A DNA stretch of 64,000 nt from Blastocatellia bacterium. GTDB taxonomy: Bacteria > Acidobacteriota > Blastocatellia > Pyrinomonadales > Pyrinomonadaceae. The DNA is taken from NCBI GenBank assembly GCA_003168335.1, contig PMSM01000002.1, forward strand, positions 124,001 to 188,000, in the 5' to 3' direction. Position numbers and translations under genes: made by a program. Positions 1 to 64,000 of this stretch are shown here, in pieces. Under the pieces are notes generated by a model that had not been told where the DNA came from, searched no databases, and saw only the letters and a list, made by a program, of their open reading frames with translations. Each line of letters begins with the position of its first letter. Position 1 is the stretch's first letter.

Positions 1-591
1 GTTCCCCAGGGCGTCCAGGGTGAGTGCCCCCGTCAACTGGGCGGAGGCCGAAAAACAATAGATCCCGGGCGTCAGCGTTAAGCCACCCAGGTCCTTACCT
101 GTCAGGTCGACAGTACACGGGGTAGCCGCAGTGTTGTTGTATGCAGTGGTCAGATCATTCTGTGCCTGCATCGCGACTGCATCGTTCGAGTGTATCGCTC
201 CTCCAGTCACGACCCCCGGAGGGAAGCCAGTGACCGCGCTGCCTGGGCTGACGCCAACGTTACCATTGACCGTAGTCGCGCCTGAATTGGTCACCGTCGA
301 GCCGCCTACGACCCCGAAGTTCTCCGCTGTGCCCAACGTTACGACGGGGGGCGAAACGGCGAGGCTCGTCCCCGAGACTGCTAGCGGCTGCATCACCGAA
401 TTCACCGAGAGCCTTCGCTCGACGGCTGTGGTTGCGCGCTCACCACTCTTGGCGCCCTTCGCCCCTGCCAACACTGCCGACAGGGCAGCCGCCACGATCA
501 GCACCAGCAACACGGACAAAAGAGTCAGCTGGCGAAGGAAAAAACGACGGCGACGATTATCCTGGCGAGACGAACAGACGAGGGAACGCAT
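1..591 (-). CDS. Ice-binding-like secreted protein (DUF3494), 3' end outside window
   Basis: The minus strand is open from an ATG at 591 to the window edge: 197 codons, C-terminus missing. The N-terminus has an Arg-rich stretch and then a hydrophobic signal or anchor (LLSVLLVLIVAAALSAVLAG). It continues into TLGTAENFGVVGGSTVTNSG, NGNVGVSPGSAVTGFPPGVV and DLTGKDLGGLTLTPGIYCF, which match the start of the DUF3494/ice-binding beta-solenoid family (recalled). Members are secreted; some bind ice, many act as adhesins or have no known role. A weak SD (GGAG) lies about 8 bases upstream. Within the array model below, the gene would be cargo of a unit whose right end is the tRNA-Glu fragment at 1165. 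The family call is firm; the function in this cell is not. Confidence 0.8.
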   Translation of the reverse strand, partial: MRSLVCSSRQDNRRRRFFLRQLTLLSVLLVLIVAAALSAVLAGAKGAKSGERATTAVERRLSVNSVMQPLAVSGTSLAVSPPVVTLGTAENFGVVGGSTVTNSGATTVNGNVGVSPGSAVTGFPPGVVTGGAIHSNDAVAMQAQNDLTTAYNNTAATPCTVDLTGKDLGGLTLTPGIYCFSASAQLTGALTLDALGN

Positions 592-816
592 AGGGCTTCT
601 CCGAGGGCGAAAAGTGCGGCGGGCACTTGTGGGCTAAAATCCGGTTTCAGGAGATGCTGTGTCAACTCTGCCGAGGAGACTAACAGCGCAAAATTGCGCG
701 CAAAAAAAAGGGGCGAGCCGTAGGTTTACTAAAATAACATCTCGCTCGGATCCGGTTAAACGACCGACGAGAGTATTCTTGACCTCTTGGGTTGTCAATA
801 TATATTTGCCCCTCTA

Positions 817-884
817 ACGCTATCTTGCGCCTCTACGCTATATTGCGCTGACGGTATACTGCGTTGGCGGTATATTGCGTCAGG
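817..884 (+). repeat. Degenerate 16-18 bp tandem repeat, four units
   Basis: Four successive units start at 817, 835, 851 and 868, each with the core (A/C)CG(C/G)TAT(A/C)(T/C)TGCG. They lie in non-coding DNA between the ice-binding-like gene and the tRNA-Glu fragment. The period is close to 1.5 helical turns and the motif is not palindromic. The region 592-1683 otherwise shows no convincing gene. The repeat could be a protein-binding array or a decayed element end. Confidence 0.45.
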
Positions 885-1022
885 GAATGGCAGCACTCCG
901 TTGGCAAATCCCTGAGTTTTGCGTCTAGACATTTAAGATTTGCAGCTGCGCGGGGAGGGTTCGATTCTAGGCAGGCAGTTTATGCGTCCTATTAAGAAGA
1001 GGTGCTGTTACTACAAACGCGC

Positions 1023-1165
1023 GTCCATTAAACGTCCAATAAGAGTTCCCGGCAGTCCTTCAAGTGCGGTAAAGTGCTACCCATGCTGCGAAGTTCCGTT
1101 GAATTACAATTGGTCCCTTCTCTTTCACGGCGGCGACACGGGTTCGACTCCCGTACGGGACGCCA
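1023..1165 (+). repeat. att-like site A: 11-bp tandem repeats plus tRNA-Glu(TTC) 3' fragment
   Basis: Bases 1119-1165 match the 3' half of a bacterial tRNA-Glu: anticodon loop CTTTCAC with TTC at 1124-1126, a GGCGG stem side, a T arm with GGTTCGA, acceptor ACGGGAC, G, CCA. The 5' half is not a usable tRNA: the D arm and the 5' anticodon stem are wrong, although GTTCCGT at 1093 can still pair with the acceptor strand. Two 11-bp direct repeats (GTCCATTAAAC, GTCCAATAAGA) lie at 1023 and 1034. The whole ~145-bp block recurs imperfectly at 4404-4540. I read it as the right attachment end of an integrated element. Confidence 0.7.
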
Positions 1166-1683
1166 ACATTCTTCAGCATTTTTGAGATCGGCGTGGATAT
1201 CTCGCGGCTGGCGCGTTTCTTAATGGACTCTTGTGGGCCAACGTAGACCTGGATACGGTGAGAAACGTGCTCACAACCTTGTTCTGCGCGTTCCGTTTTC
1301 GTGCTTAACAACTTGCGCGCCGTCATCCTAAGATCGCAACGGCAAAGCCGTCATGGAATGGCTTCAAGCTTTGTTGATTCAATTCTTGGTTAAGTCCAAA
1401 CGCTCACTTTTGATCCCCAAACGTTTATGAGCTGTCGGAGGATCGTTGAGATGAGATCGCGCCAAAACTGTACAAATACCCTCCTGTCTCAGCTTTAGTA
1501 GCTCCCACTATCTCCGATGTAGTTCTTGAACTTTCGCCCGTCGTGATCTTAGCAACACAACTTAGATCACGACCCTTTCGCCTTGGTATAGCGCGCCCAA
1601 AGTAATAGGACTAGAATGAGGCGCTATATCCGTCGGCGGCTACCGTTCTCAATGGCACGTTTAGCAGTGCCCGAGAGGTAATC

Positions 1684-4329
1684 ATCCCCTCCTCCGGAAC
1701 GAAACTCGGTCGTTACGAAATCCTCGCGCAACTTGGCGCGGGCGGGATGGGCGAGGTGTATCGCGCGCGCGATGAGAAGTTGAATCGCGACGTGGCAATC
1801 AAAATATTGCCGGAAGCCTTTGCGCAGGATCCCGATCGGCTCGCCCGGTTCAAACGCGAAGCGCAAGTGCTGGCCTCTCTGAATCATCCAAACATTGCTT
1901 CAATATATGGACTCGAAGAGTCGCACGGCTTTATGGCATTGGCGATGGAACTGGTTGAAGGCCCAACCCTCGCCGATCGGATCACTGCTGGCCCCATTCC
2001 TCTCGACGAAACTTTGATAATCGCCCGGCAAATCGCCGCGGCGCTCGAAGCCGCCCATGAGCGCGGCATCATCCATCGCGATATCAAACCAGCGAACATA
2101 AAAGTCACTGACGATGCGACAGTCAAAGTTCTCGACTTCGGACTCGCCAAGGTTTTTGCCGACGAAACACCCGAATCTAATCTCTCTCATTCGCCCACTC
2201 TCATTAAAGGCACACAGGCTGGAATGATTCTCGGCACTGCCGCTTACATGAGTCCCGAGCAAGCGAAGGGCAAGGCCGTGGACAAACGATCTGACGTCTG
2301 GTCGTTCGGCTGTGTGCTGTTTGAAATGCTGACGGGCAAGCAGAGTTTCAGTGGTGAGACGTTAACCGACATTCTGGCGGCGGTGGTTCGCGCTGAACCT
2401 GATTGGAATGTTCTACCGGCTTCCACGCCGGAAGCTATACGACGTTTGCTGCGTCGTTGTCTTACCAAAGACCCAAAGCAGAGACTGCGCGATATTGGTG
2501 AAGCTCGAATCACGATTGAGAATTTTCAGTCGGGCAGGCCCGAAGAAATCACAACTGAACTTAACAAGCCACCGCCGCTTAAGAAGACTGTAGTATGGAT
2601 TGCCGGTATCGCATTGGCCTTCGTTCTCGGCGGCTTAGGCATGTGGTTGCAACGCCCGGTCAGTTCCGAAATGCCGCTGCGCAAAACGGAACTTCAGATT
2701 CCCGGGTTGGACCTCAGCATCTACTGCCCGTACAGCATTTCGCCCAATGCCAAGAGCATCGCCTATGTTAGTAACCACCGGCTTTGGATACGCGATTTGG
2801 ATCGACTCGACCCTCGCGAAGTTCCAAACACCGAAGATGCCACACACCCCTTCTGGTCCCCTGATAGCGCTTACGTCGGATATGTGATCGGAAAAAAGAT
2901 ATGGAAGGTGTCCAGCGCCGGCGCCGGAACTACGGCCATAACTGATCTGCCAGACGCATTCACGGCTGCCGGAGCCGCGAGCTGGCGGGCTGACGAGACC
3001 ATCATATTCACCACGGGAGGCAGTGGATTGATGCAGGTTCCGGCCCAAGGCGGAGACCCAACACCGCTCCTCAATGTCGGAGCGGATGAAGATGACTTTC
3101 ACGACGTCTCAGTTCTGCCGGATGGTCGCGGGGTGCTTTTCGCTGTGCATCGCTCGGTCCAGGGTGCCGACACCCTTGCTCTGTTCGACGGTAAGTCTCG
3201 CAAGAACCTACTTCAACTCGACGGTCAAATTATTGCCCACCCGGTCTATTCGCGAACCGGGCACATCTTATTCCAGCGCCGGCGGTCCAATCAGGGAATC
3301 TGGGCGCTCCCGTTTTCGCTTACCCGTCTGGAAGTAACCGGAGAACCATTTCTAGTCGTTCCGGGCGCGGGTCCGCCCAGAGTCGCTGATGATGGAACGC
3401 TACTCTTCGCCCTTGACAATGTGAATGCGCCCACCAGATTGGTATGGATGGATCGCGCGGGGAAGATTGTGAATAACATTCAGCCCGATCCCTTACCTTT
3501 TCAGTTGCCTTCTCTCCGACTGTCACCGGATGAAAAGCGGTTGGTCCAGGCAACTCGCGAATCAGGAAAGACAGACTATTGGATTGTGGACCTGGCGCGC
3601 GGCACCCGCACCAAGTTGATGTTCGAGAATTCCGCGCGCGGATGGTTCTGCGGATGGACCCCGGACGGCAAAAACATTCTGTACTCATCGCGGGATGCGC
3701 CCGTTCGCACAATAATGTTGAAAGCCGCTGATGGTAGTGGCGACGCTAAGGAACTTCTCAAAGGGTTGGAGGCATCGTTTTCTCAGGACGGGAAGTTCAT
3801 TGTTTATGGCACTCCGGATCCGGCACGAGGACAACAGGGGTGGGACCTGTGGTACGTCGGAACCGAACCCGGAGCGAAACCTCAGCCGTTTCTGGTGACG
3901 CCTAAAGATGAAAGGTATGCGGAGTTTTCGCCTGATGGCAACTATGTGGCTTACGCCTCAAATGAATCCGGGCGCTACGAGGTTTATGTGAAGCGCTTTC
4001 CCAACGGCGAAGTGTCGAGGCTCTCCATCGATGGCGGATCCATGCCGCGCTGGAGTCGCCGCGGTGACGAACTATTTTATGCTTCCGGCAACGACATCAT
4101 GGCCGTGCACGTGCAAACGAGGCCATCACTGGTACTGGGCCAACCGCAAAAGCTCCTCTCGCGACGTCCGGTCGCCGCGGATCGGAGTGAAGGCTTTTAC
4201 GATTCCTATGATGTCTCGGCTGACGGCCAGCGTTTCGTTATGCTGCAAAGCGATGAACAACAGACCACGAGTCAAAAGCTGACAATCATTCAAAACTGGT
4301 TTGCAGAATTCAGGGACAGACAGAAATAG
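1684..4329 (+). CDS. Ser/Thr protein kinase with TolB-like beta-propeller; non-canonical start
   Basis: Hanks-type kinase followed by an extracytoplasmic WD40/TolB-like propeller, a common Acidobacteriota architecture. Visible motifs are the Gly-rich loop LGAGGMGEV, VAIK lysine, HRDIKPANIK catalytic loop, DFGLAK and SPEQAKG. One TM helix (VVWIAGIALAFVLGGLGMWL) separates the kinase from about 560 residues of propeller repeats (SPDSAYVGY, SPDEKRL, SPDGNYVAYAS). The first ATG (1747) lies inside the Gly-rich loop and would delete its start. The frame is open upstream (GTKLGRYEIL) back to a stop at 1612, but has no ATG, GTG or TTG. An AUC at 1684, 5 bases after AGAGG, is the best-placed start. The gene is therefore either AUC-started, start-damaged or a pseudogene. 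It sits alone between two tRNA-Glu fragment repeats. Confidence 0.8.
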   Translation: MPSSGTKLGRYEILAQLGAGGMGEVYRARDEKLNRDVAIKILPEAFAQDPDRLARFKREAQVLASLNHPNIASIYGLEESHGFMALAMELVEGPTLADRITAGPIPLDETLIIARQIAAALEAAHERGIIHRDIKPANIKVTDDATVKVLDFGLAKVFADETPESNLSHSPTLIKGTQAGMILGTAAYMSPEQAKGKAVDKRSDVWSFGCVLFEMLTGKQSFSGETLTDILAAVVRAEPDWNVLPASTPEAIRRLLRRCLTKDPKQRLRDIGEARITIENFQSGRPEEITTELNKPPPLKKTVVWIAGIALAFVLGGLGMWLQRPVSSEMPLRKTELQIPGLDLSIYCPYSISPNAKSIAYVSNHRLWIRDLDRLDPREVPNTEDATHPFWSPDSAYVGYVIGKKIWKVSSAGAGTTAITDLPDAFTAAGAASWRADETIIFTTGGSGLMQVPAQGGDPTPLLNVGADEDDFHDVSVLPDGRGVLFAVHRSVQGADTLALFDGKSRKNLLQLDGQIIAHPVYSRTGHILFQRRRSNQGIWALPFSLTRLEVTGEPFLVVPGAGPPRVADDGTLLFALDNVNAPTRLVWMDRAGKIVNNIQPDPLPFQLPSLRLSPDEKRLVQATRESGKTDYWIVDLARGTRTKLMFENSARGWFCGWTPDGKNILYSSRDAPVRTIMLKAADGSGDAKELLKGLEASFSQDGKFIVYGTPDPARGQQGWDLWYVGTEPGAKPQPFLVTPKDERYAEFSPDGNYVAYASNESGRYEVYVKRFPNGEVSRLSIDGGSMPRWSRRGDELFYASGNDIMAVHVQTRPSLVLGQPQKLLSRRPVAADRSEGFYDSYDVSADGQRFVMLQSDEQQTTSQKLTIIQNWFAEFRDRQK

Positions 4330-4403
4330 CAAAGAGCCATTCTTTTAGTATCGCTCATGGTACATAACTAACCGCCGAAGACGATCCACAGCCAGGACCA
4401 CGC

Positions 4404-4540
4404 GAGTCCACTAAGAGTCCAATAAGCGTACGCGTGAGTCCTTCAGATACGGTAGAGTGCTATCCATGCCGCTAAGTTCCGTTGAATTATAATAGGTCGC
4501 TTCTCTTTCACGGCGGTAACATGGGTTCGATTCTCGTCTT
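4404..4540 (+). repeat. att-like site B: 11-bp tandem repeats plus decayed tRNA-Glu 3' fragment
   Basis: Imperfect copy of the block at 1023-1165. Two nearly identical 11-bp repeats, GAGTCCACTAA at 4404 and GAGTCCAATAA at 4415, are followed by a region aligned with site A and then a tRNA-Glu anticodon loop (TTC at 4507-4509), variable region and T arm. The acceptor strand is degraded (GTCTTGACT in place of ACGGGAC). Together with site A it brackets the kinase gene in the same orientation. The flank 4541-4811 shows no convincing gene. Confidence 0.6.
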
Positions 4541-4811
4541 GACTCGGCATTATTTTGACTACACCAAATGTGTGTCCGCTCAACCCGGCGGGGGAAACAT
4601 GGGACAGGAATACGCGCGTATACAACGAAGCAGGATCATGCAGATTCACTCTGTGCGACCGCAACCCGTAATAAAACTGACTAGTTACAAATTGGAAGGA
4701 ATTGGATCAACGGGTAGACCTGCATTCATAATCCCCAAGGTCGCAAACGGGAACGCTACTGACCGACCACACAAGATTTGAATCGTTGATGAATGGCTCA
4801 GAGAATTTGTT

Positions 4812-4984
4812 GTAAACTTGCTGTAATCTTCTGTGCGCTATATGCGCTCACGTGCTTTGTGTTCTGCTCAAACGACTGTTTTTCCGCGAAAATGCTGGTT
4901 GTTCGTTTGGAAGCGTTGTATGCAGCGGCTGAAATAGTCTTCATAACTCCAAGGTCGTCGGTTCGAGTCCGAACCCCGCTACCA
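4812..4984 (+). repeat. att-like site C: 11-bp repeats plus tRNA-Met-like 3' fragment
   Basis: Bases 4938-4984 resemble the 3' half of an initiator/Met tRNA: TTCATAA anticodon loop (CAT at 4942-4944), variable AGGTC, T arm CGG-TTCGAGT-CCG, an acceptor-like CCCCGCT, A and CCA. No matching 5' half lies upstream. Two 11-bp units sharing TGTAA-CTT begin at 4812 and 4823. A better-preserved fragment of the same type is at 6218-6271, so the TPR gene at 5250 lies between two like-oriented tRNA-Met-like ends. The repeats are weaker here (8 of 11) than at the other sites. Confidence 0.5.
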
Positions 4985-5249
4985 ATAAAATCAGCTAGCG
5001 CGCCGAATCATCCCTGCTGACCGCGTAGTGAGTCAGATTTTCCTCTTACCGCAATGCTAACGTTCCCCCTGTCTCCGTAGGTGCGCGTATTAGGCGCTGA
5101 TCTTGATTAGTGATAATCTCGCTTCAAACAAGGCGCGGCCCTCACGCAATACTTAGCATTGCACCGGAAAACCGTCGCGGTGATGTAAGCCGTGACGAAG
5201 GCGCGCGATTCTTCGGGCGGAGCAATGTTAGCGACCAAAGGAGTCCTGA

Positions 5250-5936
5250 ATGAAACGAGTCACATTTCTTATACTTTTTGTTTTGTTTGTTGTGGTTTGG
5301 CCGGTTCGGAGCCAAACGCCCAGCACGGCTGTGGACTACTTCAATCGTGGCGCCGAGCGACAGAAGGCTGGCGATCTTGATGGAGCGATCGCGAACTACA
5401 ACAAAGCCATCGAAATTGATCCGCGGTACGCGGCGGCTTACAACAATCGTGGCGGTGAACGGCAGGCTAAGGGCGATCATGATGGAGCGATCGCCGACTA
5501 TACCAAAGCCATCGAAATCAATCCGCGTTTCGCACTGGCTTACTACAATCGCGGCGATGCGCTTAAGGCTAAAGGCGATCTTGAGGGAACGATTTCCGAC
5601 TACAACAAGTACATCGAGCTCGAACCACGTGACCCGGATGGTTACAATGCGCTTGCCTGGCTGTTGGCAACTTCTAACCGTGAAGCGATTCGCGATGGGA
5701 AGAAGGCTGTCGAATATGCGCGCAAGGTTGCCGAACTAACGAAATGGGAAGACGCAAACGTATTGGACACCCTAGCCGTTGCGTACGCGGAAGAAGGCAA
5801 CTTCGATGAAGCGATTAAGTGGGAGAACAAAGCTTTGTCGTTCCCGGAATTTGCCAAGACCAGCGGCGACGAGGCGCGCAAGCATCTGCAACTTTATGCC
5901 GAAAGAAAACCGTATCACGAACCACAACCGAAATAG
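5250..5936 (+). CDS. Secreted TPR-repeat protein
   Basis: 228 residues. An N-terminal signal peptide (KRVTFLILFVLFVVVWPVRSQ) is followed by three clear TPR units of 34 residues at about 32-133, each with the pattern A-x-x-N-R-G and GDLDGAIANYNKAIEIDP-like helices, then two degenerate units. TPR proteins are protein-interaction scaffolds; no partner can be named. The start is well supported by AAAGGAG 8 bases upstream of the ATG. The gene stands alone between two tRNA-Met-like 3' fragments. Downstream, at about 5979-6058, another frame carries QIDPDYKAALQKHINEITQ and a stop, which looks like the leftover end of a different gene. Confidence 0.85.
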   Translation: MKRVTFLILFVLFVVVWPVRSQTPSTAVDYFNRGAERQKAGDLDGAIANYNKAIEIDPRYAAAYNNRGGERQAKGDHDGAIADYTKAIEINPRFALAYYNRGDALKAKGDLEGTISDYNKYIELEPRDPDGYNALAWLLATSNREAIRDGKKAVEYARKVAELTKWEDANVLDTLAVAYAEEGNFDEAIKWENKALSFPEFAKTSGDEARKHLQLYAERKPYHEPQPK

Positions 5937-6083
5937 TTTGCTCCGTGATCATCGCCTCCGTCGCCATACTAAGACAGATTGACCCCGACTATAAGGCAGC
6001 ATTGCAAAAACATATCAATGAGATAACGCAGGCCCGCAAAGCTACGCCGAAGCCATAAACTGCGCCCCTCAGACTGAAATCCC

Positions 6084-6335
6084 TGTGACGGTATTGTGAC
6101 CGGAATTTAGATAGAAGCACCTACACTGCGTATAGCTCCATATAGATTCGTATAAAACCCCCTGAAAAACCACTGTAGCTGCAACCTTTTAGTTTTGTTT
6201 GACTTACCTATTCAGGCGGGTTGGGTTTCATAACCCCAAGGTCGGCAGTTCGATCCTGCCCCCCGCTACCACTTTCGTCCGCGCATTCAAATCGACGCTT
6301 CGCCGCGTGTGACTGTAGTAAAAACTGTAGTAAGT
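6084..6335 (+). repeat. att-like site D: arm-type repeats around tRNA-Met-like 3' fragment
   Basis: The fragment 6218-6271 has a Met-type anticodon arm (CAT at 6229-6231 with GGGTT/AACCC sides), T arm GGCAG-TTCGATC-CTGCC, acceptor CCCCGCT, A and CCA. The expected 5' partner AGCGGGG is absent, so it is not a functional tRNA. Upstream lie 11-bp tandem units TGTGACGGTAT (6084) and TGTGACCGGAA (6095). ACTGTAG occurs at 6172 upstream and as ACTGTAGTAA at 6312 and 6324 downstream. Inverted or direct short repeats on both sides of a core are typical of tyrosine recombinase att sites. Confidence 0.55.
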
Positions 6336-6496
6336 ACCTGCATTCACTGCAGAACAAGGAAGAACATAAGAAAAGTTAAATGATTGTCCATGTACCTACT
6401 TAATGGCCTCCTCATTGGCGTCGATAGCGCCGACGCACAGTTTCAACGAGCCAATATAGCGGGGAATGCGCAATCCTCACCCACTTCGAGTCGATC

Positions 6497-6652
6497 TCAA
6501 TTGTTAACAGTTTGGCTCGGTGATGACGACGACAAATGTCGGCGCTCGCTCGGCGGGTTGCCGCCCGTTAGGCTGAGCTTCGTGTCGATTTCGCAGCCGA
6601 GGAACAGAGCAACAAGGCCGAGGAGAAGGACTGTGGGAATTGGGCGCGTCAT
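6497..6652 (-). pseudogene. Short lipoprotein, probably a truncated gene remnant
   Basis: ATG at 6652 opens a 51-residue frame: MTRPIPTVLLLGLVALFLGC is a lipoprotein signal with a LFLGC lipobox, followed by EIDTKLSLTGGNPPS. That start, a GC lipobox followed by DTKLSLxGGNPP, resembles a small lipoprotein family I associate with Acidobacteriota. After NPPS the frame turns into ERRHLSSSSPSQTVNN and stops. A longer frame continues in another register to 6504, suggesting a frameshift and loss of the 3' part. It is either a real 51-residue lipoprotein or a remnant; I favour the remnant. Confidence 0.5.
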
Positions 6653-6810
6653 CGGTCGTTAATAAAGCAATCGAACGGTTGAGTTGACGCGGCGGCGCGA
6701 GTTCAATCAAGCATCGCCGGACGAATCAAGTTACGAAACACGCTCCCGCCGCTCGCGTCCCAACGAGTTAATTGGGCCGCGCCTGGAGGGCACAAGTTTA
6801 GTAACCCACG

Positions 6811-7335
6811 TCATCCTGCACCAGAAATACGTTGAGTCAGCATCCTTGCGATACTCCCAATGCGAAGCCGTTTATGCAGCATGAGGTAACGCCAATCGTA
6901 ACGACTGTCATACATGAGTTGGTAGTAGTAATAATTGATTTGCTCCAAGACGGCTCCCAATAGGATTAGCGTCCCCAGCCCAACATCCGCTTGGCCGAGG
7001 CGTCTACCTGCCAGGAGCCACCCGACCAATACGACAAGTGGGAAACCCACAATCAACACCCAGTTGAGATGCTTGAACCAGCGAAACCGAAGGACAACTT
7101 CCGGTGGCAGCGCCCGATGCTCTTGGGCCAAGAGGCGCAATTTCCACCGCCAAAAGACCACCGCCTGCGCCAAAATCCACGCGACGATGCCCACACTATA
7201 GGCTCGATCGATCCAATTCACCCAGTGGCCTTCCCGCACTGCGGCCGTTATCAACAAAATGATAAAGATGGTCGCCGAGACGGCTTCTCCTGTCCACAGG
7301 TAGCGGTATCGTCTTGCCAGGGTTAACGTGTCCAT
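6811..7335 (-). CDS. Four-helix integral membrane protein, function unknown
   Basis: 174 residues with four predicted TM segments: VSATIFIILLITAAV, AYSVGIVAWILAQAVVFW, LNWVLIVGFPLVVLVGWLLA and VGLGTLILLGAVLEQINYYYY. Basic loops (KLRLLAQEHR, HKRLRIG) suggest cytoplasmic ends. I do not recognise the family. Hydropathy and regular length argue for a real gene. It is transcribed toward the short lipoprotein remnant and has no obvious partner; 7336-7602 shows nothing further. Confidence 0.7.
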   Translation of the reverse strand: MDTLTLARRYRYLWTGEAVSATIFIILLITAAVREGHWVNWIDRAYSVGIVAWILAQAVVFWRWKLRLLAQEHRALPPEVVLRFRWFKHLNWVLIVGFPLVVLVGWLLAGRRLGQADVGLGTLILLGAVLEQINYYYYQLMYDSRYDWRYLMLHKRLRIGSIARMLTQRISGAG

Positions 7336-7602
7336 TCCGTAAGGATCGAGGGTCTTGCTCGCAGCCTTTCGCTAACTCCCGATCAAATGCAACGCTTCGT
7401 CATGGCGCCTCCATGTCTCTATCAACGGCCCAACGTTTGAGACATGTATGTTGAATGTCAGGTCGAGTCTCTAGAGGAGCAAAATCGACGGTGAACAGTT
7501 CATTCTCACCTCGCGGCGTCTGGTGCCTTGCTTCTATTCCAATCTGAAACGGAAGTCAACAGGCTTTGGCGGCATAGATCTGGCGGCACGGGCGCCCCTT
7601 GT

Positions 7603-8541
7603 TTATCCTTGAGCCTTTCTTGCTCTTCGATTGAGCCACCTAATCTCTGCCTGCAGTTTCTTCGCTTTCAATTTTCCCAGCCGATGACTATTGAGCTGGC
7701 GCAGAGTCCGCTGAAAGAGTCGGGCGAAGTGATCGAACATCTCTGTAGCCGTTCGAAGCGCCTGCTCCTCGCTCACCCATGGAACTATCCACTTGCCATC
7801 ATCAAACCGCCGGCGGTGTGCTTCATCGGATCGGTAGCCGTTCCACTCCACAAATTCTTTGGATTCTCGCCGCGGAGAGGTCATCGTTCGCTTAACCGAC
7901 ATTTCCGCCCAATAGTTCTGCATGAAGAACGACATCGCCAGAAGATCGATCAGCGCAAACTCAATTCCGCCGTCGGGTTTGTATTCGACGATGAATGAAT
8001 CACGAGTTGCCAGGAATTGGGCACGCAACCACACCGAGCCTAGCCAATCGGAAGATTTGAAGACCTCGGCTGCCATATGACCCGAGCAAAAGTCTCTTTG
8101 CGACTCGTGTTTAGCAAGCTCAAAATAGCGCTCCGCTTCCTCGGGCGAGCACTCCCACAACCTGCTCAAATCATTGAAGCTCACAGAGTCAAAGTCGCGC
8201 TTCAGCAAATCCTCCATCAGTTCGATGGCACCTTTTTGGTCATACCGAACTGACGCTTCCTTACAAGCGTCTTCCAAGGACAGCTTACCGCCTGGGTCGG
8301 ACATCAAATATCCAACGTAACGGCGAAACTCTTTCCGGAAGACACGCAGAAGGGAACCGCGCTCGAACTCGGCATAGCCGGCAGATTCGTAATTGACCGT
8401 GATCCTGTTGACCGCCTTCTCTGCTTGATCAAGACAAGGAGTCAAAGGAGGAGGAGGAAACCCTACGAGTTTTAGTGGCGCTTTCTCTTGCTCGATCTGA
8501 GGTTCCGCAGGCAGCTTGGTTTTGGTCGCTTGGCGTCTCAT
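7603..8541 (-). CDS. Hypothetical protein, second gene of a DUF6788-like pair
   Basis: 312 residues, soluble, mostly helical, rich in charged residues. The C-terminus is strongly basic (KAKKLQAEIRWLNRRARKAQG), suggesting nucleic-acid contact. I see no known catalytic motif. Its start overlaps the stop of the upstream gene by four bases (8538-8541, ATGA), so the two are translationally coupled. The pair sits left of the primase/helicase module, separated from it by a terminator, and may be independent cargo. Confidence 0.7.
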   Translation of the reverse strand: MRRQATKTKLPAEPQIEQEKAPLKLVGFPPPPLTPCLDQAEKAVNRITVNYESAGYAEFERGSLLRVFRKEFRRYVGYLMSDPGGKLSLEDACKEASVRYDQKGAIELMEDLLKRDFDSVSFNDLSRLWECSPEEAERYFELAKHESQRDFCSGHMAAEVFKSSDWLGSVWLRAQFLATRDSFIVEYKPDGGIEFALIDLLAMSFFMQNYWAEMSVKRTMTSPRRESKEFVEWNGYRSDEAHRRRFDDGKWIVPWVSEEQALRTATEMFDHFARLFQRTLRQLNSHRLGKLKAKKLQAEIRWLNRRARKAQG

Positions 8542-8870
8542 AGGCTTAACTCCTTCATCATCAGTTTGAATGACGATATTAGTGCCTCGTGCCTCCGGTG
8601 GTTCTCGCGAAGCTCAGACTGCAACTCACTATGGCGAGCACACGCCGCACGCACATCATCGAGGTGCGCAAGTGGGATATATTCCTTTTCGATCCGGTTA
8701 CCGATCCGGTAGTAGCGATGATAGTACGGTCCATGAGGCTCTCCTCGAGCACACTTGCAGTTGCGCTTTCCGCAACGTGCATAAGTCGCGTGAATTGACC
8801 CCGGAAGGATTCCCTCGCTGAGAGTCTTAGGGAAACGTTTTGAATTTCTTGTGTTTCGTTCGATGGCCAT
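8538..8870 (-). CDS. DUF6788-like small protein with CxC motif
   Basis: 110 residues. The central motif CGKRNCKCARGEPHGPYYHRYYR, with C-x4-C-x-C and HGPYY, is the signature I associate with DUF6788 (recalled, not checked). A coiled-coil-like C-terminus follows (ELQSELRENHRRHEALISSF). The family is of unknown function and often found near mobile DNA. It is coupled to the 312-residue protein downstream. The cysteines could bind one metal ion; this is inference. Confidence 0.65.
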   Translation of the reverse strand: MAIERNTRNSKRFPKTLSEGILPGSIHATYARCGKRNCKCARGEPHGPYYHRYYRIGNRIEKEYIPLAHLDDVRAACARHSELQSELRENHRRHEALISSFKLMMKELSL

Positions 8871-8939
8871 CTTCAGATTAAAGAATCCTTTTTCTGTTTG
8901 TTTCAGTTACGTGGACCGGCACCCAACGAAAACACAAAA

Positions 8940-8978
8940 CGCCCTGAACTATTAGGCACTAGGCCAAGTTTCAGGGCG
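8940..8978 (-). terminator. Rho-independent terminator after the replication operon
   Basis: Perfect 9-bp inverted repeat CGCCCTGAA (8940-8948) / TTCAGGGCG (8970-8978) with a 21-base loop. On the minus strand it is followed by TTTTGTGTTTTCG. It lies after the last small gene of the primase operon (stop at 9009) and before the DUF6788-like gene (start at 8870), so it probably separates two transcription units. Confidence 0.65.
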
Positions 8979-9008
8979 CATTAGACGCCACAAAAGTGAT
9001 TGTGCGCG

Positions 9009-9218
9009 CTACCTGGGCGGCACGCTGGGCAGTATAACATCGGCCTGCCGTAGTAACTCAAGAATACTTTCCAAGTCCTCGGGGCCTAGCGCGTTCGAGT
9101 GGTTGTCGCTATGGTGCTTAGACTGGATCACCAGCCGGCCGAATTGCAGCTTCGCGAAGGGAAGGTTGCAGCAGGAGCACAGGAACACGTTGATCTCGCC
9201 GCGCTGTTCTATTCTCAT
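9009..9218 (-). CDS. Small zinc-finger-like protein
   Basis: 69 residues with CSCCNLPFAKLQFGRLVIQSKHH, a C-x-C-C ... K-H-H arrangement. This recalls small Cys-rich regulators such as phage Com, but the resemblance is loose. A helical C-terminus (GPEDLESILELLRQADVIL) follows. It is the last gene on the minus-strand replication operon, 73 bases after the mini-A stop, with GGCAAGAG before its ATG. Size and position fit a small element-encoded regulator; no function can be assigned. Confidence 0.45.
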   Translation of the reverse strand: MRIEQRGEINVFLCSCCNLPFAKLQFGRLVIQSKHHSDNHSNALGPEDLESILELLRQADVILPSVPPR

Positions 9219-9291
9219 CTCTTGCCGAAAGCCTTTGCCAGCACTGTCTGGAGCCTGCGTTTGTCTGCTTTGGTTTGTTTTTTCGCTTCAC

Positions 9292-10209
9292 CTAAAGCCG
9301 CGCGCCCAATAATCTCCCGTAGTCTTCAACTATGACGGCGAGATCGTTGGGATCAAGTGCCTCAGCCTGGTAAGTATCGGGCATGTACTCGCCGCGGTTA
9401 TCGGTTGCTTTTTGCGGAGCCGATTCCAGGTTGAATTTGATTGCCTGGGACGAAGTAACGGCTAGGTGTTCAAACGCTACTCCGACATCATACCGTTCAG
9501 TAAACGCCAAAACGTCCGCACAGGTTGAATCCATAATTGACAGACCGCTTGGGTCATAGTCGCCAATCATTAACACATGCGGGCTAATACCGTGATGGCG
9601 TGCCTCCGAACAGAGCCGCTGGGCGGCATAATATCTTTGCGTAGTCGAAGCAAAACCTCCTGAGGCTATCACGCGCACGCCGAACTCATCGGCGATGCTT
9701 TGTATCTGCGGAGCCATGCCCGCAGTCTCAACCCAAACCTCCACATACTTATTGCCGATCGGAGTGCGGAAGTAACCGTCGGCCAGGGCTCGAACGGTGT
9801 TTTGAAACTGCTTCAGGCCATACCATCCGGGGACCTCCGGGACAATATCCCCGTCATCACGTACAGAATCCCAGGCGATGAGTCCTGCTCGTCGTGCCCT
9901 GTTCAAGTATTCGCCCAAACGTTTGTAGGACTTCTCAGTCTTCTCAAAAGCATATTTACCGACAAGGCGGTAGAAGATCTGGCGAATGGTCAAAGCCTGA
10001 AGATACTCAGCGATGATGCCAGTCACGCAATCTATGACTTCAGATGCTTCACCACTTGGTCTCCACGGCACAAGGCCGCGTGGTCGGGTATGCGTATATT
10101 CCCTTCCGGAAACTAGACCTGCGTTAGTGCTCATGCCAAAAGACGCCTCATGCCAAATTGCCCACTCTGTATCTTTGAGACTCCTTATTGCGACTCTCGG
10201 CTTCCGCAT
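9292..10209 (-). CDS. Topoisomerase VI A / Spo11-like protein (mini-A type)
   Basis: 305 residues. The winged-helix part carries IRQIFYRLVGKYAFEKT, whose Tyr matches the catalytic tyrosine context of Topo VI A/Spo11. The TOPRIM part carries HVLMIGDYDPSGLSI with the DxD-like acidic pair. Size and lack of an accompanying B subunit fit the 'mini-A' group of stand-alone Topo VI A homologues described from mobile elements. The activity would be DNA cleavage through a 5'-phosphotyrosine; whether it also religates is unknown for this group. It follows the helicase gene at 174 bases, so a role in element replication or resolution is plausible. Confidence 0.7.
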   Translation of the reverse strand: MRKPRVAIRSLKDTEWAIWHEASFGMSTNAGLVSGREYTHTRPRGLVPWRPSGEASEVIDCVTGIIAEYLQALTIRQIFYRLVGKYAFEKTEKSYKRLGEYLNRARRAGLIAWDSVRDDGDIVPEVPGWYGLKQFQNTVRALADGYFRTPIGNKYVEVWVETAGMAPQIQSIADEFGVRVIASGGFASTTQRYYAAQRLCSEARHHGISPHVLMIGDYDPSGLSIMDSTCADVLAFTERYDVGVAFEHLAVTSSQAIKFNLESAPQKATDNRGEYMPDTYQAEALDPNDLAVIVEDYGRLLGARL

Positions 10210-10382
10210 GTGGCTACCTGCCGAGGTCCCACAGAACTTGAGTGAGTGTTGTGAGTGTTGTGAGTGTTTCGCTACCCAATCAGAAGAATAGTGATTCGTA
10301 GTTCACTTTTGTGAACGGGGCATGGAAAACACTCACTTACACTCACACACTCATCTCCTCTCTGTGGGTGTTCTTGCGTGCT

Positions 10383-12200
10383 TCATCCCTTCTCGGCACA
10401 CGTTTCCGGCGGCTCCCCATCGCCAGTCCATTCTAGATACCAGACCACAGCACGCTGAACTTTGCCGCCGCGTTTAATGCAAAATTGCTCGATATGACGG
10501 TCACGCAATAAGGCGATCATCTTTCCGAACCTAATCTTTTGGCTTTGCTCGGTGCCTTCGCCTAATTCGAAGAGGTCGCGTGCGGAGAGCTTCCATAACT
10601 GACTGGTAGTCACTTCGCCAGCCCCAAGAGTGACCCACCATTCGGCAACGAACTGGCGTAATGTGGTGCCGTCAGTATCGGCCTCTTCATAGAACTCGTT
10701 CAGGTTCTCCAGGAAGCCAGGGACACCAACGACGCCGAGAATGCCGCCCATTACTTCGGACCAACGCTCGAAACTGCCGAGCTTTTTACCTTTGAACAAT
10801 GGCCTTCCTTCAGCAATCCAAGCCTGAATCATGACAAGTGCCGACCAAACCAGCTCATTGCGGTTTTCAATCGCAAATTTTCTCAAATCGGGTTCTTGAA
10901 ATTTGTCGCGCAGCCAGGGTCGGTCTGTTTTCGAATCAATTCTGATGCGAACGCAGCGACGCATTATCTCCATAGAGAACGACGGATTGTTGGCCGTTAC
11001 GGCGATAGCACATCGAATCGGAAGTCGGATATTCCGGGATAGTCCGAGCAGGCGGTCCTCCCATACTGTGCTCGTAAGGGCCGAAGCCAATTGCGAAGAT
11101 TCTAGCCGACAACCAACGTTGTCGATGATGACGAAAGACGGCACGGCGCGACGTGTGGAAGTGATTCGCTTGCGCCACTCCTCTTCATTACCCGCTTCAG
11201 TCAGTCGCGAGGGCGTCAGCGTTGAGGGCAAAGCGAGAACGTCGGCGAGCAGCCCCTTGCCGCTTCCCGGCATGGGAGATTCAATCTCGTGCAAGGGCGT
11301 TGGACCTTCAAACAGCTCGCGCGCAAAGGGCAGCAACAACAGCGCGACTGCGTGCGCACGCTCGGAATTACTTATGAACGGGAAGTCGCCTAACAGACGC
11401 TTGACGATGGTGGCTCGCGCGCGTTCAATGTCGCTGGGCGTTGGATGGGCCCGCACAGAACGCAAACAGAAGCCTTCGAGCTGATGGCAAAACGTGCGAC
11501 TCTCTGTATGGTACCCGTGCCCTGTTTCCAACTTGCCTGCAGTCGAGAACACAGGTGCCGTGACAATGCGGGTTAAGACCGGCAGAGGAACTTCCCGTGA
11601 CGAGAGGAGGTTGTTGACGAGCCGAGTAGGTGGCGTCGCGTCGCTTCGCACCCTTGTCGTTTTCTCCTCGATGTACCAATGAACGGCTTCGGTTAGTTCA
11701 TTGGTCATGCGATGCTCGTCTAGCTCCTTGAGCATCGGGAACCCGCCGTCATCATATTCGAGACGAGAAGCAACACCACCAGAACGAAACAATCGTGGCG
11801 GATCGTTCGCTCCATTAAGCGCCTCCCAAGCCAGCGGCGTAATTCGTGCGAAGTCTTTGTCGCCAGCATTGAGTTCGCGTCGGCCCTTTCTTCTTTGGCT
11901 CTTGTCGGTCGACCTCTCCTTGAATCTCGTCTGTTTTGCGTTCGCGATTGTTCTCGCATAGTAGTCATCTCTCAGTTTCAAATCATGACCATGCTTCCGA
12001 CGCCAAGCGATAAGCAAATTACAGATTTCCTGGTCGCTCCATCCAGCGCTGATGGCTATGTTAGTGAGACTGAAATCGTAGCCGGATGGAGAAGAGTCCC
12101 TGAGATCCTCTCGCTCTTGTTCCCATGTGTGTTTGAACCTCGGCTCGCCGTCCAGCAGCGACAATACCTTCGCTGAAGGCGGCTCGGCGTCTGCTCGCAA
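10383..12200 (-). CDS. Phage/plasmid-type replicative helicase with primase-associated N-terminus
   Basis: 605 residues. The N-terminus (about 35-95) has SGYDFSLTNIAISAGWSDQEI, the small helical domain that follows AEP primases in phage primase-helicases. The central ATPase has Walker A in PMPGSGKG and a Walker B-like FVIIDNVG, then TANNPS in the sensor position. These resemble SF3/DUF927-type AAA helicases of integrative elements. It starts 2 bases after the stop of the separate primase gene at 12203. Primase and helicase, normally one polypeptide in many satellites, are thus split here. It likely melts and unwinds the element origin. Confidence 0.72.
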   Translation of the reverse strand: MRADAEPPSAKVLSLLDGEPRFKHTWEQEREDLRDSSPSGYDFSLTNIAISAGWSDQEICNLLIAWRRKHGHDLKLRDDYYARTIANAKQTRFKERSTDKSQRRKGRRELNAGDKDFARITPLAWEALNGANDPPRLFRSGGVASRLEYDDGGFPMLKELDEHRMTNELTEAVHWYIEEKTTRVRSDATPPTRLVNNLLSSREVPLPVLTRIVTAPVFSTAGKLETGHGYHTESRTFCHQLEGFCLRSVRAHPTPSDIERARATIVKRLLGDFPFISNSERAHAVALLLLPFARELFEGPTPLHEIESPMPGSGKGLLADVLALPSTLTPSRLTEAGNEEEWRKRITSTRRAVPSFVIIDNVGCRLESSQLASALTSTVWEDRLLGLSRNIRLPIRCAIAVTANNPSFSMEIMRRCVRIRIDSKTDRPWLRDKFQEPDLRKFAIENRNELVWSALVMIQAWIAEGRPLFKGKKLGSFERWSEVMGGILGVVGVPGFLENLNEFYEEADTDGTTLRQFVAEWWVTLGAGEVTTSQLWKLSARDLFELGEGTEQSQKIRFGKMIALLRDRHIEQFCIKRGGKVQRAVVWYLEWTGDGEPPETCAEKG

Positions 12201-12202
12201 GG

Positions 12203-12886
12203 TCAGTTGCTTGTGTGATCGAGCTGGGTCTGAACGCTTTTTACCTGTGTAATTTCAGGCAAGCCAAGAGTGCGCCAGTCGAGAAGAGAGCCGGATATTC
12301 CTTTGAAGACATATTCTGCGTTGGGAGATGCTTTCGAGGGCATGTAATACATCCGGCTTGCGTCACTTGCGGAGTGGTCAATCTTGCCCCTAGATTTGTC
12401 CGCGGCCCATCGCCAGAGTCGCGGGAAATCCTTGGCGGGGATTGGTACTGCGAGGGGAATGACTATCCGAAAGCGCTGTTCTGCATTCTCGTTTCTCGCG
12501 GTTTTCCTAAGATGGCTGTGAGTTGTATAGACGACGAAGCAAATTCCCAGTTCCTGCCACACCAACTGATCGTCCTCTAGATTAGCGTAGTGATCGTAGT
12601 CCAGTATGAGCATCGACACACACTCAACGTTGGCCTTTGCTCGCAAACCGATGAAGACCGCAGGACTGAATAGTCTCCCATCCTTCTGCCGTCTGAAAAC
12701 CGGATTCTGGAAGGCTTCAACGAACTCGCGCCAAGTCAATGTCCGTGGCTTCGGTTCGTTGTCGCTCTTGCACCTGAAGAAGGCAAGGTTGAACCTCTGC
12801 TCCTCAGATGTTTGCGCTTTGGGTCGTGCACTCATTCTAGGCCCCCTCGCGTTCATCAGTTTTGTGGCCCGGACTTCCTTCGCCAA
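12203..12886 (-). CDS. Archaeo-eukaryotic-type primase domain protein
   Basis: 227 residues. The acidic pair in MLILDYDHY is the DxD of AEP primases. FVVYTTHSH and QRFRIVIPL (His and Arg positions) and DASRMYYMPS match the rest of the fold seen in phage and plasmid primases. No helicase part is fused; that is the next gene. The N-terminus overlaps the small HTH gene (12837-13055) by 50 bases, so the three genes form one operon. It probably synthesises primers for element replication. Confidence 0.72.
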   Translation of the reverse strand: MAKEVRATKLMNARGPRMSARPKAQTSEEQRFNLAFFRCKSDNEPKPRTLTWREFVEAFQNPVFRRQKDGRLFSPAVFIGLRAKANVECVSMLILDYDHYANLEDDQLVWQELGICFVVYTTHSHLRKTARNENAEQRFRIVIPLAVPIPAKDFPRLWRWAADKSRGKIDHSASDASRMYYMPSKASPNAEYVFKGISGSLLDWRTLGLPEITQVKSVQTQLDHTSN

Positions 12887-13055
12887 GATACTTCCTCAGG
12901 TCCTCGTCGATGATTAGTACGCGACGACCAAACCTACGGGAGGGTAAACGCCCGGCTCTTACTTCGTTGCGAAGAAAGCCGAGACTCAGTCCGGTGCGCT
13001 CATTGATGTCCTTGAGACTCCAACCAAAGCGTGCTAATGTGCCCTGTGCGTTCAT
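12837..13055 (-). CDS. Small HTH DNA-binding protein (excisionase/MerR-type fold)
   Basis: 72 residues. WSLKDINERTGLSLGFLRNEVRAGRLPSRRFGRRVLI is a winged HTH of the excisionase (HTH_17) type, with the recognition segment LGFLRNEVRAGRLP. These act as recombination directionality factors or as operon repressors. It is first in the minus-strand replication operon and divergent from the zinc-finger/integrase pair that starts at 13122, so it could regulate both through the 66-bp intergenic region. Confidence 0.7.
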   Translation of the reverse strand: MNAQGTLARFGWSLKDINERTGLSLGFLRNEVRAGRLPSRRFGRRVLIIDEDLRKYLGEGSPGHKTDEREGA

Positions 13056-13121
13056 GTGACTCTCCTTGGCAACGAGTGGTACTTGCGGCGTATCTTACCA
13101 CTGTGATAGGCTAGACAGTCG

Positions 13122-14276
13122 ATGAAGACAGCCCATACGGCACACCCAGCCGGCGAAAATGTGCGAAAGGCGGCGTCCGCGCAAAGGTCACATACAGGCT
13201 CATCTGCTGCGCCAAGCGCAGTGCGCCAAACGTCCCCAGTTAAGAAAGAGGCGGCTGGCAAGTTCCTGCGCCAGGTGCCACCGTCGTTAAAGCCGTTGGT
13301 GAGGTTGGCCGACCTCCTACCTGTCCAGTTCCGCCATCCTCGCTGGGCTAGACGCGATGCGCACACTGAGTATTTGCCCGCGCATAGTCCCGACGAACGG
13401 TACAGGTCCTACGAGTTCGATTTGTTTGGGTCTTCTTGGCGGACCGGGGAAAGCAGTGATCAACGGAGGTTCTCATGTCAGCTCTTTTTGCGGGCCATCG
13501 AAGCGTTGCCGTTAGAGCTTCAGGCTTTCATTCTCGAAGATCGCGACGGCGAGGTTATCGATAAGAATCGCGGCGCGCTGTTCGATTTTCGGCCACCCCC
13601 TACCGACGAGAACTTTCAGGTTCTTGAAAAGTCTGAGGCGGACCTGAAGGAAATCATTCGCATCGCTCGTAAGCGCTTTGAGATCGCGTTTCGTCTCGAG
13701 GCGGAAAAAGCCGCCGACGAGAAGAGAGTCCTTTTCGTTGCTAACCGTTTGGATGAAGGTGCAGGAAACAAGATAGGAAACAGGGTTTACCGTCACACCT
13801 ATTCCCACATCCTGTTGCGGCGCGCGCGTCAGCGATTGATTTACATTGTCGCAGCTCAAGAAACACTGATCTGCCTGACGCGCGAAGACGCGCAGGAACA
13901 ACTCGAAAGGCGCGTGATCTCAAGTCTGTATGAGGGGCAATCCACACTTCACATTATTCAGGAGGGTGAGGACAAGGGGCGCATCAAGCAGTTTGAGTCT
14001 CCCCTCGAGCGTCCCTTTGTAGGAATAGAGGTTTTCGATCATGAGGGGGCCGAGAAAGCTGGAACGAGCCCCAATCGGATTCGAGTGTGTCCTATTTGCT
14101 ATCGGATATTTTGGGCCGGACGATTGGACAAGCAGCATTGTGGCGATAAGAAGTGCAAGAGCACGTTCAGCACTCGGCTTTCTCGAAGTCCAGAGTTGAA
14201 GGCTCTGTACAACAGGGCTCGCAAAAAGAAACGAGCAAAGGCGAAGGCTGAGCAAGGAAACAGGAAAGGAAAATGA
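13122..14276 (+). CDS. Zinc-finger (CGNR-like) protein paired with the integrase
   Basis: 384 residues. The C-terminal part has VCPICYRIFWAGRLDKQHC and CKSTFSTRL, a C-x2-C ... C-x4-C zinc finger close to the CGNR type, then a Lys/Arg-rich tail. The N-terminal ~90 residues are basic and low complexity; the middle is helical with no motif I know. CGNR proteins are usually thought to be transcription regulators. The stop at 14276 is 3 bases before the integrase ATG, so the two are co-expressed. Its role may be to control integration. Confidence 0.6.
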   Translation: MKTAHTAHPAGENVRKAASAQRSHTGSSAAPSAVRQTSPVKKEAAGKFLRQVPPSLKPLVRLADLLPVQFRHPRWARRDAHTEYLPAHSPDERYRSYEFDLFGSSWRTGESSDQRRFSCQLFLRAIEALPLELQAFILEDRDGEVIDKNRGALFDFRPPPTDENFQVLEKSEADLKEIIRIARKRFEIAFRLEAEKAADEKRVLFVANRLDEGAGNKIGNRVYRHTYSHILLRRARQRLIYIVAAQETLICLTREDAQEQLERRVISSLYEGQSTLHIIQEGEDKGRIKQFESPLERPFVGIEVFDHEGAEKAGTSPNRIRVCPICYRIFWAGRLDKQHCGDKKCKSTFSTRLSRSPELKALYNRARKKKRAKAKAEQGNRKGK

Positions 14277-14279
14277 ATC

Positions 14280-15476
14280 ATGGCAGTCTACAAACGCGGC
14301 CGCGTCTATTGGTATCAATTCGTTTTCAATAACCAGCGCGTTCAATGCTCCACCAAACAGGGCAACCCCCGCGTGGCGCGACAGATTGAAGCGGCGCACA
14401 AGACGCGACTGGCCAAAGGCGAAGTTGGCATCGTTGAGAAGGAGCCCTGCAAAGGTTGTAGAAAGAAATTCAGTGAGGATGACCTTAATGAAAAGGGCCT
14501 TTGCAAAAATTGCCGGGTCCCAACCCTGCGAGAATTCGGGCCGAGGTTTCAAGCTGAAATCAAAGTGCATTGTGCTGGGAAGCCGAGAACTATTTCCTTT
14601 TGGGATCAGAAGCTGACGCGACTTCTGGAATTCGCTCCGCTGGCGTCATCGCCGCTCGACAAGATCAACAAGGCTCTAATTGCCGGCTATGTCCAGAGTC
14701 GACACGGTGATGTTGCCGTAGCCATGATAAACCGCGAGCTGGCCACTTTGAGACGGATACTCTATCTGGCGCACGACTGGAACGAGATTGCCGCCGTTCC
14801 TCGCATTAAGATGTTAAAGGGCGAGCGCAGTCGTGACTTTGTCTTCACCCACGCGCAGGAGAAGGTTTATCTGGCTGCCGCGCCGCAGCCACTCCGAGAC
14901 GTAGCGATACTGCTTATCGAAACTGGGTTGCGCTTAGGAGAGGCGCTTGCCCTCAAATGGACCGACATTGAGCTTGACGCCGCGAACGGTAAGAAACTCG
15001 GTTATCTTTTCGTTCGTGAAGGCAAATCGAAGAATGCACGCCGCCACGTAAGCCTGACGCCCCGTGCGCAAGAGGTGCTGGTCAACCGCTCGCTCGAAAG
15101 CAAGTCGGAATATGTCTTCGCAAATCAGAGAAGCAAACCATATCTCGTCACTTCCCTCGATCATCTTCATAAGAAACTGAGGGAGGATGAGACTCTGAAA
15201 GAACGTTTGCAGCTCCCAAAGGACTGCGTGATACACTCATTACGCCACACGTTTTTGACCAGGTTCGGTGAGGCTGGCGCAGACGCATTCACTATTAAGA
15301 AGGTCGCGGGTCATAGCAGCGTGACGATCTCGGAGCGCTACATTCACCCGACGCCTGAAGGCCAGGAACGCGCCTTTGAGCGTTTCGCCAATCTGAACCA
15401 AACGGCGGTTGAAAAGGCGGAAAACGACGCGGCGTCGCTACAAATTCCGCTACACTCCAATGGCGACCGCCCCTAA
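14280..15476 (+). CDS. Tyrosine recombinase (integrase) with zinc-ribbon insertion
   Basis: 398 residues. The catalytic domain shows TGLRLGEALALKW (Arg I), HSLRHTFLTRF (His-x-x-Arg), GHSSVTISERYIH (His and nucleophilic Tyr). A SAM-like core-binding domain precedes it. Unusually, the N-terminal arm region carries a four-Cys unit (CKGC ... CKNC) that looks like a zinc ribbon. The gene reads toward, and stops 8 bases before, the intact CAU tRNA, while another integrase reads toward the same tRNA from the right. It is probably the integrase of the replication element on the left, but I could not find that element's left end. Confidence 0.85.
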   Translation: MAVYKRGRVYWYQFVFNNQRVQCSTKQGNPRVARQIEAAHKTRLAKGEVGIVEKEPCKGCRKKFSEDDLNEKGLCKNCRVPTLREFGPRFQAEIKVHCAGKPRTISFWDQKLTRLLEFAPLASSPLDKINKALIAGYVQSRHGDVAVAMINRELATLRRILYLAHDWNEIAAVPRIKMLKGERSRDFVFTHAQEKVYLAAAPQPLRDVAILLIETGLRLGEALALKWTDIELDAANGKKLGYLFVREGKSKNARRHVSLTPRAQEVLVNRSLESKSEYVFANQRSKPYLVTSLDHLHKKLREDETLKERLQLPKDCVIHSLRHTFLTRFGEAGADAFTIKKVAGHSSVTISERYIHPTPEGQERAFERFANLNQTAVEKAENDAASLQIPLHSNGDRP

Positions 15477-15484
15477 GTTGTTGT

Positions 15485-15560
15485 GCCCCTGTAGCTCAAC
15501 GGTTAGAGCAGCAGACTCATAATCTGTTGGTTCGGGGTTCGAATCCCTGCGGGGGCACCA
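15485..15560 (+). tRNA. tRNA with CAU anticodon (Met or Ile2)
   Basis: Complete 76-base cloverleaf including encoded CCA. Acceptor GCCCCTG/CGGGGGC (one U-G pair), D arm AGCTC...GAGC, anticodon stem CAGAC/ATCTG-like with CAT at 15518-15520, T arm CGGGG-TTCGAAT-CCCTG, discriminator A. A CAU anticodon is compatible with elongator Met or with Ile2 after lysidine modification; the sequence alone does not settle it. Bases 15516-15564 are duplicated at 24993-25041 and, with one change, at 31063-31111, marking this gene as an integration site. Confidence 0.93.
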
Positions 15561-15582
15561 ATTATCTATGCTCAAACGCAAG

Positions 15583-15604
15583 ATGGCGCGATTATGGCGC
15601 GATT
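15583..15604 (+). repeat. Arm-type direct repeats at left end of defence element
   Basis: ATGGCGCGATT occurs twice in perfect tandem (15583, 15594), 22 bases after the tRNA CCA and just inside the 3' end of the integrase gene at 15607. The same pair precedes the tRNA fragments at 24867 and 30937. A matched pair inside each element end is what attL/attR of a tyrosine recombinase element should show. Confidence 0.65.
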
Positions 15605-15606
15605 TT

Positions 15607-16749
15607 TCAACCGGCCTTCCTCTCGCGTTGGGAATCGCGGTTCTTTCTTGGGAATCGAACCACTCTTCCCGGCTTACTCTGCCCAAGCGTCGTAACTGCT
15701 TGGCGCAAATTCGCCGGCGTCTGATGCGTGTACACACTGGTCATGCGCGTTGTTGTGTGACCGAGTAAATCTCTGATGTCCCACTCGTGAACTCCATTGG
15801 CTCTTAGACGAGTTGCAAAGGTGTGACGCGTATCATGGAACCTAAGATCCACGAGCCCCGCCGCTGCGCAAGCATTCCGCCATCCGGTCTTGATGGAATC
15901 GATGTTCACACCCGTCTTAGAAACGCTGAACACGAAATCCCTTGTTCCGGCATCCTGCTTGAGCGCCTTCAACTCCTCGAAGACAATGTCGTTCATGGGA
16001 ATGGTCCGAGTCTTCCCAGTCTTGCTCCTGGCGATGAAAATTGTCCGAGCGATAAAGTTCACGTGTTCCCATTGCAGATCGAGAATCTCGCCGCGCCGCA
16101 TCCCCGTGTTCAGAGCGACGGTGACTACGGAGCGGATATGATCTCGCCTGCCGGTGAGCTTGGCGAACAGTTTCACTTCTTCATCTGCGGTAATGAACCT
16201 CTCTCGACTGCCGTTCTCCTTCAGCAGGCGCACGCGCCTCATTGGGTTGGAATCGATCAGCTCATTGTCAAAAGCCATCGAGAGGATTTTTGAAAGACAA
16301 GCGAGATCCCGATTGACACTCGCGGGCGAGCGCGGCCTCGGCCTTTCCTCCGTGTCGTGCTTGGTCGGCGTTGCCAGCCTCTCTCGTTTGAATTTCTCAA
16401 TCATCATTGGCTTGATGTCCCGCAGATGTTTCTCACCAAAGAAACCCTTGAGCGTAACAGAGCGCTGTTCATCCTCGCGGTGACTGCGTTTGTTCGCCGT
16501 GGACCATGGTAAGAAAGTTTCATCGACAAATTCAGAGAAAAGCTTTTTGACCGGGTTGTACTTCCCTTCATAAATTTCTTCTCTGCGTTTGTTCTCGGCT
16601 CGTTCGGCCTGAGCCTGAGTTCGTGCACCGGGAATAGACTCGTGGACATAGTTGCCTCGCAGACTAAACTCAATCCACCAGGTGCCTTTGTCCCAATCGC
16701 GATCCGATCGCTTGAGTCTCCTCCCTTTGTGTCGTTTGTAAATTGCCAT
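15607..16749 (-). CDS. Tyrosine recombinase (integrase) of the defence element
   Basis: 380 residues. Phage-integrase catalytic domain: TGMRRGEILDLQW (Arg I), SKTGKTRTIPM (beta-hairpin Lys), HDTRHTFATRL (His-x-x-Arg), GHTTTRMTSVYTH (His and nucleophilic Tyr). The N-terminal ~70 residues are an AP2/arm-binding-like beta-sheet region (GTWWIEFSLRG), then a core-binding domain. It reads toward the tRNA 46 bases from its end, the usual place for an integrase next to attL. Its small HTH partner lies directly upstream. It should catalyse integration at the tRNA 3' end and excision with a directionality factor. Confidence 0.9.
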   Translation of the reverse strand: MAIYKRHKGRRLKRSDRDWDKGTWWIEFSLRGNYVHESIPGARTQAQAERAENKRREEIYEGKYNPVKKLFSEFVDETFLPWSTANKRSHREDEQRSVTLKGFFGEKHLRDIKPMMIEKFKRERLATPTKHDTEERPRPRSPASVNRDLACLSKILSMAFDNELIDSNPMRRVRLLKENGSRERFITADEEVKLFAKLTGRRDHIRSVVTVALNTGMRRGEILDLQWEHVNFIARTIFIARSKTGKTRTIPMNDIVFEELKALKQDAGTRDFVFSVSKTGVNIDSIKTGWRNACAAAGLVDLRFHDTRHTFATRLRANGVHEWDIRDLLGHTTTRMTSVYTHQTPANLRQAVTTLGQSKPGRVVRFPRKNRDSQRERKAG

Positions 16750-16875
16750 TCGACTGCTCCTCCTTCTGGTTAAGGAATCGCAGCCGTCAAAGTGGCTCGA
16801 TTCTAAATCCGGAAGGTTTCGGTGTCACGTCGTCATGGCTCACGCGATCTGCGCGTGAGCCAGCGAATACCATCG

Positions 16876-17238
16876 TTAAGCGATTCTCAGCCGTCGTTTT
16901 TCGTTTTGAGTTCTTCGCCTTTCAGCTTCTTCTCGCGCCCACAAGTCAGCCTCATCTCGGTGAAACCGCAGAAGGTCGCCCATGTAAGCATGAGGCAAAG
17001 GATGTTCGCGGTCGGAGCGCCTGGCCCACTTCACTATTCCAGCGGTGGTGGGTTCTCCATTCGCGTTGACGAGCTGCCAGTACCGGGCAAGCTGGCTCGC
17101 GGTCATCCAATCGGGCATGGGCTCCGCTGTGGGTTTTTCGATCTCACGCTGCGCTAGAAGTAACGCGATTGCATCCTGAGTCGCGCGATCGATTACGCTG
17201 GCGAGTCTATCTCTTAGGTCTAAGTATTGGTCGGTCAT
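16876..17238 (-). CDS. HTH protein, probable excisionase of the defence element
   Basis: 120 residues from the ATG at 17238 (a second ATG at 17253 gives five more). The middle, PDWMTASQLARYWQLVNANGEPTTAGIVKWAR, is an HTH of the type used to select DNA sites by excisionases; N- and C-termini are helical and charged. It lies on the integrase strand, 126 bases upstream of it. I infer a recombination directionality or regulatory role. Confidence 0.6.
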   Translation of the reverse strand: MTDQYLDLRDRLASVIDRATQDAIALLLAQREIEKPTAEPMPDWMTASQLARYWQLVNANGEPTTAGIVKWARRSDREHPLPHAYMGDLLRFHRDEADLWAREEAERRRTQNEKRRLRIA

Positions 17239-17639
17239 GGTGGACTCGACCATTACAAGGTATGTGCCAATGACCTCTTACAAGCATCGAGCGATACTCG
17301 ATGCAGAAACACCCGGAAAATCGAATGATTTGTGGTCGTGCGGGTTCTGATCACAAAAAGGGTGTGCCTGTGGGAAACAAGTTTTGGACGTTTTGTTACG
17401 CCCCCCTACCTCGCACGCAGATCGTTGGCTGGGAGATCTTCGGCATCCGTAGCGCAAGCAAGTCTCACCGGCCAATCAAACTCGTCATGCGCTCCGTTGG
17501 TCAACTCGGCGAGGCACGAAAGAGGGCATACGCGGAGAGTCATGAGCCGGTCTAACGAGTGACAAGACTGTCTGTTATTAAAACCGCGAGCGCGTTCGTC
17601 ATGAGTCTTGATTGGTGGTGAGCGCTCCGAGAACTGAGA

Positions 17640-17934
17640 GCGCTGAATCGTTCAAACTGAAATTGAGATCATGATGATCTTGCTTGCGAAGAACGATGAT
17701 TTTGGTTGCGCGGAGACCTTTGAACTTTTTCCTCGAAACTTCATGAACCTTAAGCTGCAAATCATTGAAACAAACAGCTTGCGAGAAACCTTAAGAACCT
17801 TAGGCAAAAAGCTTAGGATTCTTAAAACCCTAAGGTCTTAAGAATCTGACATTTGACTAGATCGCGCTCTCGAAAAACGCGTCTCTATCCTGTCTGCTCA
17901 TTAATGTTCAATCCTAAGGTTGAATGTACCGCGC
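17640..17934 (+). repeat. Iteron-like unit 1 (CCTTAAG/CCTTAGG type)
   Basis: First of two long tandem units in a 1.6-kb non-coding stretch (17239-18824). It holds AACCTTAAG at 17746 and 17787, AACCTTAGG at 17796, CCTAAGG at 17829, then a conserved block from TTGACT (17853) to GTACCGC (17926-17932). Inside that block CCTAAGGTT at 17913 is the exact inverse of AACCTTAGG. Layout suggests a binding array plus one cognate site near a promoter or origin. I see no credible gene in it. Confidence 0.55.
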
Positions 17935-18251
17935 CACTGAACGATTAAGTGACGCACTTGGAGACCATCAAGTTGTTCACTTTCAGAACACGATTTTTGT
18001 CAATGATGAAGGTGGATTCGAGACTCGATTCGAGCGAATCGCGTGGCGTGTTAAACCGCAAAATCGTAACATGCAAATCACTGCCAATAAGGTGGTTACA
18101 GGAAAGGTTACGAAGTGTAACGAAAAAGGTTACACTTCTTAAATGTGTAACGTCTTAAGAATCTAAGAATTGACTCAATCGCGCTCCCGTTAAACGCCTC
18201 TCTATCCTGTCCGCTCAGTAATCTTCAAGTGTAACGTTGCATGTACCGCCT
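17935..18251 (+). repeat. Iteron-like unit 2 (GGTTAC/GTGTAACG type)
   Basis: Paralogue of unit 1 displaced by 317 bp. The conserved block TTGACT (18170) to GTACCGC is retained, including TCTATCCTGTC and the GCTCA-TAAT stretch. The array motif is different: GGTTACA 18094, GGTTACG 18106, GTGTAACG 18115, GGTTACAC 18128, GTGTAACG 18145. The block-internal position that held CCTAAGGTT in unit 1 holds GTGTAACG (18229) here. A partial third unit appears to begin at 18252 (GTTCATTTTGAAACAGGATT-like). Array motif and block motif thus change together. Confidence 0.55.
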
Positions 18252-18449
18252 TGCGCGACGCGTCTGAAGAGTCTTCGGGTCGTTCATTTTGAAACAGGAT
18301 TCTTATCGACGAGTCGCGGGAGGTCACCTACTTCCGGGAGCCCTTGCCATCGCTGCTTATGCCACATGTTAGTTAGCCGAATCTTTGTGGCCGCAGGAGG
18401 CGTCTGCGAAAACCACGCGCGGGAGAAAAATCAAAACCAGCCGGGCGTA

Positions 18450-18543
18450 CGATAACGTTCATTATGTGCCGGGGCGGGTGGCGTGACACCGCTTCTCAGG
18501 TGGCGCGATGCCTGTCTGACCAGGACATAATGCGCCGTTATCG
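18450..18543 (+). repeat. attC-like imperfect hairpin
   Basis: Outer arms CGATAACG (18450-18457) and CGTTATCG (18536-18543) pair over 8 bp. An unpaired step follows (TT against CGC). Inner arms CATTATGT (18460-18467) and ACATAATG (18525-18532) pair over 8 bp, then an extra G and CC/GG. R-box pairing, unpaired spacer, L-box pairing and one extrahelical base are the features of integron attC sites; 94 bases is in their size range. The R' box GTTATCG only partly fits GTTRRRY and no integron integrase is present. Confidence 0.35.
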
Positions 18544-18824
18544 GATGACCGTCCGACTGCGACAAAGCGCTTGGCCGACGAACCGCTAATGGTCGCGCAT
18601 GCCCTTTTGTGATTGTGTTGAAAGGATCGTTCGGATTGGGGGGGGGACCCCTTCATCTTTCGGAGTCATCCGTCACATGGTGATTAAATCATGCCACTCG
18701 AGCTTGAATTCGGATTCATAGCGATTTCTCACGTTAATCATCTATAATCCAGTTTCCGAACCTGGACATTAACTCTACGCATAAAAAGGCGCCTATCACC
18801 TTATCAAAGACAGAGAGTATTAGC

Positions 18825-20540
18825 GTGAGCAAGAGATCACAACTCTGCACAACGCCTGATCGATCACGCCTCATGTCGAGAGTTCGGCAAACGGGGACAT
18901 CGCAAGAGCTGAACGTTCAGGCAATTCTTCAATCCTTAGGATATTTCTTTGATACGAAGGCGATTGACTTACCTGGGACACCTGACATCGTAAACCGGCC
19001 AGACAAATGGGCGATCTATGTTCACGGTTGTTTTTGGCATGCACACAAATGTCCTCTCTGGAAGATTCCAAAAACGAATCCGCAGTTCTGGCGAGAGAAA
19101 TTTGTAGCCAACAAGCGACGTGACAAAACAAAGCTCAAGCAACTAAGGAAGCGTGGCTATTCAGTTCTGACTTTATGGCAGTGTCAATTAAACAATCAAA
19201 GCACAGCTGTTGCGTTGGTCAGAAAATTCATGGCGAAGGTCGAATCGAATGGATTCGTCAATGGTCATAATGTAACCGTAAAACAGCGTCAGCCCGAACA
19301 AGCTCTGGGCAGACGCGAAGCTTACATATACGACGAACAAAAAAAGCTCATTTCACGCAAGGTGAACAAGAACAATGGAGAGGCTTTCGTAAGCACGCTC
19401 CAGGTTGGCGAAAGTCCACGAAGACGTGATTCACATGCGACTTTTGATCAAGCTTTTCTCAGGAATAGCGAAAAAGTACGTCATGGAAGCCTTAAGGGAA
19501 CCGTAAGAGTGGTGGATTTGTTTTCTGGGTGTGGGGGCCTTTCCCTAGGAGTTCGCGAAGCCTCCATTGCCCTGGGCTACAAGTTTGATCCTTTACTCGC
19601 AGTCGATGAGAACGCTGCGAGTTTGAAAGTTTATATCGATAATTTCGATCCGCGATTCGTATCCGATTGTGATATTTGTGACATTCTCACAGGGAAAATC
19701 GGAGACACCCTGCAGCCTGAAGAGCGCGCGTTGATCAAGGGCCTTGGTTCTGTTCACGTTCTTTTGGCCGGCCCTCCGTGTCAAGGGCACTCTGATCTGA
19801 ACAACCACACTCGTAGGATAGATAAGCGGAACAAGCTTTATGATAGGGTCGCGAGGTTCGCACAACTTGCCGGACCTGAACACATCCTGATTGAGAATGT
19901 ACCAGCCGTAATTCACGGGCGAGGGCGAGTTGTAGAAAAGACAGTAACTCAGTTGCAGCGACTTGGCTATAACGTTGATACCGGAGTGGTTGATTTGGCC
20001 GAGCTAGGCGTCCCACAAAGGCGGAAGCGGCACATATTGATCGCATCACACTCTAGATGCTTGTCGGTTCATGATGTGGTTGAGGCGCACAAGGTTGAGA
20101 CTCCCCGGAATATCAGATGGGCAATAGGCGATATCAAAGCGACAATGGACAATGGAGCGTTTGATCGTCCGTCCGAACTGCACGGCTCCAATCTGAGTCG
20201 AGTCAACTACCTTTTCAGAACAGAGCGTTATGACTTGCCGAATAGATTGAGACCAATTTGTCATCAGCGTGAACATTCCTATAAATCGATGTACGGGCGT
20301 CTTAAGTACGCCGAACTCTCTCAGACAATCACTAGTGGTTTTGGGTCTCCTGGTCAGGGTCGTTTCATACATCCTGCACGACCAACAACCCTAACCCCGC
20401 ATGAGGCTGCAAGATTGCAATTCTTTCCCGACTCATTTGACTTCTCTTCTGCACGACTTCGAACTTCATTAGCTAATATGATCGGAAATGCAGTGCCAAT
20501 GAAGTTGTCCTACGCGTTTTGCATGGAGTTCATCAGCTAA
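18825..20540 (+). CDS. Vsr-type endonuclease fused to C5 cytosine DNA methyltransferase
   Basis: 571 residues. Residues 1-130 are a Vsr/PD-(D/E)xK-like nuclease: RSRLMSRVRQTGTSQELNVQ, LPGTPDIV with the catalytic Asp, YVHGCFWHAHKC, W-x-EKF-x-N-x-RRD and VLTLWQCQL. After a ~90-residue linker, residues ~225-571 are a complete m5C methyltransferase: DLFSGCGGLS (SAM site), AGPPCQGHS (catalytic Cys), IENVPAV, and GVPQRRKRHILIAS (motif VIII). Vsr normally nicks T:G mismatches made by m5C deamination and is a separate protein; here it is the N-terminus of the methylase. It heads a four-gene operon and overlaps the next start (TAATG at 20538). Role: restriction-modification or marking of self DNA. Confidence 0.9.
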   Translation: MSKRSQLCTTPDRSRLMSRVRQTGTSQELNVQAILQSLGYFFDTKAIDLPGTPDIVNRPDKWAIYVHGCFWHAHKCPLWKIPKTNPQFWREKFVANKRRDKTKLKQLRKRGYSVLTLWQCQLNNQSTAVALVRKFMAKVESNGFVNGHNVTVKQRQPEQALGRREAYIYDEQKKLISRKVNKNNGEAFVSTLQVGESPRRRDSHATFDQAFLRNSEKVRHGSLKGTVRVVDLFSGCGGLSLGVREASIALGYKFDPLLAVDENAASLKVYIDNFDPRFVSDCDICDILTGKIGDTLQPEERALIKGLGSVHVLLAGPPCQGHSDLNNHTRRIDKRNKLYDRVARFAQLAGPEHILIENVPAVIHGRGRVVEKTVTQLQRLGYNVDTGVVDLAELGVPQRRKRHILIASHSRCLSVHDVVEAHKVETPRNIRWAIGDIKATMDNGAFDRPSELHGSNLSRVNYLFRTERYDLPNRLRPICHQREHSYKSMYGRLKYAELSQTITSGFGSPGQGRFIHPARPTTLTPHEAARLQFFPDSFDFSSARLRTSLANMIGNAVPMKLSYAFCMEFIS

Positions 20541-22789
20541 TGGCAAATCTGCAGAAACGCCCAACGACGGCTATCGCCTTGGCGAAGAATACTTCGAAGA
20601 AGCCAAAGCTGGAATCAATAAACTTCACAGTTGATTCGGCCATGCTAAGAGAGTTAGGCGAGCGTCTAGTCGGCCAACCGCATATCGCGTTAGCAGAGCT
20701 AATCAAGAACAGTTATGACGCGGATGCAACCAATGTGATGATCAAGTTCGACCATGATCGTATTGAAGTCTCAGACAATGGTCATGGAATGGATTTTAGA
20801 GAATTCAAAAATTTTTGGATGAGGATCGGGTCTGCTCACAAACAGGAGCTGCAGTTCTCTAGGAACTTCCAACGCCCAGTCACTGGATCAAAAGGAGTGG
20901 GCCGTTTGGCGGTTCAGTTCCTTGGAAACAAAATCGAACTGCGCACAGTCTCCGAAAATGACGAGAATTCTGAACTGCAAGCATACGTCAATTGGGATGA
21001 AGCAGTTCAGGCTGGAGACCTTACAGAGGCACAAGCCAAATATCGCGAGATTTCTAGCGAGTCTTCATTCCCCGGCGATTCAAGCCATGGAACAGCGGTT
21101 GTCCTGGTGGGTCTCAGCCAGAAGTGGACAACTCCAGAGATAGTTAATCTTGCTCGAGAGATTTGGTGGTTGCAACCGCCGTTTCGAAGCAATCCTCGCT
21201 TGAAGTCAGACAGACAAAGACAGTTCACCGTTGAAATTAAGAGCCCAGATCCGAAGACCGTGGAAGAATTTGAACGGCAAATGCGTGCGTATCTTGATAT
21301 CTGGTATGCGCGTCTCGTTGGTAGGTTAGAGTCGACAGATGGAGGCGTTGGTGGGTCAGGTAAGGTGCAGCTTTATCTTGAGTTCTCAGACGAAACGAAG
21401 ACCAAATGGAGTTATTCTGCACCCCGCGCATTGAAGTCGCTGGAGTTTGAGATTCGTGTCTTTCACCTTAAATACAGACAACCGCATGGAATTCAGGTTG
21501 ACTACGCAAGAAAGTATTTGAACGAACATGGCGGGGTACACGTCTATGACGCCGGATTTCATTTGCCCTACTACGGGGTTGAGCACGACTGGTTGGACAT
21601 CGAAATAGATCACTCCCATCGATTATCCAGATCGAAATTGCTACCAGACTCGCTGCAGGTTGTGGAAGGGATGAACTTTCTTCCCACTCAGACGCGGCTC
21701 TTTGGCGTTGTTCACGTTGACACATCAGCCGAGCGCAGGTTTGCATCAAGAAGCAAGCAGAAAACTCCTGAATGCCTTCAAATTCAAATATCCCGTGATC
21801 GTTTAGTCGATAATCATGCATACCGAGCGCTCCGATCCATCATCAGAACGGCCGTTGATTTTTACGCGATGGAGGAAGCGAAAAGAGCGCTTGAAAGAGC
21901 TGAAGCGCTTCGTCCTATCGAACGTGCTAGCGAGAAGTTTCAAAGAGTTGATGAAGTACTCTCAAGCTTTCGTAATGAGATTCCGAAACCCGTATATAGC
22001 AAGTTACGCGAGAACGTTAGGGACGCTATTGAAGCGAGTCAAACGGAAGCCGAACTAGTCAGCCGACAAGTTGGGCTCTTGGGATCGTTGGCCACAGCAG
22101 GGATTTCTGCGCTGGCTTATGAACACGAGGTAAACGTTCAGATGCACTTGCTTGAGGAAGTTGTTGATCAAATTGAACACATGGCGAAGGGCGGCCGGAG
22201 CGAACGAAACCTTGGCGGTCTTTCTAAGAGACTGCGCGAATGGTTAGAGCGTGCGAGGTCAACTCGAGCTTTGTTCTCTTCGCTTCTGAACGAAGAAAAC
22301 AGGATCGCAAAGGGAAGATTCAAGGCTAAGGCAATCGTAGAAGACGTAAAGATACAAATTCAATCAGTAGCACGCGGCGTGGAAATAGACACCAACGACG
22401 TAGATGAATCCTTAAGATTTCCAGAGGCAGGGTATCCAGAGTGGAGCGCGATTTTTCAGAATGTATTTATCAACGCGATAAATGCAATGCTTGATTCAAA
22501 GAGGAGAAAGATCGCAGTTTCCTCCGGCTCGTTTGGTCGTGAGAGGCGGATCTTAGTTCAAGACACAGGTTCAGGAGTCGACCTAGAGTCAGCTGACGAC
22601 TTATTCAAGCCATTTGTAAGGAGGACACAGATATCTCGGGCTAGGCGGGAACTGGGGCTTGGGGGTACTGGGCTTGGTCTGACGATCGTTCGGATGATTG
22701 CGGCAAATCTGGACTGCAAAGTCAGCTTCGTGAAACCACAGGGTAACTTCAAGAGTGCGTTTCAACTCTCGTGGAAGGAATTGAGATGA
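20540..22789 (+). CDS. Histidine kinase with MORC/Hsp90-like N-terminal ATPase
   Basis: 749 residues from the ATG at 20540 (GGAG 12 bases upstream; an in-frame ATG at 20519 lacks a SD). The N-terminal GHKL ATPase has AELIKNSYDADA (N box), DNGHGM (G1) and GSKGVGRLA, like MORC, MutL and Hsp90. About 230 residues follow with no known motif, then helices. The C-terminal half is a histidine kinase: an H-box in ISALAYEHEV (His about 529), NVFINAINAM (N box about 640), QDTGSGVD and GTGLGLTIVR. No TM segment, so it is cytoplasmic. Two GHKL ATPases in one chain, one of them sensory in position, is unusual. ATGA overlap with the receiver gene shows coupling. Confidence 0.85.
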   Translation: MANLQKRPTTAIALAKNTSKKPKLESINFTVDSAMLRELGERLVGQPHIALAELIKNSYDADATNVMIKFDHDRIEVSDNGHGMDFREFKNFWMRIGSAHKQELQFSRNFQRPVTGSKGVGRLAVQFLGNKIELRTVSENDENSELQAYVNWDEAVQAGDLTEAQAKYREISSESSFPGDSSHGTAVVLVGLSQKWTTPEIVNLAREIWWLQPPFRSNPRLKSDRQRQFTVEIKSPDPKTVEEFERQMRAYLDIWYARLVGRLESTDGGVGGSGKVQLYLEFSDETKTKWSYSAPRALKSLEFEIRVFHLKYRQPHGIQVDYARKYLNEHGGVHVYDAGFHLPYYGVEHDWLDIEIDHSHRLSRSKLLPDSLQVVEGMNFLPTQTRLFGVVHVDTSAERRFASRSKQKTPECLQIQISRDRLVDNHAYRALRSIIRTAVDFYAMEEAKRALERAEALRPIERASEKFQRVDEVLSSFRNEIPKPVYSKLRENVRDAIEASQTEAELVSRQVGLLGSLATAGISALAYEHEVNVQMHLLEEVVDQIEHMAKGGRSERNLGGLSKRLREWLERARSTRALFSSLLNEENRIAKGRFKAKAIVEDVKIQIQSVARGVEIDTNDVDESLRFPEAGYPEWSAIFQNVFINAINAMLDSKRRKIAVSSGSFGRERRILVQDTGSGVDLESADDLFKPFVRRTQISRARRELGLGGTGLGLTIVRMIAANLDCKVSFVKPQGNFKSAFQLSWKELR

Positions 22790-24006
22790 AAAAGAAAAAG
22801 ATTCTGATTTGCGACGACGTAACGAATGTTCGTCAGCTATGGAAGAAGACTCTTGAGCAGATTCCTTTCGTCAAGCGCCATTTTGAAATACAGATCCTCG
22901 GCGATCAGTTTGGGGATACGTTGAAGGCGCTGGAAAAGAGACGTCGCGAGGCTAGAGAGACAAAAAAACACAGTAAGTGGAAGACAAATATTTTTGATTC
23001 AGCGTCGATCTTGATAGTTGATTACGACCTGCTCGACTTCAGTAGAGAAGATTACATAACCGGGGAAGGCGTTGCATATCTGGCGAGGTGTTACTCGCGA
23101 TGCGGACTGATAATCGCGTTGAATCAATTTGGCGTTAACTCATTTGATTTGACTTTGAAATCCAATCCTGACTCGTTTGCGGACCTTAACTTAGGAAGCG
23201 ACCAACTTGATAATCCGGGACTGTGGGTTGAGCCTTGGAATGGTTTTCGACCTTGGCATTGGCCCTTGCTCCCCGCTGCGCTGGAAGCCTTTGAACGCCG
23301 CGTAAGAGAACTCAAAGGGAATCTTGACAGATCGGTACTCGGTTATTTGGGCTTCAAGAAGGCAGTATCCGAGGCGTTACCTCGATCTACGCGGGAATTC
23401 CTGGGAAGCGGTGACAAACCCGAGACGGTGAAGTTTAGAGAATTCGTCCAAGAATCTGGCAAGGGATTACAAAGAAAAGATCGAGCTGCCGATGATGAAT
23501 CGCTTGCCCGCATTGCGGCAGCTAGAGTTGCCAAATGGCTTGAACGACTTGTCGTTTCAGGCCAAGAAGTTCTTGTTGATGCTCCTCATCTGATAGCTCG
23601 TTTTCCGAGCCTGCTTAATGGACAAAAGGGTAGGATTGAAACTTGGAATAAGACAGCGTCATTAAAAGGAATAACGAGTTTAGGTATCCGACAACGCCAA
23701 ATCGCTGATTTCCGATTTCAAAAAGACAATTGGGTTTCCAGACCTGTTTGGTTTTGGAAAGCGCTGAGTAACCTTGAGGACATTGAAGAAGTTGCCGATC
23801 CTTGGTCGACAGAAACTAGAGACTTCGTCTTCTGTGAAGACGTTTCCAAATTCTTACCAAGTGAAGAAACGAGAGAATTTGTAGCAGATCTAGCCTCTCC
23901 ATTCGTGCGCCGTTTTGTTGCAGACCATAATCCAAAAGCTCTCAAACGGCTGGGTTCTACCCTCAAAAAAGTTGAGTATGTTCCGGCTGTTCGCTTTTCC
24001 CTCTAG
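22786..24006 (+). CDS. Divergent receiver-domain protein with unknown C-terminal domain
   Basis: 406 residues from the ATG at 22786 (GGAA 6 bases before; overlaps the kinase stop). KKILICDDV gives the acidic pair of a receiver; after a ~45-residue charged insertion, SILIVDYDLLDF carries the likely phosphoacceptor Asp. The receiver ends near residue 120. The rest has no HTH and no output domain I recognise; WVEPWNGFRPWHWPLLP is a notable Trp-rich motif and the tail is mixed helix. It is the obvious phosphotransfer partner of the upstream histidine kinase. The C-terminal region would be the effector or would bind one. Confidence 0.75.
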   Translation: MKKKKILICDDVTNVRQLWKKTLEQIPFVKRHFEIQILGDQFGDTLKALEKRRREARETKKHSKWKTNIFDSASILIVDYDLLDFSREDYITGEGVAYLARCYSRCGLIIALNQFGVNSFDLTLKSNPDSFADLNLGSDQLDNPGLWVEPWNGFRPWHWPLLPAALEAFERRVRELKGNLDRSVLGYLGFKKAVSEALPRSTREFLGSGDKPETVKFREFVQESGKGLQRKDRAADDESLARIAAARVAKWLERLVVSGQEVLVDAPHLIARFPSLLNGQKGRIETWNKTASLKGITSLGIRQRQIADFRFQKDNWVSRPVWFWKALSNLEDIEEVADPWSTETRDFVFCEDVSKFLPSEETREFVADLASPFVRRFVADHNPKALKRLGSTLKKVEYVPAVRFSL

Positions 24007-24024
24007 TGCTCAAGAACAAACGCT

Positions 24025-24858
24025 ATGGCTCAAGAACCAGTGTACGATCAGGAATTGAAACTCTTTCGGGATTTGTTCATAGCAATTTGGGATCATCACC
24101 GAAAGCCCTGGCTGCGTTTCAGGGGCCAAGCAAAAGACATCTTTCAGGAGATAGGGACTACATTCAATACCTTGAGTACCGTAGAGGAGCTTGAGGCATC
24201 TTTACCATCCGAAGCTCGAGTGAGCGCGGAATTTCCGCCGAATAGATTTCTTTATCTTAACCCTATCACGATCGGTGGAACTTTGCTTCCGCTTATTCGA
24301 CTTAAGTGTGATTTTGGGCGCTCAATTCCAGAGGTCCGGGTTCGCATGGGATTGTTTCTAAAGTATGGAGTAGATACAAAAGCGATCGGATATCGATTGG
24401 AATCACCTGAAGGCCCCGGCGCCCATCACTATTATCATCTGCAAATGATTAGGGGATTTGACCGCCACTCTCACTTCACGACTGACGACTGCCTTAGCTG
24501 GTTCCCCGATCAATCTCCAACTTTCCCTCTCGATGCTGACAGTCCTGTCAGGTTGATTCTGAGTCTACTGATCGGTCTTTACGGACTTCTTGAGACGGGC
24601 ACGATGCTCAGAGACACCGGCCTCACGGCTCGCGCGAAGCCATACCTTGATAAAATGTCCTGCTTTTCGATGTTGCCAATCGAATGGTATTGGAGAGTCC
24701 TTAAGCAGGGCGCCTCGAAACACGAATTTTACAGAACACCAAAAGAACCAGCAGTGTTCAGAAGAGACTTCAGACAACATGCGGGGAGCAAGCTAGAAGC
24801 AATCACGGAAGGATTCTACAAGGCACAATCGAGGAAGAATCAGCGGGTGCATTTATGA
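24025..24858 (+). CDS. Hypothetical protein, last gene of the defence-like operon
   Basis: 277 residues, soluble. Features: FRDLFIAIWDHHRKPWLRFRGQAK near the N-terminus, GPGAHHYYHLQMIRGFDRH in the middle, a hydrophobic segment RLILSLLIGLYGLLETGTML, and a basic C-terminus. I do not recognise the family and see no nuclease motif I would defend. It begins 18 bases after the receiver gene stop with no clear SD, so its translation may depend on the upstream gene. It is followed directly by the right end of the element, which is the usual limit of cargo. Confidence 0.65.
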   Translation: MAQEPVYDQELKLFRDLFIAIWDHHRKPWLRFRGQAKDIFQEIGTTFNTLSTVEELEASLPSEARVSAEFPPNRFLYLNPITIGGTLLPLIRLKCDFGRSIPEVRVRMGLFLKYGVDTKAIGYRLESPEGPGAHHYYHLQMIRGFDRHSHFTTDDCLSWFPDQSPTFPLDADSPVRLILSLLIGLYGLLETGTMLRDTGLTARAKPYLDKMSCFSMLPIEWYWRVLKQGASKHEFYRTPKEPAVFRRDFRQHAGSKLEAITEGFYKAQSRKNQRVHL

Positions 24859-24866
24859 ATGTCAAG

Positions 24867-25041
24867 ATGGCGCGATTATGGCGCGATGGCGTGCTGAGAC
24901 GTAGTGAGACGAAACTTACTTTGACGGCTGCGGATTCGGTAAATACTGGGTTATCTCGTTTCGTCTCGCCTTGTTGATGCCCCTCAAACCGTCTCATAAT
25001 CTGTTGGTTCGGGGTTCGAATCCCTGCGGGGGCACCAATTA
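24867..25041 (+). repeat. Right attachment end (attR) of the defence element
   Basis: Arm repeats ATGGCGCGATT (24867) and ATGGCGCGATG (24878) are followed by about 100 bp, then 49 bp (24993-25041) identical to bases 15516-15564, i.e. the tRNA from the anticodon loop through CCA plus four bases. The intact tRNA at the left and this partial copy at the right define an element of about 9.5 kb. The segment between arms and core recurs at 30937-31062 (ACTTTGACGGCTGCGGATTC). The next stretch, 25042-25287, has no gene and contains a single ATGGCGCGA-like site near 25108. Confidence 0.85.
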
Positions 25042-25287
25042 ACTGGCGAGGGTTCTTACATTTACGTCGCGTGAGTTTTTGTTAGATGCGTCTTCAAACT
25101 CACGATGGCGCGAAGATCTTGATGGAAAGGAATGCTGAGATTCTGCTGGCGCCAAAAGCAAGACGGGTAGGACTCGAACTATTCCCTTGAATGACATGGT
25201 CTTGAAGGAATTGATAATGCAAGGAAACAGATGCTGATTACCAGCACCAAGGCCTGATCCTGATCATTCATTCCCTCGTGGGCACCC

Positions 25288-25686
25288 TCATCGCGAGGTG
25301 TCCTTTCGCCGTCGCCGCTCGCTCTCCTTCATCATTTCGCTCAAATCCGCCACCGGCCGTATCTCCATCGTTCCACACTTCATGCCTGGATGCTGCGACA
25401 TAAGCTGAATGGCATGATTGAGGTCTCGCGCCTCAAGGATGTGAAGGCCGCCGAGCTGTTCCTTGGTTTCCGCATAGGGGCCGTCGGTCGTCGTGACTTT
25501 GCCGTTTTTCCAGTACAGGGTCACGGCGGTCTCTGGAGGCTGAAGAGGTACTTCGGCAACCAGATGTCCGTTGGCGCGCAGATGGTCATTGTGCTCAAAG
25601 CATTCGTCGAGCACTGCGTGTCGCTCGTCCTCGGTCATCCCTTCGAATTTTCCTGGCTCGAGGTATCCCAAGCAGATGTATTTCAT
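25288..25686 (-). CDS. YCII-related domain protein
   Basis: 132 residues from the ATG at 25686, preceded by GAGG 9 bases upstream. MKYICLGYLEPGKF, the NDHLRANGHL region and VTTTDGPYAETKEQLGGLHILEA are the ferredoxin-like YCII/DGPF family. Members are small stand-alone or sigma-factor-associated proteins without a settled function. It is the most downstream of four minus-strand genes of two families (YCII, RibD-like). The DGPYAETKEQLGG motif with its Asp and Glu is intact. Confidence 0.85.
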   Translation of the reverse strand: MKYICLGYLEPGKFEGMTEDERHAVLDECFEHNDHLRANGHLVAEVPLQPPETAVTLYWKNGKVTTTDGPYAETKEQLGGLHILEARDLNHAIQLMSQHPGMKCGTMEIRPVADLSEMMKESERRRRKDTSR

Positions 25687-25752
25687 TGTTCTTTTCCTCG
25701 TTCTTGTTCGTTGGGTGGGAGCCAGCACGCACAGCTGTCGCAGATTTCTCTG

Positions 25753-26307
25753 TCACTGTTTCAAGTAACGAAGCGCAACACACCCCGATTCAAAAATCTT
25801 TGTGTCAACAAGTTTTACTTGTAGTCTCTCCGGCAGGCTAACGCCTTCCAGCAACCGTCTCCCTTCCCCCACAACGATTGGCCCAACAACAAAACGATAT
25901 TCATCAACCAGACCAAGTTCAATGAGTTGTGAAGGAATACTTACACCCCCGACTAAAATATTTTTGCCTTCTTCTTGTTTCAATTTAAGTATTTCGTCGT
26001 GAAGGTTCGTACGAACAATTCTCGTATTTTTATCTTCAGCGCTGTCTAGTGATCGTGAGAAAACAATTTTGTTAATGGAGTCAAATGTTGAAGCAAATTC
26101 GTTCGATGCTTTTGTCATCGACTGGTTTTTTGCGACTTCAGGCCAAAAAGGGGCCATCAATTGATAGGTTTTACGCCCAAAGACGAGCAGGTCGACCTCT
26201 CGCATGAGGTGCGTAAAATATTCGTGTGTCTCGTCATCAGCAACTTGCTTGGTGTGGTCGCAGCAGCCGTCCAGGGTAATGTTGATTGCGAAGATTACAT
26301 TTCTCAT
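25753..26307 (-). CDS. Dihydrofolate-reductase-like (RibD C-terminal domain) protein
   Basis: 184 residues: INITLDGCCDH, VDLLVFGRKTYQLMAPFWPE, KNILVGGVSIPSQLIELGLVDEYRF and PIVVGEGRRLLEG are the RibD_C/DHFR-like fold, with GR-x-T and the VGG nucleotide-binding turn. Such stand-alone proteins are likely NADPH-dependent reductases of unknown substrate and are not proof of folate or riboflavin synthesis. It is followed by a second RibD-like gene in the same orientation. Confidence 0.85.
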   Translation of the reverse strand: MRNVIFAINITLDGCCDHTKQVADDETHEYFTHLMREVDLLVFGRKTYQLMAPFWPEVAKNQSMTKASNEFASTFDSINKIVFSRSLDSAEDKNTRIVRTNLHDEILKLKQEEGKNILVGGVSIPSQLIELGLVDEYRFVVGPIVVGEGRRLLEGVSLPERLQVKLVDTKIFESGCVALRYLKQ

Positions 26308-26466
26308 TTGAGTGTCCTGCCTCCGTCAATGTACCAGTGCTTACGAGAGTTTAAGGGTGGGCTGAGCGCCGGACCGTTCATCCTATAGTCGGCGTGCGCC
26401 GAAAGAATCGACAAGTTGCAAATCGTAATACTTGCGGCGAACGTGCGCCCAACACGGCGCGAATGT

Positions 26467-27066
26467 TTATTGATAAGTTCCGGTTTGGACAGCACCGGCG
26501 CGCTCGTAATTCACGAGGATGACGCCGCTCGTGCCGACAATGGTTTCCGTTACCTTGAATGCCGCCGGGATCGTGCCCCCGGCAAACAGCCGTTTTCCCT
26601 GGCCCAAAGTTATCGGATAGATCATCAGCCAGAACGTATCGACCAGATCATTCTTCATTAGCGTTTGCAGTAGATTTCCACTTCCCCAAACGTGCAGATC
26701 CGGACCCGGCTGCTGCTTGAGTTCGGCGACTTTTGCCGCAATATCCCCGTTGAGAAATACGGACGGTTGCCATGCGGAAGAAGTCATGGTGTTCGAGGCG
26801 ACGTATTTAGTGGCCGTGTTGACGTTGGGCCAAACGTCGCCATGTTGCGGCCAGAACGCTGCCCAAATGTCGAAAGTTTTGCGCCCCAGTAACAGGTCGA
26901 TCGGCATATCCAACATCTTTTTCACGGCCGCGCCGATCGCGTCGTCGTCAAAGGGCGCTGACCATCCGCCATACGCAAAGCCGTTGCTCGTATCCTCGTC
27001 CGGCCCGCCCCCTGCTTGTATGACGCCATCAAGGGTAATGTGTTCAAGTACGGTAATTTTTCTCAT
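26467..27066 (-). CDS. RibD C-terminal-domain (DHFR-like) protein, second copy
   Basis: 199 residues from the ATG at 27066, with GAAGGA 8 bases before it. [53 protein letters not shown] and [15 protein letters not shown] define the same family as the gene at 25753, but of a distinct subfamily (about 200 residues, ITLDGVxQAPG-type). Upstream of the start lies a 92-bp palindrome that probably separates it from the YCII gene at 27204. Confidence 0.85.
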
Positions 27067-27088
27067 GATTTCGTTCCTTCGAGTAAGA

Positions 27089-27180
27089 ATCATCCACAGA
27101 TTACGCAGATTACACAGATTGGGAAATACGCTGATGTGCTTGCTTCTTAATCTGTGTAATCTGCGTAATCTGTGGATGAT
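27089..27180. repeat. Perfect 32-bp inverted repeat
   Basis: Arms 27089-27120 and 27149-27180 are perfect complements (ATCATCCACAGATTACGCAG... on the left) around a 28-base loop. The arm is itself built from the repeated word CAGATTAC/ACAGATT. I recall this word family as an interspersed palindrome in several bacterial genomes. It lies between two converging functions of the same strand, so it may end or protect a transcript. Confidence 0.8.
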
Positions 27181-27203
27181 CTTCCTGGCGCGCGGCGGCC
27201 AGA

Positions 27204-27731
27204 CTATTCCGTTGCTCCCTTCGGGTCCGGGTAGAAAAGAAGTTCGCGCACCTCGCCGGCCACATCGCAGGCGATGGCACCCTTCTTCGCCCACGCCAGC
27301 GCCTCGTCGATATCAGCGCATTCCAGTATCCAGAAACCGCCCATGTGCTCCTTGGTCTCGGTGTATGGCCCATCGGTGACGAGCACCGTACCATCAGGTT
27401 GCTTCCGCACCGTCTTTGCGTTGCTGGCCGGGGAAATTCCGCAAGCGAACTTCCTGGGGTCTTTGGGAAAATCGCCGGCCACATAAAAAATCGTGACGTA
27501 AGTATTAATAGCGTTGCGAAAGTTTTGAAAGAACATGACCGCCGAACTATCCACATGCCTGTAACGCCGGTCCCACTCTCTCTCCAGTTTGTTCGATAGC
27601 GAGGTAAACATATTGTGGAGCGGTTCCTGGAGTACACCGTAGTCTAACTCACCCTTTTTCTTTGAGAGTTTCTGTCTTGGCACTGTGGACAACCTTCCTG
27701 TATGAGGCTTAAACAAGCCAGATTTTACCAC
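27204..27731 (-). CDS. YCII-related domain protein with atypical N-terminus
   Basis: 175 residues. The C-terminal 90 residues ([55 protein letters not shown]) are a YCII domain. The normal start of that domain (MKYMLLIY-like) is replaced by about 80 residues without family resemblance, ending in [14 protein letters not shown]. The upstream part may be a chance extension of a domain that lost its own start, making the gene a remnant, or a real fusion. The true start is uncertain. Confidence 0.5.
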
Positions 27732-27768
27732 TAGACGAATCTAACGGGCTTGCTATCACACAGGATCA

Positions 27769-27857
27769 GGGTCAGGCTTGCGATTTGTCTGATTCTCCAC
27801 GGATCTGGCAGAAATTGTCGATGCCTATGAGAATCGCATAGATCGCAAGCCTGACCC
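27769..27857. repeat. 16-bp inverted repeat, REP/RAYT-like
   Basis: GGGTCAGGCTTGCGAT (27769-27784) and ATCGCAAGCCTGACCC (27842-27857) are perfect complements about 57 bases apart. The GGGTCAGGCTTG / CAAGCCTGACCC ends are familiar from REP-associated tyrosine transposase (IS200-like) flanks, and I infer a remnant without its transposase. It lies just upstream of the PQQ-propeller gene. Confidence 0.55.
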
Positions 27858-27984
27858 CAAGTCCTGGGTTCGCTCCGACAATTGTCGGCGCAAGTGGATC
27901 TCACTAATCGAACGGCCCGGTCTATACCGCTAATTCTTTCCGTCCGCCCCAAATATCCGATACACTCTGTCAGGAGGTAAGCAA

Positions 27985-30813
27985 TTGGCTTCGAAGCTGG
28001 AAACAATTGTGCGAAATGCTCTATATTGTACTATCGGAGTTGTCGTACTGTCCGGAACAATCATCAGCCACAGCCGCGGGTCCGCGTCTTCGACTGCTCC
28101 GACTAGTAGACCAATATCGTCGTCGGTTTCTACGGCTGAATCCGTCGCCTATCAAATTGATCCGGCTCACTCAGGATCACAGTCCGATGCGATTACTCCA
28201 CCATTAGCCCCGCGATGGTCGAGGGATTTGAGTGGTCCGGTTTCTTATCCGCTCATTGTTAAGGGCAGGATCTTTGTCACTGTTCAGAACCCAACTTCTT
28301 ATGGAACGCAGCTCTACGCACTCGATGAGATGACGGGTACGACGTTATGGGGACCATTCAGCCTTGGGGGAACCTATTATTTCGGTGGCATAGCTTATGA
28401 GAATGGACGCGTTTTCGCCTTGAACTATGATGGTCTTTTGCGCGCCTTTGACGCTACATCCGGCAATGTGATTTGGTCAAAACAGCTTGTAGGGCAATAC
28501 GCGTTCACGTCACCACCTACAGCCCTTGGCGGTATTGTTTATACGGCAGGAGCCGGAACAGCTGGCACGATGTACGCCGTGTCCGAACAAGACGGGACGG
28601 TGTTGTGGTCGAAATTTGTAGAGAACGGAGAAAACAGTTCACCTGCGGTTACGCCAACAGGCGTGTACGTCTCATATGCGTGCGGTCAAATCTATGACTT
28701 CGATCCTCAGAGTGGAAACCAGATCTGGCACTACAATTCGGGATGCGAAGGTGGGGGCGGACGAACGCCGGTGGTTTTTAGCGGACGGTTGTATTACCGC
28801 GATTTCGTCTCACAGAACCTGATCCTTGACTCAGCCACGGGTAATAGTCTGGGCACCTTCCAGGCAAGCGTCGCGCCTGCTTTTAACGGGTCGACGGGAT
28901 ACTTTCTAAACGGAGTGACGCTTGAAGCGCACGATGTTACTTCAGGAGAGCCTCTATGGTCGTTCACTGGTGATGGCTCTCTTACTTCTGCTCCAATTAT
29001 CGATAATGGCTACATATATATAGGTTCGATGAGTGGCAATCTCTATGCCCTCGATTTGACAGGTTCGAATGTGTGGACCGGAAAGGTGGGAGCAGCCGTG
29101 CAACCACCTAATGAGAGGAACCCGGTGGTTTGTCCCGGGCTTGGGGCCGGTGACGGACTGATTGTAGTCCCAGCTTCAAACTTGCTGGTGGCATTCGAGC
29201 ACACCGACGCACCGACTCCAACGCCGACACCGACGCCCACTCCGACGCCAACTCCGACGCCGACAGCGACTCCGACGCCGACACCCACTCCAAGTTCGCT
29301 GCCGATGCCCACCCCTGGCGCTTCAGCCGTTGCTTATCAGATCGATCCGGCTCACGCCGGTGCGCAAACCGATCAGGTTACGCCGCCTCTGGTCCAACGT
29401 TGGTCTCGGGATCTCGGTACGAACGTTTCGTATCCCCTGATCGTCGGAGGCCGAATCTTCGTCACAGTAGGAAGTGACAGTTCAGTGAGGACACAACTGT
29501 ATGCGCTGGATGAAAACACCGGCGCGACCCTATGGGGGACAACACTCACCGCAGACTCTTCAAACTATCCATGGTCAGGCATCACTTATGAGAATGGACG
29601 TGTTTTCGCTTTAAGCGAGGACGGCAATATGTGGGCATTCGATGCGGCATCCGGAACTGTGCTCTGGTCAAAGTCGATTGCGACCGGTTACGCCTATGTT
29701 TTTAGCTCACCACCGACAGCTCTTGGAGGTATCGTCTACACGGCAGGGGCCGGCGATGGCGGTACTGTATTCGCAGTATCGGAGCAGAATGGCAGTGTCT
29801 TGTGGAGTAAGCCTCGAGGTGTACAAAATGGAGACTTCAGTTCGCCAGCCGTCTCATCGAATGGCGTGTATGTTAACTACGTCTGCAATCAAGCCTACGA
29901 TTTTGACCCAAAAAACGGAAATCAGATCTGGTATCACGGTGGACCATGTGAGGGAGGAGGAGGAAAAACATCCGTGCTCTTTGGCGGACGTCTATATGCG
30001 CGCGACAACGTAACTGGGAATTTGATATTGGATGCCCAAACCGGAGCAGTTCTTGGCAGTTTCTCCGCGGGTGCAGCACCAGCGTTTAATGGCTCAACAG
30101 GATTCTTTCTTTCTGGCACGACGCTAGAAGCGCGTGATGTGGTTTCAGGTGCGGTGCAGTGGTCATTTACAGGTGATGGGACTCTCAGCTCGGCACCGAT
30201 CATTGACAACGGCTATGTATACATTGGTTCTACGAGCGGGAATCTTTACGCAGTAAATGCGGCGACCGGCGTGAGCGTATGGACGGGAACTCTGGGAGCA
30301 GCAGTTAGGGCCCCAACCGAGCAAAACCTCTTTCCATTGCCGGGCCTCGGGGCGGGTGACGGATTCGTCGTCGCACCAGCTTCAACGCGGCTTGTGGTGT
30401 TCCAATCAGCGGTTAACAGCGGTACGCCCCAGCTACTATTAGATGAATCTGGTCCAGGGCTGAATCAAGCGGCGGCGCTCGATTCGGTATTGTTCACAAG
30501 AGATCCGTTCCCGGTTGTGAACGGAGCTGACGTGCTGAATTTAGGAGCCGATCGAAATACGAGAGTCATTCTGTTTGTGATGAATCTCCAACTGACGCAA
30601 GGCGAGACGGCTTCTTCGGTCGTCGTGAATCTCATCGACAGTAATAATCAAACCTACGACGTTGCCGCGGAGGATGTGCGGCTGGTGCCCAACTTCAACT
30701 TTGCTCAGGTGATCTTTAGGCTGCCCGATAATCTGGCTGTGGGCACGTGTACGATCACCGTGAAAGCGCATGGACAACTCAGCAATTCTGGCACGATAAG
30801 AATAAGGATTTAG
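27985..30813 (+). CDS. Secreted double PQQ-like beta-propeller protein with Thr-Pro linker
   Basis: 942 residues from a TTG at 27985, backed by a strong AGGAGG 7 bases upstream. An N-terminal hydrophobic signal (ALYCTIGVVVLSGTIIS) is followed by two homologous ~370-residue propellers (first about 45-400, second about 450-800). Each has YQIDPAHSG/AGxQxD, RWSRDL, SYPLIVxGRIFVTV and repeated LYALDxxTGxxLW blades of the PQQ_2 type. The linker is a (Thr-Pro)n run coded by an ACTCCGACGCCGACG-like DNA repeat near 29216-29300. The last ~130 residues form a separate Ig-like domain (TRVILFVMNLQLTQGE). It lacks a quinoprotein catalytic set that I can identify, so an adhesive or binding role is as likely as a dehydrogenase. 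Confidence 0.8.
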   Translation: MASKLETIVRNALYCTIGVVVLSGTIISHSRGSASSTAPTSRPISSSVSTAESVAYQIDPAHSGSQSDAITPPLAPRWSRDLSGPVSYPLIVKGRIFVTVQNPTSYGTQLYALDEMTGTTLWGPFSLGGTYYFGGIAYENGRVFALNYDGLLRAFDATSGNVIWSKQLVGQYAFTSPPTALGGIVYTAGAGTAGTMYAVSEQDGTVLWSKFVENGENSSPAVTPTGVYVSYACGQIYDFDPQSGNQIWHYNSGCEGGGGRTPVVFSGRLYYRDFVSQNLILDSATGNSLGTFQASVAPAFNGSTGYFLNGVTLEAHDVTSGEPLWSFTGDGSLTSAPIIDNGYIYIGSMSGNLYALDLTGSNVWTGKVGAAVQPPNERNPVVCPGLGAGDGLIVVPASNLLVAFEHTDAPTPTPTPTPTPTPTPTPTATPTPTPTPSSLPMPTPGASAVAYQIDPAHAGAQTDQVTPPLVQRWSRDLGTNVSYPLIVGGRIFVTVGSDSSVRTQLYALDENTGATLWGTTLTADSSNYPWSGITYENGRVFALSEDGNMWAFDAASGTVLWSKSIATGYAYVFSSPPTALGGIVYTAGAGDGGTVFAVSEQNGSVLWSKPRGVQNGDFSSPAVSSNGVYVNYVCNQAYDFDPKNGNQIWYHGGPCEGGGGKTSVLFGGRLYARDNVTGNLILDAQTGAVLGSFSAGAAPAFNGSTGFFLSGTTLEARDVVSGAVQWSFTGDGTLSSAPIIDNGYVYIGSTSGNLYAVNAATGVSVWTGTLGAAVRAPTEQNLFPLPGLGAGDGFVVAPASTRLVVFQSAVNSGTPQLLLDESGPGLNQAAALDSVLFTRDPFPVVNGADVLNLGADRNTRVILFVMNLQLTQGETASSVVVNLIDSNNQTYDVAAEDVRLVPNFNFAQVIFRLPDNLAVGTCTITVKAHGQLSNSGTIRIRI

Positions 30814-30936
30814 CCGCACCATCTCTAAGGCTGACGCCAGGACAGCGGTCAAGGGCATGCCCCAGACGCTTTCATCGAAGCGCGAGTTTGCTGTTTGATT
30901 CGCGCGCAGAAAACGGAGTTTTTTCTTAGCTCCAGG

Positions 30937-31111
30937 ATGGCGCGATTATGGCGCGATGTCGTGATTTTACGTAACGATACATGATTTACTTTGACGGCTG
31001 CGGATTCGGTAAATGCTGCTTCATCTTACTTGGTCCAACTTCATCAGTGCCCTTCAACAGGTCTCATAATCTGTTGGCTCGGGGTTCGAATCCCTGCGGG
31101 GGCACCAATCA
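30937..31111 (+). repeat. Second partial copy of the tRNA attachment end
   Basis: Arm repeats ATGGCGCGATT (30937) and ATGGCGCGATG (30948), then shared sequence and a 49-bp core (31063-31111) that differs from the tRNA by one base near 31078. It parallels 24867-25041 over its whole length, and both are followed by the same ~40 bases (AACTGGCGAGGGTTCTTACA). The segment 25042-31111 with YCII, RibD and propeller genes is therefore bounded like an element, but has no integrase of its own. Confidence 0.8.
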
Positions 31112-31184
31112 ACTGGCGAGGGTTCTTACATTTACATCGCGTGAGTTTTTCTTCATTGCTGAAACCCATCGACGGCGCGATTCT

Positions 31185-31484
31185 TCAAGCGGCGTTCTTG
31201 AATTGGAGTTTCGCTTGCACCCCGAGCGAGGCCAATACACGCAGCATGAGATCCGTTGAAATGTCGTGGGTGTTACGGTTCAGAATCGCGGTCACGCGAG
31301 TGCGTGACGTGTGAGCGAGCCGCGCCACGTCTGAATGGGTCAATCCCTTCTTGCCGACAACCTCGATGATCTTATCGTTCAAGTCGCTGCGGAATTCGAT
31401 CTCCATTCCGTCAGCGGGCGCCAGGCCCAACACCTTCGCGAGCTCTCTGGCATTACGAGCAACAACTGGTCTAACTTTCTTCAT
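31185..31484 (-). CDS. XRE-family antitoxin (HigA-like)
   Basis: 99 residues with a Cro/C1-type HTH: LTHSDVARLAHTSRTRVTAILNRNTHDISTDLMLRVLASLG. It overlaps the upstream toxin gene by 14 bases and follows it, the toxin-first order typical of HigBA and related pairs. The protein should bind and neutralise the toxin and repress the shared promoter. It lies just inside the third tRNA-fragment mark at 31111. Confidence 0.8.
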   Translation of the reverse strand: MKKVRPVVARNARELAKVLGLAPADGMEIEFRSDLNDKIIEVVGKKGLTHSDVARLAHTSRTRVTAILNRNTHDISTDLMLRVLASLGVQAKLQFKNAA

Positions 31485-31803
31485 CGAGCATCTCCTTGAG
31501 TCTCTTCTGCGCTAAAGCAATCTCATGCGGCGGTGTCTTCTGCGTTTTCTTTGCGAAAGCATGGAAGATCAAGACTGAATCAGCCAGCTTCGTGTAATAG
31601 AAAGCTCGATACGCGCCGGAGCGGACTCTGACGCGCAATTCCTCCACACCTGACGCAACCGAAGCGATCGGTCGCGATAACGGCATCGAGAGCTTCTCAC
31701 CCTTCTGCAAATCAAAGATGACCTTGCCGAATTCACGCCGCACGTCTTCGGGAAAGTCTCTTATGGCGTCCCGAGCCTGCGGGTGAAATACGGCAGACTT
31801 CAC
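31471..31803 (-). CDS. RelE/HigB-superfamily toxin (Gp49-like)
   Basis: 110 residues: MKSAVFHPQARDAIRDFPEDVRREFG and LRVRVRSGAYRAFYYTKLADSVLIFHAFAKKTQKTP match the phage Gp49-like/HigB toxin family, with the ...YRAFY... strand and the HAFxKKTxKTP end. Family members are ribosome-dependent mRNA nucleases. It is the first gene of the pair with the XRE antitoxin and probably stabilises the accessory region. Confidence 0.82.
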   Translation of the reverse strand: MKSAVFHPQARDAIRDFPEDVRREFGKVIFDLQKGEKLSMPLSRPIASVASGVEELRVRVRSGAYRAFYYTKLADSVLIFHAFAKKTQKTPPHEIALAQKRLKEMLDEES

Positions 31804-32243
31804 GGAGTTAGTGTCTCAGATATGGGACACCCTGTCGAGGCCCAAAAAGCGGCAAGGCTCGGGAGCAAGGATCGCCTCGAAGCGTCCAGAAGTTCTCTTG
31901 AAGGCGCGAGCAAACGTCGTGGTGAACTCTGAATTCTCTTGCCCTGTTTGACGAATCCAGTCTCGAATATTTATGCCGATTCGCTCAATGTCTTCTTTCG
32001 CCAGTACGCCGCCATGCATAGTGATGTTGCGCGATTTTTCAAGGGTTGAGAGAACCGCCTTAGACCACTCGTTCGATCATTTTTCGTGGAGACGGATTCC
32101 AGCGTTTAGCTTATTACTGTTCAAGAGTCGCGTCAGCGAGCAAGCTATAAGCCCTCCTCAATTCAGGAAAACTGCGGCTCGTGATACATGCCTTGCGCTC
32201 AAACGTTGCGCGTGCCAGAATCCATCCCTCTTAAACTCGGCAA
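31804..32243. other. Gap between toxin-antitoxin pair and Cys-rich protein
   Basis: I see no gene here that I would defend. A 67-codon minus-strand frame (31816-32019) with RIGINIRDWIRQTGQ could be a gene fragment. GCGCGATTTTTCAA at about 32029 echoes the sequence after the arm repeats near 15600, so old element ends may be present. Confidence 0.3.
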
Positions 32244-32810
32244 ATGGATCGGCGCAACTCAAGACGATTTAGAACCGTCAACACTGCGAAGCTTGCGCTC
32301 GTAGTGATGCTCGTCGTCGCATTTTTCTCCAGCATCGCACCGCTCGCTCCAGTGTCGGCCGGTTCCAGGTGCACACTGGAATGCTGTGCCGGCAGAGCAC
32401 CGCATGCCGCCGGTTCATGCATGGACGGCTCCTGTAATGCAGTTCTCTCGATTAGTCATAAGACAACAAAGGGCCGTCGAGTAACACCGGGCGAGCAGTT
32501 TTGCGGTCTTAGTCGCACGGTGGTAACGAAGAACGTGGCCCGCATGCGCGTCAATCGGGCGCCGCGGCCGGCTAAGTCTGATCCCGCATCAGCGGCAGCT
32601 TTCGTAAAGCCCTGCCAGCCCGACTGTGGCGGCATTGGTTCCGGTTTCTCCAGTTCGAATCAGCAACGCAATGCCGGAACACTGGCTCATGCTGCGGGTC
32701 CGCGGCCGCCGCCGGATAGTCTTTTCAATTTCGGGTCTCATCGCACCCAAATTCTCAACGCGCTGGGCCGGCAAGGCGCACCGCGCGGCCCGCCATTCGT
32801 TCTCTCCTGA
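32244..32810 (+). CDS. Secreted Cys-rich protein upstream of TonB receptor
   Basis: 188 residues. The signal segment LALVVMLVVAFFSSIAPLAPVSA is followed by CTLECCAGRAPHAAGSCMDGSC, a dense Cys/His cluster that could bind metal. The remainder is Arg/Pro/Ala-rich and low complexity with CQPDC. It lies 150 bases before the TonB receptor on the same strand. I do not recognise a family. A metal-binding accessory to the receptor is an inference from Cys content and position. Confidence 0.6.
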   Translation: MDRRNSRRFRTVNTAKLALVVMLVVAFFSSIAPLAPVSAGSRCTLECCAGRAPHAAGSCMDGSCNAVLSISHKTTKGRRVTPGEQFCGLSRTVVTKNVARMRVNRAPRPAKSDPASAAAFVKPCQPDCGGIGSGFSSSNQQRNAGTLAHAAGPRPPPDSLFNFGSHRTQILNALGRQGAPRGPPFVLS

Positions 32811-32960
32811 TCAGTAAGCAAAAACAGATTCGACTGAGGGCGATAAGATCACCCTTCAGTACGCGCTGAAATAACAGCGGCTGGCGAAGTCGTCTGCTGT
32901 TGCGCAATTTCCGTGCGTGGCTCGAAACTGCAGATCGGTGTGCGATTCGAACAGGGAAAA

Positions 32961-35186
32961 ATGATGAAGAGTATTTACGCAATCTCGGGCTGTGTGCTAC
33001 TGCTTTTTTGTTGTGTGGTCACGGCATCAGCTTCTGTCTTCGGTGACGTGAACGGGACGGTGATTGATCCGCAACAGCAGGCAATTGCGGCAGCAAAGAT
33101 AACGCTGCTTTCCCGTTCGTCTTCGTTGACGCGAACGACCGACACCGACAACGCTGGAGAGTTCTCTTTCCGCGCGGTGCCGATCGGTGAATACAACGTG
33201 ACGGTTGAATCCGGCGGATTCAGTAAATCCACGCTGGCGTTGACCGTCCTCTCCGATCGCACGACTGTCTTGAGCGTGCAGCTGAAGATTGCGCCGGTGT
33301 CGCAACGGGTTGAAGTTAGAGTTGAACCGGGTCGGGTGGATTCGGACTCGGCTACCCTGGTCACGTTAGTGAGCCGCAAACAGATTGCGCAAACGCCCGG
33401 CGCGAGTCGCACGAACAGCCTCGCGATGATCACGGACTATGTGCCCGGCGCCGTGATCACGCACAATCAACTTCACATTCGCGGTGGTCATCAGGTTACG
33501 TGGCTCGTCGATGGGGTTCCCGTTCCCAACACAAACATTGCCGATACGGTCGGACCGCAATTCGATCCCAAGGACGTCGATTACCTCGAAGTCCAGCGCG
33601 GCAGTTACACGGCCGAATACGGTGACCGCACTTATGCGATGTTCAATGTCGTGCCGCGCAGCGGGTTTGAACGTGACCGCGAAGCGGAGTTGCTGGTTTC
33701 CTACGGCAATTTCAATCAGACAAACGATCAGTTGAGTTTCGCCGATCACACAAAGCGTTTTGCTTACTATACGAGCTTCAACGGCAATCGCAGCGACTAC
33801 GGCCTTGAGACTCCAGTTCCGCAGGTGCTCCACGATCAGAGCAACGGCTTTGGGGGCTTTGCTTCTTTGATCTTCAACGCCAATCCGAAAGATCAGTTTC
33901 GGCTGGTAACCGCGGTGCGGCGGGATTTCTTTCAAGTGCCGAACGATCAGATGGCGCAAGATGCCGGCATTCGTGATGTCGAACGGGAACGCGACGCCTT
34001 TATCAATTTCAGTTGGATGCGCACGCTCAACAGCAAACTACTGTTGACCGTCTCACCCTTTTATCACTACACGCGGGCGGCTTTCATCGGCGGGCCGAAC
34101 GACACCCCGGTGAGCGCGCGTGATGAACGCAGCTCACAATACGGCGGCGCGCAAATCGTCTTGAGCGCGCTCACGCGACATCACAACGCAAAGGTTGGCT
34201 TCTACGGTTTCTGGCAGCGCGATGACGCTTTCTTCCGTCTGCAGGGCGAGGATGGCAACGGCAACCCCGTCAACTTGCAGCAACGAGAAAACCCGCAAGG
34301 AAATTTGGCGGCGTTCTTCGTCGAAGATCAGTACAAACCGCTATCGTGGCTGACGCTGAGCGGCGGCCTGCGGTTCACGCGGTTTCGCGGTTCATTGACA
34401 GAGAATGCGACCAGCCCGCGCGCGGGTGTGGCCATTCGCATTCCGCGTGTGAATATCGTTTTGCACGGGTTCTATGGACGCTTCTATCAAGCGCCGCCGC
34501 TCTCCACGATTTCCGGCCCGTTGCTCCAATTTGCCCTGGCCCAGGGTGTCGACTTCATTCCTTTGCGCGGCGAGCGCGACGAAGAGTATCAATTCGGTGC
34601 GACACTTCCGATCAAGGGTTGGGCCATCGACGCCGGCTACTTCCATACCACGGCGAAGAACTTTTTCGATCACGATGCACTGGGGAACTCGAACATCTTC
34701 TTTCCCCTGACCATCGAGCGAGCGCGCATTCGGGCGTTCGAGTTGACGGCGCGTTCGCCGCAGCTATTCAAACGAGGCCAGTTCTATCTCGCTTACTCGC
34801 ATCAACGCGCGGAAGGTCAGGGCCTGGTCACTGGTGGACTGACGGACTTCTCGCCACCGGCGGATCTTTTCTTCCTCGATCACGACCAGCGCGACACGTT
34901 GAGCTCCGGCTTTACGATTAATCTTCCGTCGCGCAGTTACGTCTCGGGGAACGTTCGTTACGGGTCGGGCTTTCTTGAAGGTGACGGGCCGAATCATCTG
35001 CCCGCTCAGACGACGTTTGACGTCTCGTTCGGCAAAGGGTTTGGCGAGTACTGGCTGGTCGCGCTGCAAGCGGTGAACATAACTAACAATCGATTCCTGC
35101 TGGACAGCGCCAACACGTTCGGCGGCACGCACTTTTCCGAGCCGCGACAGATCTACGTCGAGTTGCGCTATCGGTTTCATTACTAG
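32961..35186 (+). CDS. TonB-dependent outer membrane receptor with CarboxypepD_reg domain
   Basis: About 741 residues. The start is at the paired ATGs 32961/32964 after AGGGA; a longer frame from 32913 would bury the signal peptide. A signal (SIYAISGCVLLLFCCVVTASA) is followed by a carboxypeptidase-regulatory-like Ig domain (GDVNGTVIDPQQQAIAAAKI, about 25-110). The plug has HIRGGHQVTWLVDGVPVPN and VDYLEVQRGSYTAEYGDR. The beta-barrel ends with the aromatic-terminated strand YVELRYRFHY. The ligand is unknown; the upstream Cys-rich secreted protein suggests a metal or metal complex. Confidence 0.88.
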   Translation: MMKSIYAISGCVLLLFCCVVTASASVFGDVNGTVIDPQQQAIAAAKITLLSRSSSLTRTTDTDNAGEFSFRAVPIGEYNVTVESGGFSKSTLALTVLSDRTTVLSVQLKIAPVSQRVEVRVEPGRVDSDSATLVTLVSRKQIAQTPGASRTNSLAMITDYVPGAVITHNQLHIRGGHQVTWLVDGVPVPNTNIADTVGPQFDPKDVDYLEVQRGSYTAEYGDRTYAMFNVVPRSGFERDREAELLVSYGNFNQTNDQLSFADHTKRFAYYTSFNGNRSDYGLETPVPQVLHDQSNGFGGFASLIFNANPKDQFRLVTAVRRDFFQVPNDQMAQDAGIRDVERERDAFINFSWMRTLNSKLLLTVSPFYHYTRAAFIGGPNDTPVSARDERSSQYGGAQIVLSALTRHHNAKVGFYGFWQRDDAFFRLQGEDGNGNPVNLQQRENPQGNLAAFFVEDQYKPLSWLTLSGGLRFTRFRGSLTENATSPRAGVAIRIPRVNIVLHGFYGRFYQAPPLSTISGPLLQFALAQGVDFIPLRGERDEEYQFGATLPIKGWAIDAGYFHTTAKNFFDHDALGNSNIFFPLTIERARIRAFELTARSPQLFKRGQFYLAYSHQRAEGQGLVTGGLTDFSPPADLFFLDHDQRDTLSSGFTINLPSRSYVSGNVRYGSGFLEGDGPNHLPAQTTFDVSFGKGFGEYWLVALQAVNITNNRFLLDSANTFGGTHFSEPRQIYVELRYRFHY

Positions 35187-35367
35187 TGGGCTCCATTTGT
35201 AAAGTTATTTGCTGCTTCGCAGGTTCACCCCAAGTGCTTCGCCAGCGAAGTTGGGTGCTGAGCCTGATTCAGTCTGAGCTAAGTCGAGCCCGCTCCCAGT
35301 GCGTGGTCGAGTCGCGGCGAGTGAGGACCGTGCTAACATCAAGCTCCATTAGGAAGAGGAGTAGAAG

Positions 35368-36465
35368 ATGAGTGAGAGAATCATTCGCATTGGCATCATT
35401 GGCGCGGGCTTTGCGCGCACAACGCAGATCCCCGCCTTCAAAGCTTGCGCCGGCGCGAAGATTGTCGCGATCACCAGCGCGCGTCGCGAACACGCCGAAG
35501 AGGTCGCGCGCGAATTCGGAATCGAACACGCGGAGAGCGACTGGCGCGCGTTGGTCGCGCGTGACGATATTGATTTAGTCAGCATCGTCACGCCCGTGGC
35601 GACGCATTGCGAGATGGCGCTGGCGGCGCTGGAGTCCGGCAAAGCAGTTCTGTGCGAAAAACCGATGGCCATGAATGCCGCTGAGGCGCTGCGGATGACT
35701 GAGCGCGCCCGCGCAGCCGGCGTCCTGGCGTTGATCGATCACGAATTGCGCTTTCTGCCCGGTCGCATGAAGATGCGCGAGCTGATCCAAAACGGCGACA
35801 TCGGCAAAGTGCGGCACGCGAAACTGACTTTTCGTTCCGACTCGCGGGCCGACGTTAACCGTCCATGGAACTGGTGGTCGGACACAACCCAGGGCGGCGG
35901 CGCGCTGGGGGCGATTGGCTCGCATGTGATTGACGGCTTTCACTGGTTGCTGGGCGCCGAAGTGCGGGAAGTGATTGGCAATCTCGCTACCCACATCCGC
36001 GAACGCAAGGATGAAGCCGGAAGACTTCGCGAAGTGACTGCTGACGATGAAGCGAACTTACTGATGCGATTTGACGAAACTGAATTGACTGAAGGCGCGA
36101 CAGGTAGTGCCTCGATGTCTTTGGTTGAGCCGGGCCAGGCGGAACACTGTCTGGAAATCTTTGGCTCGTCCGGCGCATTGATGATTGAAGAGAGCGGGGA
36201 ACTGTGGCAGTCAAGAGTTGGCGAGGGCGAATGGAAGCGCGTCGAAACTGATCGCGGCGAACTGGCTCCGGGCATGCGCGATGGTGGTTGGGCGCGCGGC
36301 TTTACTGCTTTCTCAAGACGAATTGTTGAAGCTCTGCGCGCGGGCCGCGCGACGGTCGCAGGTGCGGCCACGTTCGAGGATGGTTATCGCACGCAAGTTG
36401 TGCTGGATGCGGCGCGACGAGCGCATGAGAGTGGCTGCTGGGCAAAAATAGAATCGGGGCAGTAG
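35368..36465 (+). CDS. Gfo/Idh/MocA-family oxidoreductase
   Basis: 365 residues. The N-terminal Rossmann fold begins RIGIIGAGFARTTQIPAF and contains the family marker LCEKPMAMNAAEA. The C-terminal GFO_IDH_MocA_C domain includes GGALGAIGSHVIDGFHWLLG with the usual GSH and D residues. These enzymes oxidise or reduce sugars, inositols or related compounds with NAD(P); substrate cannot be read from sequence. The start has a good GAGGAGTAGAAG leader. The gene stands alone; its stop runs into a palindromic repeat. Confidence 0.88.
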   Translation: MSERIIRIGIIGAGFARTTQIPAFKACAGAKIVAITSARREHAEEVAREFGIEHAESDWRALVARDDIDLVSIVTPVATHCEMALAALESGKAVLCEKPMAMNAAEALRMTERARAAGVLALIDHELRFLPGRMKMRELIQNGDIGKVRHAKLTFRSDSRADVNRPWNWWSDTTQGGGALGAIGSHVIDGFHWLLGAEVREVIGNLATHIRERKDEAGRLREVTADDEANLLMRFDETELTEGATGSASMSLVEPGQAEHCLEIFGSSGALMIEESGELWQSRVGEGEWKRVETDRGELAPGMRDGGWARGFTAFSRRIVEALRAGRATVAGAATFEDGYRTQVVLDAARRAHESGCWAKIESGQ

Positions 36466-36527
36466 CCCGACCATCAGGGAGGGCTCCATCGAAACGGAGC
36501 CCGCGCTTACGCTTGGGCTAGTGCCCC
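36456..36527. repeat. REP-like palindrome, GTAGCCCGACC family, copy 1
   Basis: GGGGCAGTAGCCCGACCATC starts the left side and GGGCTAGTGCCCC ends the right side, with GGGCTCC/GGAGCCC pairing in the middle. A close copy with longer perfect arms is at 48814-48878. It begins within the last codons of the oxidoreductase gene. Confidence 0.6.
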
Positions 36528-36546
36528 GAAATCCGCGTCCAAGATC

Positions 36547-37305
36547 TTACTGCTTCGTAGCTTTCTCAGTCCCGGTCTTATCGGTACCGTAGCCGCCCCA
36601 GATTCCTTCCATCGTTCCATCAGACTTGATCTCGTAAGCCACGAATCCGCAGCGCGCGCCGCCAATTCCCACCGCGACGTTATTGCCCTGCTTGATGCCC
36701 ACGCCATCGGTGTTGTTGCTCCAGACAAATCTGTAGAGATTGCCGGCCGGCTCGACCGTTAGTTTCGTTTTGTATCCCTGGCCGTCGGGATTCTTGCCCG
36801 TTGCGTCATAGTCTCCTAACAGACCTGAGCCGCTGGTCCGCGCGGCTTTTTCAGTGCCGGCTTCATTAGTTCCCCAGTAACCCCATTTGCCGTCAAGCGC
36901 GCCGTCGCCGGTGATTTCATAGTCAACCACGCCACAGCCTTTGCCGTTCTTTCCGTTGGCAAAGGCCACCGCGACGACAGTGCCGTTGGCCACGCCGACG
37001 CCGTCGTACTGAGTTCCGGCGTTCCAGCGAAACTGGTAGACATCACCATGCTGAATGACTTCCAGGGTGCCTTTATAGACGCCGCCGTCAGGATTGCTGC
37101 CGCTCACATTGTACTTGCCCGCGATATCCGGGAGCGGGGCGGGCGCGCTGTTGGTAGTGGTGGTCGTGCTGCTCGTGTTCTTGGCAGCGTCGGTCTTCGT
37201 CGGCGTCGTCGAAGAGGTAGAGCTGCCGGCCGACTTGCAGCCGATCACGCACGCAATCAGTAGAACGACGGCCATCGCCGCATGATGTCGGGATTGTAGT
37301 TTCAT
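36547..37305 (-). CDS. Lipoprotein with duplicated beta domain
   Basis: 252 residues. The lipoprotein signal ends in a LIACVIGC lipobox, followed by a Ser/Thr-rich linker. Two ~85-residue repeats follow: GKYNVSGSNPDGGVYKGTLEV ... CGVVDYEITGDGALDGKWGYWG and GDYDATGKNPDGQGYKTKLTV ... CGFVAYEIKSDGTMEGIWGGYG. Each repeat looks like a small beta-barrel of the kind seen in periplasmic binding or fibronectin-like lipoproteins; the family is not known to me. A periplasmic or outer-membrane location is expected. Confidence 0.75.
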   Translation of the reverse strand: MKLQSRHHAAMAVVLLIACVIGCKSAGSSTSSTTPTKTDAAKNTSSTTTTTNSAPAPLPDIAGKYNVSGSNPDGGVYKGTLEVIQHGDVYQFRWNAGTQYDGVGVANGTVVAVAFANGKNGKGCGVVDYEITGDGALDGKWGYWGTNEAGTEKAARTSGSGLLGDYDATGKNPDGQGYKTKLTVEPAGNLYRFVWSNNTDGVGIKQGNNVAVGIGGARCGFVAYEIKSDGTMEGIWGGYGTDKTGTEKATKQ

Positions 37306-37350
37306 CGTCGTCTCCTTGTTCGGCTGAAACGGTTATTACTACTCACGCTG

Positions 37351-39507
37351 CTACCTCATTCCCGGCGGGCCGCCCATACCGGGGATTCCCATTCCATCAA
37401 TCGGAGTGCCAGGAGCGTGGCCGGACGACCCCTGACCCTGGCCGCCGCCGGCGCGGGTGCGAAACAGCGACGGATCTACGTTCTTCAATTCGTAAAGCGT
37501 CTTGTAGAGGCCTTCGCGTTTGATTAGCTCTTCATGCGTGCCCTGATCGACTATGCGTCCCTTGTCAATCACGAGAATTCGATCCGAAACTGCTGCCACG
37601 AAGTTGAGATCATGGGTGATCACAATACACGTGCGCTCGGTCGCGTATTCTCGGATCACCGCGATGAGTCGATTGCGTTGGTCGGCATCCAGATTCTCCG
37701 TGGGCTCGTCGAGTAACAGCATCTCCGGCTTACGCAGCAGGCATCGCGCCAGCGCGATCAGACGCTTCTGACCACCCGACGGTATTTGCACGTCAACCAC
37801 CGTGTCGTAGCCTTTTGGCATTCTCTGCGGATCGACGATCACGTCGTGGATATGCGCCAGCTCGCAGGCTTCCTCAACTTCCTTGTCGGTCGCGCTGGAC
37901 CTGCCGAGTCTGACGTTTTCTCGAATCGTGTCTTTCAGGAAAAACGGAAACTGTGAAAGTTTCGATACCTGTTCCCGCAATGAATTGAGGGTCACGCCTG
38001 AGATGTCTTCGCCTTCGATCAGGATTTGTCCCTGTTGCGGATCAAGAAAACGCAGAATCAAATTCATGATCGTGGATTTGCCACAGCCAATGCCGCCCAC
38101 GAGCGCGATCGTTTCGCCTTCCTTGATCTCGAAGGAAACATGGTTCAGGACAGTTTGCGTCGGCGAGTAACCGAAAACGACATTGTCGAACGTGATGTCG
38201 CCGTGGACGTCGCCTAAAGATTTAGCTCCCGGCTTTTCGACTACGGTTGGCTTGGTATCAATTAATTCATAGGTTGAGACGATGCCGGGCACCAGCGATT
38301 GGTACATCGTGTACGAGCCCACCAGCCGCTGCACGGGCGTGAAAAGGTTGGGCGCCATTTGCATGAAAACGATCACGCTCGAAAACGTCATCCCCCACTT
38401 TGCTCCGAGGAGAATGGCGACCAACATGACCATCGCCGTCGTCAGCGCGATGAAAATCTGCGCCCCGCTGTTACTCAGGCTCATCCAGGCGGTGGTTGCG
38501 GCGGTGCTTTTGGCGGCCACCTTTGAAGCTTCGCGAAAGCGATCGCTCCGTTTCTGTTGCGCGTTGAAGACCTGGATATCTGAAATGCCGCTGATCGTTT
38601 CTTCGAGTTCGGCGCCCAGCTCTCGGGAACTCAGGTTTATCCCCAGGGCGCCTGCCTGCAACTTGCCGCTGGTGTAACGGAACATCAGCAGCGTGAGCGG
38701 CGCCAGCACAAACAACACCAGAGTCATCTGCCAACTCAGCGCCAGCAAATACGCGATGACGATTATCATCACCAGCACGTCGACCACCGGCGTGAGCAGG
38801 ACCTGCGTCAACAAGCGTTGGACTGTGCCCGTCTCAGACAAGACTCGCTGCATCAAGGCGCCCGTTTGCCCGCCCATAAAGAAATCCAGCGACAGCGATT
38901 GGATGTGATCGTAGACGTGTTGTCGTAATGACGATAACAGTCGCTGCTCGAGGTTGGCATCAACCCAGGCCCGACCAATATCGAGCACGTTGCGAAAAAC
39001 AATCGACACTGTCCAGATGATAAAAATCGTGGTGAAAGTAAGCGGAGTCGAGAGCCAATTCCGGATCCCAGCGGGCGGAAACCATCCAACATCCGGCCCT
39101 GACGAGGACACATCGTAGAAGGAATCCTTCAGAGTCCAGACCGTGCCCAGGTCACCATTTTGCGCCGCTTTAGCGAGGAGTTTAAACAGTGGGCCCATCG
39201 CGGCTGCCGCCACGAACGGCAACAGGCACATGATCAGAGATAGCGTGAGCGACAAAGCCACGATCGCTTTGTGTCCATTCAAGAGTTTGAGCGCGCGTTT
39301 CAGATAGGGGCGCGCATTCATCTTGGGCATCGTCTTCATGCGAATTTTGCTGCCCGGGCCTGGCATGGGCGGTTCGCCGCTGAGGCCTTCAGGCAGTGCC
39401 CCGGGTAACACGGCATCGCGCGGCAAAGCATTGGGTGGCACAGCGTCAGGCGGCAATCCGCCAACGGGCTTATTGGAGCCGGGAGGCGGAGTCTGAGAAC
39501 TCGACAT
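37351..39507 (-). CDS. ABC exporter (fused membrane and ATPase domains)
   Basis: 718 residues. A Pro/Gly-rich N-terminal tail of ~70 residues precedes a six-helix exporter domain (ALSLTLSLIMCLLPFVAAAAM, FTTIFIIWTVSIVF, LALSWQMTLVLFVLAPLTL) and an ATPase with GGIGCGKST, signature IPSGGQKRLIALARC, LLLDEPTENLD and the ITHD switch His. The C-tail is Gly/Pro rich. There is no C39 peptidase domain, so it would not itself cut a leader. It lies downstream of the Cys-rich precursor gene across a terminator, and is the best candidate to export that peptide. Confidence 0.88.
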   Translation of the reverse strand: MSSSQTPPPGSNKPVGGLPPDAVPPNALPRDAVLPGALPEGLSGEPPMPGPGSKIRMKTMPKMNARPYLKRALKLLNGHKAIVALSLTLSLIMCLLPFVAAAAMGPLFKLLAKAAQNGDLGTVWTLKDSFYDVSSSGPDVGWFPPAGIRNWLSTPLTFTTIFIIWTVSIVFRNVLDIGRAWVDANLEQRLLSSLRQHVYDHIQSLSLDFFMGGQTGALMQRVLSETGTVQRLLTQVLLTPVVDVLVMIIVIAYLLALSWQMTLVLFVLAPLTLLMFRYTSGKLQAGALGINLSSRELGAELEETISGISDIQVFNAQQKRSDRFREASKVAAKSTAATTAWMSLSNSGAQIFIALTTAMVMLVAILLGAKWGMTFSSVIVFMQMAPNLFTPVQRLVGSYTMYQSLVPGIVSTYELIDTKPTVVEKPGAKSLGDVHGDITFDNVVFGYSPTQTVLNHVSFEIKEGETIALVGGIGCGKSTIMNLILRFLDPQQGQILIEGEDISGVTLNSLREQVSKLSQFPFFLKDTIRENVRLGRSSATDKEVEEACELAHIHDVIVDPQRMPKGYDTVVDVQIPSGGQKRLIALARCLLRKPEMLLLDEPTENLDADQRNRLIAVIREYATERTCIVITHDLNFVAAVSDRILVIDKGRIVDQGTHEELIKREGLYKTLYELKNVDPSLFRTRAGGGQGQGSSGHAPGTPIDGMGIPGMGGPPGMR

Positions 39508-39582
39508 GATGTTCCTCTTTCATCTGCGTAGGGACTAGAAAAGAATTGAAAAACTCGAGCGAAGGTAAAACAAAACACAGCA

Positions 39583-39611
39583 GGCGGGCAAGTTTTGAAT
39601 GCTTGCCCGCC
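39583..39611 (-). terminator. Terminator between precursor peptide and exporter
   Basis: Perfect 10-bp stem GGCGGGCAAG (39583-39592) / CTTGCCCGCC (39602-39611) with a 9-base loop. On the minus strand it is followed by TGCTGTGTTTTGTTTTACC. It sits about 100 bases after the precursor stop and 75 before the exporter start. Such a partial terminator after the first small gene is typical of peptide operons, where the precursor must be made in excess. Confidence 0.7.
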
Positions 39612-39713
39612 CGCTAGATAGTTCGCTGCACTAGTCGTGCGAGTGAACGATTGCCACGGCAGAAACCTCTGTTCGGCCACCGTTGTTCTGGTTCAGCCAA
39701 ACGTCGAGCGTTC

Positions 39714-40004
39714 TTAACAGTAGCAATAGTAGTAATGCCACCAGCAGCCGTAGGCATTGCAAAGAAGTTCGCGACAAACGCAGATATCGCCGTAGGCCTG
39801 AACCTCACCCAGGCTTTCGGCGTTCTCTACCTTGACCTTGTTCGCGCCAGCCTTGGAAATTTCGGCGCCCGCAGTCTTCCCGGCCTCGGGAAACATTTGC
39901 GCTGCCTTGTCGCCTGTAACGGCATACTGTGAAAGTACGCTATCAGGAACGTCATATACACTGACCTTATCGTCCGCTCCTGCGGTTGATGTCAAAATCG
40001 CCAT
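39714..40004 (-). CDS. Precursor-like peptide with six-Cys C-terminal core
   Basis: 96 residues, ATG at 40004 with an excellent AAAGGAG 9 bases before it. The first ~74 residues are a charged, helical leader-like region (DKVSVYDVPDSVLSQYAVTG, AAQMFPEAGKTAGAEI). The last 22 residues hold six cysteines spaced C-x-C-x4-C-x4-C-x6-C-x-C, with WWHYYY between the fourth and fifth, and no Ser or Thr at all. That excludes lanthionine formation and favours disulfides, metal binding or other Cys chemistry. Flanking genes encode a thioredoxin-fold protein and an ABC exporter; no LanM, YcaO or radical SAM enzyme is in the window nearby. I call it a putative RiPP or secreted Cys-rich peptide precursor. Confidence 0.7.
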   Translation of the reverse strand: MAILTSTAGADDKVSVYDVPDSVLSQYAVTGDKAAQMFPEAGKTAGAEISKAGANKVKVENAESLGEVQAYGDICVCRELLCNAYGCWWHYYYCYC

Positions 40005-40031
40005 TATAGTTTCTCCTTTGAATCAAGTCTG

Positions 40032-40049
40032 GAGGAATATGCATTCCTC
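40032..40049. promoter_or_regulatory. Palindrome upstream of the precursor peptide
   Basis: GAGGAAT (40032-40038) and ATTCCTC (40043-40049) are perfect complements around ATGC, 27 bases upstream of the precursor start codon. Symmetry and position suit an operator or a 5' leader hairpin. The rest of the upstream gap to 40341 shows no gene. Confidence 0.35.
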
Positions 40050-40341
40050 AGTTGTTGAACCGGCCTGATTAATGAGCCCTGTCGGCCTCATCAACTTCGG
40101 CCATTTTCACATTCGCCCGAACCAGTGTGGGAAAAATTACGAATTAGACTGGCTCGATCCCGATCTTCAATCTGATAAACTCTCTCCAGACTGGGCGCAG
40201 AGCATAGCGATAACCACGCCTTTAAGTTCCCGGCGCCCAACTCAGAGCAGAGCCTTAACAAAATCAAAGTATTGAAGCGAACGCATCCTAACAGCCATGA
40301 CGTAAACGGGCAAGCTTTTTTGCGCCCATGAGCAATAGTTT

Positions 40342-41181
40342 CTAAACTGATTCGTTGAGACATTGTTGCAACATCTCATCAAAACCCGGGTCTTCTCCAC
40401 CGGGTCCTGCATAGCGCACCACGCCCTGACGATCAATCAACACGACGGTCGGGAGCCCGTTTGCACCGTAGATTGCTTGCAAACGCTCGTCCTCTGCGAC
40501 GCCTACGGCAAAACCCACTCCGTGATCGGTGACCATGGCGCTCATCAATTGCAACTCTTCCGCAATTGATTCGTCAGTGCCGCCATAGGCCATGTAATGT
40601 CGGGTGATCGCGGTGATTTCCAGACCGCGCAAGGACTCTTGCTCATGGAGGCTTTTCAATTTTGGAAACATCTCTTGACACGGTTTGCACCATGTCGCCC
40701 AGAATTCCAGCAGCACGACTCGGCCCCGCAAGTCTGCCAGCGCGACGGGCCCGCCCTTAATCCAGGTTTTGACCGTGATGTCAGGAGCTGTCTGGCCAAT
40801 GAGCGCTAATTGGGTGGCGCGGTCGCGTACCTGAAGATAGCCGCTGGTGGCGGCGCGTCTTTGGGCCGGCGTCCCCGTCGCTCGCATGATCTCGGAAATC
40901 TTCTCAGCAAACGCGACTTCGTCTGCCAGTAGATCGCGCGCGTCTTGAATTTGATCAAGCGAAAGGTAAATGTCCGAGAGCGTCATTCCCAGTCGAATGC
41001 GTGTTTGAAACTCAATCTCGTAGGGGGTGGCGCGGGCCGCGGCCAGAACTCTCTCTAATTCGGTTGCTGCTTCGCTCAGTTTTCCGGCCCGCTGCAAACC
41101 CGCAGCGAGATCCAGGCCGGCGGTCACATGGATCTGCGGCGCGATCGTTTGTCCAGTGGACACTTCCGATTCAACACTCAT
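40342..41181 (-). CDS. Thioredoxin-fold (TlpA/AhpC-TSA-like) protein with helical N-terminal domain
   Basis: 279 residues from the ATG at 41181 (a further upstream start at 41244 is less likely). The C-terminal domain has GQTAPDITVKTW, VVLLEFWATWCKPCQEMFPKL with a CxxC active site, and GLPTVVLIDRQGVVRY with the cis-Pro. The N-terminal ~130 residues are TPR-like helices. There is no signal peptide or lipobox, so it looks cytoplasmic, unlike most TlpA proteins. It is 337 bases upstream of the Cys-rich peptide gene on the same strand and could handle its cysteines. Confidence 0.8.
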   Translation of the reverse strand: MSVESEVSTGQTIAPQIHVTAGLDLAAGLQRAGKLSEAATELERVLAAARATPYEIEFQTRIRLGMTLSDIYLSLDQIQDARDLLADEVAFAEKISEIMRATGTPAQRRAATSGYLQVRDRATQLALIGQTAPDITVKTWIKGGPVALADLRGRVVLLEFWATWCKPCQEMFPKLKSLHEQESLRGLEITAITRHYMAYGGTDESIAEELQLMSAMVTDHGVGFAVGVAEDERLQAIYGANGLPTVVLIDRQGVVRYAGPGGEDPGFDEMLQQCLNESV

Positions 41182-41293
41182 TTTGCTTAGGTGACTCCTG
41201 TTTGACTCTCCGTCAAGGACACGCAATATAGCCGTCCCGGGCAAACGAGGGCAAGCGGGGAAGTGATTTCTCTGCGGGGCCAGTTTGCGTTAA

Positions 41294-41344
41294 GAGTTCA
41301 ACCTTTAGGCTGCTTATTACAGCGGCAAGCTGAAGCTTGAACTC
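41294..41344. repeat. Palindromic repeat GAGTTCAA family, copy 1
   Basis: Left arm GAGTTCAACCTTTAGGCTG (41294-41312) and right arm CAAGCTGAAGCTTGAACTC (41326-41344) pair imperfectly. A second copy with the same spacing is at 61936-61986. It lies in the 363-bp gap between the divergent thioredoxin-fold and GAF genes, in which I see no gene. Confidence 0.65.
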
Positions 41345-41544
41345 TAAACTGCATCACACCAGATCGGCAAACGACTCTTGCCAGAGCCAGTCTCAACTGT
41401 ATAATGCGTCGTCGCGCGAACCATCATCGTTGCGCGGTCTGATGATTGAGCGGGTCGAGTGGCTTTAGCCCTTCTGTGGGCGGTGCACTCTTCCTTGTTT
41501 GTCATCAACTATTAGATCGCGAAGACGCCTGAGAAAGAGACAAC

Positions 41545-42384
41545 ATGAGCGAACAAGTTCCCGGCAACGAGAACGAAAAATCCCCGGCCAGAGCTGGCCC
41601 CAGGAGCAAGTCTTCCGCGGCGCAAGTGAGTGAGGTCATCAGCCTGATAGATGTCTCGAACTCACTGGCGGTGCCGCTCAAACGCGCTATCGACGATATC
41701 CTGCAACTGGCAGCGGGGTCGGTTGGCTCAGCGGTCGCCTCCGTGCTCGTGCGCGATGGCGATGAGGGTGGCTTGAAGTTTCTGACCGCAACCAGCGGAG
41801 TTTCAGATCAGTTGTTGGCGTTGCGTCTGCCGCCGGGAGCAGGCATAGCAGGATTGGTCTTTTCAACACATCAACCGATGGCGGTCGCTGACGTCTCGAA
41901 TGACGGTTCCTTCTGGTCAGAGGCTGATCGGCGTACCGGTTTCAAGACAATCACGGTGCTGGCCACGCCACTGCGGGCCAATGGTGAGATGGTCGGGGTG
42001 CTGGAGTTCATCAATCGCCCTGGCGATCCACCGTATCCACCGTTCACGCCAGCCGAGATGGACAGCGGGTCTCGCTTTGCGGACGCCATAGCTCAACTTG
42101 TCGATGCGTACGAAATTGCGCAACTGGTTGAGTCTCTCTTCAATTACTCACTCAAAACTTCCGTGACCGCGACTTCTCCGGCCAACCGCGAAAATGATCT
42201 GCGCGAGTGGCTCGAAAACAGCTCGGCTGCTGCTGAGCATCGCGATCTCCTGATGTTATGGGTTTCTTTGCGTGAGATTGTGACTCGCGGCGGCGCTGAA
42301 CGAGAGTTCTGCCGGAATTTGCTGGAGATGATCGCGCGGTTTACGGCGGGGCGATCGGGAGACGGAAGTAATTTCGGATTTTGA
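41545..42384 (+). CDS. GAF-domain protein
   Basis: 279 residues. Residues ~30-190 form a GAF domain: SNSLAVPLKRAIDDILQLA, SVASVLVRDG-like core, LRLPPGAGIAGLVFSTHQPMAVADV and TVLATPLRANGEMVGVLEFINR. The C-terminal ~80 residues are helical and without motif. GAF domains bind small ligands or mediate dimerisation. It is the first of four same-strand genes (GAF, subtilase, sigma factor, anti-sigma factor) with 29 bases to the next, so an input role for that group is likely. Confidence 0.82.
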   Translation: MSEQVPGNENEKSPARAGPRSKSSAAQVSEVISLIDVSNSLAVPLKRAIDDILQLAAGSVGSAVASVLVRDGDEGGLKFLTATSGVSDQLLALRLPPGAGIAGLVFSTHQPMAVADVSNDGSFWSEADRRTGFKTITVLATPLRANGEMVGVLEFINRPGDPPYPPFTPAEMDSGSRFADAIAQLVDAYEIAQLVESLFNYSLKTSVTATSPANRENDLREWLENSSAAAEHRDLLMLWVSLREIVTRGGAEREFCRNLLEMIARFTAGRSGDGSNFGF

Positions 42385-42413
42385 GGTTGGAGTTGTGATA
42401 AGGAGATCGCTAG

Positions 42414-43253
42414 ATGGCTCTTGACATCGTCGCAGAAGCGACGGAGACGACCGCAGACCTGTGGGCCGCCATCCAGCCAGAGACGCTCTGGCAGGGGCGC
42501 ACCGGGCGCGGTGTCCGCGTAGCCGTCGTTGACAGCGGCATCGATACTGAACATCCGGATCTGAAAGGCAAGGTTAAGGAATCAGTCGAAGCGGTGACAG
42601 AGGATGGCCGCATCGAGTTCCGTCCATCGACCTCTGGCGATCAAGCCGGACACGGCACCGCCTGCGCCGGAATCATTACCAGCATCGCGCCGGACGTTGA
42701 TCTTTATAGCGTGAAAGTGCTCGGCCCAAAGGGTTCAGGCTCAGGCGACATGTTTCTGGTAGGACTCGATTACGCCATCAAACAGAAGTTCCGGGTCATC
42801 AACCTCTCTTTAGGCACAACCAAGCGCGATTTTTTTGCGCCCCTGCACGATCTATTGGACCGCGCGTATCAAGCTGGCTGCGTCGTGGTATCCGCGGCCA
42901 ACAATCTTCCTTACCCGAGCTACCCTTCGATTTTTTCGTCCTCGGTAGTGTCAGTGGTCAAGAGGGCCGGCGGTGACCCTTTCAACTTCGGCTATCGCTA
43001 TGGGCAGGTCATCGAGCTGGTCGCGCCGGGCGTGGAGGTGAAGACGACCTGGCCGGGAGGGGGCTATCGGCAGTTAACGGGCAACAGTTTTGCGTGTCCT
43101 CATGTTGTCGGCATCATCGCTCTGATAGTAGAGGCGTACCCGAACCTGACGCCGTTTCAAATCAAGACAATCCTTTACACGATTGCTCAACGCAATCGAG
43201 AAAAGGCGGCCGCGCTCGCCCAGAATCCTGATTCCGGCAAGCCGCAGAGCTAA
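42414..43253 (+). CDS. Cytoplasmic subtilisin-like (S8) serine protease
   Basis: 279 residues, almost entirely an S8 catalytic domain. Triad: Asp in VAVVDSGIDTEHPDL, His in GHGTACAGI, Ser in GNSFACPHV. The usual GTSMA around Ser is GNSFA. An oxyanion Asn lies in VVSAANN. There is no signal peptide and no propeptide, so the enzyme should act in the cytoplasm. Neighbours are a GAF protein and a sigma/anti-sigma pair; it could degrade the anti-sigma factor, or be the leader peptidase for the Cys-rich peptide 2.4 kb away. Both roles are inference. Confidence 0.85.
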   Translation: MALDIVAEATETTADLWAAIQPETLWQGRTGRGVRVAVVDSGIDTEHPDLKGKVKESVEAVTEDGRIEFRPSTSGDQAGHGTACAGIITSIAPDVDLYSVKVLGPKGSGSGDMFLVGLDYAIKQKFRVINLSLGTTKRDFFAPLHDLLDRAYQAGCVVVSAANNLPYPSYPSIFSSSVVSVVKRAGGDPFNFGYRYGQVIELVAPGVEVKTTWPGGGYRQLTGNSFACPHVVGIIALIVEAYPNLTPFQIKTILYTIAQRNREKAAALAQNPDSGKPQS

Positions 43254-43374
43254 CAGCCAGGTGCAGGTCACAACCGCCGGCAGTAGCGGGCGGTTCTGAC
43301 TCCAGCTAAGTAACTAATTCTAGGCAAAAACGCTACTACTCGCGCGTCCCCAGACAGAAGGAATCCGGAATTGA

Positions 43375-44493
43375 TTGTTTGGACAAGCTCTTTGCCAATA
43401 TAATGGGCGAACTTTGATCGATAAGCACGCTCTTCTCGTCACCAAGTCATCTCGAGCAGAGTTTTTAAGTAATCTAGCTGTGTGCGCCGCCGAACTGGAT
43501 GCGATCTATGCCGTTTGTGCGGAATCCCATTCAGACTTTGACTTGTCAGCGGCAGACTTTCGAGATGCGGTGATCGGGGCCATCAATAAATATCTGATTG
43601 GTTCCAGAGAGGGACGCGTGGTGCCATCCGCTCACGAGATCTCTCGGTTCATCGGCGAGCTCCAGGATCGTGATCTCTTCCTGGCGCTGGCTTGCGCCCG
43701 CGGCAACGAACAGGCCTGGTGGGAGTTTGATCGCCAGTACCGCTCGTTCATAGAACGCTGGGCCCGTCATCTGGTGCGCGGCGGAACGGATGCTGATGAG
43801 GTGATAGATTCGGTCTATGTCGAGCTTTTTGGAACCAGGATCTCAGGCGGTGTGCGGCAATCAAAGTTCAGGACCTATACCGGCCGCGGATCATTGCGTG
43901 GCTGGCTGCGCGCCGTCATATTGCATACCGTCGTGGATTTGTATCGAGGGCGAAAGCCGGAAATTCCTTTGGAAGACTGGTCGGGCATCGACGAAGCACG
44001 TGAACCGCACGGCCGATTCGCCGAGAGCCGCGGGACCGAGGAGATAATGTTGGCGAGTGTAGTGCGCGACCGTTACCAATCAGCGACCAATGCCGCCCTC
44101 GATCAATCGTTGGCGGCCCTTGACGATCACGAGACGTTGTTGCTGCTCTACTATCACGTTGAGGGTCTCAAGCTCCGAGAGATCGCCCGCATCGTCGAGC
44201 AGCCCAGGTCGCCTATTCGGCGTTGGTTCCAGCGACAGTCAAAACGGCGCGGCACAGGCCCACCAAGCCGGGTGCACGAATCAACCGTGATGCGTTGGCT
44301 GGAGAAGGTTTACAAAAAAGTTTCGGACCGTTTCCATGCCGAATTGGCGGACAAGCACGGCCTGAACGCCGCGGAAATCGAGATTTGCCGGAACATCGCC
44401 ACCGAAGATCCGGCGCAAGGCGTGCGGCTGGATCGCGCCGTTGCCGGAAATGACAAGTTTAATAAGGAAGAGGCAGCAAAGGCGCCAGGCTGA
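43375..44493 (+). CDS. ECF-type RNA polymerase sigma factor, extended
   Basis: 372 residues from a TTG at 43375; the start is uncertain. Region 2 resembles ACARGNEQAWWEFDRQYRSFIERWA and GTDADEVIDSVYVELFG, followed by GRGSLRGWLRAVILHTVVDLYR. Region 4 is ALDDHETLLLLYYHVEGLKLREIARIV. Extra N-terminal (~100) and C-terminal (~100) parts make it about twice the usual ECF size. The next gene encodes a zinc-finger anti-sigma-like protein 9 bases downstream. It likely directs transcription of targets not visible here. Confidence 0.82.
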   Translation: MFGQALCQYNGRTLIDKHALLVTKSSRAEFLSNLAVCAAELDAIYAVCAESHSDFDLSAADFRDAVIGAINKYLIGSREGRVVPSAHEISRFIGELQDRDLFLALACARGNEQAWWEFDRQYRSFIERWARHLVRGGTDADEVIDSVYVELFGTRISGGVRQSKFRTYTGRGSLRGWLRAVILHTVVDLYRGRKPEIPLEDWSGIDEAREPHGRFAESRGTEEIMLASVVRDRYQSATNAALDQSLAALDDHETLLLLYYHVEGLKLREIARIVEQPRSPIRRWFQRQSKRRGTGPPSRVHESTVMRWLEKVYKKVSDRFHAELADKHGLNAAEIEICRNIATEDPAQGVRLDRAVAGNDKFNKEEAAKAPG

Positions 44494-44502
44494 AGGCGCC
44501 TC

Positions 44503-44955
44503 GTGACGAAAACGGTGACCCGACCAGAAGCAAAAAAAGAGACGGAAGCCATGCGCCACATGATCCACGAGCGACTGAAAGCCCGTCTGGCGGCTGCATC
44601 ACCCGCGCTGGAAGGCCATCTCGACGAGGATGCCATCTGCGCCTTTGTCGAAGGCCGGCTGGAAGAGGCCGAAAGCTCACCCGTGATCTCGCATTTGATC
44701 GCTTGCGGACCTTGCCGTCAAACGACCGCTCAACTCGTTCGCTTCGATTCTGAGTTCGCTCCTGAAAATGAATTAACGCCGTTCGAGGAGAGTCCGGGTC
44801 GAGTGCGTCTGCTTCTCGATCGCCTGGCTGCGCGCCTGGCGCCGTCATTTGAAGAGGATGCCGTGTTCGCTTACCAGGAGCCGGGAGCAGAGCCCGATCA
44901 GAGCGCGAAAGTAATCACCGAATCCAAGCCGGAAACAGTAGACGACGGCGATTGA
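44503..44955 (+). CDS. Zinc-finger anti-sigma-factor-like protein (soluble)
   Basis: 150 residues, GTG start at 44503. HLDEDAICAFVEGRLEEAESSPVISHLIACGPCR has the H-x3-C-x2-C motif of the ZAS anti-sigma fold. No TM helix follows, so unlike many ZAS proteins it is cytoplasmic; the acidic C-terminus (EEDAVFAYQEPG) is low complexity. It is coupled to the ECF sigma gene. Control would have to come from inside the cell, for example from the GAF protein or the subtilase. Confidence 0.75.
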   Translation: MTKTVTRPEAKKETEAMRHMIHERLKARLAAASPALEGHLDEDAICAFVEGRLEEAESSPVISHLIACGPCRQTTAQLVRFDSEFAPENELTPFEESPGRVRLLLDRLAARLAPSFEEDAVFAYQEPGAEPDQSAKVITESKPETVDDGD

Positions 44956-45006
44956 GTGATTTGCTGGTGCCTGAGTTTGATTTACTCCTTGCGTTAACTC
45001 TGTGTT

Positions 45007-45047
45007 CTCTGCGGTGAATCCTGGGCCGCGAAAAGCTCACCGCAGAG
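45007..45047. repeat. Palindromic CTCTGCGGTGA repeat
   Basis: CTCTGCGGTGA (45007-45017) and TCACCGCAGAG (45037-45047) are perfect complements with a 19-base loop; more CTCTGTG / CGCAGAG words flank them. It may end transcription of the sigma/anti-sigma operon. Confidence 0.55.
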
Positions 45048-45171
45048 GCCGCCGAGGTTGCGCAGAGAAGAGTTGAAATCAAGACACTGCCAGAGAGTTT
45101 TCAGAAAGACGATTGAGGACTAAAAGCAAACTCCGCCGCGGCTTCTCCAGGGTTGCGAGTTCTGCTCGCTT

Positions 45172-45501
45172 TCATTCGGTAACAGCCCACTGATTCAGGT
45201 GAGACAGGAACACGGCCCTGACGGAAAGGCCGGAACCCGCGTCAGCGAATGTCTCGTACGGCTTCACGCCCTCGAGCCGGACAACTTTCACCTGTCCATT
45301 TTCAAAGCGAAAGTCTCCCGTCATATTCTGAAACGGCATTCCTTCCTCATTGTATCCGTGCTCTGGTTCGAGGTAATTATTGCTCAATCCCACTTGCCAA
45401 TCCTGCGATGAGAGATGCGCTGGGCGTTTCTCGGTGCGGACCTTGCCCTCCAGATTTCCGACCAGGGCGGCGTCGTTATTGAATGTAAGTAAGAAGTCCA
45501 T
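45172..45501 (-). CDS. Hypothetical protein
   Basis: 109 residues from the ATG at 45501, with GGGGAG about 9 bases upstream; other in-frame starts at 45510 and 45558 are less well placed. Mostly beta, soluble: MDFLLTFNNDAALVGNLEGKV and GDFRFENGQVKVVRLEGVKPYETF. No family recognised. It is convergent with the anti-sigma gene and followed on its own strand by nothing for 200 bases. Confidence 0.55.
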   Translation of the reverse strand: MDFLLTFNNDAALVGNLEGKVRTEKRPAHLSSQDWQVGLSNNYLEPEHGYNEEGMPFQNMTGDFRFENGQVKVVRLEGVKPYETFADAGSGLSVRAVFLSHLNQWAVTE

Positions 45502-45585
45502 GGTTTTCATCTCCCCGGGAATGAGCAAAACAATAGGTGAAGTCTTGCTCGCCGTCAATGCACTGGGCCGCCGGGTGCTGCTCCG

Positions 45586-46083
45586 TTACCGTGTTGCTAT
45601 TATCTTTTCCACTTTGTCCGGGTATTTGGTTTTGAGTTTTCTCAAGGCGTCTTTCATAATCCAGGCGGTATCAGCATTCTTCCCCTTAGCCCAGTCTGCG
45701 CAAACGCTCAATACAAACTCAGGATGATAATTACCGGCATTCCTCAACACGTTGGCGACCGACTTTTTAACGTAAAGGTTCGGATCGGCTCTTAGCTTTG
45801 CGATTACGGGTAATACCAGCTCCGGCTGTTTGCGAGCGACATCTCTCAAGCCTTCGCTTGCCGTTCTTCTAACGTTTGGGTCCGCGTGGTCGGCCCAAAG
45901 AATCATTTCTGCGACAATGTCACCGGGCTTTTTCTTGCTACCCTCTACAAGAATAGTTGCCGCGACCTCTCGCTCTTTCCAATCTTCGCTGCTCGCTAGT
46001 TTCAGGATTACGGGAAAAGATTGCTGCGGGTCGTTAATAGTCTGCTTCACAATATCGCTTACGTCAGATAATTTGCTGACCAT
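45586..46083 (-). CDS. HEAT-repeat / DNA alkylation repeat-like protein
   Basis: 165 residues of alpha-alpha repeats: DWKEREVAATILVEGSKKKP, DPNVRRTASEGLRDVARKQP, DPNLYVKKSVANVLRNAGNYHP and DTAWIMKDALRKLKTKYP. The pattern (WxxRE, DPNxxVRR, KKSVANxLRN) matches the AlkD/AlkC-type HEAT-like repeat family. At 165 residues it is shorter than AlkD (about 230), so glycosylase activity is doubtful; a binding role is possible. Confidence 0.75.
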   Translation of the reverse strand: MVSKLSDVSDIVKQTINDPQQSFPVILKLASSEDWKEREVAATILVEGSKKKPGDIVAEMILWADHADPNVRRTASEGLRDVARKQPELVLPVIAKLRADPNLYVKKSVANVLRNAGNYHPEFVLSVCADWAKGKNADTAWIMKDALRKLKTKYPDKVEKIIATR

Positions 46084-46118
46084 GCTCGTTACCTATTCAC
46101 GCTTGAAGGTTGGTGAGA

Positions 46119-46427
46119 TTACACGCCCCACTTGCCGACAATGATCCCAATGATGAGGCCGCCGATTGCGCCTAAGATAAGAATTGGTGCAAAGGCTTTG
46201 GTGATGATGGCATCCGGTAGGCTCAGCAGGATGCCGAAGATGAGACCTTGAGCCCACGACGGCACGGGCAGGCGCGCCGCGCCGATGACGAAACCTATCG
46301 CGAAGCGGTTGATAAACGCACCTGTCAACGCAGCGGTCTTATCGGAGAAGGACAGGGGAATCATTGAAGCGGCTGATAGCGCGCCATAAACGAGACCGCA
46401 GATCGTGCCGAGCAAAATACGAGACAT
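46119..46427 (-). CDS. Small integral membrane protein
   Basis: 102 residues from the ATG at 46427 (GGAG 6 bases before). Hydrophobic segments: ILLGTICGLVYGALSAASM, FAIGFVIGAARL, GLIFGILLSLPDAIIT and ILILGAIGGLIIGIIVG, Gly-rich like small membrane scaffolds. No family assigned. It is followed 35 bases later by the HEAT-repeat gene on the same strand. Confidence 0.7.
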   Translation of the reverse strand: MSRILLGTICGLVYGALSAASMIPLSFSDKTAALTGAFINRFAIGFVIGAARLPVPSWAQGLIFGILLSLPDAIITKAFAPILILGAIGGLIIGIIVGKWGV

Positions 46428-46708
46428 TGGAGACTCCACTGGCCGCGATGAAGGAACAGGGCCGAATTAAAGCACGCCTCATGCTCGGCCTTCAACTGGG
46501 GTTCATCCGTGGTCTTGGAAATTCAACCTTCCTTTGCTTCGGTCTCAATCCGGGTGAAGCCCCGTTCGACGATGAAACGCTCTTTCAAGACTTTTCGTGA
46601 TCTATCGCACGGTGAGCAAGGCGCGGTTCTGCATTTCACTTGCCACAATCTACTTGCGCGATTAGTTTGCCGAGTGGCAACATGGCGCTCCGGTTCTCGG
46701 AACATAGG

Positions 46709-48805
46709 ATGAACTACAAGAAAAAGGTGCGGACTTCTGATCGCGTGCGCGCGGGCGTCGACACCGGCGGGACGTTTACCGATTTTGTTTTTGCAGCCGG
46801 AGGCGAGCTGCGGATTTTCAAACTCGCCTCGACCCCCGATGACCCTTCGCGCGCGATTACCGAGGGTCTGAAGCGCATCGCCGCCGAGACCGGTTCGTCC
46901 TTAAGTGAAATTGAAGTAGTGCATGGCACCACCGTGGGGACCAATGCGTTGCTGCAACGACGGGGCGCACGCATCGCACTGGTGACCACCGCGGGCTTTG
47001 AAGATGTGATCGAGATTGGGCGTCAGGCGCGCCCCGAGCTCTACAACTTGAATGCAGTGAAACCATCGCCTTTGGTTCCCGGCGAGTTAAGGCTGGGCGT
47101 CCACGAACGCGTCGCGGCTGACGGCGAGGTGCTCGAGTCGCTTCGTGACGATGAAGTCAAGAGACTGGTCGAGACTCTCCGGCGAGCGGGCTGCGAATCA
47201 ATAGCGATCTCACTTCTGTTTTCATTCGTTCGTCCGCAGCACGAACAGAAGATCGCGGAAGCGCTGACGACCCTCGGCGTGCCGCTTTCAATCTCGCATC
47301 AAATCCTTCCCGAATATCGTGAGTACGAGCGGACTTCAACGGTCACCGTCAATGCTTATCTGCAACCGTTGATGGGCCGGTATCTTAATCGTCTGGTCGA
47401 GACGGCCGGGGAAGAAACCGGCCGAGTATCAGCGAGCAATCAAAGACCAAAGGTCAAAGTTCAAAGATCAGCTTTTGGCTTGCGAGTGATGCAATCATCC
47501 GGCGGAAGCATTTCCGCGGTCGCCGCCGCGAATGAACCGGTACGCACGATTCTCTCTGGTCCGGCCGGTGGCGTGGTTGGCGCCTTGCGCGCGTGCCGGG
47601 CGGCCGGCTTTGAAAATATCATTACCTTTGACATGGGCGGCACATCGACTGACGTCGCGCTGTGCGATCGCGACGGAATGCGCTTAACCAACGAAGCCAC
47701 GGTCGCCGGCCTCCCCGTAGCCGTGCCCATGATGGACATTCACACTGTCGGCGCTGGGGGCGGTTCCATCGCGCGGGTCGACGAAGGAGGTTCGCTGCGG
47801 GTCGGTCCGGAATCCGCGGGCGCCGATCCGGGTCCCGCGTCTTATGGCCGGTCACTGCTGCCGACAGTAACGGATGCGCATGTGGTGCTGGGTCATTTCC
47901 CGGGCGCAGGTTTGCTGGGCGGTGAATTCAAACTTGATGAAGCACGAGCGCGTGCAGCACTCAACAAACTGGCTGCCGAAATGAGCGCGGCGGCGCGGCG
48001 CATGGTCCGCATGATCGAAGCCGCGCACGGTGTGCTTGATGTGGTCAATACAAACATGGAGCGCGCCCTGCGGCATGTCTCGGTCGAGCGCGGCAACGAC
48101 CCGCGCGAATTTACACTGGTGCCTTTTGGCGGCGCCGGCGGCTTGCACGTGGTGGATCTTGCCTGGGCCTTGCGCATTCCGCGCATCCTCGTTCCGGCTT
48201 CCCCGGGTGCGCTTTCAGCAAACGGAGTGTTGACGGCCGACGTGGTGAAGGACCAGAGCCGGACGGTAATGCTGGACGCCAGGCATGGGGTTGAATCAAA
48301 GTTGGCGAGAATATTTGATGAGATCGAAAAGCAGGCGGGTGGTGATTTGCGTCGCGAAGGCCTTGCGGAAAACAAGCAGCGTCACGAAAGGTCTCTGGCG
48401 GTGCGTTACAAAGGCCAGTCGTTCGAGCTTCAGATCAAACAGACCAATGGAAACATCGCGGGCGCATTTCATCGGGCGCATCGGGCGCGTTACGGGTACG
48501 CTCAGGAAAACAACGTGGTCGAGATCGTGAGCGCACGAGTGCGATCTATTGGCATGGTTGAGAAATTGAAAATTCAGCGTTTCAAGAGCTCGACATCAAA
48601 GAGCTTTGTAAAGCCCGTCGATTTTGCAGAAACATTTTTCGAGCGAAGAAGAATCCGCGCCGGCATTTATCGCAGAGAAGAAATCATGGCAGGGTCCCGC
48701 TTGCGTGTGCCTTGTATCGTGACTGAATATTCGGCGACGACGTTGATTCCTGAGGGTTGCAAAGCAAGGGTTGATACCCTGGGGAACATAATCATTTGCG
48801 TGTGA
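46709..48805 (+). CDS. hyuA: Hydantoinase/oxoprolinase family protein, subunit A
   Basis: 698 residues from the ATG at 46709; the longer frame from 46640 adds 23 residues without family resemblance. VRAGVDTGGTFTDFVF, VVHGTTVGTNALLQRRGARIALVTTAGFEDVIEIGRQ, TFDMGGTSTDVALCD and SIARVDEGGSLRVGPESAGADPGP are the ATP-binding actin-like fold of HyuA. It pairs with HyuB downstream to hydrolyse hydantoins or 5-oxoproline with ATP. Near residue 245, SNQRPKVKVQRSAFG looks like an in-frame insert coded by AAAGGTCAAAGTTCAAAG (about 47449-47470), a repeat-type sequence. Confidence 0.88.
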   Translation: MNYKKKVRTSDRVRAGVDTGGTFTDFVFAAGGELRIFKLASTPDDPSRAITEGLKRIAAETGSSLSEIEVVHGTTVGTNALLQRRGARIALVTTAGFEDVIEIGRQARPELYNLNAVKPSPLVPGELRLGVHERVAADGEVLESLRDDEVKRLVETLRRAGCESIAISLLFSFVRPQHEQKIAEALTTLGVPLSISHQILPEYREYERTSTVTVNAYLQPLMGRYLNRLVETAGEETGRVSASNQRPKVKVQRSAFGLRVMQSSGGSISAVAAANEPVRTILSGPAGGVVGALRACRAAGFENIITFDMGGTSTDVALCDRDGMRLTNEATVAGLPVAVPMMDIHTVGAGGGSIARVDEGGSLRVGPESAGADPGPASYGRSLLPTVTDAHVVLGHFPGAGLLGGEFKLDEARARAALNKLAAEMSAAARRMVRMIEAAHGVLDVVNTNMERALRHVSVERGNDPREFTLVPFGGAGGLHVVDLAWALRIPRILVPASPGALSANGVLTADVVKDQSRTVMLDARHGVESKLARIFDEIEKQAGGDLRREGLAENKQRHERSLAVRYKGQSFELQIKQTNGNIAGAFHRAHRARYGYAQENNVVEIVSARVRSIGMVEKLKIQRFKSSTSKSFVKPVDFAETFFERRRIRAGIYRREEIMAGSRLRVPCIVTEYSATTLIPEGCKARVDTLGNIIICV

Positions 48806-48813
48806 TCGGGGTA

Positions 48814-48878
48814 GTAGCCCGACCGTCAGGGAGGGCGTCCAAACATGCGCAATACGCCCTTCCTGACGGTCGGGCTAC
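48814..48878. repeat. REP-like palindrome, GTAGCCCGACC family, copy 2
   Basis: 25-bp arms 48814-48838 and 48854-48878 pair with one wobble. The left arm reads GTAGCCCGACCGTCAGGGAG and on; the loop is 15 bases. It lies in the 119-bp gap between hyuA and hyuB. Related to the copy at 36456. Confidence 0.8.
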
Positions 48879-48924
48879 TGTGCCCCGCGTCCGCTGCGGG
48901 GACTCTTACAGAGATGATTCGCTT

Positions 48925-50601
48925 ATGAAATTCGATCCAACCACACTTGAGATTTATCGCGCGCTCTACACCTCAGTCGCGGAAGAGATGGGGGTGGCGC
49001 TGAGACGGACTGCGTTCTCGCCGAACATCAAAGAGCGCCGCGACTATTCCTGTGCTGTGTTCGATTCATCGGGCCGCGTGATTGCGCAAGGCGATCATAT
49101 GCCGGTGCATCTGGGCTCAATGCCGATGGCGGTCGCCGCAGCGCTGAGAGAAGTTGAGATCGGTCCGGGCGACGTGGTCGCCCTTAACGATCCCTTCGCC
49201 GGCGGCACGCACTTGCCCGACGTGACGTTGGTGATGGGCGTGTTTATGGAGACACGGAGACTCGGAGACACGGGGACGCAGCGAAAACCCGATCAGCACT
49301 CGCCGCGTCGCCGCGTCTCTGCGTCGCCCCGCCCGCTTTTCTACGTCGCCAATCGCGCGCATCACGCCGACATCGGCGGCGCGACGCCGGGTTCGATGGG
49401 CCTGGCCACGGACGTTTACGGAGAAGGCGTGCGGATTCCACCGATTCACCTGGTCCGCGGCGGAGAGATTTGTGTCGACGTGATGAAATTGATTCTGGCG
49501 AACGTGCGCAGCAGCAAAGAGCGTCGCGCGGATTTCGAAGCCCAGATTGGCTCGCTCAGAACCGGCGCTGCCCGTCTGCTTGAGATTGTCGAACGCCGGG
49601 GTACAAAGGAAGCGAGCGAATATGCCGAACACTTGATCTCTTACTCAGCACGCATGATGCGCCGCGCGATTGCCGCGATCCCTGATGGTAGTTACCAGGC
49701 TGAAGACGCGCTCGACGATGACGGGATCAGCGCCAGCGAAATTCCGATTCGCGTGCGCGTGACCATCAAAGGCGATCGCGCCCGCGTCGATTTCACCGGC
49801 AGCGCGCCCCAGGTGGCCGGCGCGTTGAACGCGGTCGAAGCAATCACAGTTTCAGCCGTTTCTTATGTGTTTCGTTGTTTGGTGGACACCGACGTCCCTG
49901 CCAGCGCGGGCCTGATCGAACCAATCGAAGTAATCGCACCGGAGGGAACGGTCGTGAATGCCAGACATCCCGCGTCCGTTGCCGGCGGGAACGTCGAGAC
50001 CTCGCAGCGACTAGTTGATACGGTTTTCAAGGCCCTGGCCGGGGCAATTCCTGAACGAATTCCCGCGGCCAGTCAGGGTACGATGAATAACCTGACGATT
50101 GGTGGCCTGGACCCGCGCACAGGTTTCGAATTTTCTTACTACGAGACGGTTGCCGGTGGGATGGGCGCGCGGCCCGCGCTCGACGGGATGAATGCCACGC
50201 ATACGCATATGACGAACAGTCTGAACACGCCGGCCGAGGCACTCGAGTATTCTTATCCGCTGCGCGTACGGCAGTACCGCATTCGCAAAGGCTCCGGAGG
50301 GAAGGGAAAACACAAAGGCGGCGACGGATCGGTGCGCGAGATCGAAGTGCTGGCGCCGGCCCGCATGTCACTGCTCTCCGATCGCCGTAAACGCGCGCCA
50401 TATGGTCTGCAAGGCGGCGATGACGGCGCGTTCGGTCGGGCCTTTATTATTCACAATGATGGAAGTAAAGAAGAGCTCTCATCAAAAGGAAGCTGGGATT
50501 TGCGGGGCGGCGATCGCGTGCGGATCGAAACGCCCGGCGGCGGCGGTTTTGGGAAACCGGTTAGAAGCCGGAAAAGCGATCCACGAAACCAGACGAAATG
50601 A
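48925..50601 (+). CDS. hyuB: Hydantoinase/oxoprolinase family protein, subunit B, with in-frame repeat insert
   Basis: 558 residues from the ATG at 48925; an earlier frame start at 48796 only translates the palindrome. MKFDPTTLEIYRALYTSVAEEMGVALRRTAFSPNIKERRDYSCAVFD, QGDHMPVHLGSMP, ALNDPFAGGTHLPDVTLV and ATVDFTGSAPQ-like segments are HyuB. The normal text between VTLVMGVF and LFYVANRAHHADIGG is split by about 28 residues (METRRLGDTGTQRKPDQHSP...) coded by an imperfect palindrome. The reading frame is intact, so activity may be kept. It is the second gene of the pair with hyuA. Confidence 0.88.
   Translation: MKFDPTTLEIYRALYTSVAEEMGVALRRTAFSPNIKERRDYSCAVFDSSGRVIAQGDHMPVHLGSMPMAVAAALREVEIGPGDVVALNDPFAGGTHLPDVTLVMGVFMETRRLGDTGTQRKPDQHSPRRRVSASPRPLFYVANRAHHADIGGATPGSMGLATDVYGEGVRIPPIHLVRGGEICVDVMKLILANVRSSKERRADFEAQIGSLRTGAARLLEIVERRGTKEASEYAEHLISYSARMMRRAIAAIPDGSYQAEDALDDDGISASEIPIRVRVTIKGDRARVDFTGSAPQVAGALNAVEAITVSAVSYVFRCLVDTDVPASAGLIEPIEVIAPEGTVVNARHPASVAGGNVETSQRLVDTVFKALAGAIPERIPAASQGTMNNLTIGGLDPRTGFEFSYYETVAGGMGARPALDGMNATHTHMTNSLNTPAEALEYSYPLRVRQYRIRKGSGGKGKHKGGDGSVREIEVLAPARMSLLSDRRKRAPYGLQGGDDGAFGRAFIIHNDGSKEELSSKGSWDLRGGDRVRIETPGGGGFGKPVRSRKSDPRNQTK
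49249..49328. repeat. Palindromic repeat inserted inside hyuB
   Basis: The left part is built of GGAGACACGG-type words (49249-49283) and the right part of CGCCGCGTC / CGTCTCTGCGTC words (49301-49328); the two are largely complementary. This is a dispersed-repeat sequence style rather than HyuB coding style. Its insertion keeps the frame. Confidence 0.55.
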
Positions 50602-50835
50602 CTCTAATTAGAAGTCCTCTTAATGTTGCTTCGGGTAATTTCGTGGATCGTAATTCTTTTTTCGACTAGCGCCAGTTTCTCAGTGTCTGATCGATATTTC
50701 TTAGCGCCTTAAGATTTGTCTTTGCGCCTTTGCGAGAAACCGCAGCGCAACGGTTTTGGGAAATGAATGGCTTTGAATTAGACTGCATCGACGATCCGAG
50801 CAAATTTTCTTTGAAAGAGATAATCAGCAAGTCAT

Positions 50836-51492
50836 ATGAATAGTTCAGCGACGATGACCCGAAGCAATGAACCCGAAGACGTCGAAGTCCACAACCGCAG
50901 CGAACATCCGGGGTTGGCACGGCGCAGCGCCGGCTGGATCGAAGTCATCGCCGGCTCGATGTTCTCCGGCAAGTCCGAAGAACTGATTCGCCGTTTGCGG
51001 CGCGCTAAGATTGCGCGGCAGAAGGTTCAGGTGTTCAAGCCTGAGATCGATAAGCGCTTCTCGCAGGATCACATAGTCTCGCACTCGGAGATGAAGCACG
51101 AATCGGCCAACGTGCGGACGGCGGCGGATGTGCGCGCTAATATCCAGCCGGACACCGAAGTAGTCGGCATTGACGAAGCACAATTTTTCGACAATGAACT
51201 GATCCAGGTCGTCAACGAACTCGCCGAACTCGGCATGCGCGTGATCGTCGCGGGTCTGGATCAGGACTACACCGGCAAACCTTGGGAACCGATGCCCCAA
51301 CTGCTCGCCGTCGCTGAATACATCACCAAGACGCACGCCATCTGCGTCAAATGCAGCCAGCCAGCCAACTACTCACAACGCATCTTTGAATCGGAAGAGC
51401 GCGTCGCGGTCGGCGCCACCGGCATGTACGAAGCCCGCTGCCGCCAGTGCTTCGTCCCGCACGCCGACGCACCGACGATTCATCCGGATTGA
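50836..51492 (+). CDS. tdk: Thymidine kinase
   Basis: 218 residues. P-loop [26 protein letters not shown] (Walker B/catalytic Glu), [22 protein letters not shown] and the zinc cysteines CVKC / CRQC define type II thymidine kinase. It phosphorylates thymidine with ATP in the salvage pathway. An N-terminal extension of ~30 residues precedes [15 protein letters not shown]. The upstream gap 50602-50835 shows no gene. Confidence 0.95.
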
Positions 51493-51554
51493 AAATCTGG
51501 AACCAGTCGAGAATGTTTTGAGCTGATGAGCTGTCTGCTACCTTGAGGGTCCAA

Positions 51555-53612
51555 TCACTTCTTCAAGATATTCCTCAGATCGAGGTTTCGGATCAGCCTG
51601 TGGAGGTTGGTCGAATGCAGGCCGAGCTGTTTTGCAGCCTCCGTATAGTTGCCCTGGGCTTCTGCAATTGCTTTGATGACGATTGATCTTTTCGCTTGCT
51701 TAAGCGCGTCATGATATCCGGCCACCGGGGGAGTACTGAGGTCTCCGGTCTCGAACAACGCTTCCGGCAAATCCTCTGGCTCGAGCATTTCGGTTGAGCC
51801 GAGCACTACTGCTCGCTCGATCGCGTTCTGCAATTCGCGAACGTTCCCTGGCCAATCATGTGCGCGCAGCAACGAACGCGCTTCCGGAGAAATTCCCTTG
51901 ATTCGTCGTTTGCACTTTTTGCTGTAAGCCGATGAGAAGTAACTCGCGAGCAACTGAATATCTTCGCGGCGATCTCTGAGCGGCGGCATAGTTAAGGATA
52001 CGACGTTCAGACGGTAATATAAGTCCTGCCGAAAGCTGCCCTGGCTCACGGCTGCTTCGAGGTCTTTGTTGGTGGCCGTTACGATCCGTACATCAACCTT
52101 AATCGGCCGCACACCGCCCACTCGTTCGAACTCATGTTCTTGCAGAACGCGCAGGAGCTTAGCCTGGATCAGCGGTGTTAGTTCGCCTATTTCGTCGAGG
52201 AACAATGTACCGCTGTCTGCTACCTCCAGTTTCCCTCGCTTTTGCGCAATCGCTCCTGTGAATGCGCCCTTTTCGTGGCCGAATAATTCACTCTCAAGGA
52301 GAGTCTCCGAAAGCGTCGCGCCATTGATCGCGATAAAGGGTTTCGCCGTGCGCGTGCTGTTCAGATGAATCGCGCGCGCCGCCAGCTCTTTCCCGGTCCC
52401 GCTTTCACCGCGAATCAAAACGGTTGAATCGGTCGGCCCGACTTTACCGATGAATTGATACACGGCACGCATGGGCGCGCTCTCGCCGATCATTTGATGC
52501 TCGACGTGAAGCTCTTCTTGCAGGCGCTGGTTTTCATCTTCCAGCCACTCGAGACGCCGGGCGTTCTCAAAAGGCGCGGCCGCGATACCCGCAATCGCGG
52601 TCAGCAACTGCAAGTGGCCTTCATCAAAGCGCGCCGCCGGATCGCTCGTGTCCAGATAAATGACGCCTAAAGGCTTCTCGAAAAGGACCAGGGGCACACA
52701 AAGCACCGAGCAAACGCGTGCGTCTGCCAGGCTCGGTCTTTCCCCGAGCCCCTCAGTCTCGAAGAGATCGTTGCTCAAAAGCGCGATGCCTTCGCGTAAC
52801 ACCTGATTGGTTATTGTCTGGCTCACCTTAATCGAATCATCCGGGCCCATCGATTTAGTCCAGCCACACACCGAGGCGAACCCGTCCCGGCTTCTATCGA
52901 CCAGAAGAATTGCTTCGCGCTCAGCGGGAATCACCTCGAGCATCAACTTGAACAGCTCCGTTTGCAGCTTCGGGATCTCGCGAAACAAATTAATCGTGGC
53001 ACTGATTTTGAGAAGCGCGTTCAGGTCCCGCGCGACGCGCGCCGGCTGTGGCTCGGGCTTGGTGCCGGGAAGACGTCCCTGGACTGTTTCCAGTTCGCAC
53101 AGGACCGCGTCCGGACGAAGGTAGAGCGCATCCTCTCTCCGCAACCTAACGGTGGATCGGGTGATCAAATCATCCTCGCCGGACTGGATGGCAGCTTTGG
53201 CGCCCGCGTCTGTTTCGTGAAGCAGGAAGAGTAAAACGACATCACCGACAGCAACCTGATCGCCATGCGCGAGCGCCTGCTCCTTCACGGGGACGCCATT
53301 AACGAACGTGCCGTTAAAGCTTTCGAGATCAATGATCGTGAATTGAAGTCCAGTCATTGAGTCGTTCTGAAGTGCCGCTTGAGCGGCGCGCTCCGGTTGA
53401 CCACTTTCGCTGTCGACATCGCCTGCCTGGTGCTCTGCCTCACCCTGGGTTGGAGCCCTCTCACTCTTGATGAGGCAATGCCGCCGCGAAACCGAAAGAT
53501 CATTTAGGCAGATGGGATTCGAGGCCTCTCGACCAATCACGATTTCACTTTCGTCCAAGGCGAAGATCGTTCCTTTGAGAGCGCCTGAGATGGCGATGAG
53601 TCTGGGGGGCAT
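51555..53612 (-). CDS. Sigma-54-dependent activator with FHA and GAF domains
   Basis: 685 residues. N-terminal FHA domain ([20 protein letters not shown], then [12 protein letters not shown]), interrupted near residues 52-85 by a Gln/Glu-rich insert. GAF domain about 190-350. AAA+ domain about 375-610 with GESGTGKE (Walker A), [10 protein letters not shown] (sigma-54 loop), [11 protein letters not shown] (Walker B). C-terminal Fis-type [30 protein letters not shown] binds phosphothreonine, so the protein can link Ser/Thr kinases, of which two are in this window, to sigma-54 promoters. It is convergent with tdk. Confidence 0.93.
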
Positions 53613-53999
53613 ATGCTTCTTGTTCTTTGATTCAGGGGCTCTGCGCCCGACTGAGATCTCCTCATCTTAGTGACGAGGCCAACGGCTTTAAGACTGAAGC
53701 CACTTTTGTTGCGATAGCATATCAGAAGTGACACCCGGGTTATCAATATCGACATAGGTTTTCTGAAAGGGAATGCTGAGCTGCGGTTTAAGACGAAGAG
53801 TTTAGTATCTGGGGAGGCCCAAAATTATTGGGTCGTTTCGCGAATTGAGTCAATCAGTCCTTACGATCATGGTGTGGTACAGCTCTAGCAATACCCTGGT
53901 CGAATTCCGTCGTTGAAAGATCGTCGTTCTGCACGATGGAACAGTGTCAGTAGGTGGTGACCGTCGCCCCTAAACTCTCATATTCGTCGGAGGTTACCA
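53613..53999. other. Divergent intergenic region
   Basis: The 387 bp between the FHA regulator and the secreted protein gene hold promoters for both directions. A GGAGG stands 6 bases before the ATG at 54000. I see no other structure or gene. Confidence 0.5.
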
Positions 54000-55853
54000 A
54001 TGCGCCAAAAGCTTCACCACACCCTAGTGACTCCCCGTGTTTTTAGTTGTCTCACCGTTTTGCTGGCAGTGAGTTTTGTCATCGCCCCTTTGCGCGGGTC
54101 GGCGTTTACCTCGACCGATCGTGTCACCCGCGAATCATTAGGCGCCGAACCGCATTTGCGAATGACGGCAGCTGCACCGGTTCTGCCCGCGCCTTCCCCA
54201 AGTCCAAGTCCTACGCCTGTGACAAGTCCGACCCCTTACGACATCGCACCATCCAGCGGCAAACAGGGCAAGGACTACGAAGTGATCATTACCAGCAATC
54301 AATGCTTGCAGGATCTATCCGAGGTTCCGCCAAAGAGTAAGCCAAGGAACCCACTCAAGGACCTTCAGTTGTACGCTCCGGACGGCAGCGGAATTAGAGT
54401 AACGAATTCAAAAGCTACTGATTGTCGCGTTACTGCCAAGTTATCGATTGCTGCGGATTCCCCAGTGGCGATTGCAAAGCTGTGGCTTGTCGATAAAGAC
54501 CGACTACCCCAAGTGGTCGTTGATTTCGCTGTTGCCGGGATCACAGCCGGCCCCATTCCGCCGGGTCTTAATGACAAGGGACAAGTGGACGTCATGTGGT
54601 CGGTCTTGCCGGATCAGATCACAAACGATAATTTCGGCGGCAAGGTGGCAAAGCAGTTCTACTGCGTCGAGGTCGTCATTGGCAATGACTCGGGGTTCGA
54701 TCTCCAACTCGCGAGTATAGGCTTCACACTTCCGGGATTGGCAAACGGCAAGTATAGAATTCCAAATTCAGGGTATCGTACGGTTCGTGGAAGTTTGGAG
54801 GCCTTTCAGCTCCTGGCTCCGCGAAACTTTGTCGTCAACGGTCTCAAAATGTTGGGACCATTATTGACCGGCTTTCTACCGTTTTTCCACGCCGCCTCAC
54901 ACACAACTAACTTTTCGGAAGCCATCAATCTCATCAGCAATCCACTGGAGAAGGGGGTTGAAAACTTCTGGCCCGATTTGGTTCCGTCTGAATTGGATCG
55001 CCTGGCGGATCAGACCTTCAGGGATGATGTCTCAACTAAAACCATAGTTCCGAATAACGTCCAAGCTAGAATCCTGACCTTCGTGCCGAAACAGCTGTTG
55101 TTCCCAAAACAACAGGGGCTCGCTAAGGGTTCGGTAAAGATCGACAACGTCGAGTTCAAATCAAGTAATCCGCAGGATGTGATGAAAGTGCTTGGCGAGA
55201 TCGTCATTGTTGGAAATCAGATCGATTACGTAAACCGCATGCGCGTAGTCAATAATCCGCTCGGAGTGTCAGCCTCTGATCGATCAATTTCGGGCAAGAT
55301 AACTGATCCATGCTCTGTCGGAGTTGGTGGTGTAACCATGACCCTGAGCGGCGGCTCTGATTTCACTTCACGAGACATCACTACCTCGCCGGATGGCACG
55401 TTCAATTTCCCGAATGTTCCCATCGGCAGGACCTACACGGTGACGCCGAAACTGGAAAATATGACCTTTCATGCGGAGAGCCCCGGGAGCGAGACCTTCA
55501 CTCTCAATGATACCAAGACCAACTTGAACTTTGGGGCCGACTACGCGGTGCTCGTAATTACCGGCAAAATCACCGACAAGGACTCGAAGCCAATCAAGGA
55601 CGTTCCGGTTTCGCTATCACCGGCTGGCCTGGCAGACGACGTGAAGACCAACGACGTGGGGGTGTTCAGATTTGAAGTAGCCGGTTCCAAAGTGAAGTTG
55701 CCGGCTGCAACTTATCAAATCACGCCGACGCTCGACAAGTATACGTTCGACGCCGCAACAGAGCCCTGGAAGTGCGATCAAAGGCAAGTGGACTTTGTGG
55801 CGACGCCGAAACCGTCACCGTCACCAACACCGAAGCCGGCGCCTGCGCCCTGA
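54000..55853 (+). CDS. Secreted protein with two CarboxypepD_reg-like Ig domains
   Basis: 617 residues. Signal peptide (SCLTVLLAVSFVIAPLRGSAF), a Pro/Ser linker (APSPSPSPTPVTSPTP), an IPT/TIG-like start (YDIAPSSGKQGKDYEVIITSNQC), then a large central region without a known family. The last ~200 residues hold two carboxypeptidase-regulatory-like units: SISGKITDPCSVGVGGVTMTLSGGSDFTS and LVITGKITDKDSKPIKDVPVSLSP. It ends in a Pro/Lys/Ser tail. Such units occur in surface proteins and transport accessories; exact role unknown. Confidence 0.75.
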   Translation: MRQKLHHTLVTPRVFSCLTVLLAVSFVIAPLRGSAFTSTDRVTRESLGAEPHLRMTAAAPVLPAPSPSPSPTPVTSPTPYDIAPSSGKQGKDYEVIITSNQCLQDLSEVPPKSKPRNPLKDLQLYAPDGSGIRVTNSKATDCRVTAKLSIAADSPVAIAKLWLVDKDRLPQVVVDFAVAGITAGPIPPGLNDKGQVDVMWSVLPDQITNDNFGGKVAKQFYCVEVVIGNDSGFDLQLASIGFTLPGLANGKYRIPNSGYRTVRGSLEAFQLLAPRNFVVNGLKMLGPLLTGFLPFFHAASHTTNFSEAINLISNPLEKGVENFWPDLVPSELDRLADQTFRDDVSTKTIVPNNVQARILTFVPKQLLFPKQQGLAKGSVKIDNVEFKSSNPQDVMKVLGEIVIVGNQIDYVNRMRVVNNPLGVSASDRSISGKITDPCSVGVGGVTMTLSGGSDFTSRDITTSPDGTFNFPNVPIGRTYTVTPKLENMTFHAESPGSETFTLNDTKTNLNFGADYAVLVITGKITDKDSKPIKDVPVSLSPAGLADDVKTNDVGVFRFEVAGSKVKLPAATYQITPTLDKYTFDAATEPWKCDQRQVDFVATPKPSPSPTPKPAPAP

Positions 55854-56013
55854 AGCCCGAAAGCATGCGAGACCAGGATGGGCAGTTTTCGACTGTGCTT
55901 GAAAAAGCTTTACACGAGACGAGGTTTTCAATAGGCTAGCGCGGTTTCACAAAAGGCCGGGATCATTCATTGCTAGCGGCCCGCAGCAACCTTCTTTATG
56001 AAAGGGGAACGGT

Positions 56014-56565
56014 GTGAGTACGACAAAGAAGACAGCTAAACGCAAGGCACCCGCAAAGCGCAAGCGAAGGGGTGACGGGGGGCCCATCATTGTTGGAGGG
56101 GGCGGAGGCAATCGACGCGGGAGGGCTGACGAGTATGGTTACGTTAAGTTCCAGCCGCAAGATTATCCACTGAGTGCGCCTCCCGATCAGCCCGGGAAAC
56201 TTTACTTCATTGGTCCGAACAACGAACCAATGACAGTCTTGACGCTCAAGATCGGCACTGCAACTCCGATTGACCTCTTACCTTTCCTTGACCGGCCTGG
56301 CTCCTTAGAGGTTCACCTTCGAGGCTTTCGGGAGCGTATAAGGATCACCAGTGACCCTCTGGGCGTGGAGTTTCATCCCGCGGACTTTCCACCGGGGGGC
56401 ACGTTGCACGAGAAAAAAGGAACAACAATCACCACTGTGCAATTTAACCAGGAGGGAAGCAAGAAGGAGACTATCTTGGTCAGACTCAAGAAGGATGATG
56501 AGTGGATTATCACAGCTCTTAGACCGGTCGGCCGCCGCAGTTCTAAGCGCCGAGCAAAGCGTTAA
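56014..56565 (+). CDS. Basic-tailed hypothetical protein
   Basis: 183 residues, GTG start at 56014 after AAAGGGGAACG. The N-terminus is Lys/Arg/Ala rich (KKTAKRKAPAKRKRRGDG) then Gly-rich, and the C-terminus ends RRSSKRRAKR. The middle is beta-rich (YGYVKFQPQDYPLSAPPDQPG, VEFHPADFPPGG). Basic tails suggest nucleic-acid or polyanion binding. No family recognised. It overlaps the 3' end of the convergent kinase gene by 23 bases. Confidence 0.65.
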   Translation: MSTTKKTAKRKAPAKRKRRGDGGPIIVGGGGGNRRGRADEYGYVKFQPQDYPLSAPPDQPGKLYFIGPNNEPMTVLTLKIGTATPIDLLPFLDRPGSLEVHLRGFRERIRITSDPLGVEFHPADFPPGGTLHEKKGTTITTVQFNQEGSKKETILVRLKKDDEWIITALRPVGRRSSKRRAKR

Positions 56566-59551
56566 GCTGCGTTCTTAATTCCGCGACGTCGGGCCGGGAA
56601 AGATAGGTTTTGTAGTTCTGGCTGTCCCATACTTGTTCAAGGCTGCCAAGGATGCCCGAGGCTTCCTGTGCAAGTTGGTGCGACTGAGTGGCGTTGCCGA
56701 GCCTTTCACTGGCGCGGGACTCAATCAGCAAAGCACGCCATTCTGATTCGTGTTGCTTCCCTGCAGCAAACTGATGCTGCGCTTCCGCGGCTAACGAAAA
56801 TGCCGTTTGAGGATCGCCTGCGATAAGCGCACATTCGGCAAGCGCCAGCGTTGCATTCGAGAGAAGAGTGGGACTGTGTAAAGTGCGGGCCAAGCTTACA
56901 GCATCCTCACAGTGTTTGCGTCCGGCGGATGATTGTCCTGAGAGCGCCTGCGCCAGCCCAAGCGTGTAGCCTGCCCGCACAGAGACCGAGTTGTAGGTCG
57001 TACCTGCAAGATCCAAGGCCCTTTGCGCTTCCGTCATCGCATCTTTTAGCTTTCGGTTGCTCAATGCAATGCGCGAACTTGCCATGGTAACAAGAGCAAG
57101 CAACTCTCCATACGGCTCGTGACTTGGCGGTGTTGAAATGTCGTGCGCTTCAGCGAGGGCAATGCGCGCTTCGTCGTAGCGTCCAAGTTGACCTAGCAAT
57201 GACGCACGATTGTATGCGGTATAACCCATATTGAGCTTTGCATTAAGGGACTTTAGGATCTTGTAGTTTTCATCAAAGTGTAAGAGAGACTCAGGAAAGC
57301 GTTGAGTGTCTTGCAAAAGAAGACCGAGTCCTTCATGGGCTAACGCAATTTGCTGAGAATCGCCCACCTCGGTCGCGAGTTTCAGCTGTTCGTCGAACGA
57401 TCGCTGTGCTGTTTCGTATTCGCCAAGATCTTCGGACGTGCGTCCGAGAATTGCAAATGTCTGCGAAGTCTCCTTGCGATAGCCGCCTTCCTGATAGAAG
57501 GGCAGAGCACGCTGCGCAAAGTCTCGCGCCCCTTGCGGATCGCCCTGCTGCAATCGCAAGCTAGCCAGCATTACCAAGGCGCGCGCCTCATTGCGTCGGC
57601 CTTTATAGAGTTGGGCCATCCTTAAGGCTTCATTGAAGCTCTTTTCTGCTTCGCCGAAACTGCCCTTAATCAGATAAGTAGTGCCAATCTCGATCAGACC
57701 ATACATGGTCAAGCTTTCCAAACCGCTCGCTTGCGCGAGTTGCAATGCCTGGGAAGAATAATTCTGTGCCTGCGTCGCGTCGCCGGAAGTGACGGCGTTA
57801 TTGCTCAAATTCAGCAGCACTAGAATTTTCTTGTCCTTGTTTTCAAGAGCTGCCGATCTGTCGAGTGCCTGCAAGAGCTCTTCGCGGGCTTCCGTAATCT
57901 TTCCCTGCTGGCCCAAGAGCACACTCCGTTGAAGCAGCACCTGGGTCATGCCCTCAATCTCATTCGCGATGTCGAACAGTTTAAAAGCTTGATCGAATGC
58001 AGCGTATGCCTCATCGAATCGCTGACGGCGCCCGCAGACGATACCCAAACGAAGAAAAGGAGCGGCGTAATGCGGATCCATCTTCGTCGCTTGCTGATGG
58101 TTCTCGATCGCCTTGTCAGGCTGTTCATTTCTTTCGTAAGCACGTCCCAAATCGACGACCGCGTACGGCTTCTCGCTTTCTGGTACGCTCGATACGATCG
58201 CGCGATAATCTTCAACCGCCCTGGCAAAATCGCGTTTGACCGTATCCGTGACAGCTTGCAATCGCAGGCTGTCGAGTTGCGGCAAAACATTGGTGTCGGG
58301 AACTAGTTCGCGTGCAAGGAGTAGCTCGTCTTTCGCCTTGTCTGAGGAATCAAGTTCAGTAAAAGCCTCCGCAAGGCGCGCGTGAGCCAATGCAAAACGA
58401 CCATCCTCCTGAACTACCTGCTGGAGAATTTTGCTGGCTTTGAAGTAGGCACCCTCCCGCATCGCATCGACTGCTCGGTCATACAAGCGCTGCGCATCCG
58501 CTGTGGGTTTATGCGGCCGCGTGCGCGTCAAGAGCCAATAGCCAAGCCCTAACGCAGTGAGTATCACCAGAGCAGCAGCCACATACCCAATCGACAGCCG
58601 CGGCCGTTTGAAGATGTCCGAAAAAGTTGCCAGCGCGCCCGTCGGATGTGTCCCGGGGACCGGTGACATCAGGCGCGTGACCGTGCGATCGGAACCATTC
58701 GTGCGCGCCCTTGCCTGTGTCGACTCCAGAGCCACGATCATTTCATCGGCCGTCTGGTAACGCGCCTCAGGCTTCTTGGCCAGAGCCTTCAGGGCGATCC
58801 GATCGAGCTCAGGCGAAACACTTGAATTGAACTTCGATGGTCGTGGCGGATCGTCCCGAATTACTTGGGCGCAGATCTCCACCGGACTCTTGCCCGAAAA
58901 GGCGGGCTGTCCAGCGATGCATTCATAAAGCACCGATCCGAGCGAGAACAGATCGCTGCGCGCGTCCACTTCGACACCCAGCGCTTGTTCGGGTGAAAGA
59001 TACATCGGCGTGCCCACGATCACGCCTTCCTTTGTCTGGGTATTAAGGTGTGTGTGCGCGTCTGGATCGGTCGGGCCGACGTCGATCTGTTTCGCTAATC
59101 CAAAGTCGAGCACTTTGACATCGCCGCGCTCATTAATCGCGATGTTCGAAGGCTTGATGTCGCGATGGACAATGCCCTTACGGTGGGCTTCGGCGAGCGC
59201 TTCGGCAACTTGTTTGACAATTTCGATAGCGCGCGGAATGGTCAGTGCTTCGTTGAGCATTAGATCACTCAGCGTCTTGCCTTTGACCAACTCCATCACG
59301 ATGTAAGGCTGTCCGTCATCGGTCTCACCATAGTCGTGAATGGTGGCGATGTGCGGATGAGAGAGTTTCGAAACCGCCTGCGCTTCGCGCAGAAAGCGCA
59401 TGCGAAAATGCTGGTCGGTCCGCGCGGCGGTGAGAGTTTTGATGGCCACGCGGCGTCCCAGCACCGTGTCCTCGGCGATATAGACAACGCCCATGCCGCC
59501 TTCGCCGAGTTTCTCGACGATACGATAGTGAGAAATAGTCTCGCCAATCAT
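56543..59551 (-). CDS. Ser/Thr protein kinase with TPR array
   Basis: 1002 residues. Kinase domain about 1-280: HYRIVEKLGEGGMGVVY, RRVAIKTL, VHRDIKPSNIAI, DFGLAKQ, SPEQALG. One TM helix (YVAAALVILTALGLGYWLL, about 330). About 650 residues of TPR-type repeats follow, for example PYAVVDLGRAYERNEQPDKAIENHQ and YAAPFLRLGIVCGRRQRFDEAYAAFDQ. The TPR part is expected outside the cytoplasmic membrane and may sense protein partners. It could phosphorylate the FHA regulator's ligands; inference only. Confidence 0.93.
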   Translation of the reverse strand: MIGETISHYRIVEKLGEGGMGVVYIAEDTVLGRRVAIKTLTAARTDQHFRMRFLREAQAVSKLSHPHIATIHDYGETDDGQPYIVMELVKGKTLSDLMLNEALTIPRAIEIVKQVAEALAEAHRKGIVHRDIKPSNIAINERGDVKVLDFGLAKQIDVGPTDPDAHTHLNTQTKEGVIVGTPMYLSPEQALGVEVDARSDLFSLGSVLYECIAGQPAFSGKSPVEICAQVIRDDPPRPSKFNSSVSPELDRIALKALAKKPEARYQTADEMIVALESTQARARTNGSDRTVTRLMSPVPGTHPTGALATFSDIFKRPRLSIGYVAAALVILTALGLGYWLLTRTRPHKPTADAQRLYDRAVDAMREGAYFKASKILQQVVQEDGRFALAHARLAEAFTELDSSDKAKDELLLARELVPDTNVLPQLDSLRLQAVTDTVKRDFARAVEDYRAIVSSVPESEKPYAVVDLGRAYERNEQPDKAIENHQQATKMDPHYAAPFLRLGIVCGRRQRFDEAYAAFDQAFKLFDIANEIEGMTQVLLQRSVLLGQQGKITEAREELLQALDRSAALENKDKKILVLLNLSNNAVTSGDATQAQNYSSQALQLAQASGLESLTMYGLIEIGTTYLIKGSFGEAEKSFNEALRMAQLYKGRRNEARALVMLASLRLQQGDPQGARDFAQRALPFYQEGGYRKETSQTFAILGRTSEDLGEYETAQRSFDEQLKLATEVGDSQQIALAHEGLGLLLQDTQRFPESLLHFDENYKILKSLNAKLNMGYTAYNRASLLGQLGRYDEARIALAEAHDISTPPSHEPYGELLALVTMASSRIALSNRKLKDAMTEAQRALDLAGTTYNSVSVRAGYTLGLAQALSGQSSAGRKHCEDAVSLARTLHSPTLLSNATLALAECALIAGDPQTAFSLAAEAQHQFAAGKQHESEWRALLIESRASERLGNATQSHQLAQEASGILGSLEQVWDSQNYKTYLSRPDVAELRTQLNALLGA

Positions 59552-60018
59552 TCGAAGTCGACTGCTTCCTCAGAAAAAAGAAACGGACAAGGAAAATTGC
59601 TGCGTGATGCCGGGCCTCCCAGGCGGACCGACGGAGTCGAAGCTGAGCGAGCGGCATTGTCGCTTTAGTTCGGGTGTATTTCAAGGCTGGATCAGTGGTC
59701 GTGGCGAAGGTCTGGGGCTGACAGCTTTCATTACGCGTCGAAAACTCGTAACGGATGCCCCGAGTGTGTGTTGGTAAAGGTGAGTCATCACATTGCCGGC
59801 CCGGCCGGTCCTTCGGGCCCGGGCTACGACCAGGGACAACTATTTCACCCACGATTCCAATCCCACCCGCAAGAAGACTCCCCATCCACGTTCTAATCAC
59901 ACAAAGCATCCGCAGTTCTAATCGCGGAGGCGACAGTTTCGGTTTTCACGCTGTGTGAAGAGGTCTCCCCCGGTTGCGCACAGCCATTTTCTTGGCAGAC
60001 TGGAAGGGAGAAAAAGTG
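59552..60018. other. Divergent intergenic region with GC-rich hairpin
   Basis: 467 bp between the kinase and the ARPP-1-like gene. It contains a GC-rich inverted stretch near 59796-59826 (GGCCCGGCCGG ... GGGCCCGGGC), REP-like in style. No gene seen. Confidence 0.4.
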
Positions 60019-61068
60019 ATGAAGACGAATTTGATTAGTTTGGTGGCCGGGTTGGTGTTGATGGTCGCGGCCCCGCTCGCGATCGTCGGTGCCTGGGGCG
60101 GTCATGCGGGACAGGCAGCGCCGGAAAAGGACGGTTACCGGCTCGAAGGGCCATTTACGCAGGGCAACCTCACGGTGTTTCTAATTCATGGTAAAGACAA
60201 GATTAAGGGCGTTACGTTCATAACGCTCCAGGAAGCTCTGGTGCAGAAGAAGGTGATCGTGCGCGAAACGCGCTCGGTCAATGAACTCTCAATCGAGAAT
60301 ATATCCAGCGAAGAAGTCTATGTGCAGTCCGGCGACATCGTAAAAGGCGGCCAGCAGGATCGCATGATGGCGGTCGATCTTATCCTGCCGCCGCGTTCGG
60401 GCAAGATTCCGATCTCGGCGTTCTGTGTCGAGAACGGGCGCTGGAGCAAACGCGGCACGGAAGAGGTTACGGTTTTCAATTCATCGGCGAACGTAGTGGC
60501 CGGCCGCGACCTGAAGTTAGCCGCGAAGAATGCGGAATCGCAGGGCGAAGTTTGGAAGCAAGTGGCGGTGGCCCAGGACAAGCTGAGTGCCAATACCGGC
60601 ACGCGTGTGAATGGCGCCGCGTCACCGACAAGTTTCCAGCTGGCTTTGGAAAACAAAGAGGTGCAAGCGAGCGCTGATAGCTACGTCAAGGCTTTGAACG
60701 GCATTCTCAATGGTAAGACCGATGTCATTGGTTATGTGTTTGCTATCAACGGCCAGATTAATAGCGCGGACGTTTATGCTTCCAGTGCGCTCTTCAAGAA
60801 GCTTTGGCCCAAGCTGCTACAGGCGAGTGCGATCGAGGCGGTAGCTGAGCTGCGCCGGGGCGAAAAATTCACAGCGCCGCCTGCCAATGCGGTCCAGGGT
60901 TTCCTTGATGATTCGCCGAAAGGAACTGAGAAGCAGAAGGACGTTTCGTCCCGCGTGCAGATGGTCACACGCGAATCCGAAGACAACGTGTTTTTCGAAA
61001 CTCGCGATCGCGCGAAATCCGACGCCTGGGTGCACCGGAATTACATTAAGAAGGACAAGAAGGACTAA
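60019..61068 (+). CDS. ARPP-1-domain-like secreted protein
   Basis: 349 residues from the ATG at 60019 (GGGAG 10 bases upstream). Signal peptide SLVAGLVLMVAAPLAIVGAWG. The body has YRLEGPFTQGNLTVFLIHGKDKIKG, TLQEALVQKKVIVRETRSVNELSIENISSEEVYVQSGDIVKGGQQDRM and IPISAFCVENGRWSKRG, matching the ARPP-1 domain (ARG and rhodanese-phosphatase-superfamily-associated), recalled. Function of that domain is unknown. Extracytoplasmic location is likely. Confidence 0.78.
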   Translation: MKTNLISLVAGLVLMVAAPLAIVGAWGGHAGQAAPEKDGYRLEGPFTQGNLTVFLIHGKDKIKGVTFITLQEALVQKKVIVRETRSVNELSIENISSEEVYVQSGDIVKGGQQDRMMAVDLILPPRSGKIPISAFCVENGRWSKRGTEEVTVFNSSANVVAGRDLKLAAKNAESQGEVWKQVAVAQDKLSANTGTRVNGAASPTSFQLALENKEVQASADSYVKALNGILNGKTDVIGYVFAINGQINSADVYASSALFKKLWPKLLQASAIEAVAELRRGEKFTAPPANAVQGFLDDSPKGTEKQKDVSSRVQMVTRESEDNVFFETRDRAKSDAWVHRNYIKKDKKD

Positions 61069-61205
61069 ACGAAACAGCAGTAAGGGATCGCTCGGCGTGG
61101 CGAGTGGGTTCGAACTCGCCAGGAAAAAACTGAAGGCACGGAGAGAACTGACTGTTCCCTTCGTGCCTTCGTGTAATGTGGTGCGCTACTGAGTGCTGGT
61201 CGTCG

Positions 61206-61829
61206 TTAATGGACCACTGTGGTCGAATACATAATGCCGTACAGCTCATCTTCGTGCTTTGGGAAAGCAGAATCACTCGTCGACAGGATCATCGTTATAA
61301 GTTGGCTTTGGCCGGCGTAGGTGCGGTAGCCCTGCCATTCCAGGCGACGAATGTCACCAGCCATCTCCTGCTTTGACTGGCGAAACTCTACGCCGCGGAC
61401 GCCACCGAGTTCGAGCCACTTCACCTCGTCATATTTGCCGTTTTTTTGCTCGGTCTTCGCTCCTTCATGCATGGCCTTGATGCTGACATCTGCCGGAAAG
61501 CTGGCACTCATCGTTGAGATGTTGACGATGAGAAACGCGCCATCGCCGCCATAGCTCAACGTCTCGTTGCGAACGTCTTGTTTCTTCCAGTTTGCGGGCA
61601 ACGTCCAGGTGATGCCCTGCTGATCCCACTTCACCGACTGTCCATTAGCCAGAGCCGCCGTCTGCGCGGCAGTCGGCGCAGGTTGCTCGACCGGATCGTC
61701 TCCGATTTTCGAAGGGTTTCCCGACGATGACGAATTCGAATTCGTGGAATCGGTCTTTTTGAATTTGTTGGTTAGGTTACAAGCCGCGACTACCAACACC
61801 AGCAGGATTATCAGGGGAAGATGTTTCAT
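61206..61829 (-). CDS. Lipoprotein, PsbP/DUF1795-like size, unknown function
   Basis: 207 residues from the ATG at 61829. Lipobox VVAAC after LPLIILLVLV, then a Ser/Asn linker. The folded part begins VKWDQQGITWTLPANWKKQDVRNETLSYGGDGAFLIVNIS and ends SQLITMILSTSDSAFPKHEDELYGIMYS, resembling the PsbP/Mog1-like fold of small lipoproteins that fit damaged or membrane-associated proteins. Family assignment is tentative. Confidence 0.7.
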   Translation of the reverse strand: MKHLPLIILLVLVVAACNLTNKFKKTDSTNSNSSSSGNPSKIGDDPVEQPAPTAAQTAALANGQSVKWDQQGITWTLPANWKKQDVRNETLSYGGDGAFLIVNISTMSASFPADVSIKAMHEGAKTEQKNGKYDEVKWLELGGVRGVEFRQSKQEMAGDIRRLEWQGYRTYAGQSQLITMILSTSDSAFPKHEDELYGIMYSTTVVH

Positions 61830-61935
61830 CAGGTCACCAATCATTCTGAATTCGGAAAGGCAAACGCCTTTTACGCTAACGCGGGGGCAGGTGTCAAATG
61901 AATTCGCTCCCCGCTCGCAGGTCAGCTCGCGCTCG

Positions 61936-61986
61936 GAGTTCAACCTGCAGGTTGCTGATTACAGGCGCAAGCTAAAGCTTGAACTC
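61936..61986. repeat. Palindromic repeat GAGTTCAA family, copy 2
   Basis: GAGTTCAACCTGCAGGTTGC begins the left arm at 61936 and CTTGAACTC ends the right arm at 61986; same spacing and centre as the copy at 41294. It lies between two divergent lipoprotein genes. Confidence 0.65.
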
Positions 61987-62092
61987 TAAACCGATCCGCG
62001 GGCGGTACTGACCTGTGATATGCTTTGGTCGTTCCCCTTCCAGTTCGTTTAATTCAGCGGCGCTTCATCTGTCCGCTTTTCAGAGGTTTATT

Positions 62093-63052
62093 ATGCGAAG
62101 AATCAAAAGCTCGGGATACCTATCAAAGTTTGGAGCATCGTTTAGCCTGGTGCTGTTGTTTTCAATGTGCGCCTGTCAACCGGCGCCGAATGCGAACGCG
62201 AATGCGAACTCGAACGCGAACTCGAACGCGAACTCGAACGCGAACGCGAACTCGAATGGAAATGCGAACACGTCGGGAAATTCTCAAACCAGTGCCACGA
62301 ACACCAATGCGAATGCCGAGAGCGACAGTCGTGGCCCCACGATCAATACTCGCGAGCCGGACAAATACAGCGCGACCCTGGTCTTCAGCATTGAAACTTC
62401 AGGCGGCGACAAAGCGATTGGGATTCCATCGCTCGCGGTGCAGGTGGCCCGAAACGGCGACGACCGCCGCGTCGAATTCAAATTGCCCGACGGCACGCCG
62501 TTAGTCTATCTCGATCACAACAATCGGCATTACGTGATAGTGCCGGGCCGCAAACAGTATGCCGAACTGACGCAGGAAGCCACCGGCGTGCAGTTCCATA
62601 AACTAATCACCCCCGGACAACTGGTTGAGGATCTGAAAAATATTCCCGGCATCGAACGCGCCGGCGAAGGGCTGATGAACGGCCGCAGCGCGGAAAAATA
62701 CCGGTACAGCGCATCGACAAACACGAACACGAAAGCCGGCGAGGTAAAGGCGGAAGCTTTTGTGTACGTCGACAAAGAAACCGGACTGCCACTGCGCGCA
62801 GAGTTGTTGGCGGAAAGCTCCGGAGATGTTAAGGGAGTGAAAGCCGCCCGCGTCGTGGCAGAGATGCGCGACATTAAGACTGACGTTGCTCCGACGCTGT
62901 TCGAACCTCCAGCCGGATACGCGCAAGTTGCGCCCGAGAAGGTACGTCAGCAAATCGATGCCCTGACCAGTGCGGTGGCGACCATCTTGAAAGCGATGAT
63001 GGCCAACGCCGGCAGCGCACCATCTTCGCCCGCGGCCTCGGTGAAGCCCTAG
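62093..63052 (+). CDS. LolA/DUF4412-like lipoprotein with Asn-Ala-Asn-Ser repeat
   Basis: 319 residues from the ATG at 62093 (AGAGG 6 bases upstream). Lipobox MCAC, then a (Asn-Ala/Ser/Gly)n tract from about residue 33, coded by GCGAACTCGAAC hexamer-like DNA (62191-62270). The folded part, YSATLVFSIETSGGDKAIGIPS ... VEFKLPDGTPLVYLDHNNRHYVIVPGRKQYAEL, resembles outer-membrane lipoprotein carrier-like (LolA, DUF4412) folds. The repeat tract would be a flexible tether and its length may vary by slippage. Confidence 0.78.
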   Translation: MRRIKSSGYLSKFGASFSLVLLFSMCACQPAPNANANANSNANSNANSNANANSNGNANTSGNSQTSATNTNANAESDSRGPTINTREPDKYSATLVFSIETSGGDKAIGIPSLAVQVARNGDDRRVEFKLPDGTPLVYLDHNNRHYVIVPGRKQYAELTQEATGVQFHKLITPGQLVEDLKNIPGIERAGEGLMNGRSAEKYRYSASTNTNTKAGEVKAEAFVYVDKETGLPLRAELLAESSGDVKGVKAARVVAEMRDIKTDVAPTLFEPPAGYAQVAPEKVRQQIDALTSAVATILKAMMANAGSAPSSPAASVKP

Positions 63053-63071
63053 TTGCGATGAAGCATTAGTA

Positions 63072-63803
63072 ATGATCAGAAATCTCTTGATACTGATCGG
63101 CGGGTTATTACTCGGCGCGATCGCGACCGCATATTTTTTGGGCACGCCGCGGACCGGTACCTTGCCGGGAATTCCGCTGCGGCCGCCTGACGCCGGCGGC
63201 GATACGTCAGGGACCGTCGTGGTCACTGTCGACGAAAAGTTTTTCGACTCGCTGCTGGGTACAATCTTTCGCCAGCTTGGGCCGCCGCAGCTGAAACTTT
63301 CTCAGAACCAGGAGCAGACGCCGATCCGGCCTGCTGCTTTTCAGAATTCATGTAGCGATGTGCTCGTGCTTAATCCGGAAGGCAGCAATGTTAAGACCGG
63401 GGTGCGCTTCACCGGTGGCAAGATCACCGCGCCGCTTGCTTTCACCGGCAGCTACAGCGTCTTGACGAAGTGCGTGCAGTTCAAGGGCACGGCCAAAGCC
63501 ACCGTTGATCTTTCGTTCGAACAAGTGAGGCAGACAGTTTTTGGACAGTTGAATGTCGAGGAAGTAAGGCTTGATGATGTACCACCAATCATCAGCAGTT
63601 TGGTCACGGCGTTCGTGCGCAAAACGATCACCGAAAAAGTAAACCCATTCGAGGTGCTGCACGTTTCACAACTGGCCCTCTCACTCAACGTTCAGGCGAG
63701 CGGTGGATCGGTGAAAGCCCGCGTGAAAGACGTTCGCGCCGAAGTTCAGGAAGCCGCTTTGAAGCTCTACCTGACTTATGAGTTCAGCGCCGAGCGCAAG
63801 TAG
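63072..63803 (+). CDS. Membrane-anchored protein of unknown function
   Basis: 243 residues. The N-terminal anchor LLILIGGLLLGAIATAYFLG is followed by a beta-rich domain: GTVVVTVDEKFFDSLLGTIFRQLG, GVRFTGGKITAPLAFTGSYSV and VQFKGTAKATVDLSFEQVRQTVFGQLNVEEV. The layout recalls lipid-binding tubular (DUF2993/LmeA-like) proteins but I would not insist. It follows the LolA-like lipoprotein gene by 19 bases, so the two probably work together in the envelope. Confidence 0.7.
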   Translation: MIRNLLILIGGLLLGAIATAYFLGTPRTGTLPGIPLRPPDAGGDTSGTVVVTVDEKFFDSLLGTIFRQLGPPQLKLSQNQEQTPIRPAAFQNSCSDVLVLNPEGSNVKTGVRFTGGKITAPLAFTGSYSVLTKCVQFKGTAKATVDLSFEQVRQTVFGQLNVEEVRLDDVPPIISSLVTAFVRKTITEKVNPFEVLHVSQLALSLNVQASGGSVKARVKDVRAEVQEAALKLYLTYEFSAERK

Positions 63804-63846
63804 GCCGAGCTGACAGCTCTGATCAAACTCATCGTTTGACCGCGGG

Positions 63847-63868
63847 TTTCACTCCGTTAGGAGTGAAA
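63847..63868 (+). repeat. Perfect hairpin, REP-like or terminator
   Basis: TTTCACTCC (63847-63855) and GGAGTGAAA (63860-63868) with loop GTTA, 44 bases after the last gene; TGTTTATAGG follows. Further CTCCG/CGGAG hairpins occur at about 63911-63930 and 63958-63980. I recall this word as a dispersed palindrome; it can also end transcription. No gene in 63804-64000. Confidence 0.6.
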
Positions 63869-64000
63869 TGTTTATAGGCCTCAACGTAAACCCCAGACCC
63901 AACTCCGTTCGGAGGAGCGGAGTCCAACCATGGCTTTACCATTCTAGAACCAATCTGCTCCTCCGAAGGTGCCGGAGGGTCTTGCTCCTTTTTATGTCTA

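Follow-up and report, generated by a model that had tools for sequence, protein, structure and literature searches.

A lineage-restricted family of leader-bearing, cysteine-rich peptides encoded with a thioredoxin-fold protein and an ABC exporter in Pyrinomonadaceae

Introduction

The window, a stretch of 64,000 nucleotides from a soil-dwelling Blastocatellia bacterium (Acidobacteriota), carries the gene for a small cysteine-rich precursor which, on our best reading, belongs to a new family of disulfide peptides, leader-bearing and restricted to one lineage, that works much like the pediocin and sublancin systems with different processing parts. We found a gene family with a leader/core architecture, the co-occurrence of the precursor with a thioredoxin-fold protein (TRX) and an ABC exporter, intact protease and CxxC motifs, and the loss of cysteines in pairs among homologues. 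We lean, with some reserve, towards the view that the product of the locus is a secreted peptide rich in disulfides; on this view TRX would handle the thiols, an S8 subtilase would trim the precursor, the ABC protein would export it, and a nested disulfide ladder would close outside.

In the proposed pathway, the 96-residue precursor would be made and its conserved N-terminal leader recognized by the machinery. Still inside the cell, the TPR-thioredoxin may then act on the precursor cysteines, either maintaining them in reduced form or shuffling them, and the signal-less S8 protease would most likely cut after (D/E)VQAY to release a core of 24-29 residues. The peptidase-less ABC exporter would pump this core from the cytoplasm, and outside the cell the cysteines would pair as C1-C6, C2-C5, and C3-C4 across a Trp/Tyr-rich beta-hairpin. 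The features on which this proposal draws are as follows.

37351-39507, minus strand: ABC exporter half-transporter, 718 aa (Pfam ABC_membrane and ABC_tran; Pro-rich N-terminal extension)
39579-39615, minus strand: terminator-like hairpin in the precursor-ABC gap, found by folding (14-bp, GC-rich, with a U-rich tail to ~39565)
39714-40004, minus strand: precursor peptide gene, 96 aa (ORF, homologues, dN/dS, ribosome site)
39717-39791, minus strand: predicted core, residues 72-96 (six Cys and seven Trp/Tyr; predicted cleavage after Y71)
39792-39803, minus strand: VQAY motif at the leader end, invariant in the alignment
39792-40004, minus strand: predicted leader, residues 1-71 (alignment of homologues; MAIxT... 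start and YDxPDxxLxxY motif)
40342-41181, minus strand: TRX, with a TPR-like N-terminus and a TlpA/ResA-like thioredoxin domain (domain search; WCKPC, no signal peptide)
41545-42384, plus strand: GAF-domain protein, divergent from TRX and paired with the subtilase (domain search, neighbourhood comparison)
42414-43253, plus strand: S8 subtilase, candidate leader peptidase (Asp-His-Ser triad intact, no signal peptide)
43375-44493, plus strand: sigma-70-family factor (Myxococcales family 1-like), whose linkage is repeated in two related genomes
44503-44955, plus strand: zf-HC2-like small protein, possible anti-sigma factor, which moves with the sigma gene

Precursor Gene

The precursor gene starts with ATG, with AAAGGAG ~9 nt 5' of the start, and its product ends, after VQAY, in GDICVCRELLCNAYGCWWHYYYCYC, in which the cysteines are spaced C-x-C-x4-C-x4-C-x6-C-x-C. 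A chance ORF at 39714-40004 was rejected in view of homologues in 11 of 119 Pyrinomonadaceae genomes, GGAG-type ribosome sites at all 14 homologous precursor starts examined, and dN far below dS within types; the preliminary description, which had recognized a strong-RBS gene of 96 residues with this ending, was correct in this respect. Invariant across 15 aligned precursors are M1, A2, P20, L24, V68-Q69-A70-Y71, and two cysteines. As a ribosomal precursor with a conserved leader and a C-terminal core, the 96-aa gene product has the architecture of a RiPP precursor in the broad sense of the term. Searched against Pfam and NCBIfam it gave no match, and its relatives gave only a scatter of weak, chance-like ones; comparison with solved structures gave no convincing match.

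Four core types follow VQAY among the homologues: type A, that of the window, has six cysteines, and types B, C, and D have four each, so that the six-cysteine core described earlier holds for the window type and not for the others. A core free of Ser and Thr, which had been put forward as the defining feature, is found only in the window type; homologous cores contain Ser and, in some cases, Thr. Type A and type B cores show hardly any cationic character.

The hairpin between the precursor and ABC genes had a z of -5.7, with no shuffle equally stable. It is missing from a consensus terminator scan, whose loop limit of 8 is exceeded by its loop. The fold of the precursor-ABC gap beat nearly all shuffles in four of the five homologous loci folded (the exception being L003), and such a hairpin would permit more synthesis of the precursor than of the exporter.

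TRX-Precursor-ABC Unit

On the minus strand, TRX is followed by the precursor and then by the ABC gene; this order and the hairpin at 39579-39615 agree with the arrangement noted earlier, a thioredoxin-fold gene before the precursor and a terminator and ABC exporter after it. Clustering of the ORFs around the homologues recovered TRX-precursor(s)-ABC as the recurring unit, referred to here as the cassette. With strict thresholds for co-occurrence in the 119 family genomes, TRX (E <1e-58) was found in 10 of the 11 precursor genomes and in none of the 108 others, with a fall to 1e-36 for the next match, and the same counts were obtained for ABC (E <1e-130); Fisher p was ~1e-13 for each, uncorrected for relatedness. 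The missing gene in G023 (TRX) and in G024 (ABC) would fall beyond a contig end. In G028 the unit seemingly stands twice in tandem, and the core types of the two copies differ. The homologues retain a cysteine core and 10 of the 11 precursor genomes have the exporter; absence of the core or of neighbouring exporters was what the preliminary description had named as evidence against its proposal, and this check spoke for the proposal.

Because it co-occurs strictly with the precursor, TRX is a candidate modification enzyme, with putative oxidoreductase activity. Its lack of a signal peptide is consistent with the cytoplasmic location assigned to it earlier. Cytoplasmic thioredoxins normally reduce disulfides rather than form them, and the location of TRX is for this reason a point against our main disulfide reading. 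No C39 peptidase domain was detected in the 718-aa ABC half-transporter by a Pfam scan, and a separate protease is therefore expected.

Distribution and Selection

The 11 genomes with precursor homologues are the window's genome and 10 more, and the genes often stand two in tandem; a class-wide profile search returned the same 11 genomes. A profile search of a sample of 396 phylum genomes gave nothing convincing outside Pyrinomonadaceae, and a weak match in G486 (E 0.004, internal stop) was taken as chance. Plasmid, phage, and viral-contig collections contained no precursor relative, and a mobile or viral origin was rejected on this ground. We found nothing relevant in the literature on such systems in Acidobacteriota or Pyrinomonadaceae.

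The low dN relative to dS within types reflects purifying selection on the precursor. In type B, core dN was 0.00-0.02 vs. leader dN of 0.05-0.21, at dS of ~1, and type B cores are identical or near-identical across three genera. Constraint on the core exceeds that on the leader in types A and B, while the two are about alike in type C. Because the core is so strongly conserved across genera, a fast-diversifying toxin is argued against, and this conservation suggests a conserved partner, such as that of a signal or structural peptide, rather than an arms-race bacteriocin. A second precursor copy on another contig of the window's own genome has a stop codon in the leader and no intact start; its dN of ~0.27, at high or saturated dS, suggests that selection acted on this paralogue before the leader was disrupted.

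GAF-Subtilase Pair

The GAF-subtilase pair (41545-43253) lies beyond the range covered by the preliminary description (37351-41181), which mentioned neither this pair nor the VQAY motif; the functional neighbourhood of the precursor reaches at least as far as these two genes. If the cut follows Tyr, (D/E)VQAY places Val at P4 and Ala at P2. Among subtilases that remove leaders, ElxP of epilancin 15X, a cytoplasmic S8 protease, requires (D/E)-5 (L/V)-4 x x Q-1, and PatA of cyanobactins cuts after G(L/V)E(A/P)S (PMC10885120). The motif described here fits the (D/E)-5 (L/V)-4 x x pattern of the former and resembles the latter, sharing with both Val/Leu four residues before a subtilase cut, but Tyr stands before the predicted cut instead of Gln or Ser, and the window ORFs scanned include no lanthionine or azoline enzymes. 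We infer that S8 cuts after Y71.

S8 was found in 64 of the 119 family genomes, 54 of them without the precursor, and wherever precursor-free genomes were inspected it was accompanied by GAF, in most cases with an S41 peptidase gene on one side and an M16 peptidase gene on the other. Because S8 and GAF occur in precursor-free genomes, the pair is not cassette-specific; it is older than the cassette or was retained after cassette loss. The M16 and S41 peptidases were themselves rejected as maturation enzymes, since they flank GAF-S8 in cassette-free genomes and are thus old neighbours.

It is accordingly possible, if rather doubtful, that the GAF-S8 pair is a bystander, the leader being removed by another protease or kept on export, a situation that is compatible with the disulfide reading. 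The 54 precursor-free genomes mean that S8 may have, or may have had, another job, and in G001 the precursor-ABC part is separate from S8. Against this, the cassette adjoins GAF-S8 in eight of the eight genomes that could be judged (G000, G113, G118, G097, G027, G023, and G028, with TRX only in G001, where it still adjoins GAF-S8), three of the 11 precursor genomes being excluded by contig breaks. This adjacency occurs in two layouts, with TRX divergent from GAF or with ABC convergent with S8. Furthermore, VQAY is invariant at the leader/core border, and the cassette-bearing S8 branch is strongly diverged: in the S8 tree, all 10 S8 proteins of the precursor genomes, together with three others, lie beyond a long 100/100 branch, a pattern which may reflect co-adaptation or plain host phylogeny.

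Cysteine Pattern: Disulfides or Metal

Counted from the Tyr of VQAY, the cysteines stand at offsets 4, 6, 11, 16, 23, and 25 in type A; 6, 11, 17, and 24 in type B; 4, 6, 21, and 25 in types C and D; and 4, 11, 16, and 25 in the paralogue from the window's own genome. By position and spacing, C1 and C6 are missing in type B, C3 and C4 in types C and D, and C2 and C5 in the paralogue, i.e., each four-cysteine form lacks one whole rung of the six-cysteine pattern. If two of six cysteines were lost at random three times, this exact nested set would have a probability of 0.0018 and any perfect matching one of 0.027, values that serve as a guide and not as a formal test, the nested pattern having been spotted in the same data. 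Intact genes account for two of these paired losses; the third comes from the own-genome paralogue with the leader stop and carries lower weight. The paired loss predicts a nested disulfide ladder with the rungs C1-C6, C2-C5, and C3-C4. The AlphaFold2 models of types A and C, both of low confidence (mean pLDDT 49 and 47), put a hairpin in the core, and in the type C model the register is out of step with the predicted rungs; the structure models are thus at most compatible with the ladder.

The peptide had been proposed earlier to be either disulfide-bonded or metal-bound. Because the cysteines were lost in pairs, disulfides are favoured over metal, and because each type keeps different cysteines, metal binding appears less likely. 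We regard as unlikely a precursor-TRX-ABC export unit whose cysteines bind metal, as a Cys4 site or for Cu/Zn scavenging, with TRX keeping the thiols reduced. All forms do have four or six cysteines, with CxC in most, and TRX is cytoplasmic and TlpA/ResA-like, as such a unit would have it; however, the four retained cysteines vary by type and leave no fixed site, the losses fall in nested pairs, and no metal gene recurs in the homologue neighbourhoods. The idea of a metallophore taken up via the TonB receptor at 32913-35186 was rejected, as this receptor is not conserved at the other loci.

Maturation Enzymes and Neighbourhood

Domains of radical SAM, YcaO, LanM/LanC, P450, and MNIO enzymes were absent from the window ORFs scanned, that is, all but a few, which bears out the earlier remark that known RiPP maturases are missing; none was present among the recurring neighbours identified. 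A SunS-type glycosyltransferase was likewise absent from the cassette and these neighbours. Given the maturase scan of the window and of the recurring neighbours, it also seems improbable that the product is a RiPP with a Cys or Trp/Tyr crosslink made by an enzyme encoded elsewhere, TRX and ABC being accessory in a qhp-like system without a nearby radical SAM enzyme, even though the core is rich in cysteines and aromatic residues and the subtilase and C39-less ABC protein resemble the qhp arrangement.

The sigma factor and the zf-HC2-like protein, found again in just two other genomes, may regulate the cassette. The 'genes' of one cluster (C7) from the neighbourhood clustering had no Pfam match and were set aside as apparently spurious antisense ORFs.

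Comparison with Known Systems

The operon of pediocin PA-1 (PedA-PedC-PedD), a class IIa bacteriocin, brings together a disulfide peptide, a CxxC thioredoxin-fold protein, and an ABC exporter (PMC4919988). The locus described here resembles it in having a small predicted disulfide peptide, a dedicated CxxC thioredoxin-fold protein (here WCKPC), and a dedicated ABC exporter. It differs from it in several respects: PedC is a putative secreted protein, whereas TRX has no signal peptide; PedD also excises the leader, whereas the ABC protein here has no C39 domain; the border is (D/E)VQAY and not a conserved double-glycine leader, Gly-Gly being found ahead of (D/E)VQAY in some type B sequences only; and the precursor has no NCBIfam or Pfam match. 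The glycocins sublancin and pallidocin (SunA, SunS, SunT, BdbA/BdbB) likewise combine a disulfide peptide with thiol-disulfide oxidoreductases and an ABC exporter (PMC6405829), and the likeness extends to the predicted disulfide peptide, the putative thioredoxin-fold oxidoreductase, and the exporter, but here there is no glycosyltransferase, C39 peptidase, or DsbB-like partner beside the unit. The locus is not a member of the pediocin or glycocin families. Because disulfide peptides with a thiol oxidoreductase and an ABC exporter are already known, as in pediocin PA-1/PedC and sublancin/BdbA-BdbB, the 'new class' of the preliminary description was overstated in that form.

In the maturation of quinohemoprotein amine dehydrogenase (Qhp), QhpC first loses its leader to a cytoplasmic subtilase, QhpE, and is then exported by the ABC transporter QhpF (PMC7876137). 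A small Cys-containing protein, a cytoplasmic subtilase, and an efflux ABC exporter are common to both systems, while S8 scored 105 bits against the QhpE model (cut-off 165), the precursor is another one, and no QhpD radical SAM, QhpG flavoprotein, or dehydrogenase subunits were found among the ORFs scanned near the cassette. Theta-defensins and the beta-hairpin antimicrobial peptides of animals are also bridged by disulfides (PMC13001179), a likeness that is only predicted here and convergent at most, as our peptides are bacterial, leader-bearing, linear, aromatic, and, in types A and B, hardly cationic.

Biological Meaning

More tentatively, and with clear doubt on our part, the family might represent a new class of secreted bacterial peptides: Trp/Tyr-rich beta-hairpins built on a modular cystine ladder, with rungs gained or lost pairwise, that are matured by a cytoplasmic TPR-thioredoxin able to read the leader, cut free by a VQAY-specific subtilase, and sent out by a peptidase-less ABC exporter, and that have a conserved non-toxin role, e.g., in signalling. 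The finding adds a precursor family without a Pfam or NCBIfam match from a hardly studied soil group, and its predicted disulfide pattern, cleavage site, and maturase are all sharply testable. If the precursor does turn out to be a cytoplasmic substrate of TRX, this would be a kind of maturation that searches based on known RiPP enzymes may overlook.

Further copies of the precursor gene

The family genome G028 carries, on L024 and L031, two units of TRX (TPR-thioredoxin), precursor and ABC exporter genes, which differ in core type; these units are apparently arranged in tandem, and one of the precursor genes appears to be divided between contig ends. A paralogue of the window precursor was found in the window's own genome, at locus L020:

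L020, 9229-9474, minus strand: precursor paralogue

Its leader is interrupted by a stop, VESY replaces the VQAY that ends the leader of the window precursor, and no TRX or ABC gene lies anywhere near it; we regard this paralogue as a decayed or truncated copy.

Other genes in the window and the family

Window 14280-16749: two phage-integrase genes
Window 18825-24858, plus strand: Vsr endonuclease-C5 cytosine methylase fusion, then three more genes
Window 36547-37305, minus strand: lipoprotein-like ORF with two LIC10280-like repeats

The lipoprotein-like ORF, immediately 3' of the ABC gene, showed no conservation at other cassette loci. The Vsr-methylase fusion is followed by an HATPase protein with weak similarity to type II restriction enzymes and by two uncharacterized proteins that complete the group, which looks like a restriction/defense island close to a mobile element.

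The GAF-S8 pair (GAF-domain and S8 subtilase genes) is flanked by S41 and paired M16 peptidase genes at loci L087-L103, where the arrangement is kept. Many genomes of the family that lack the peptide have this arrangement, and GAF-S8 is a gene pair widespread in the family.
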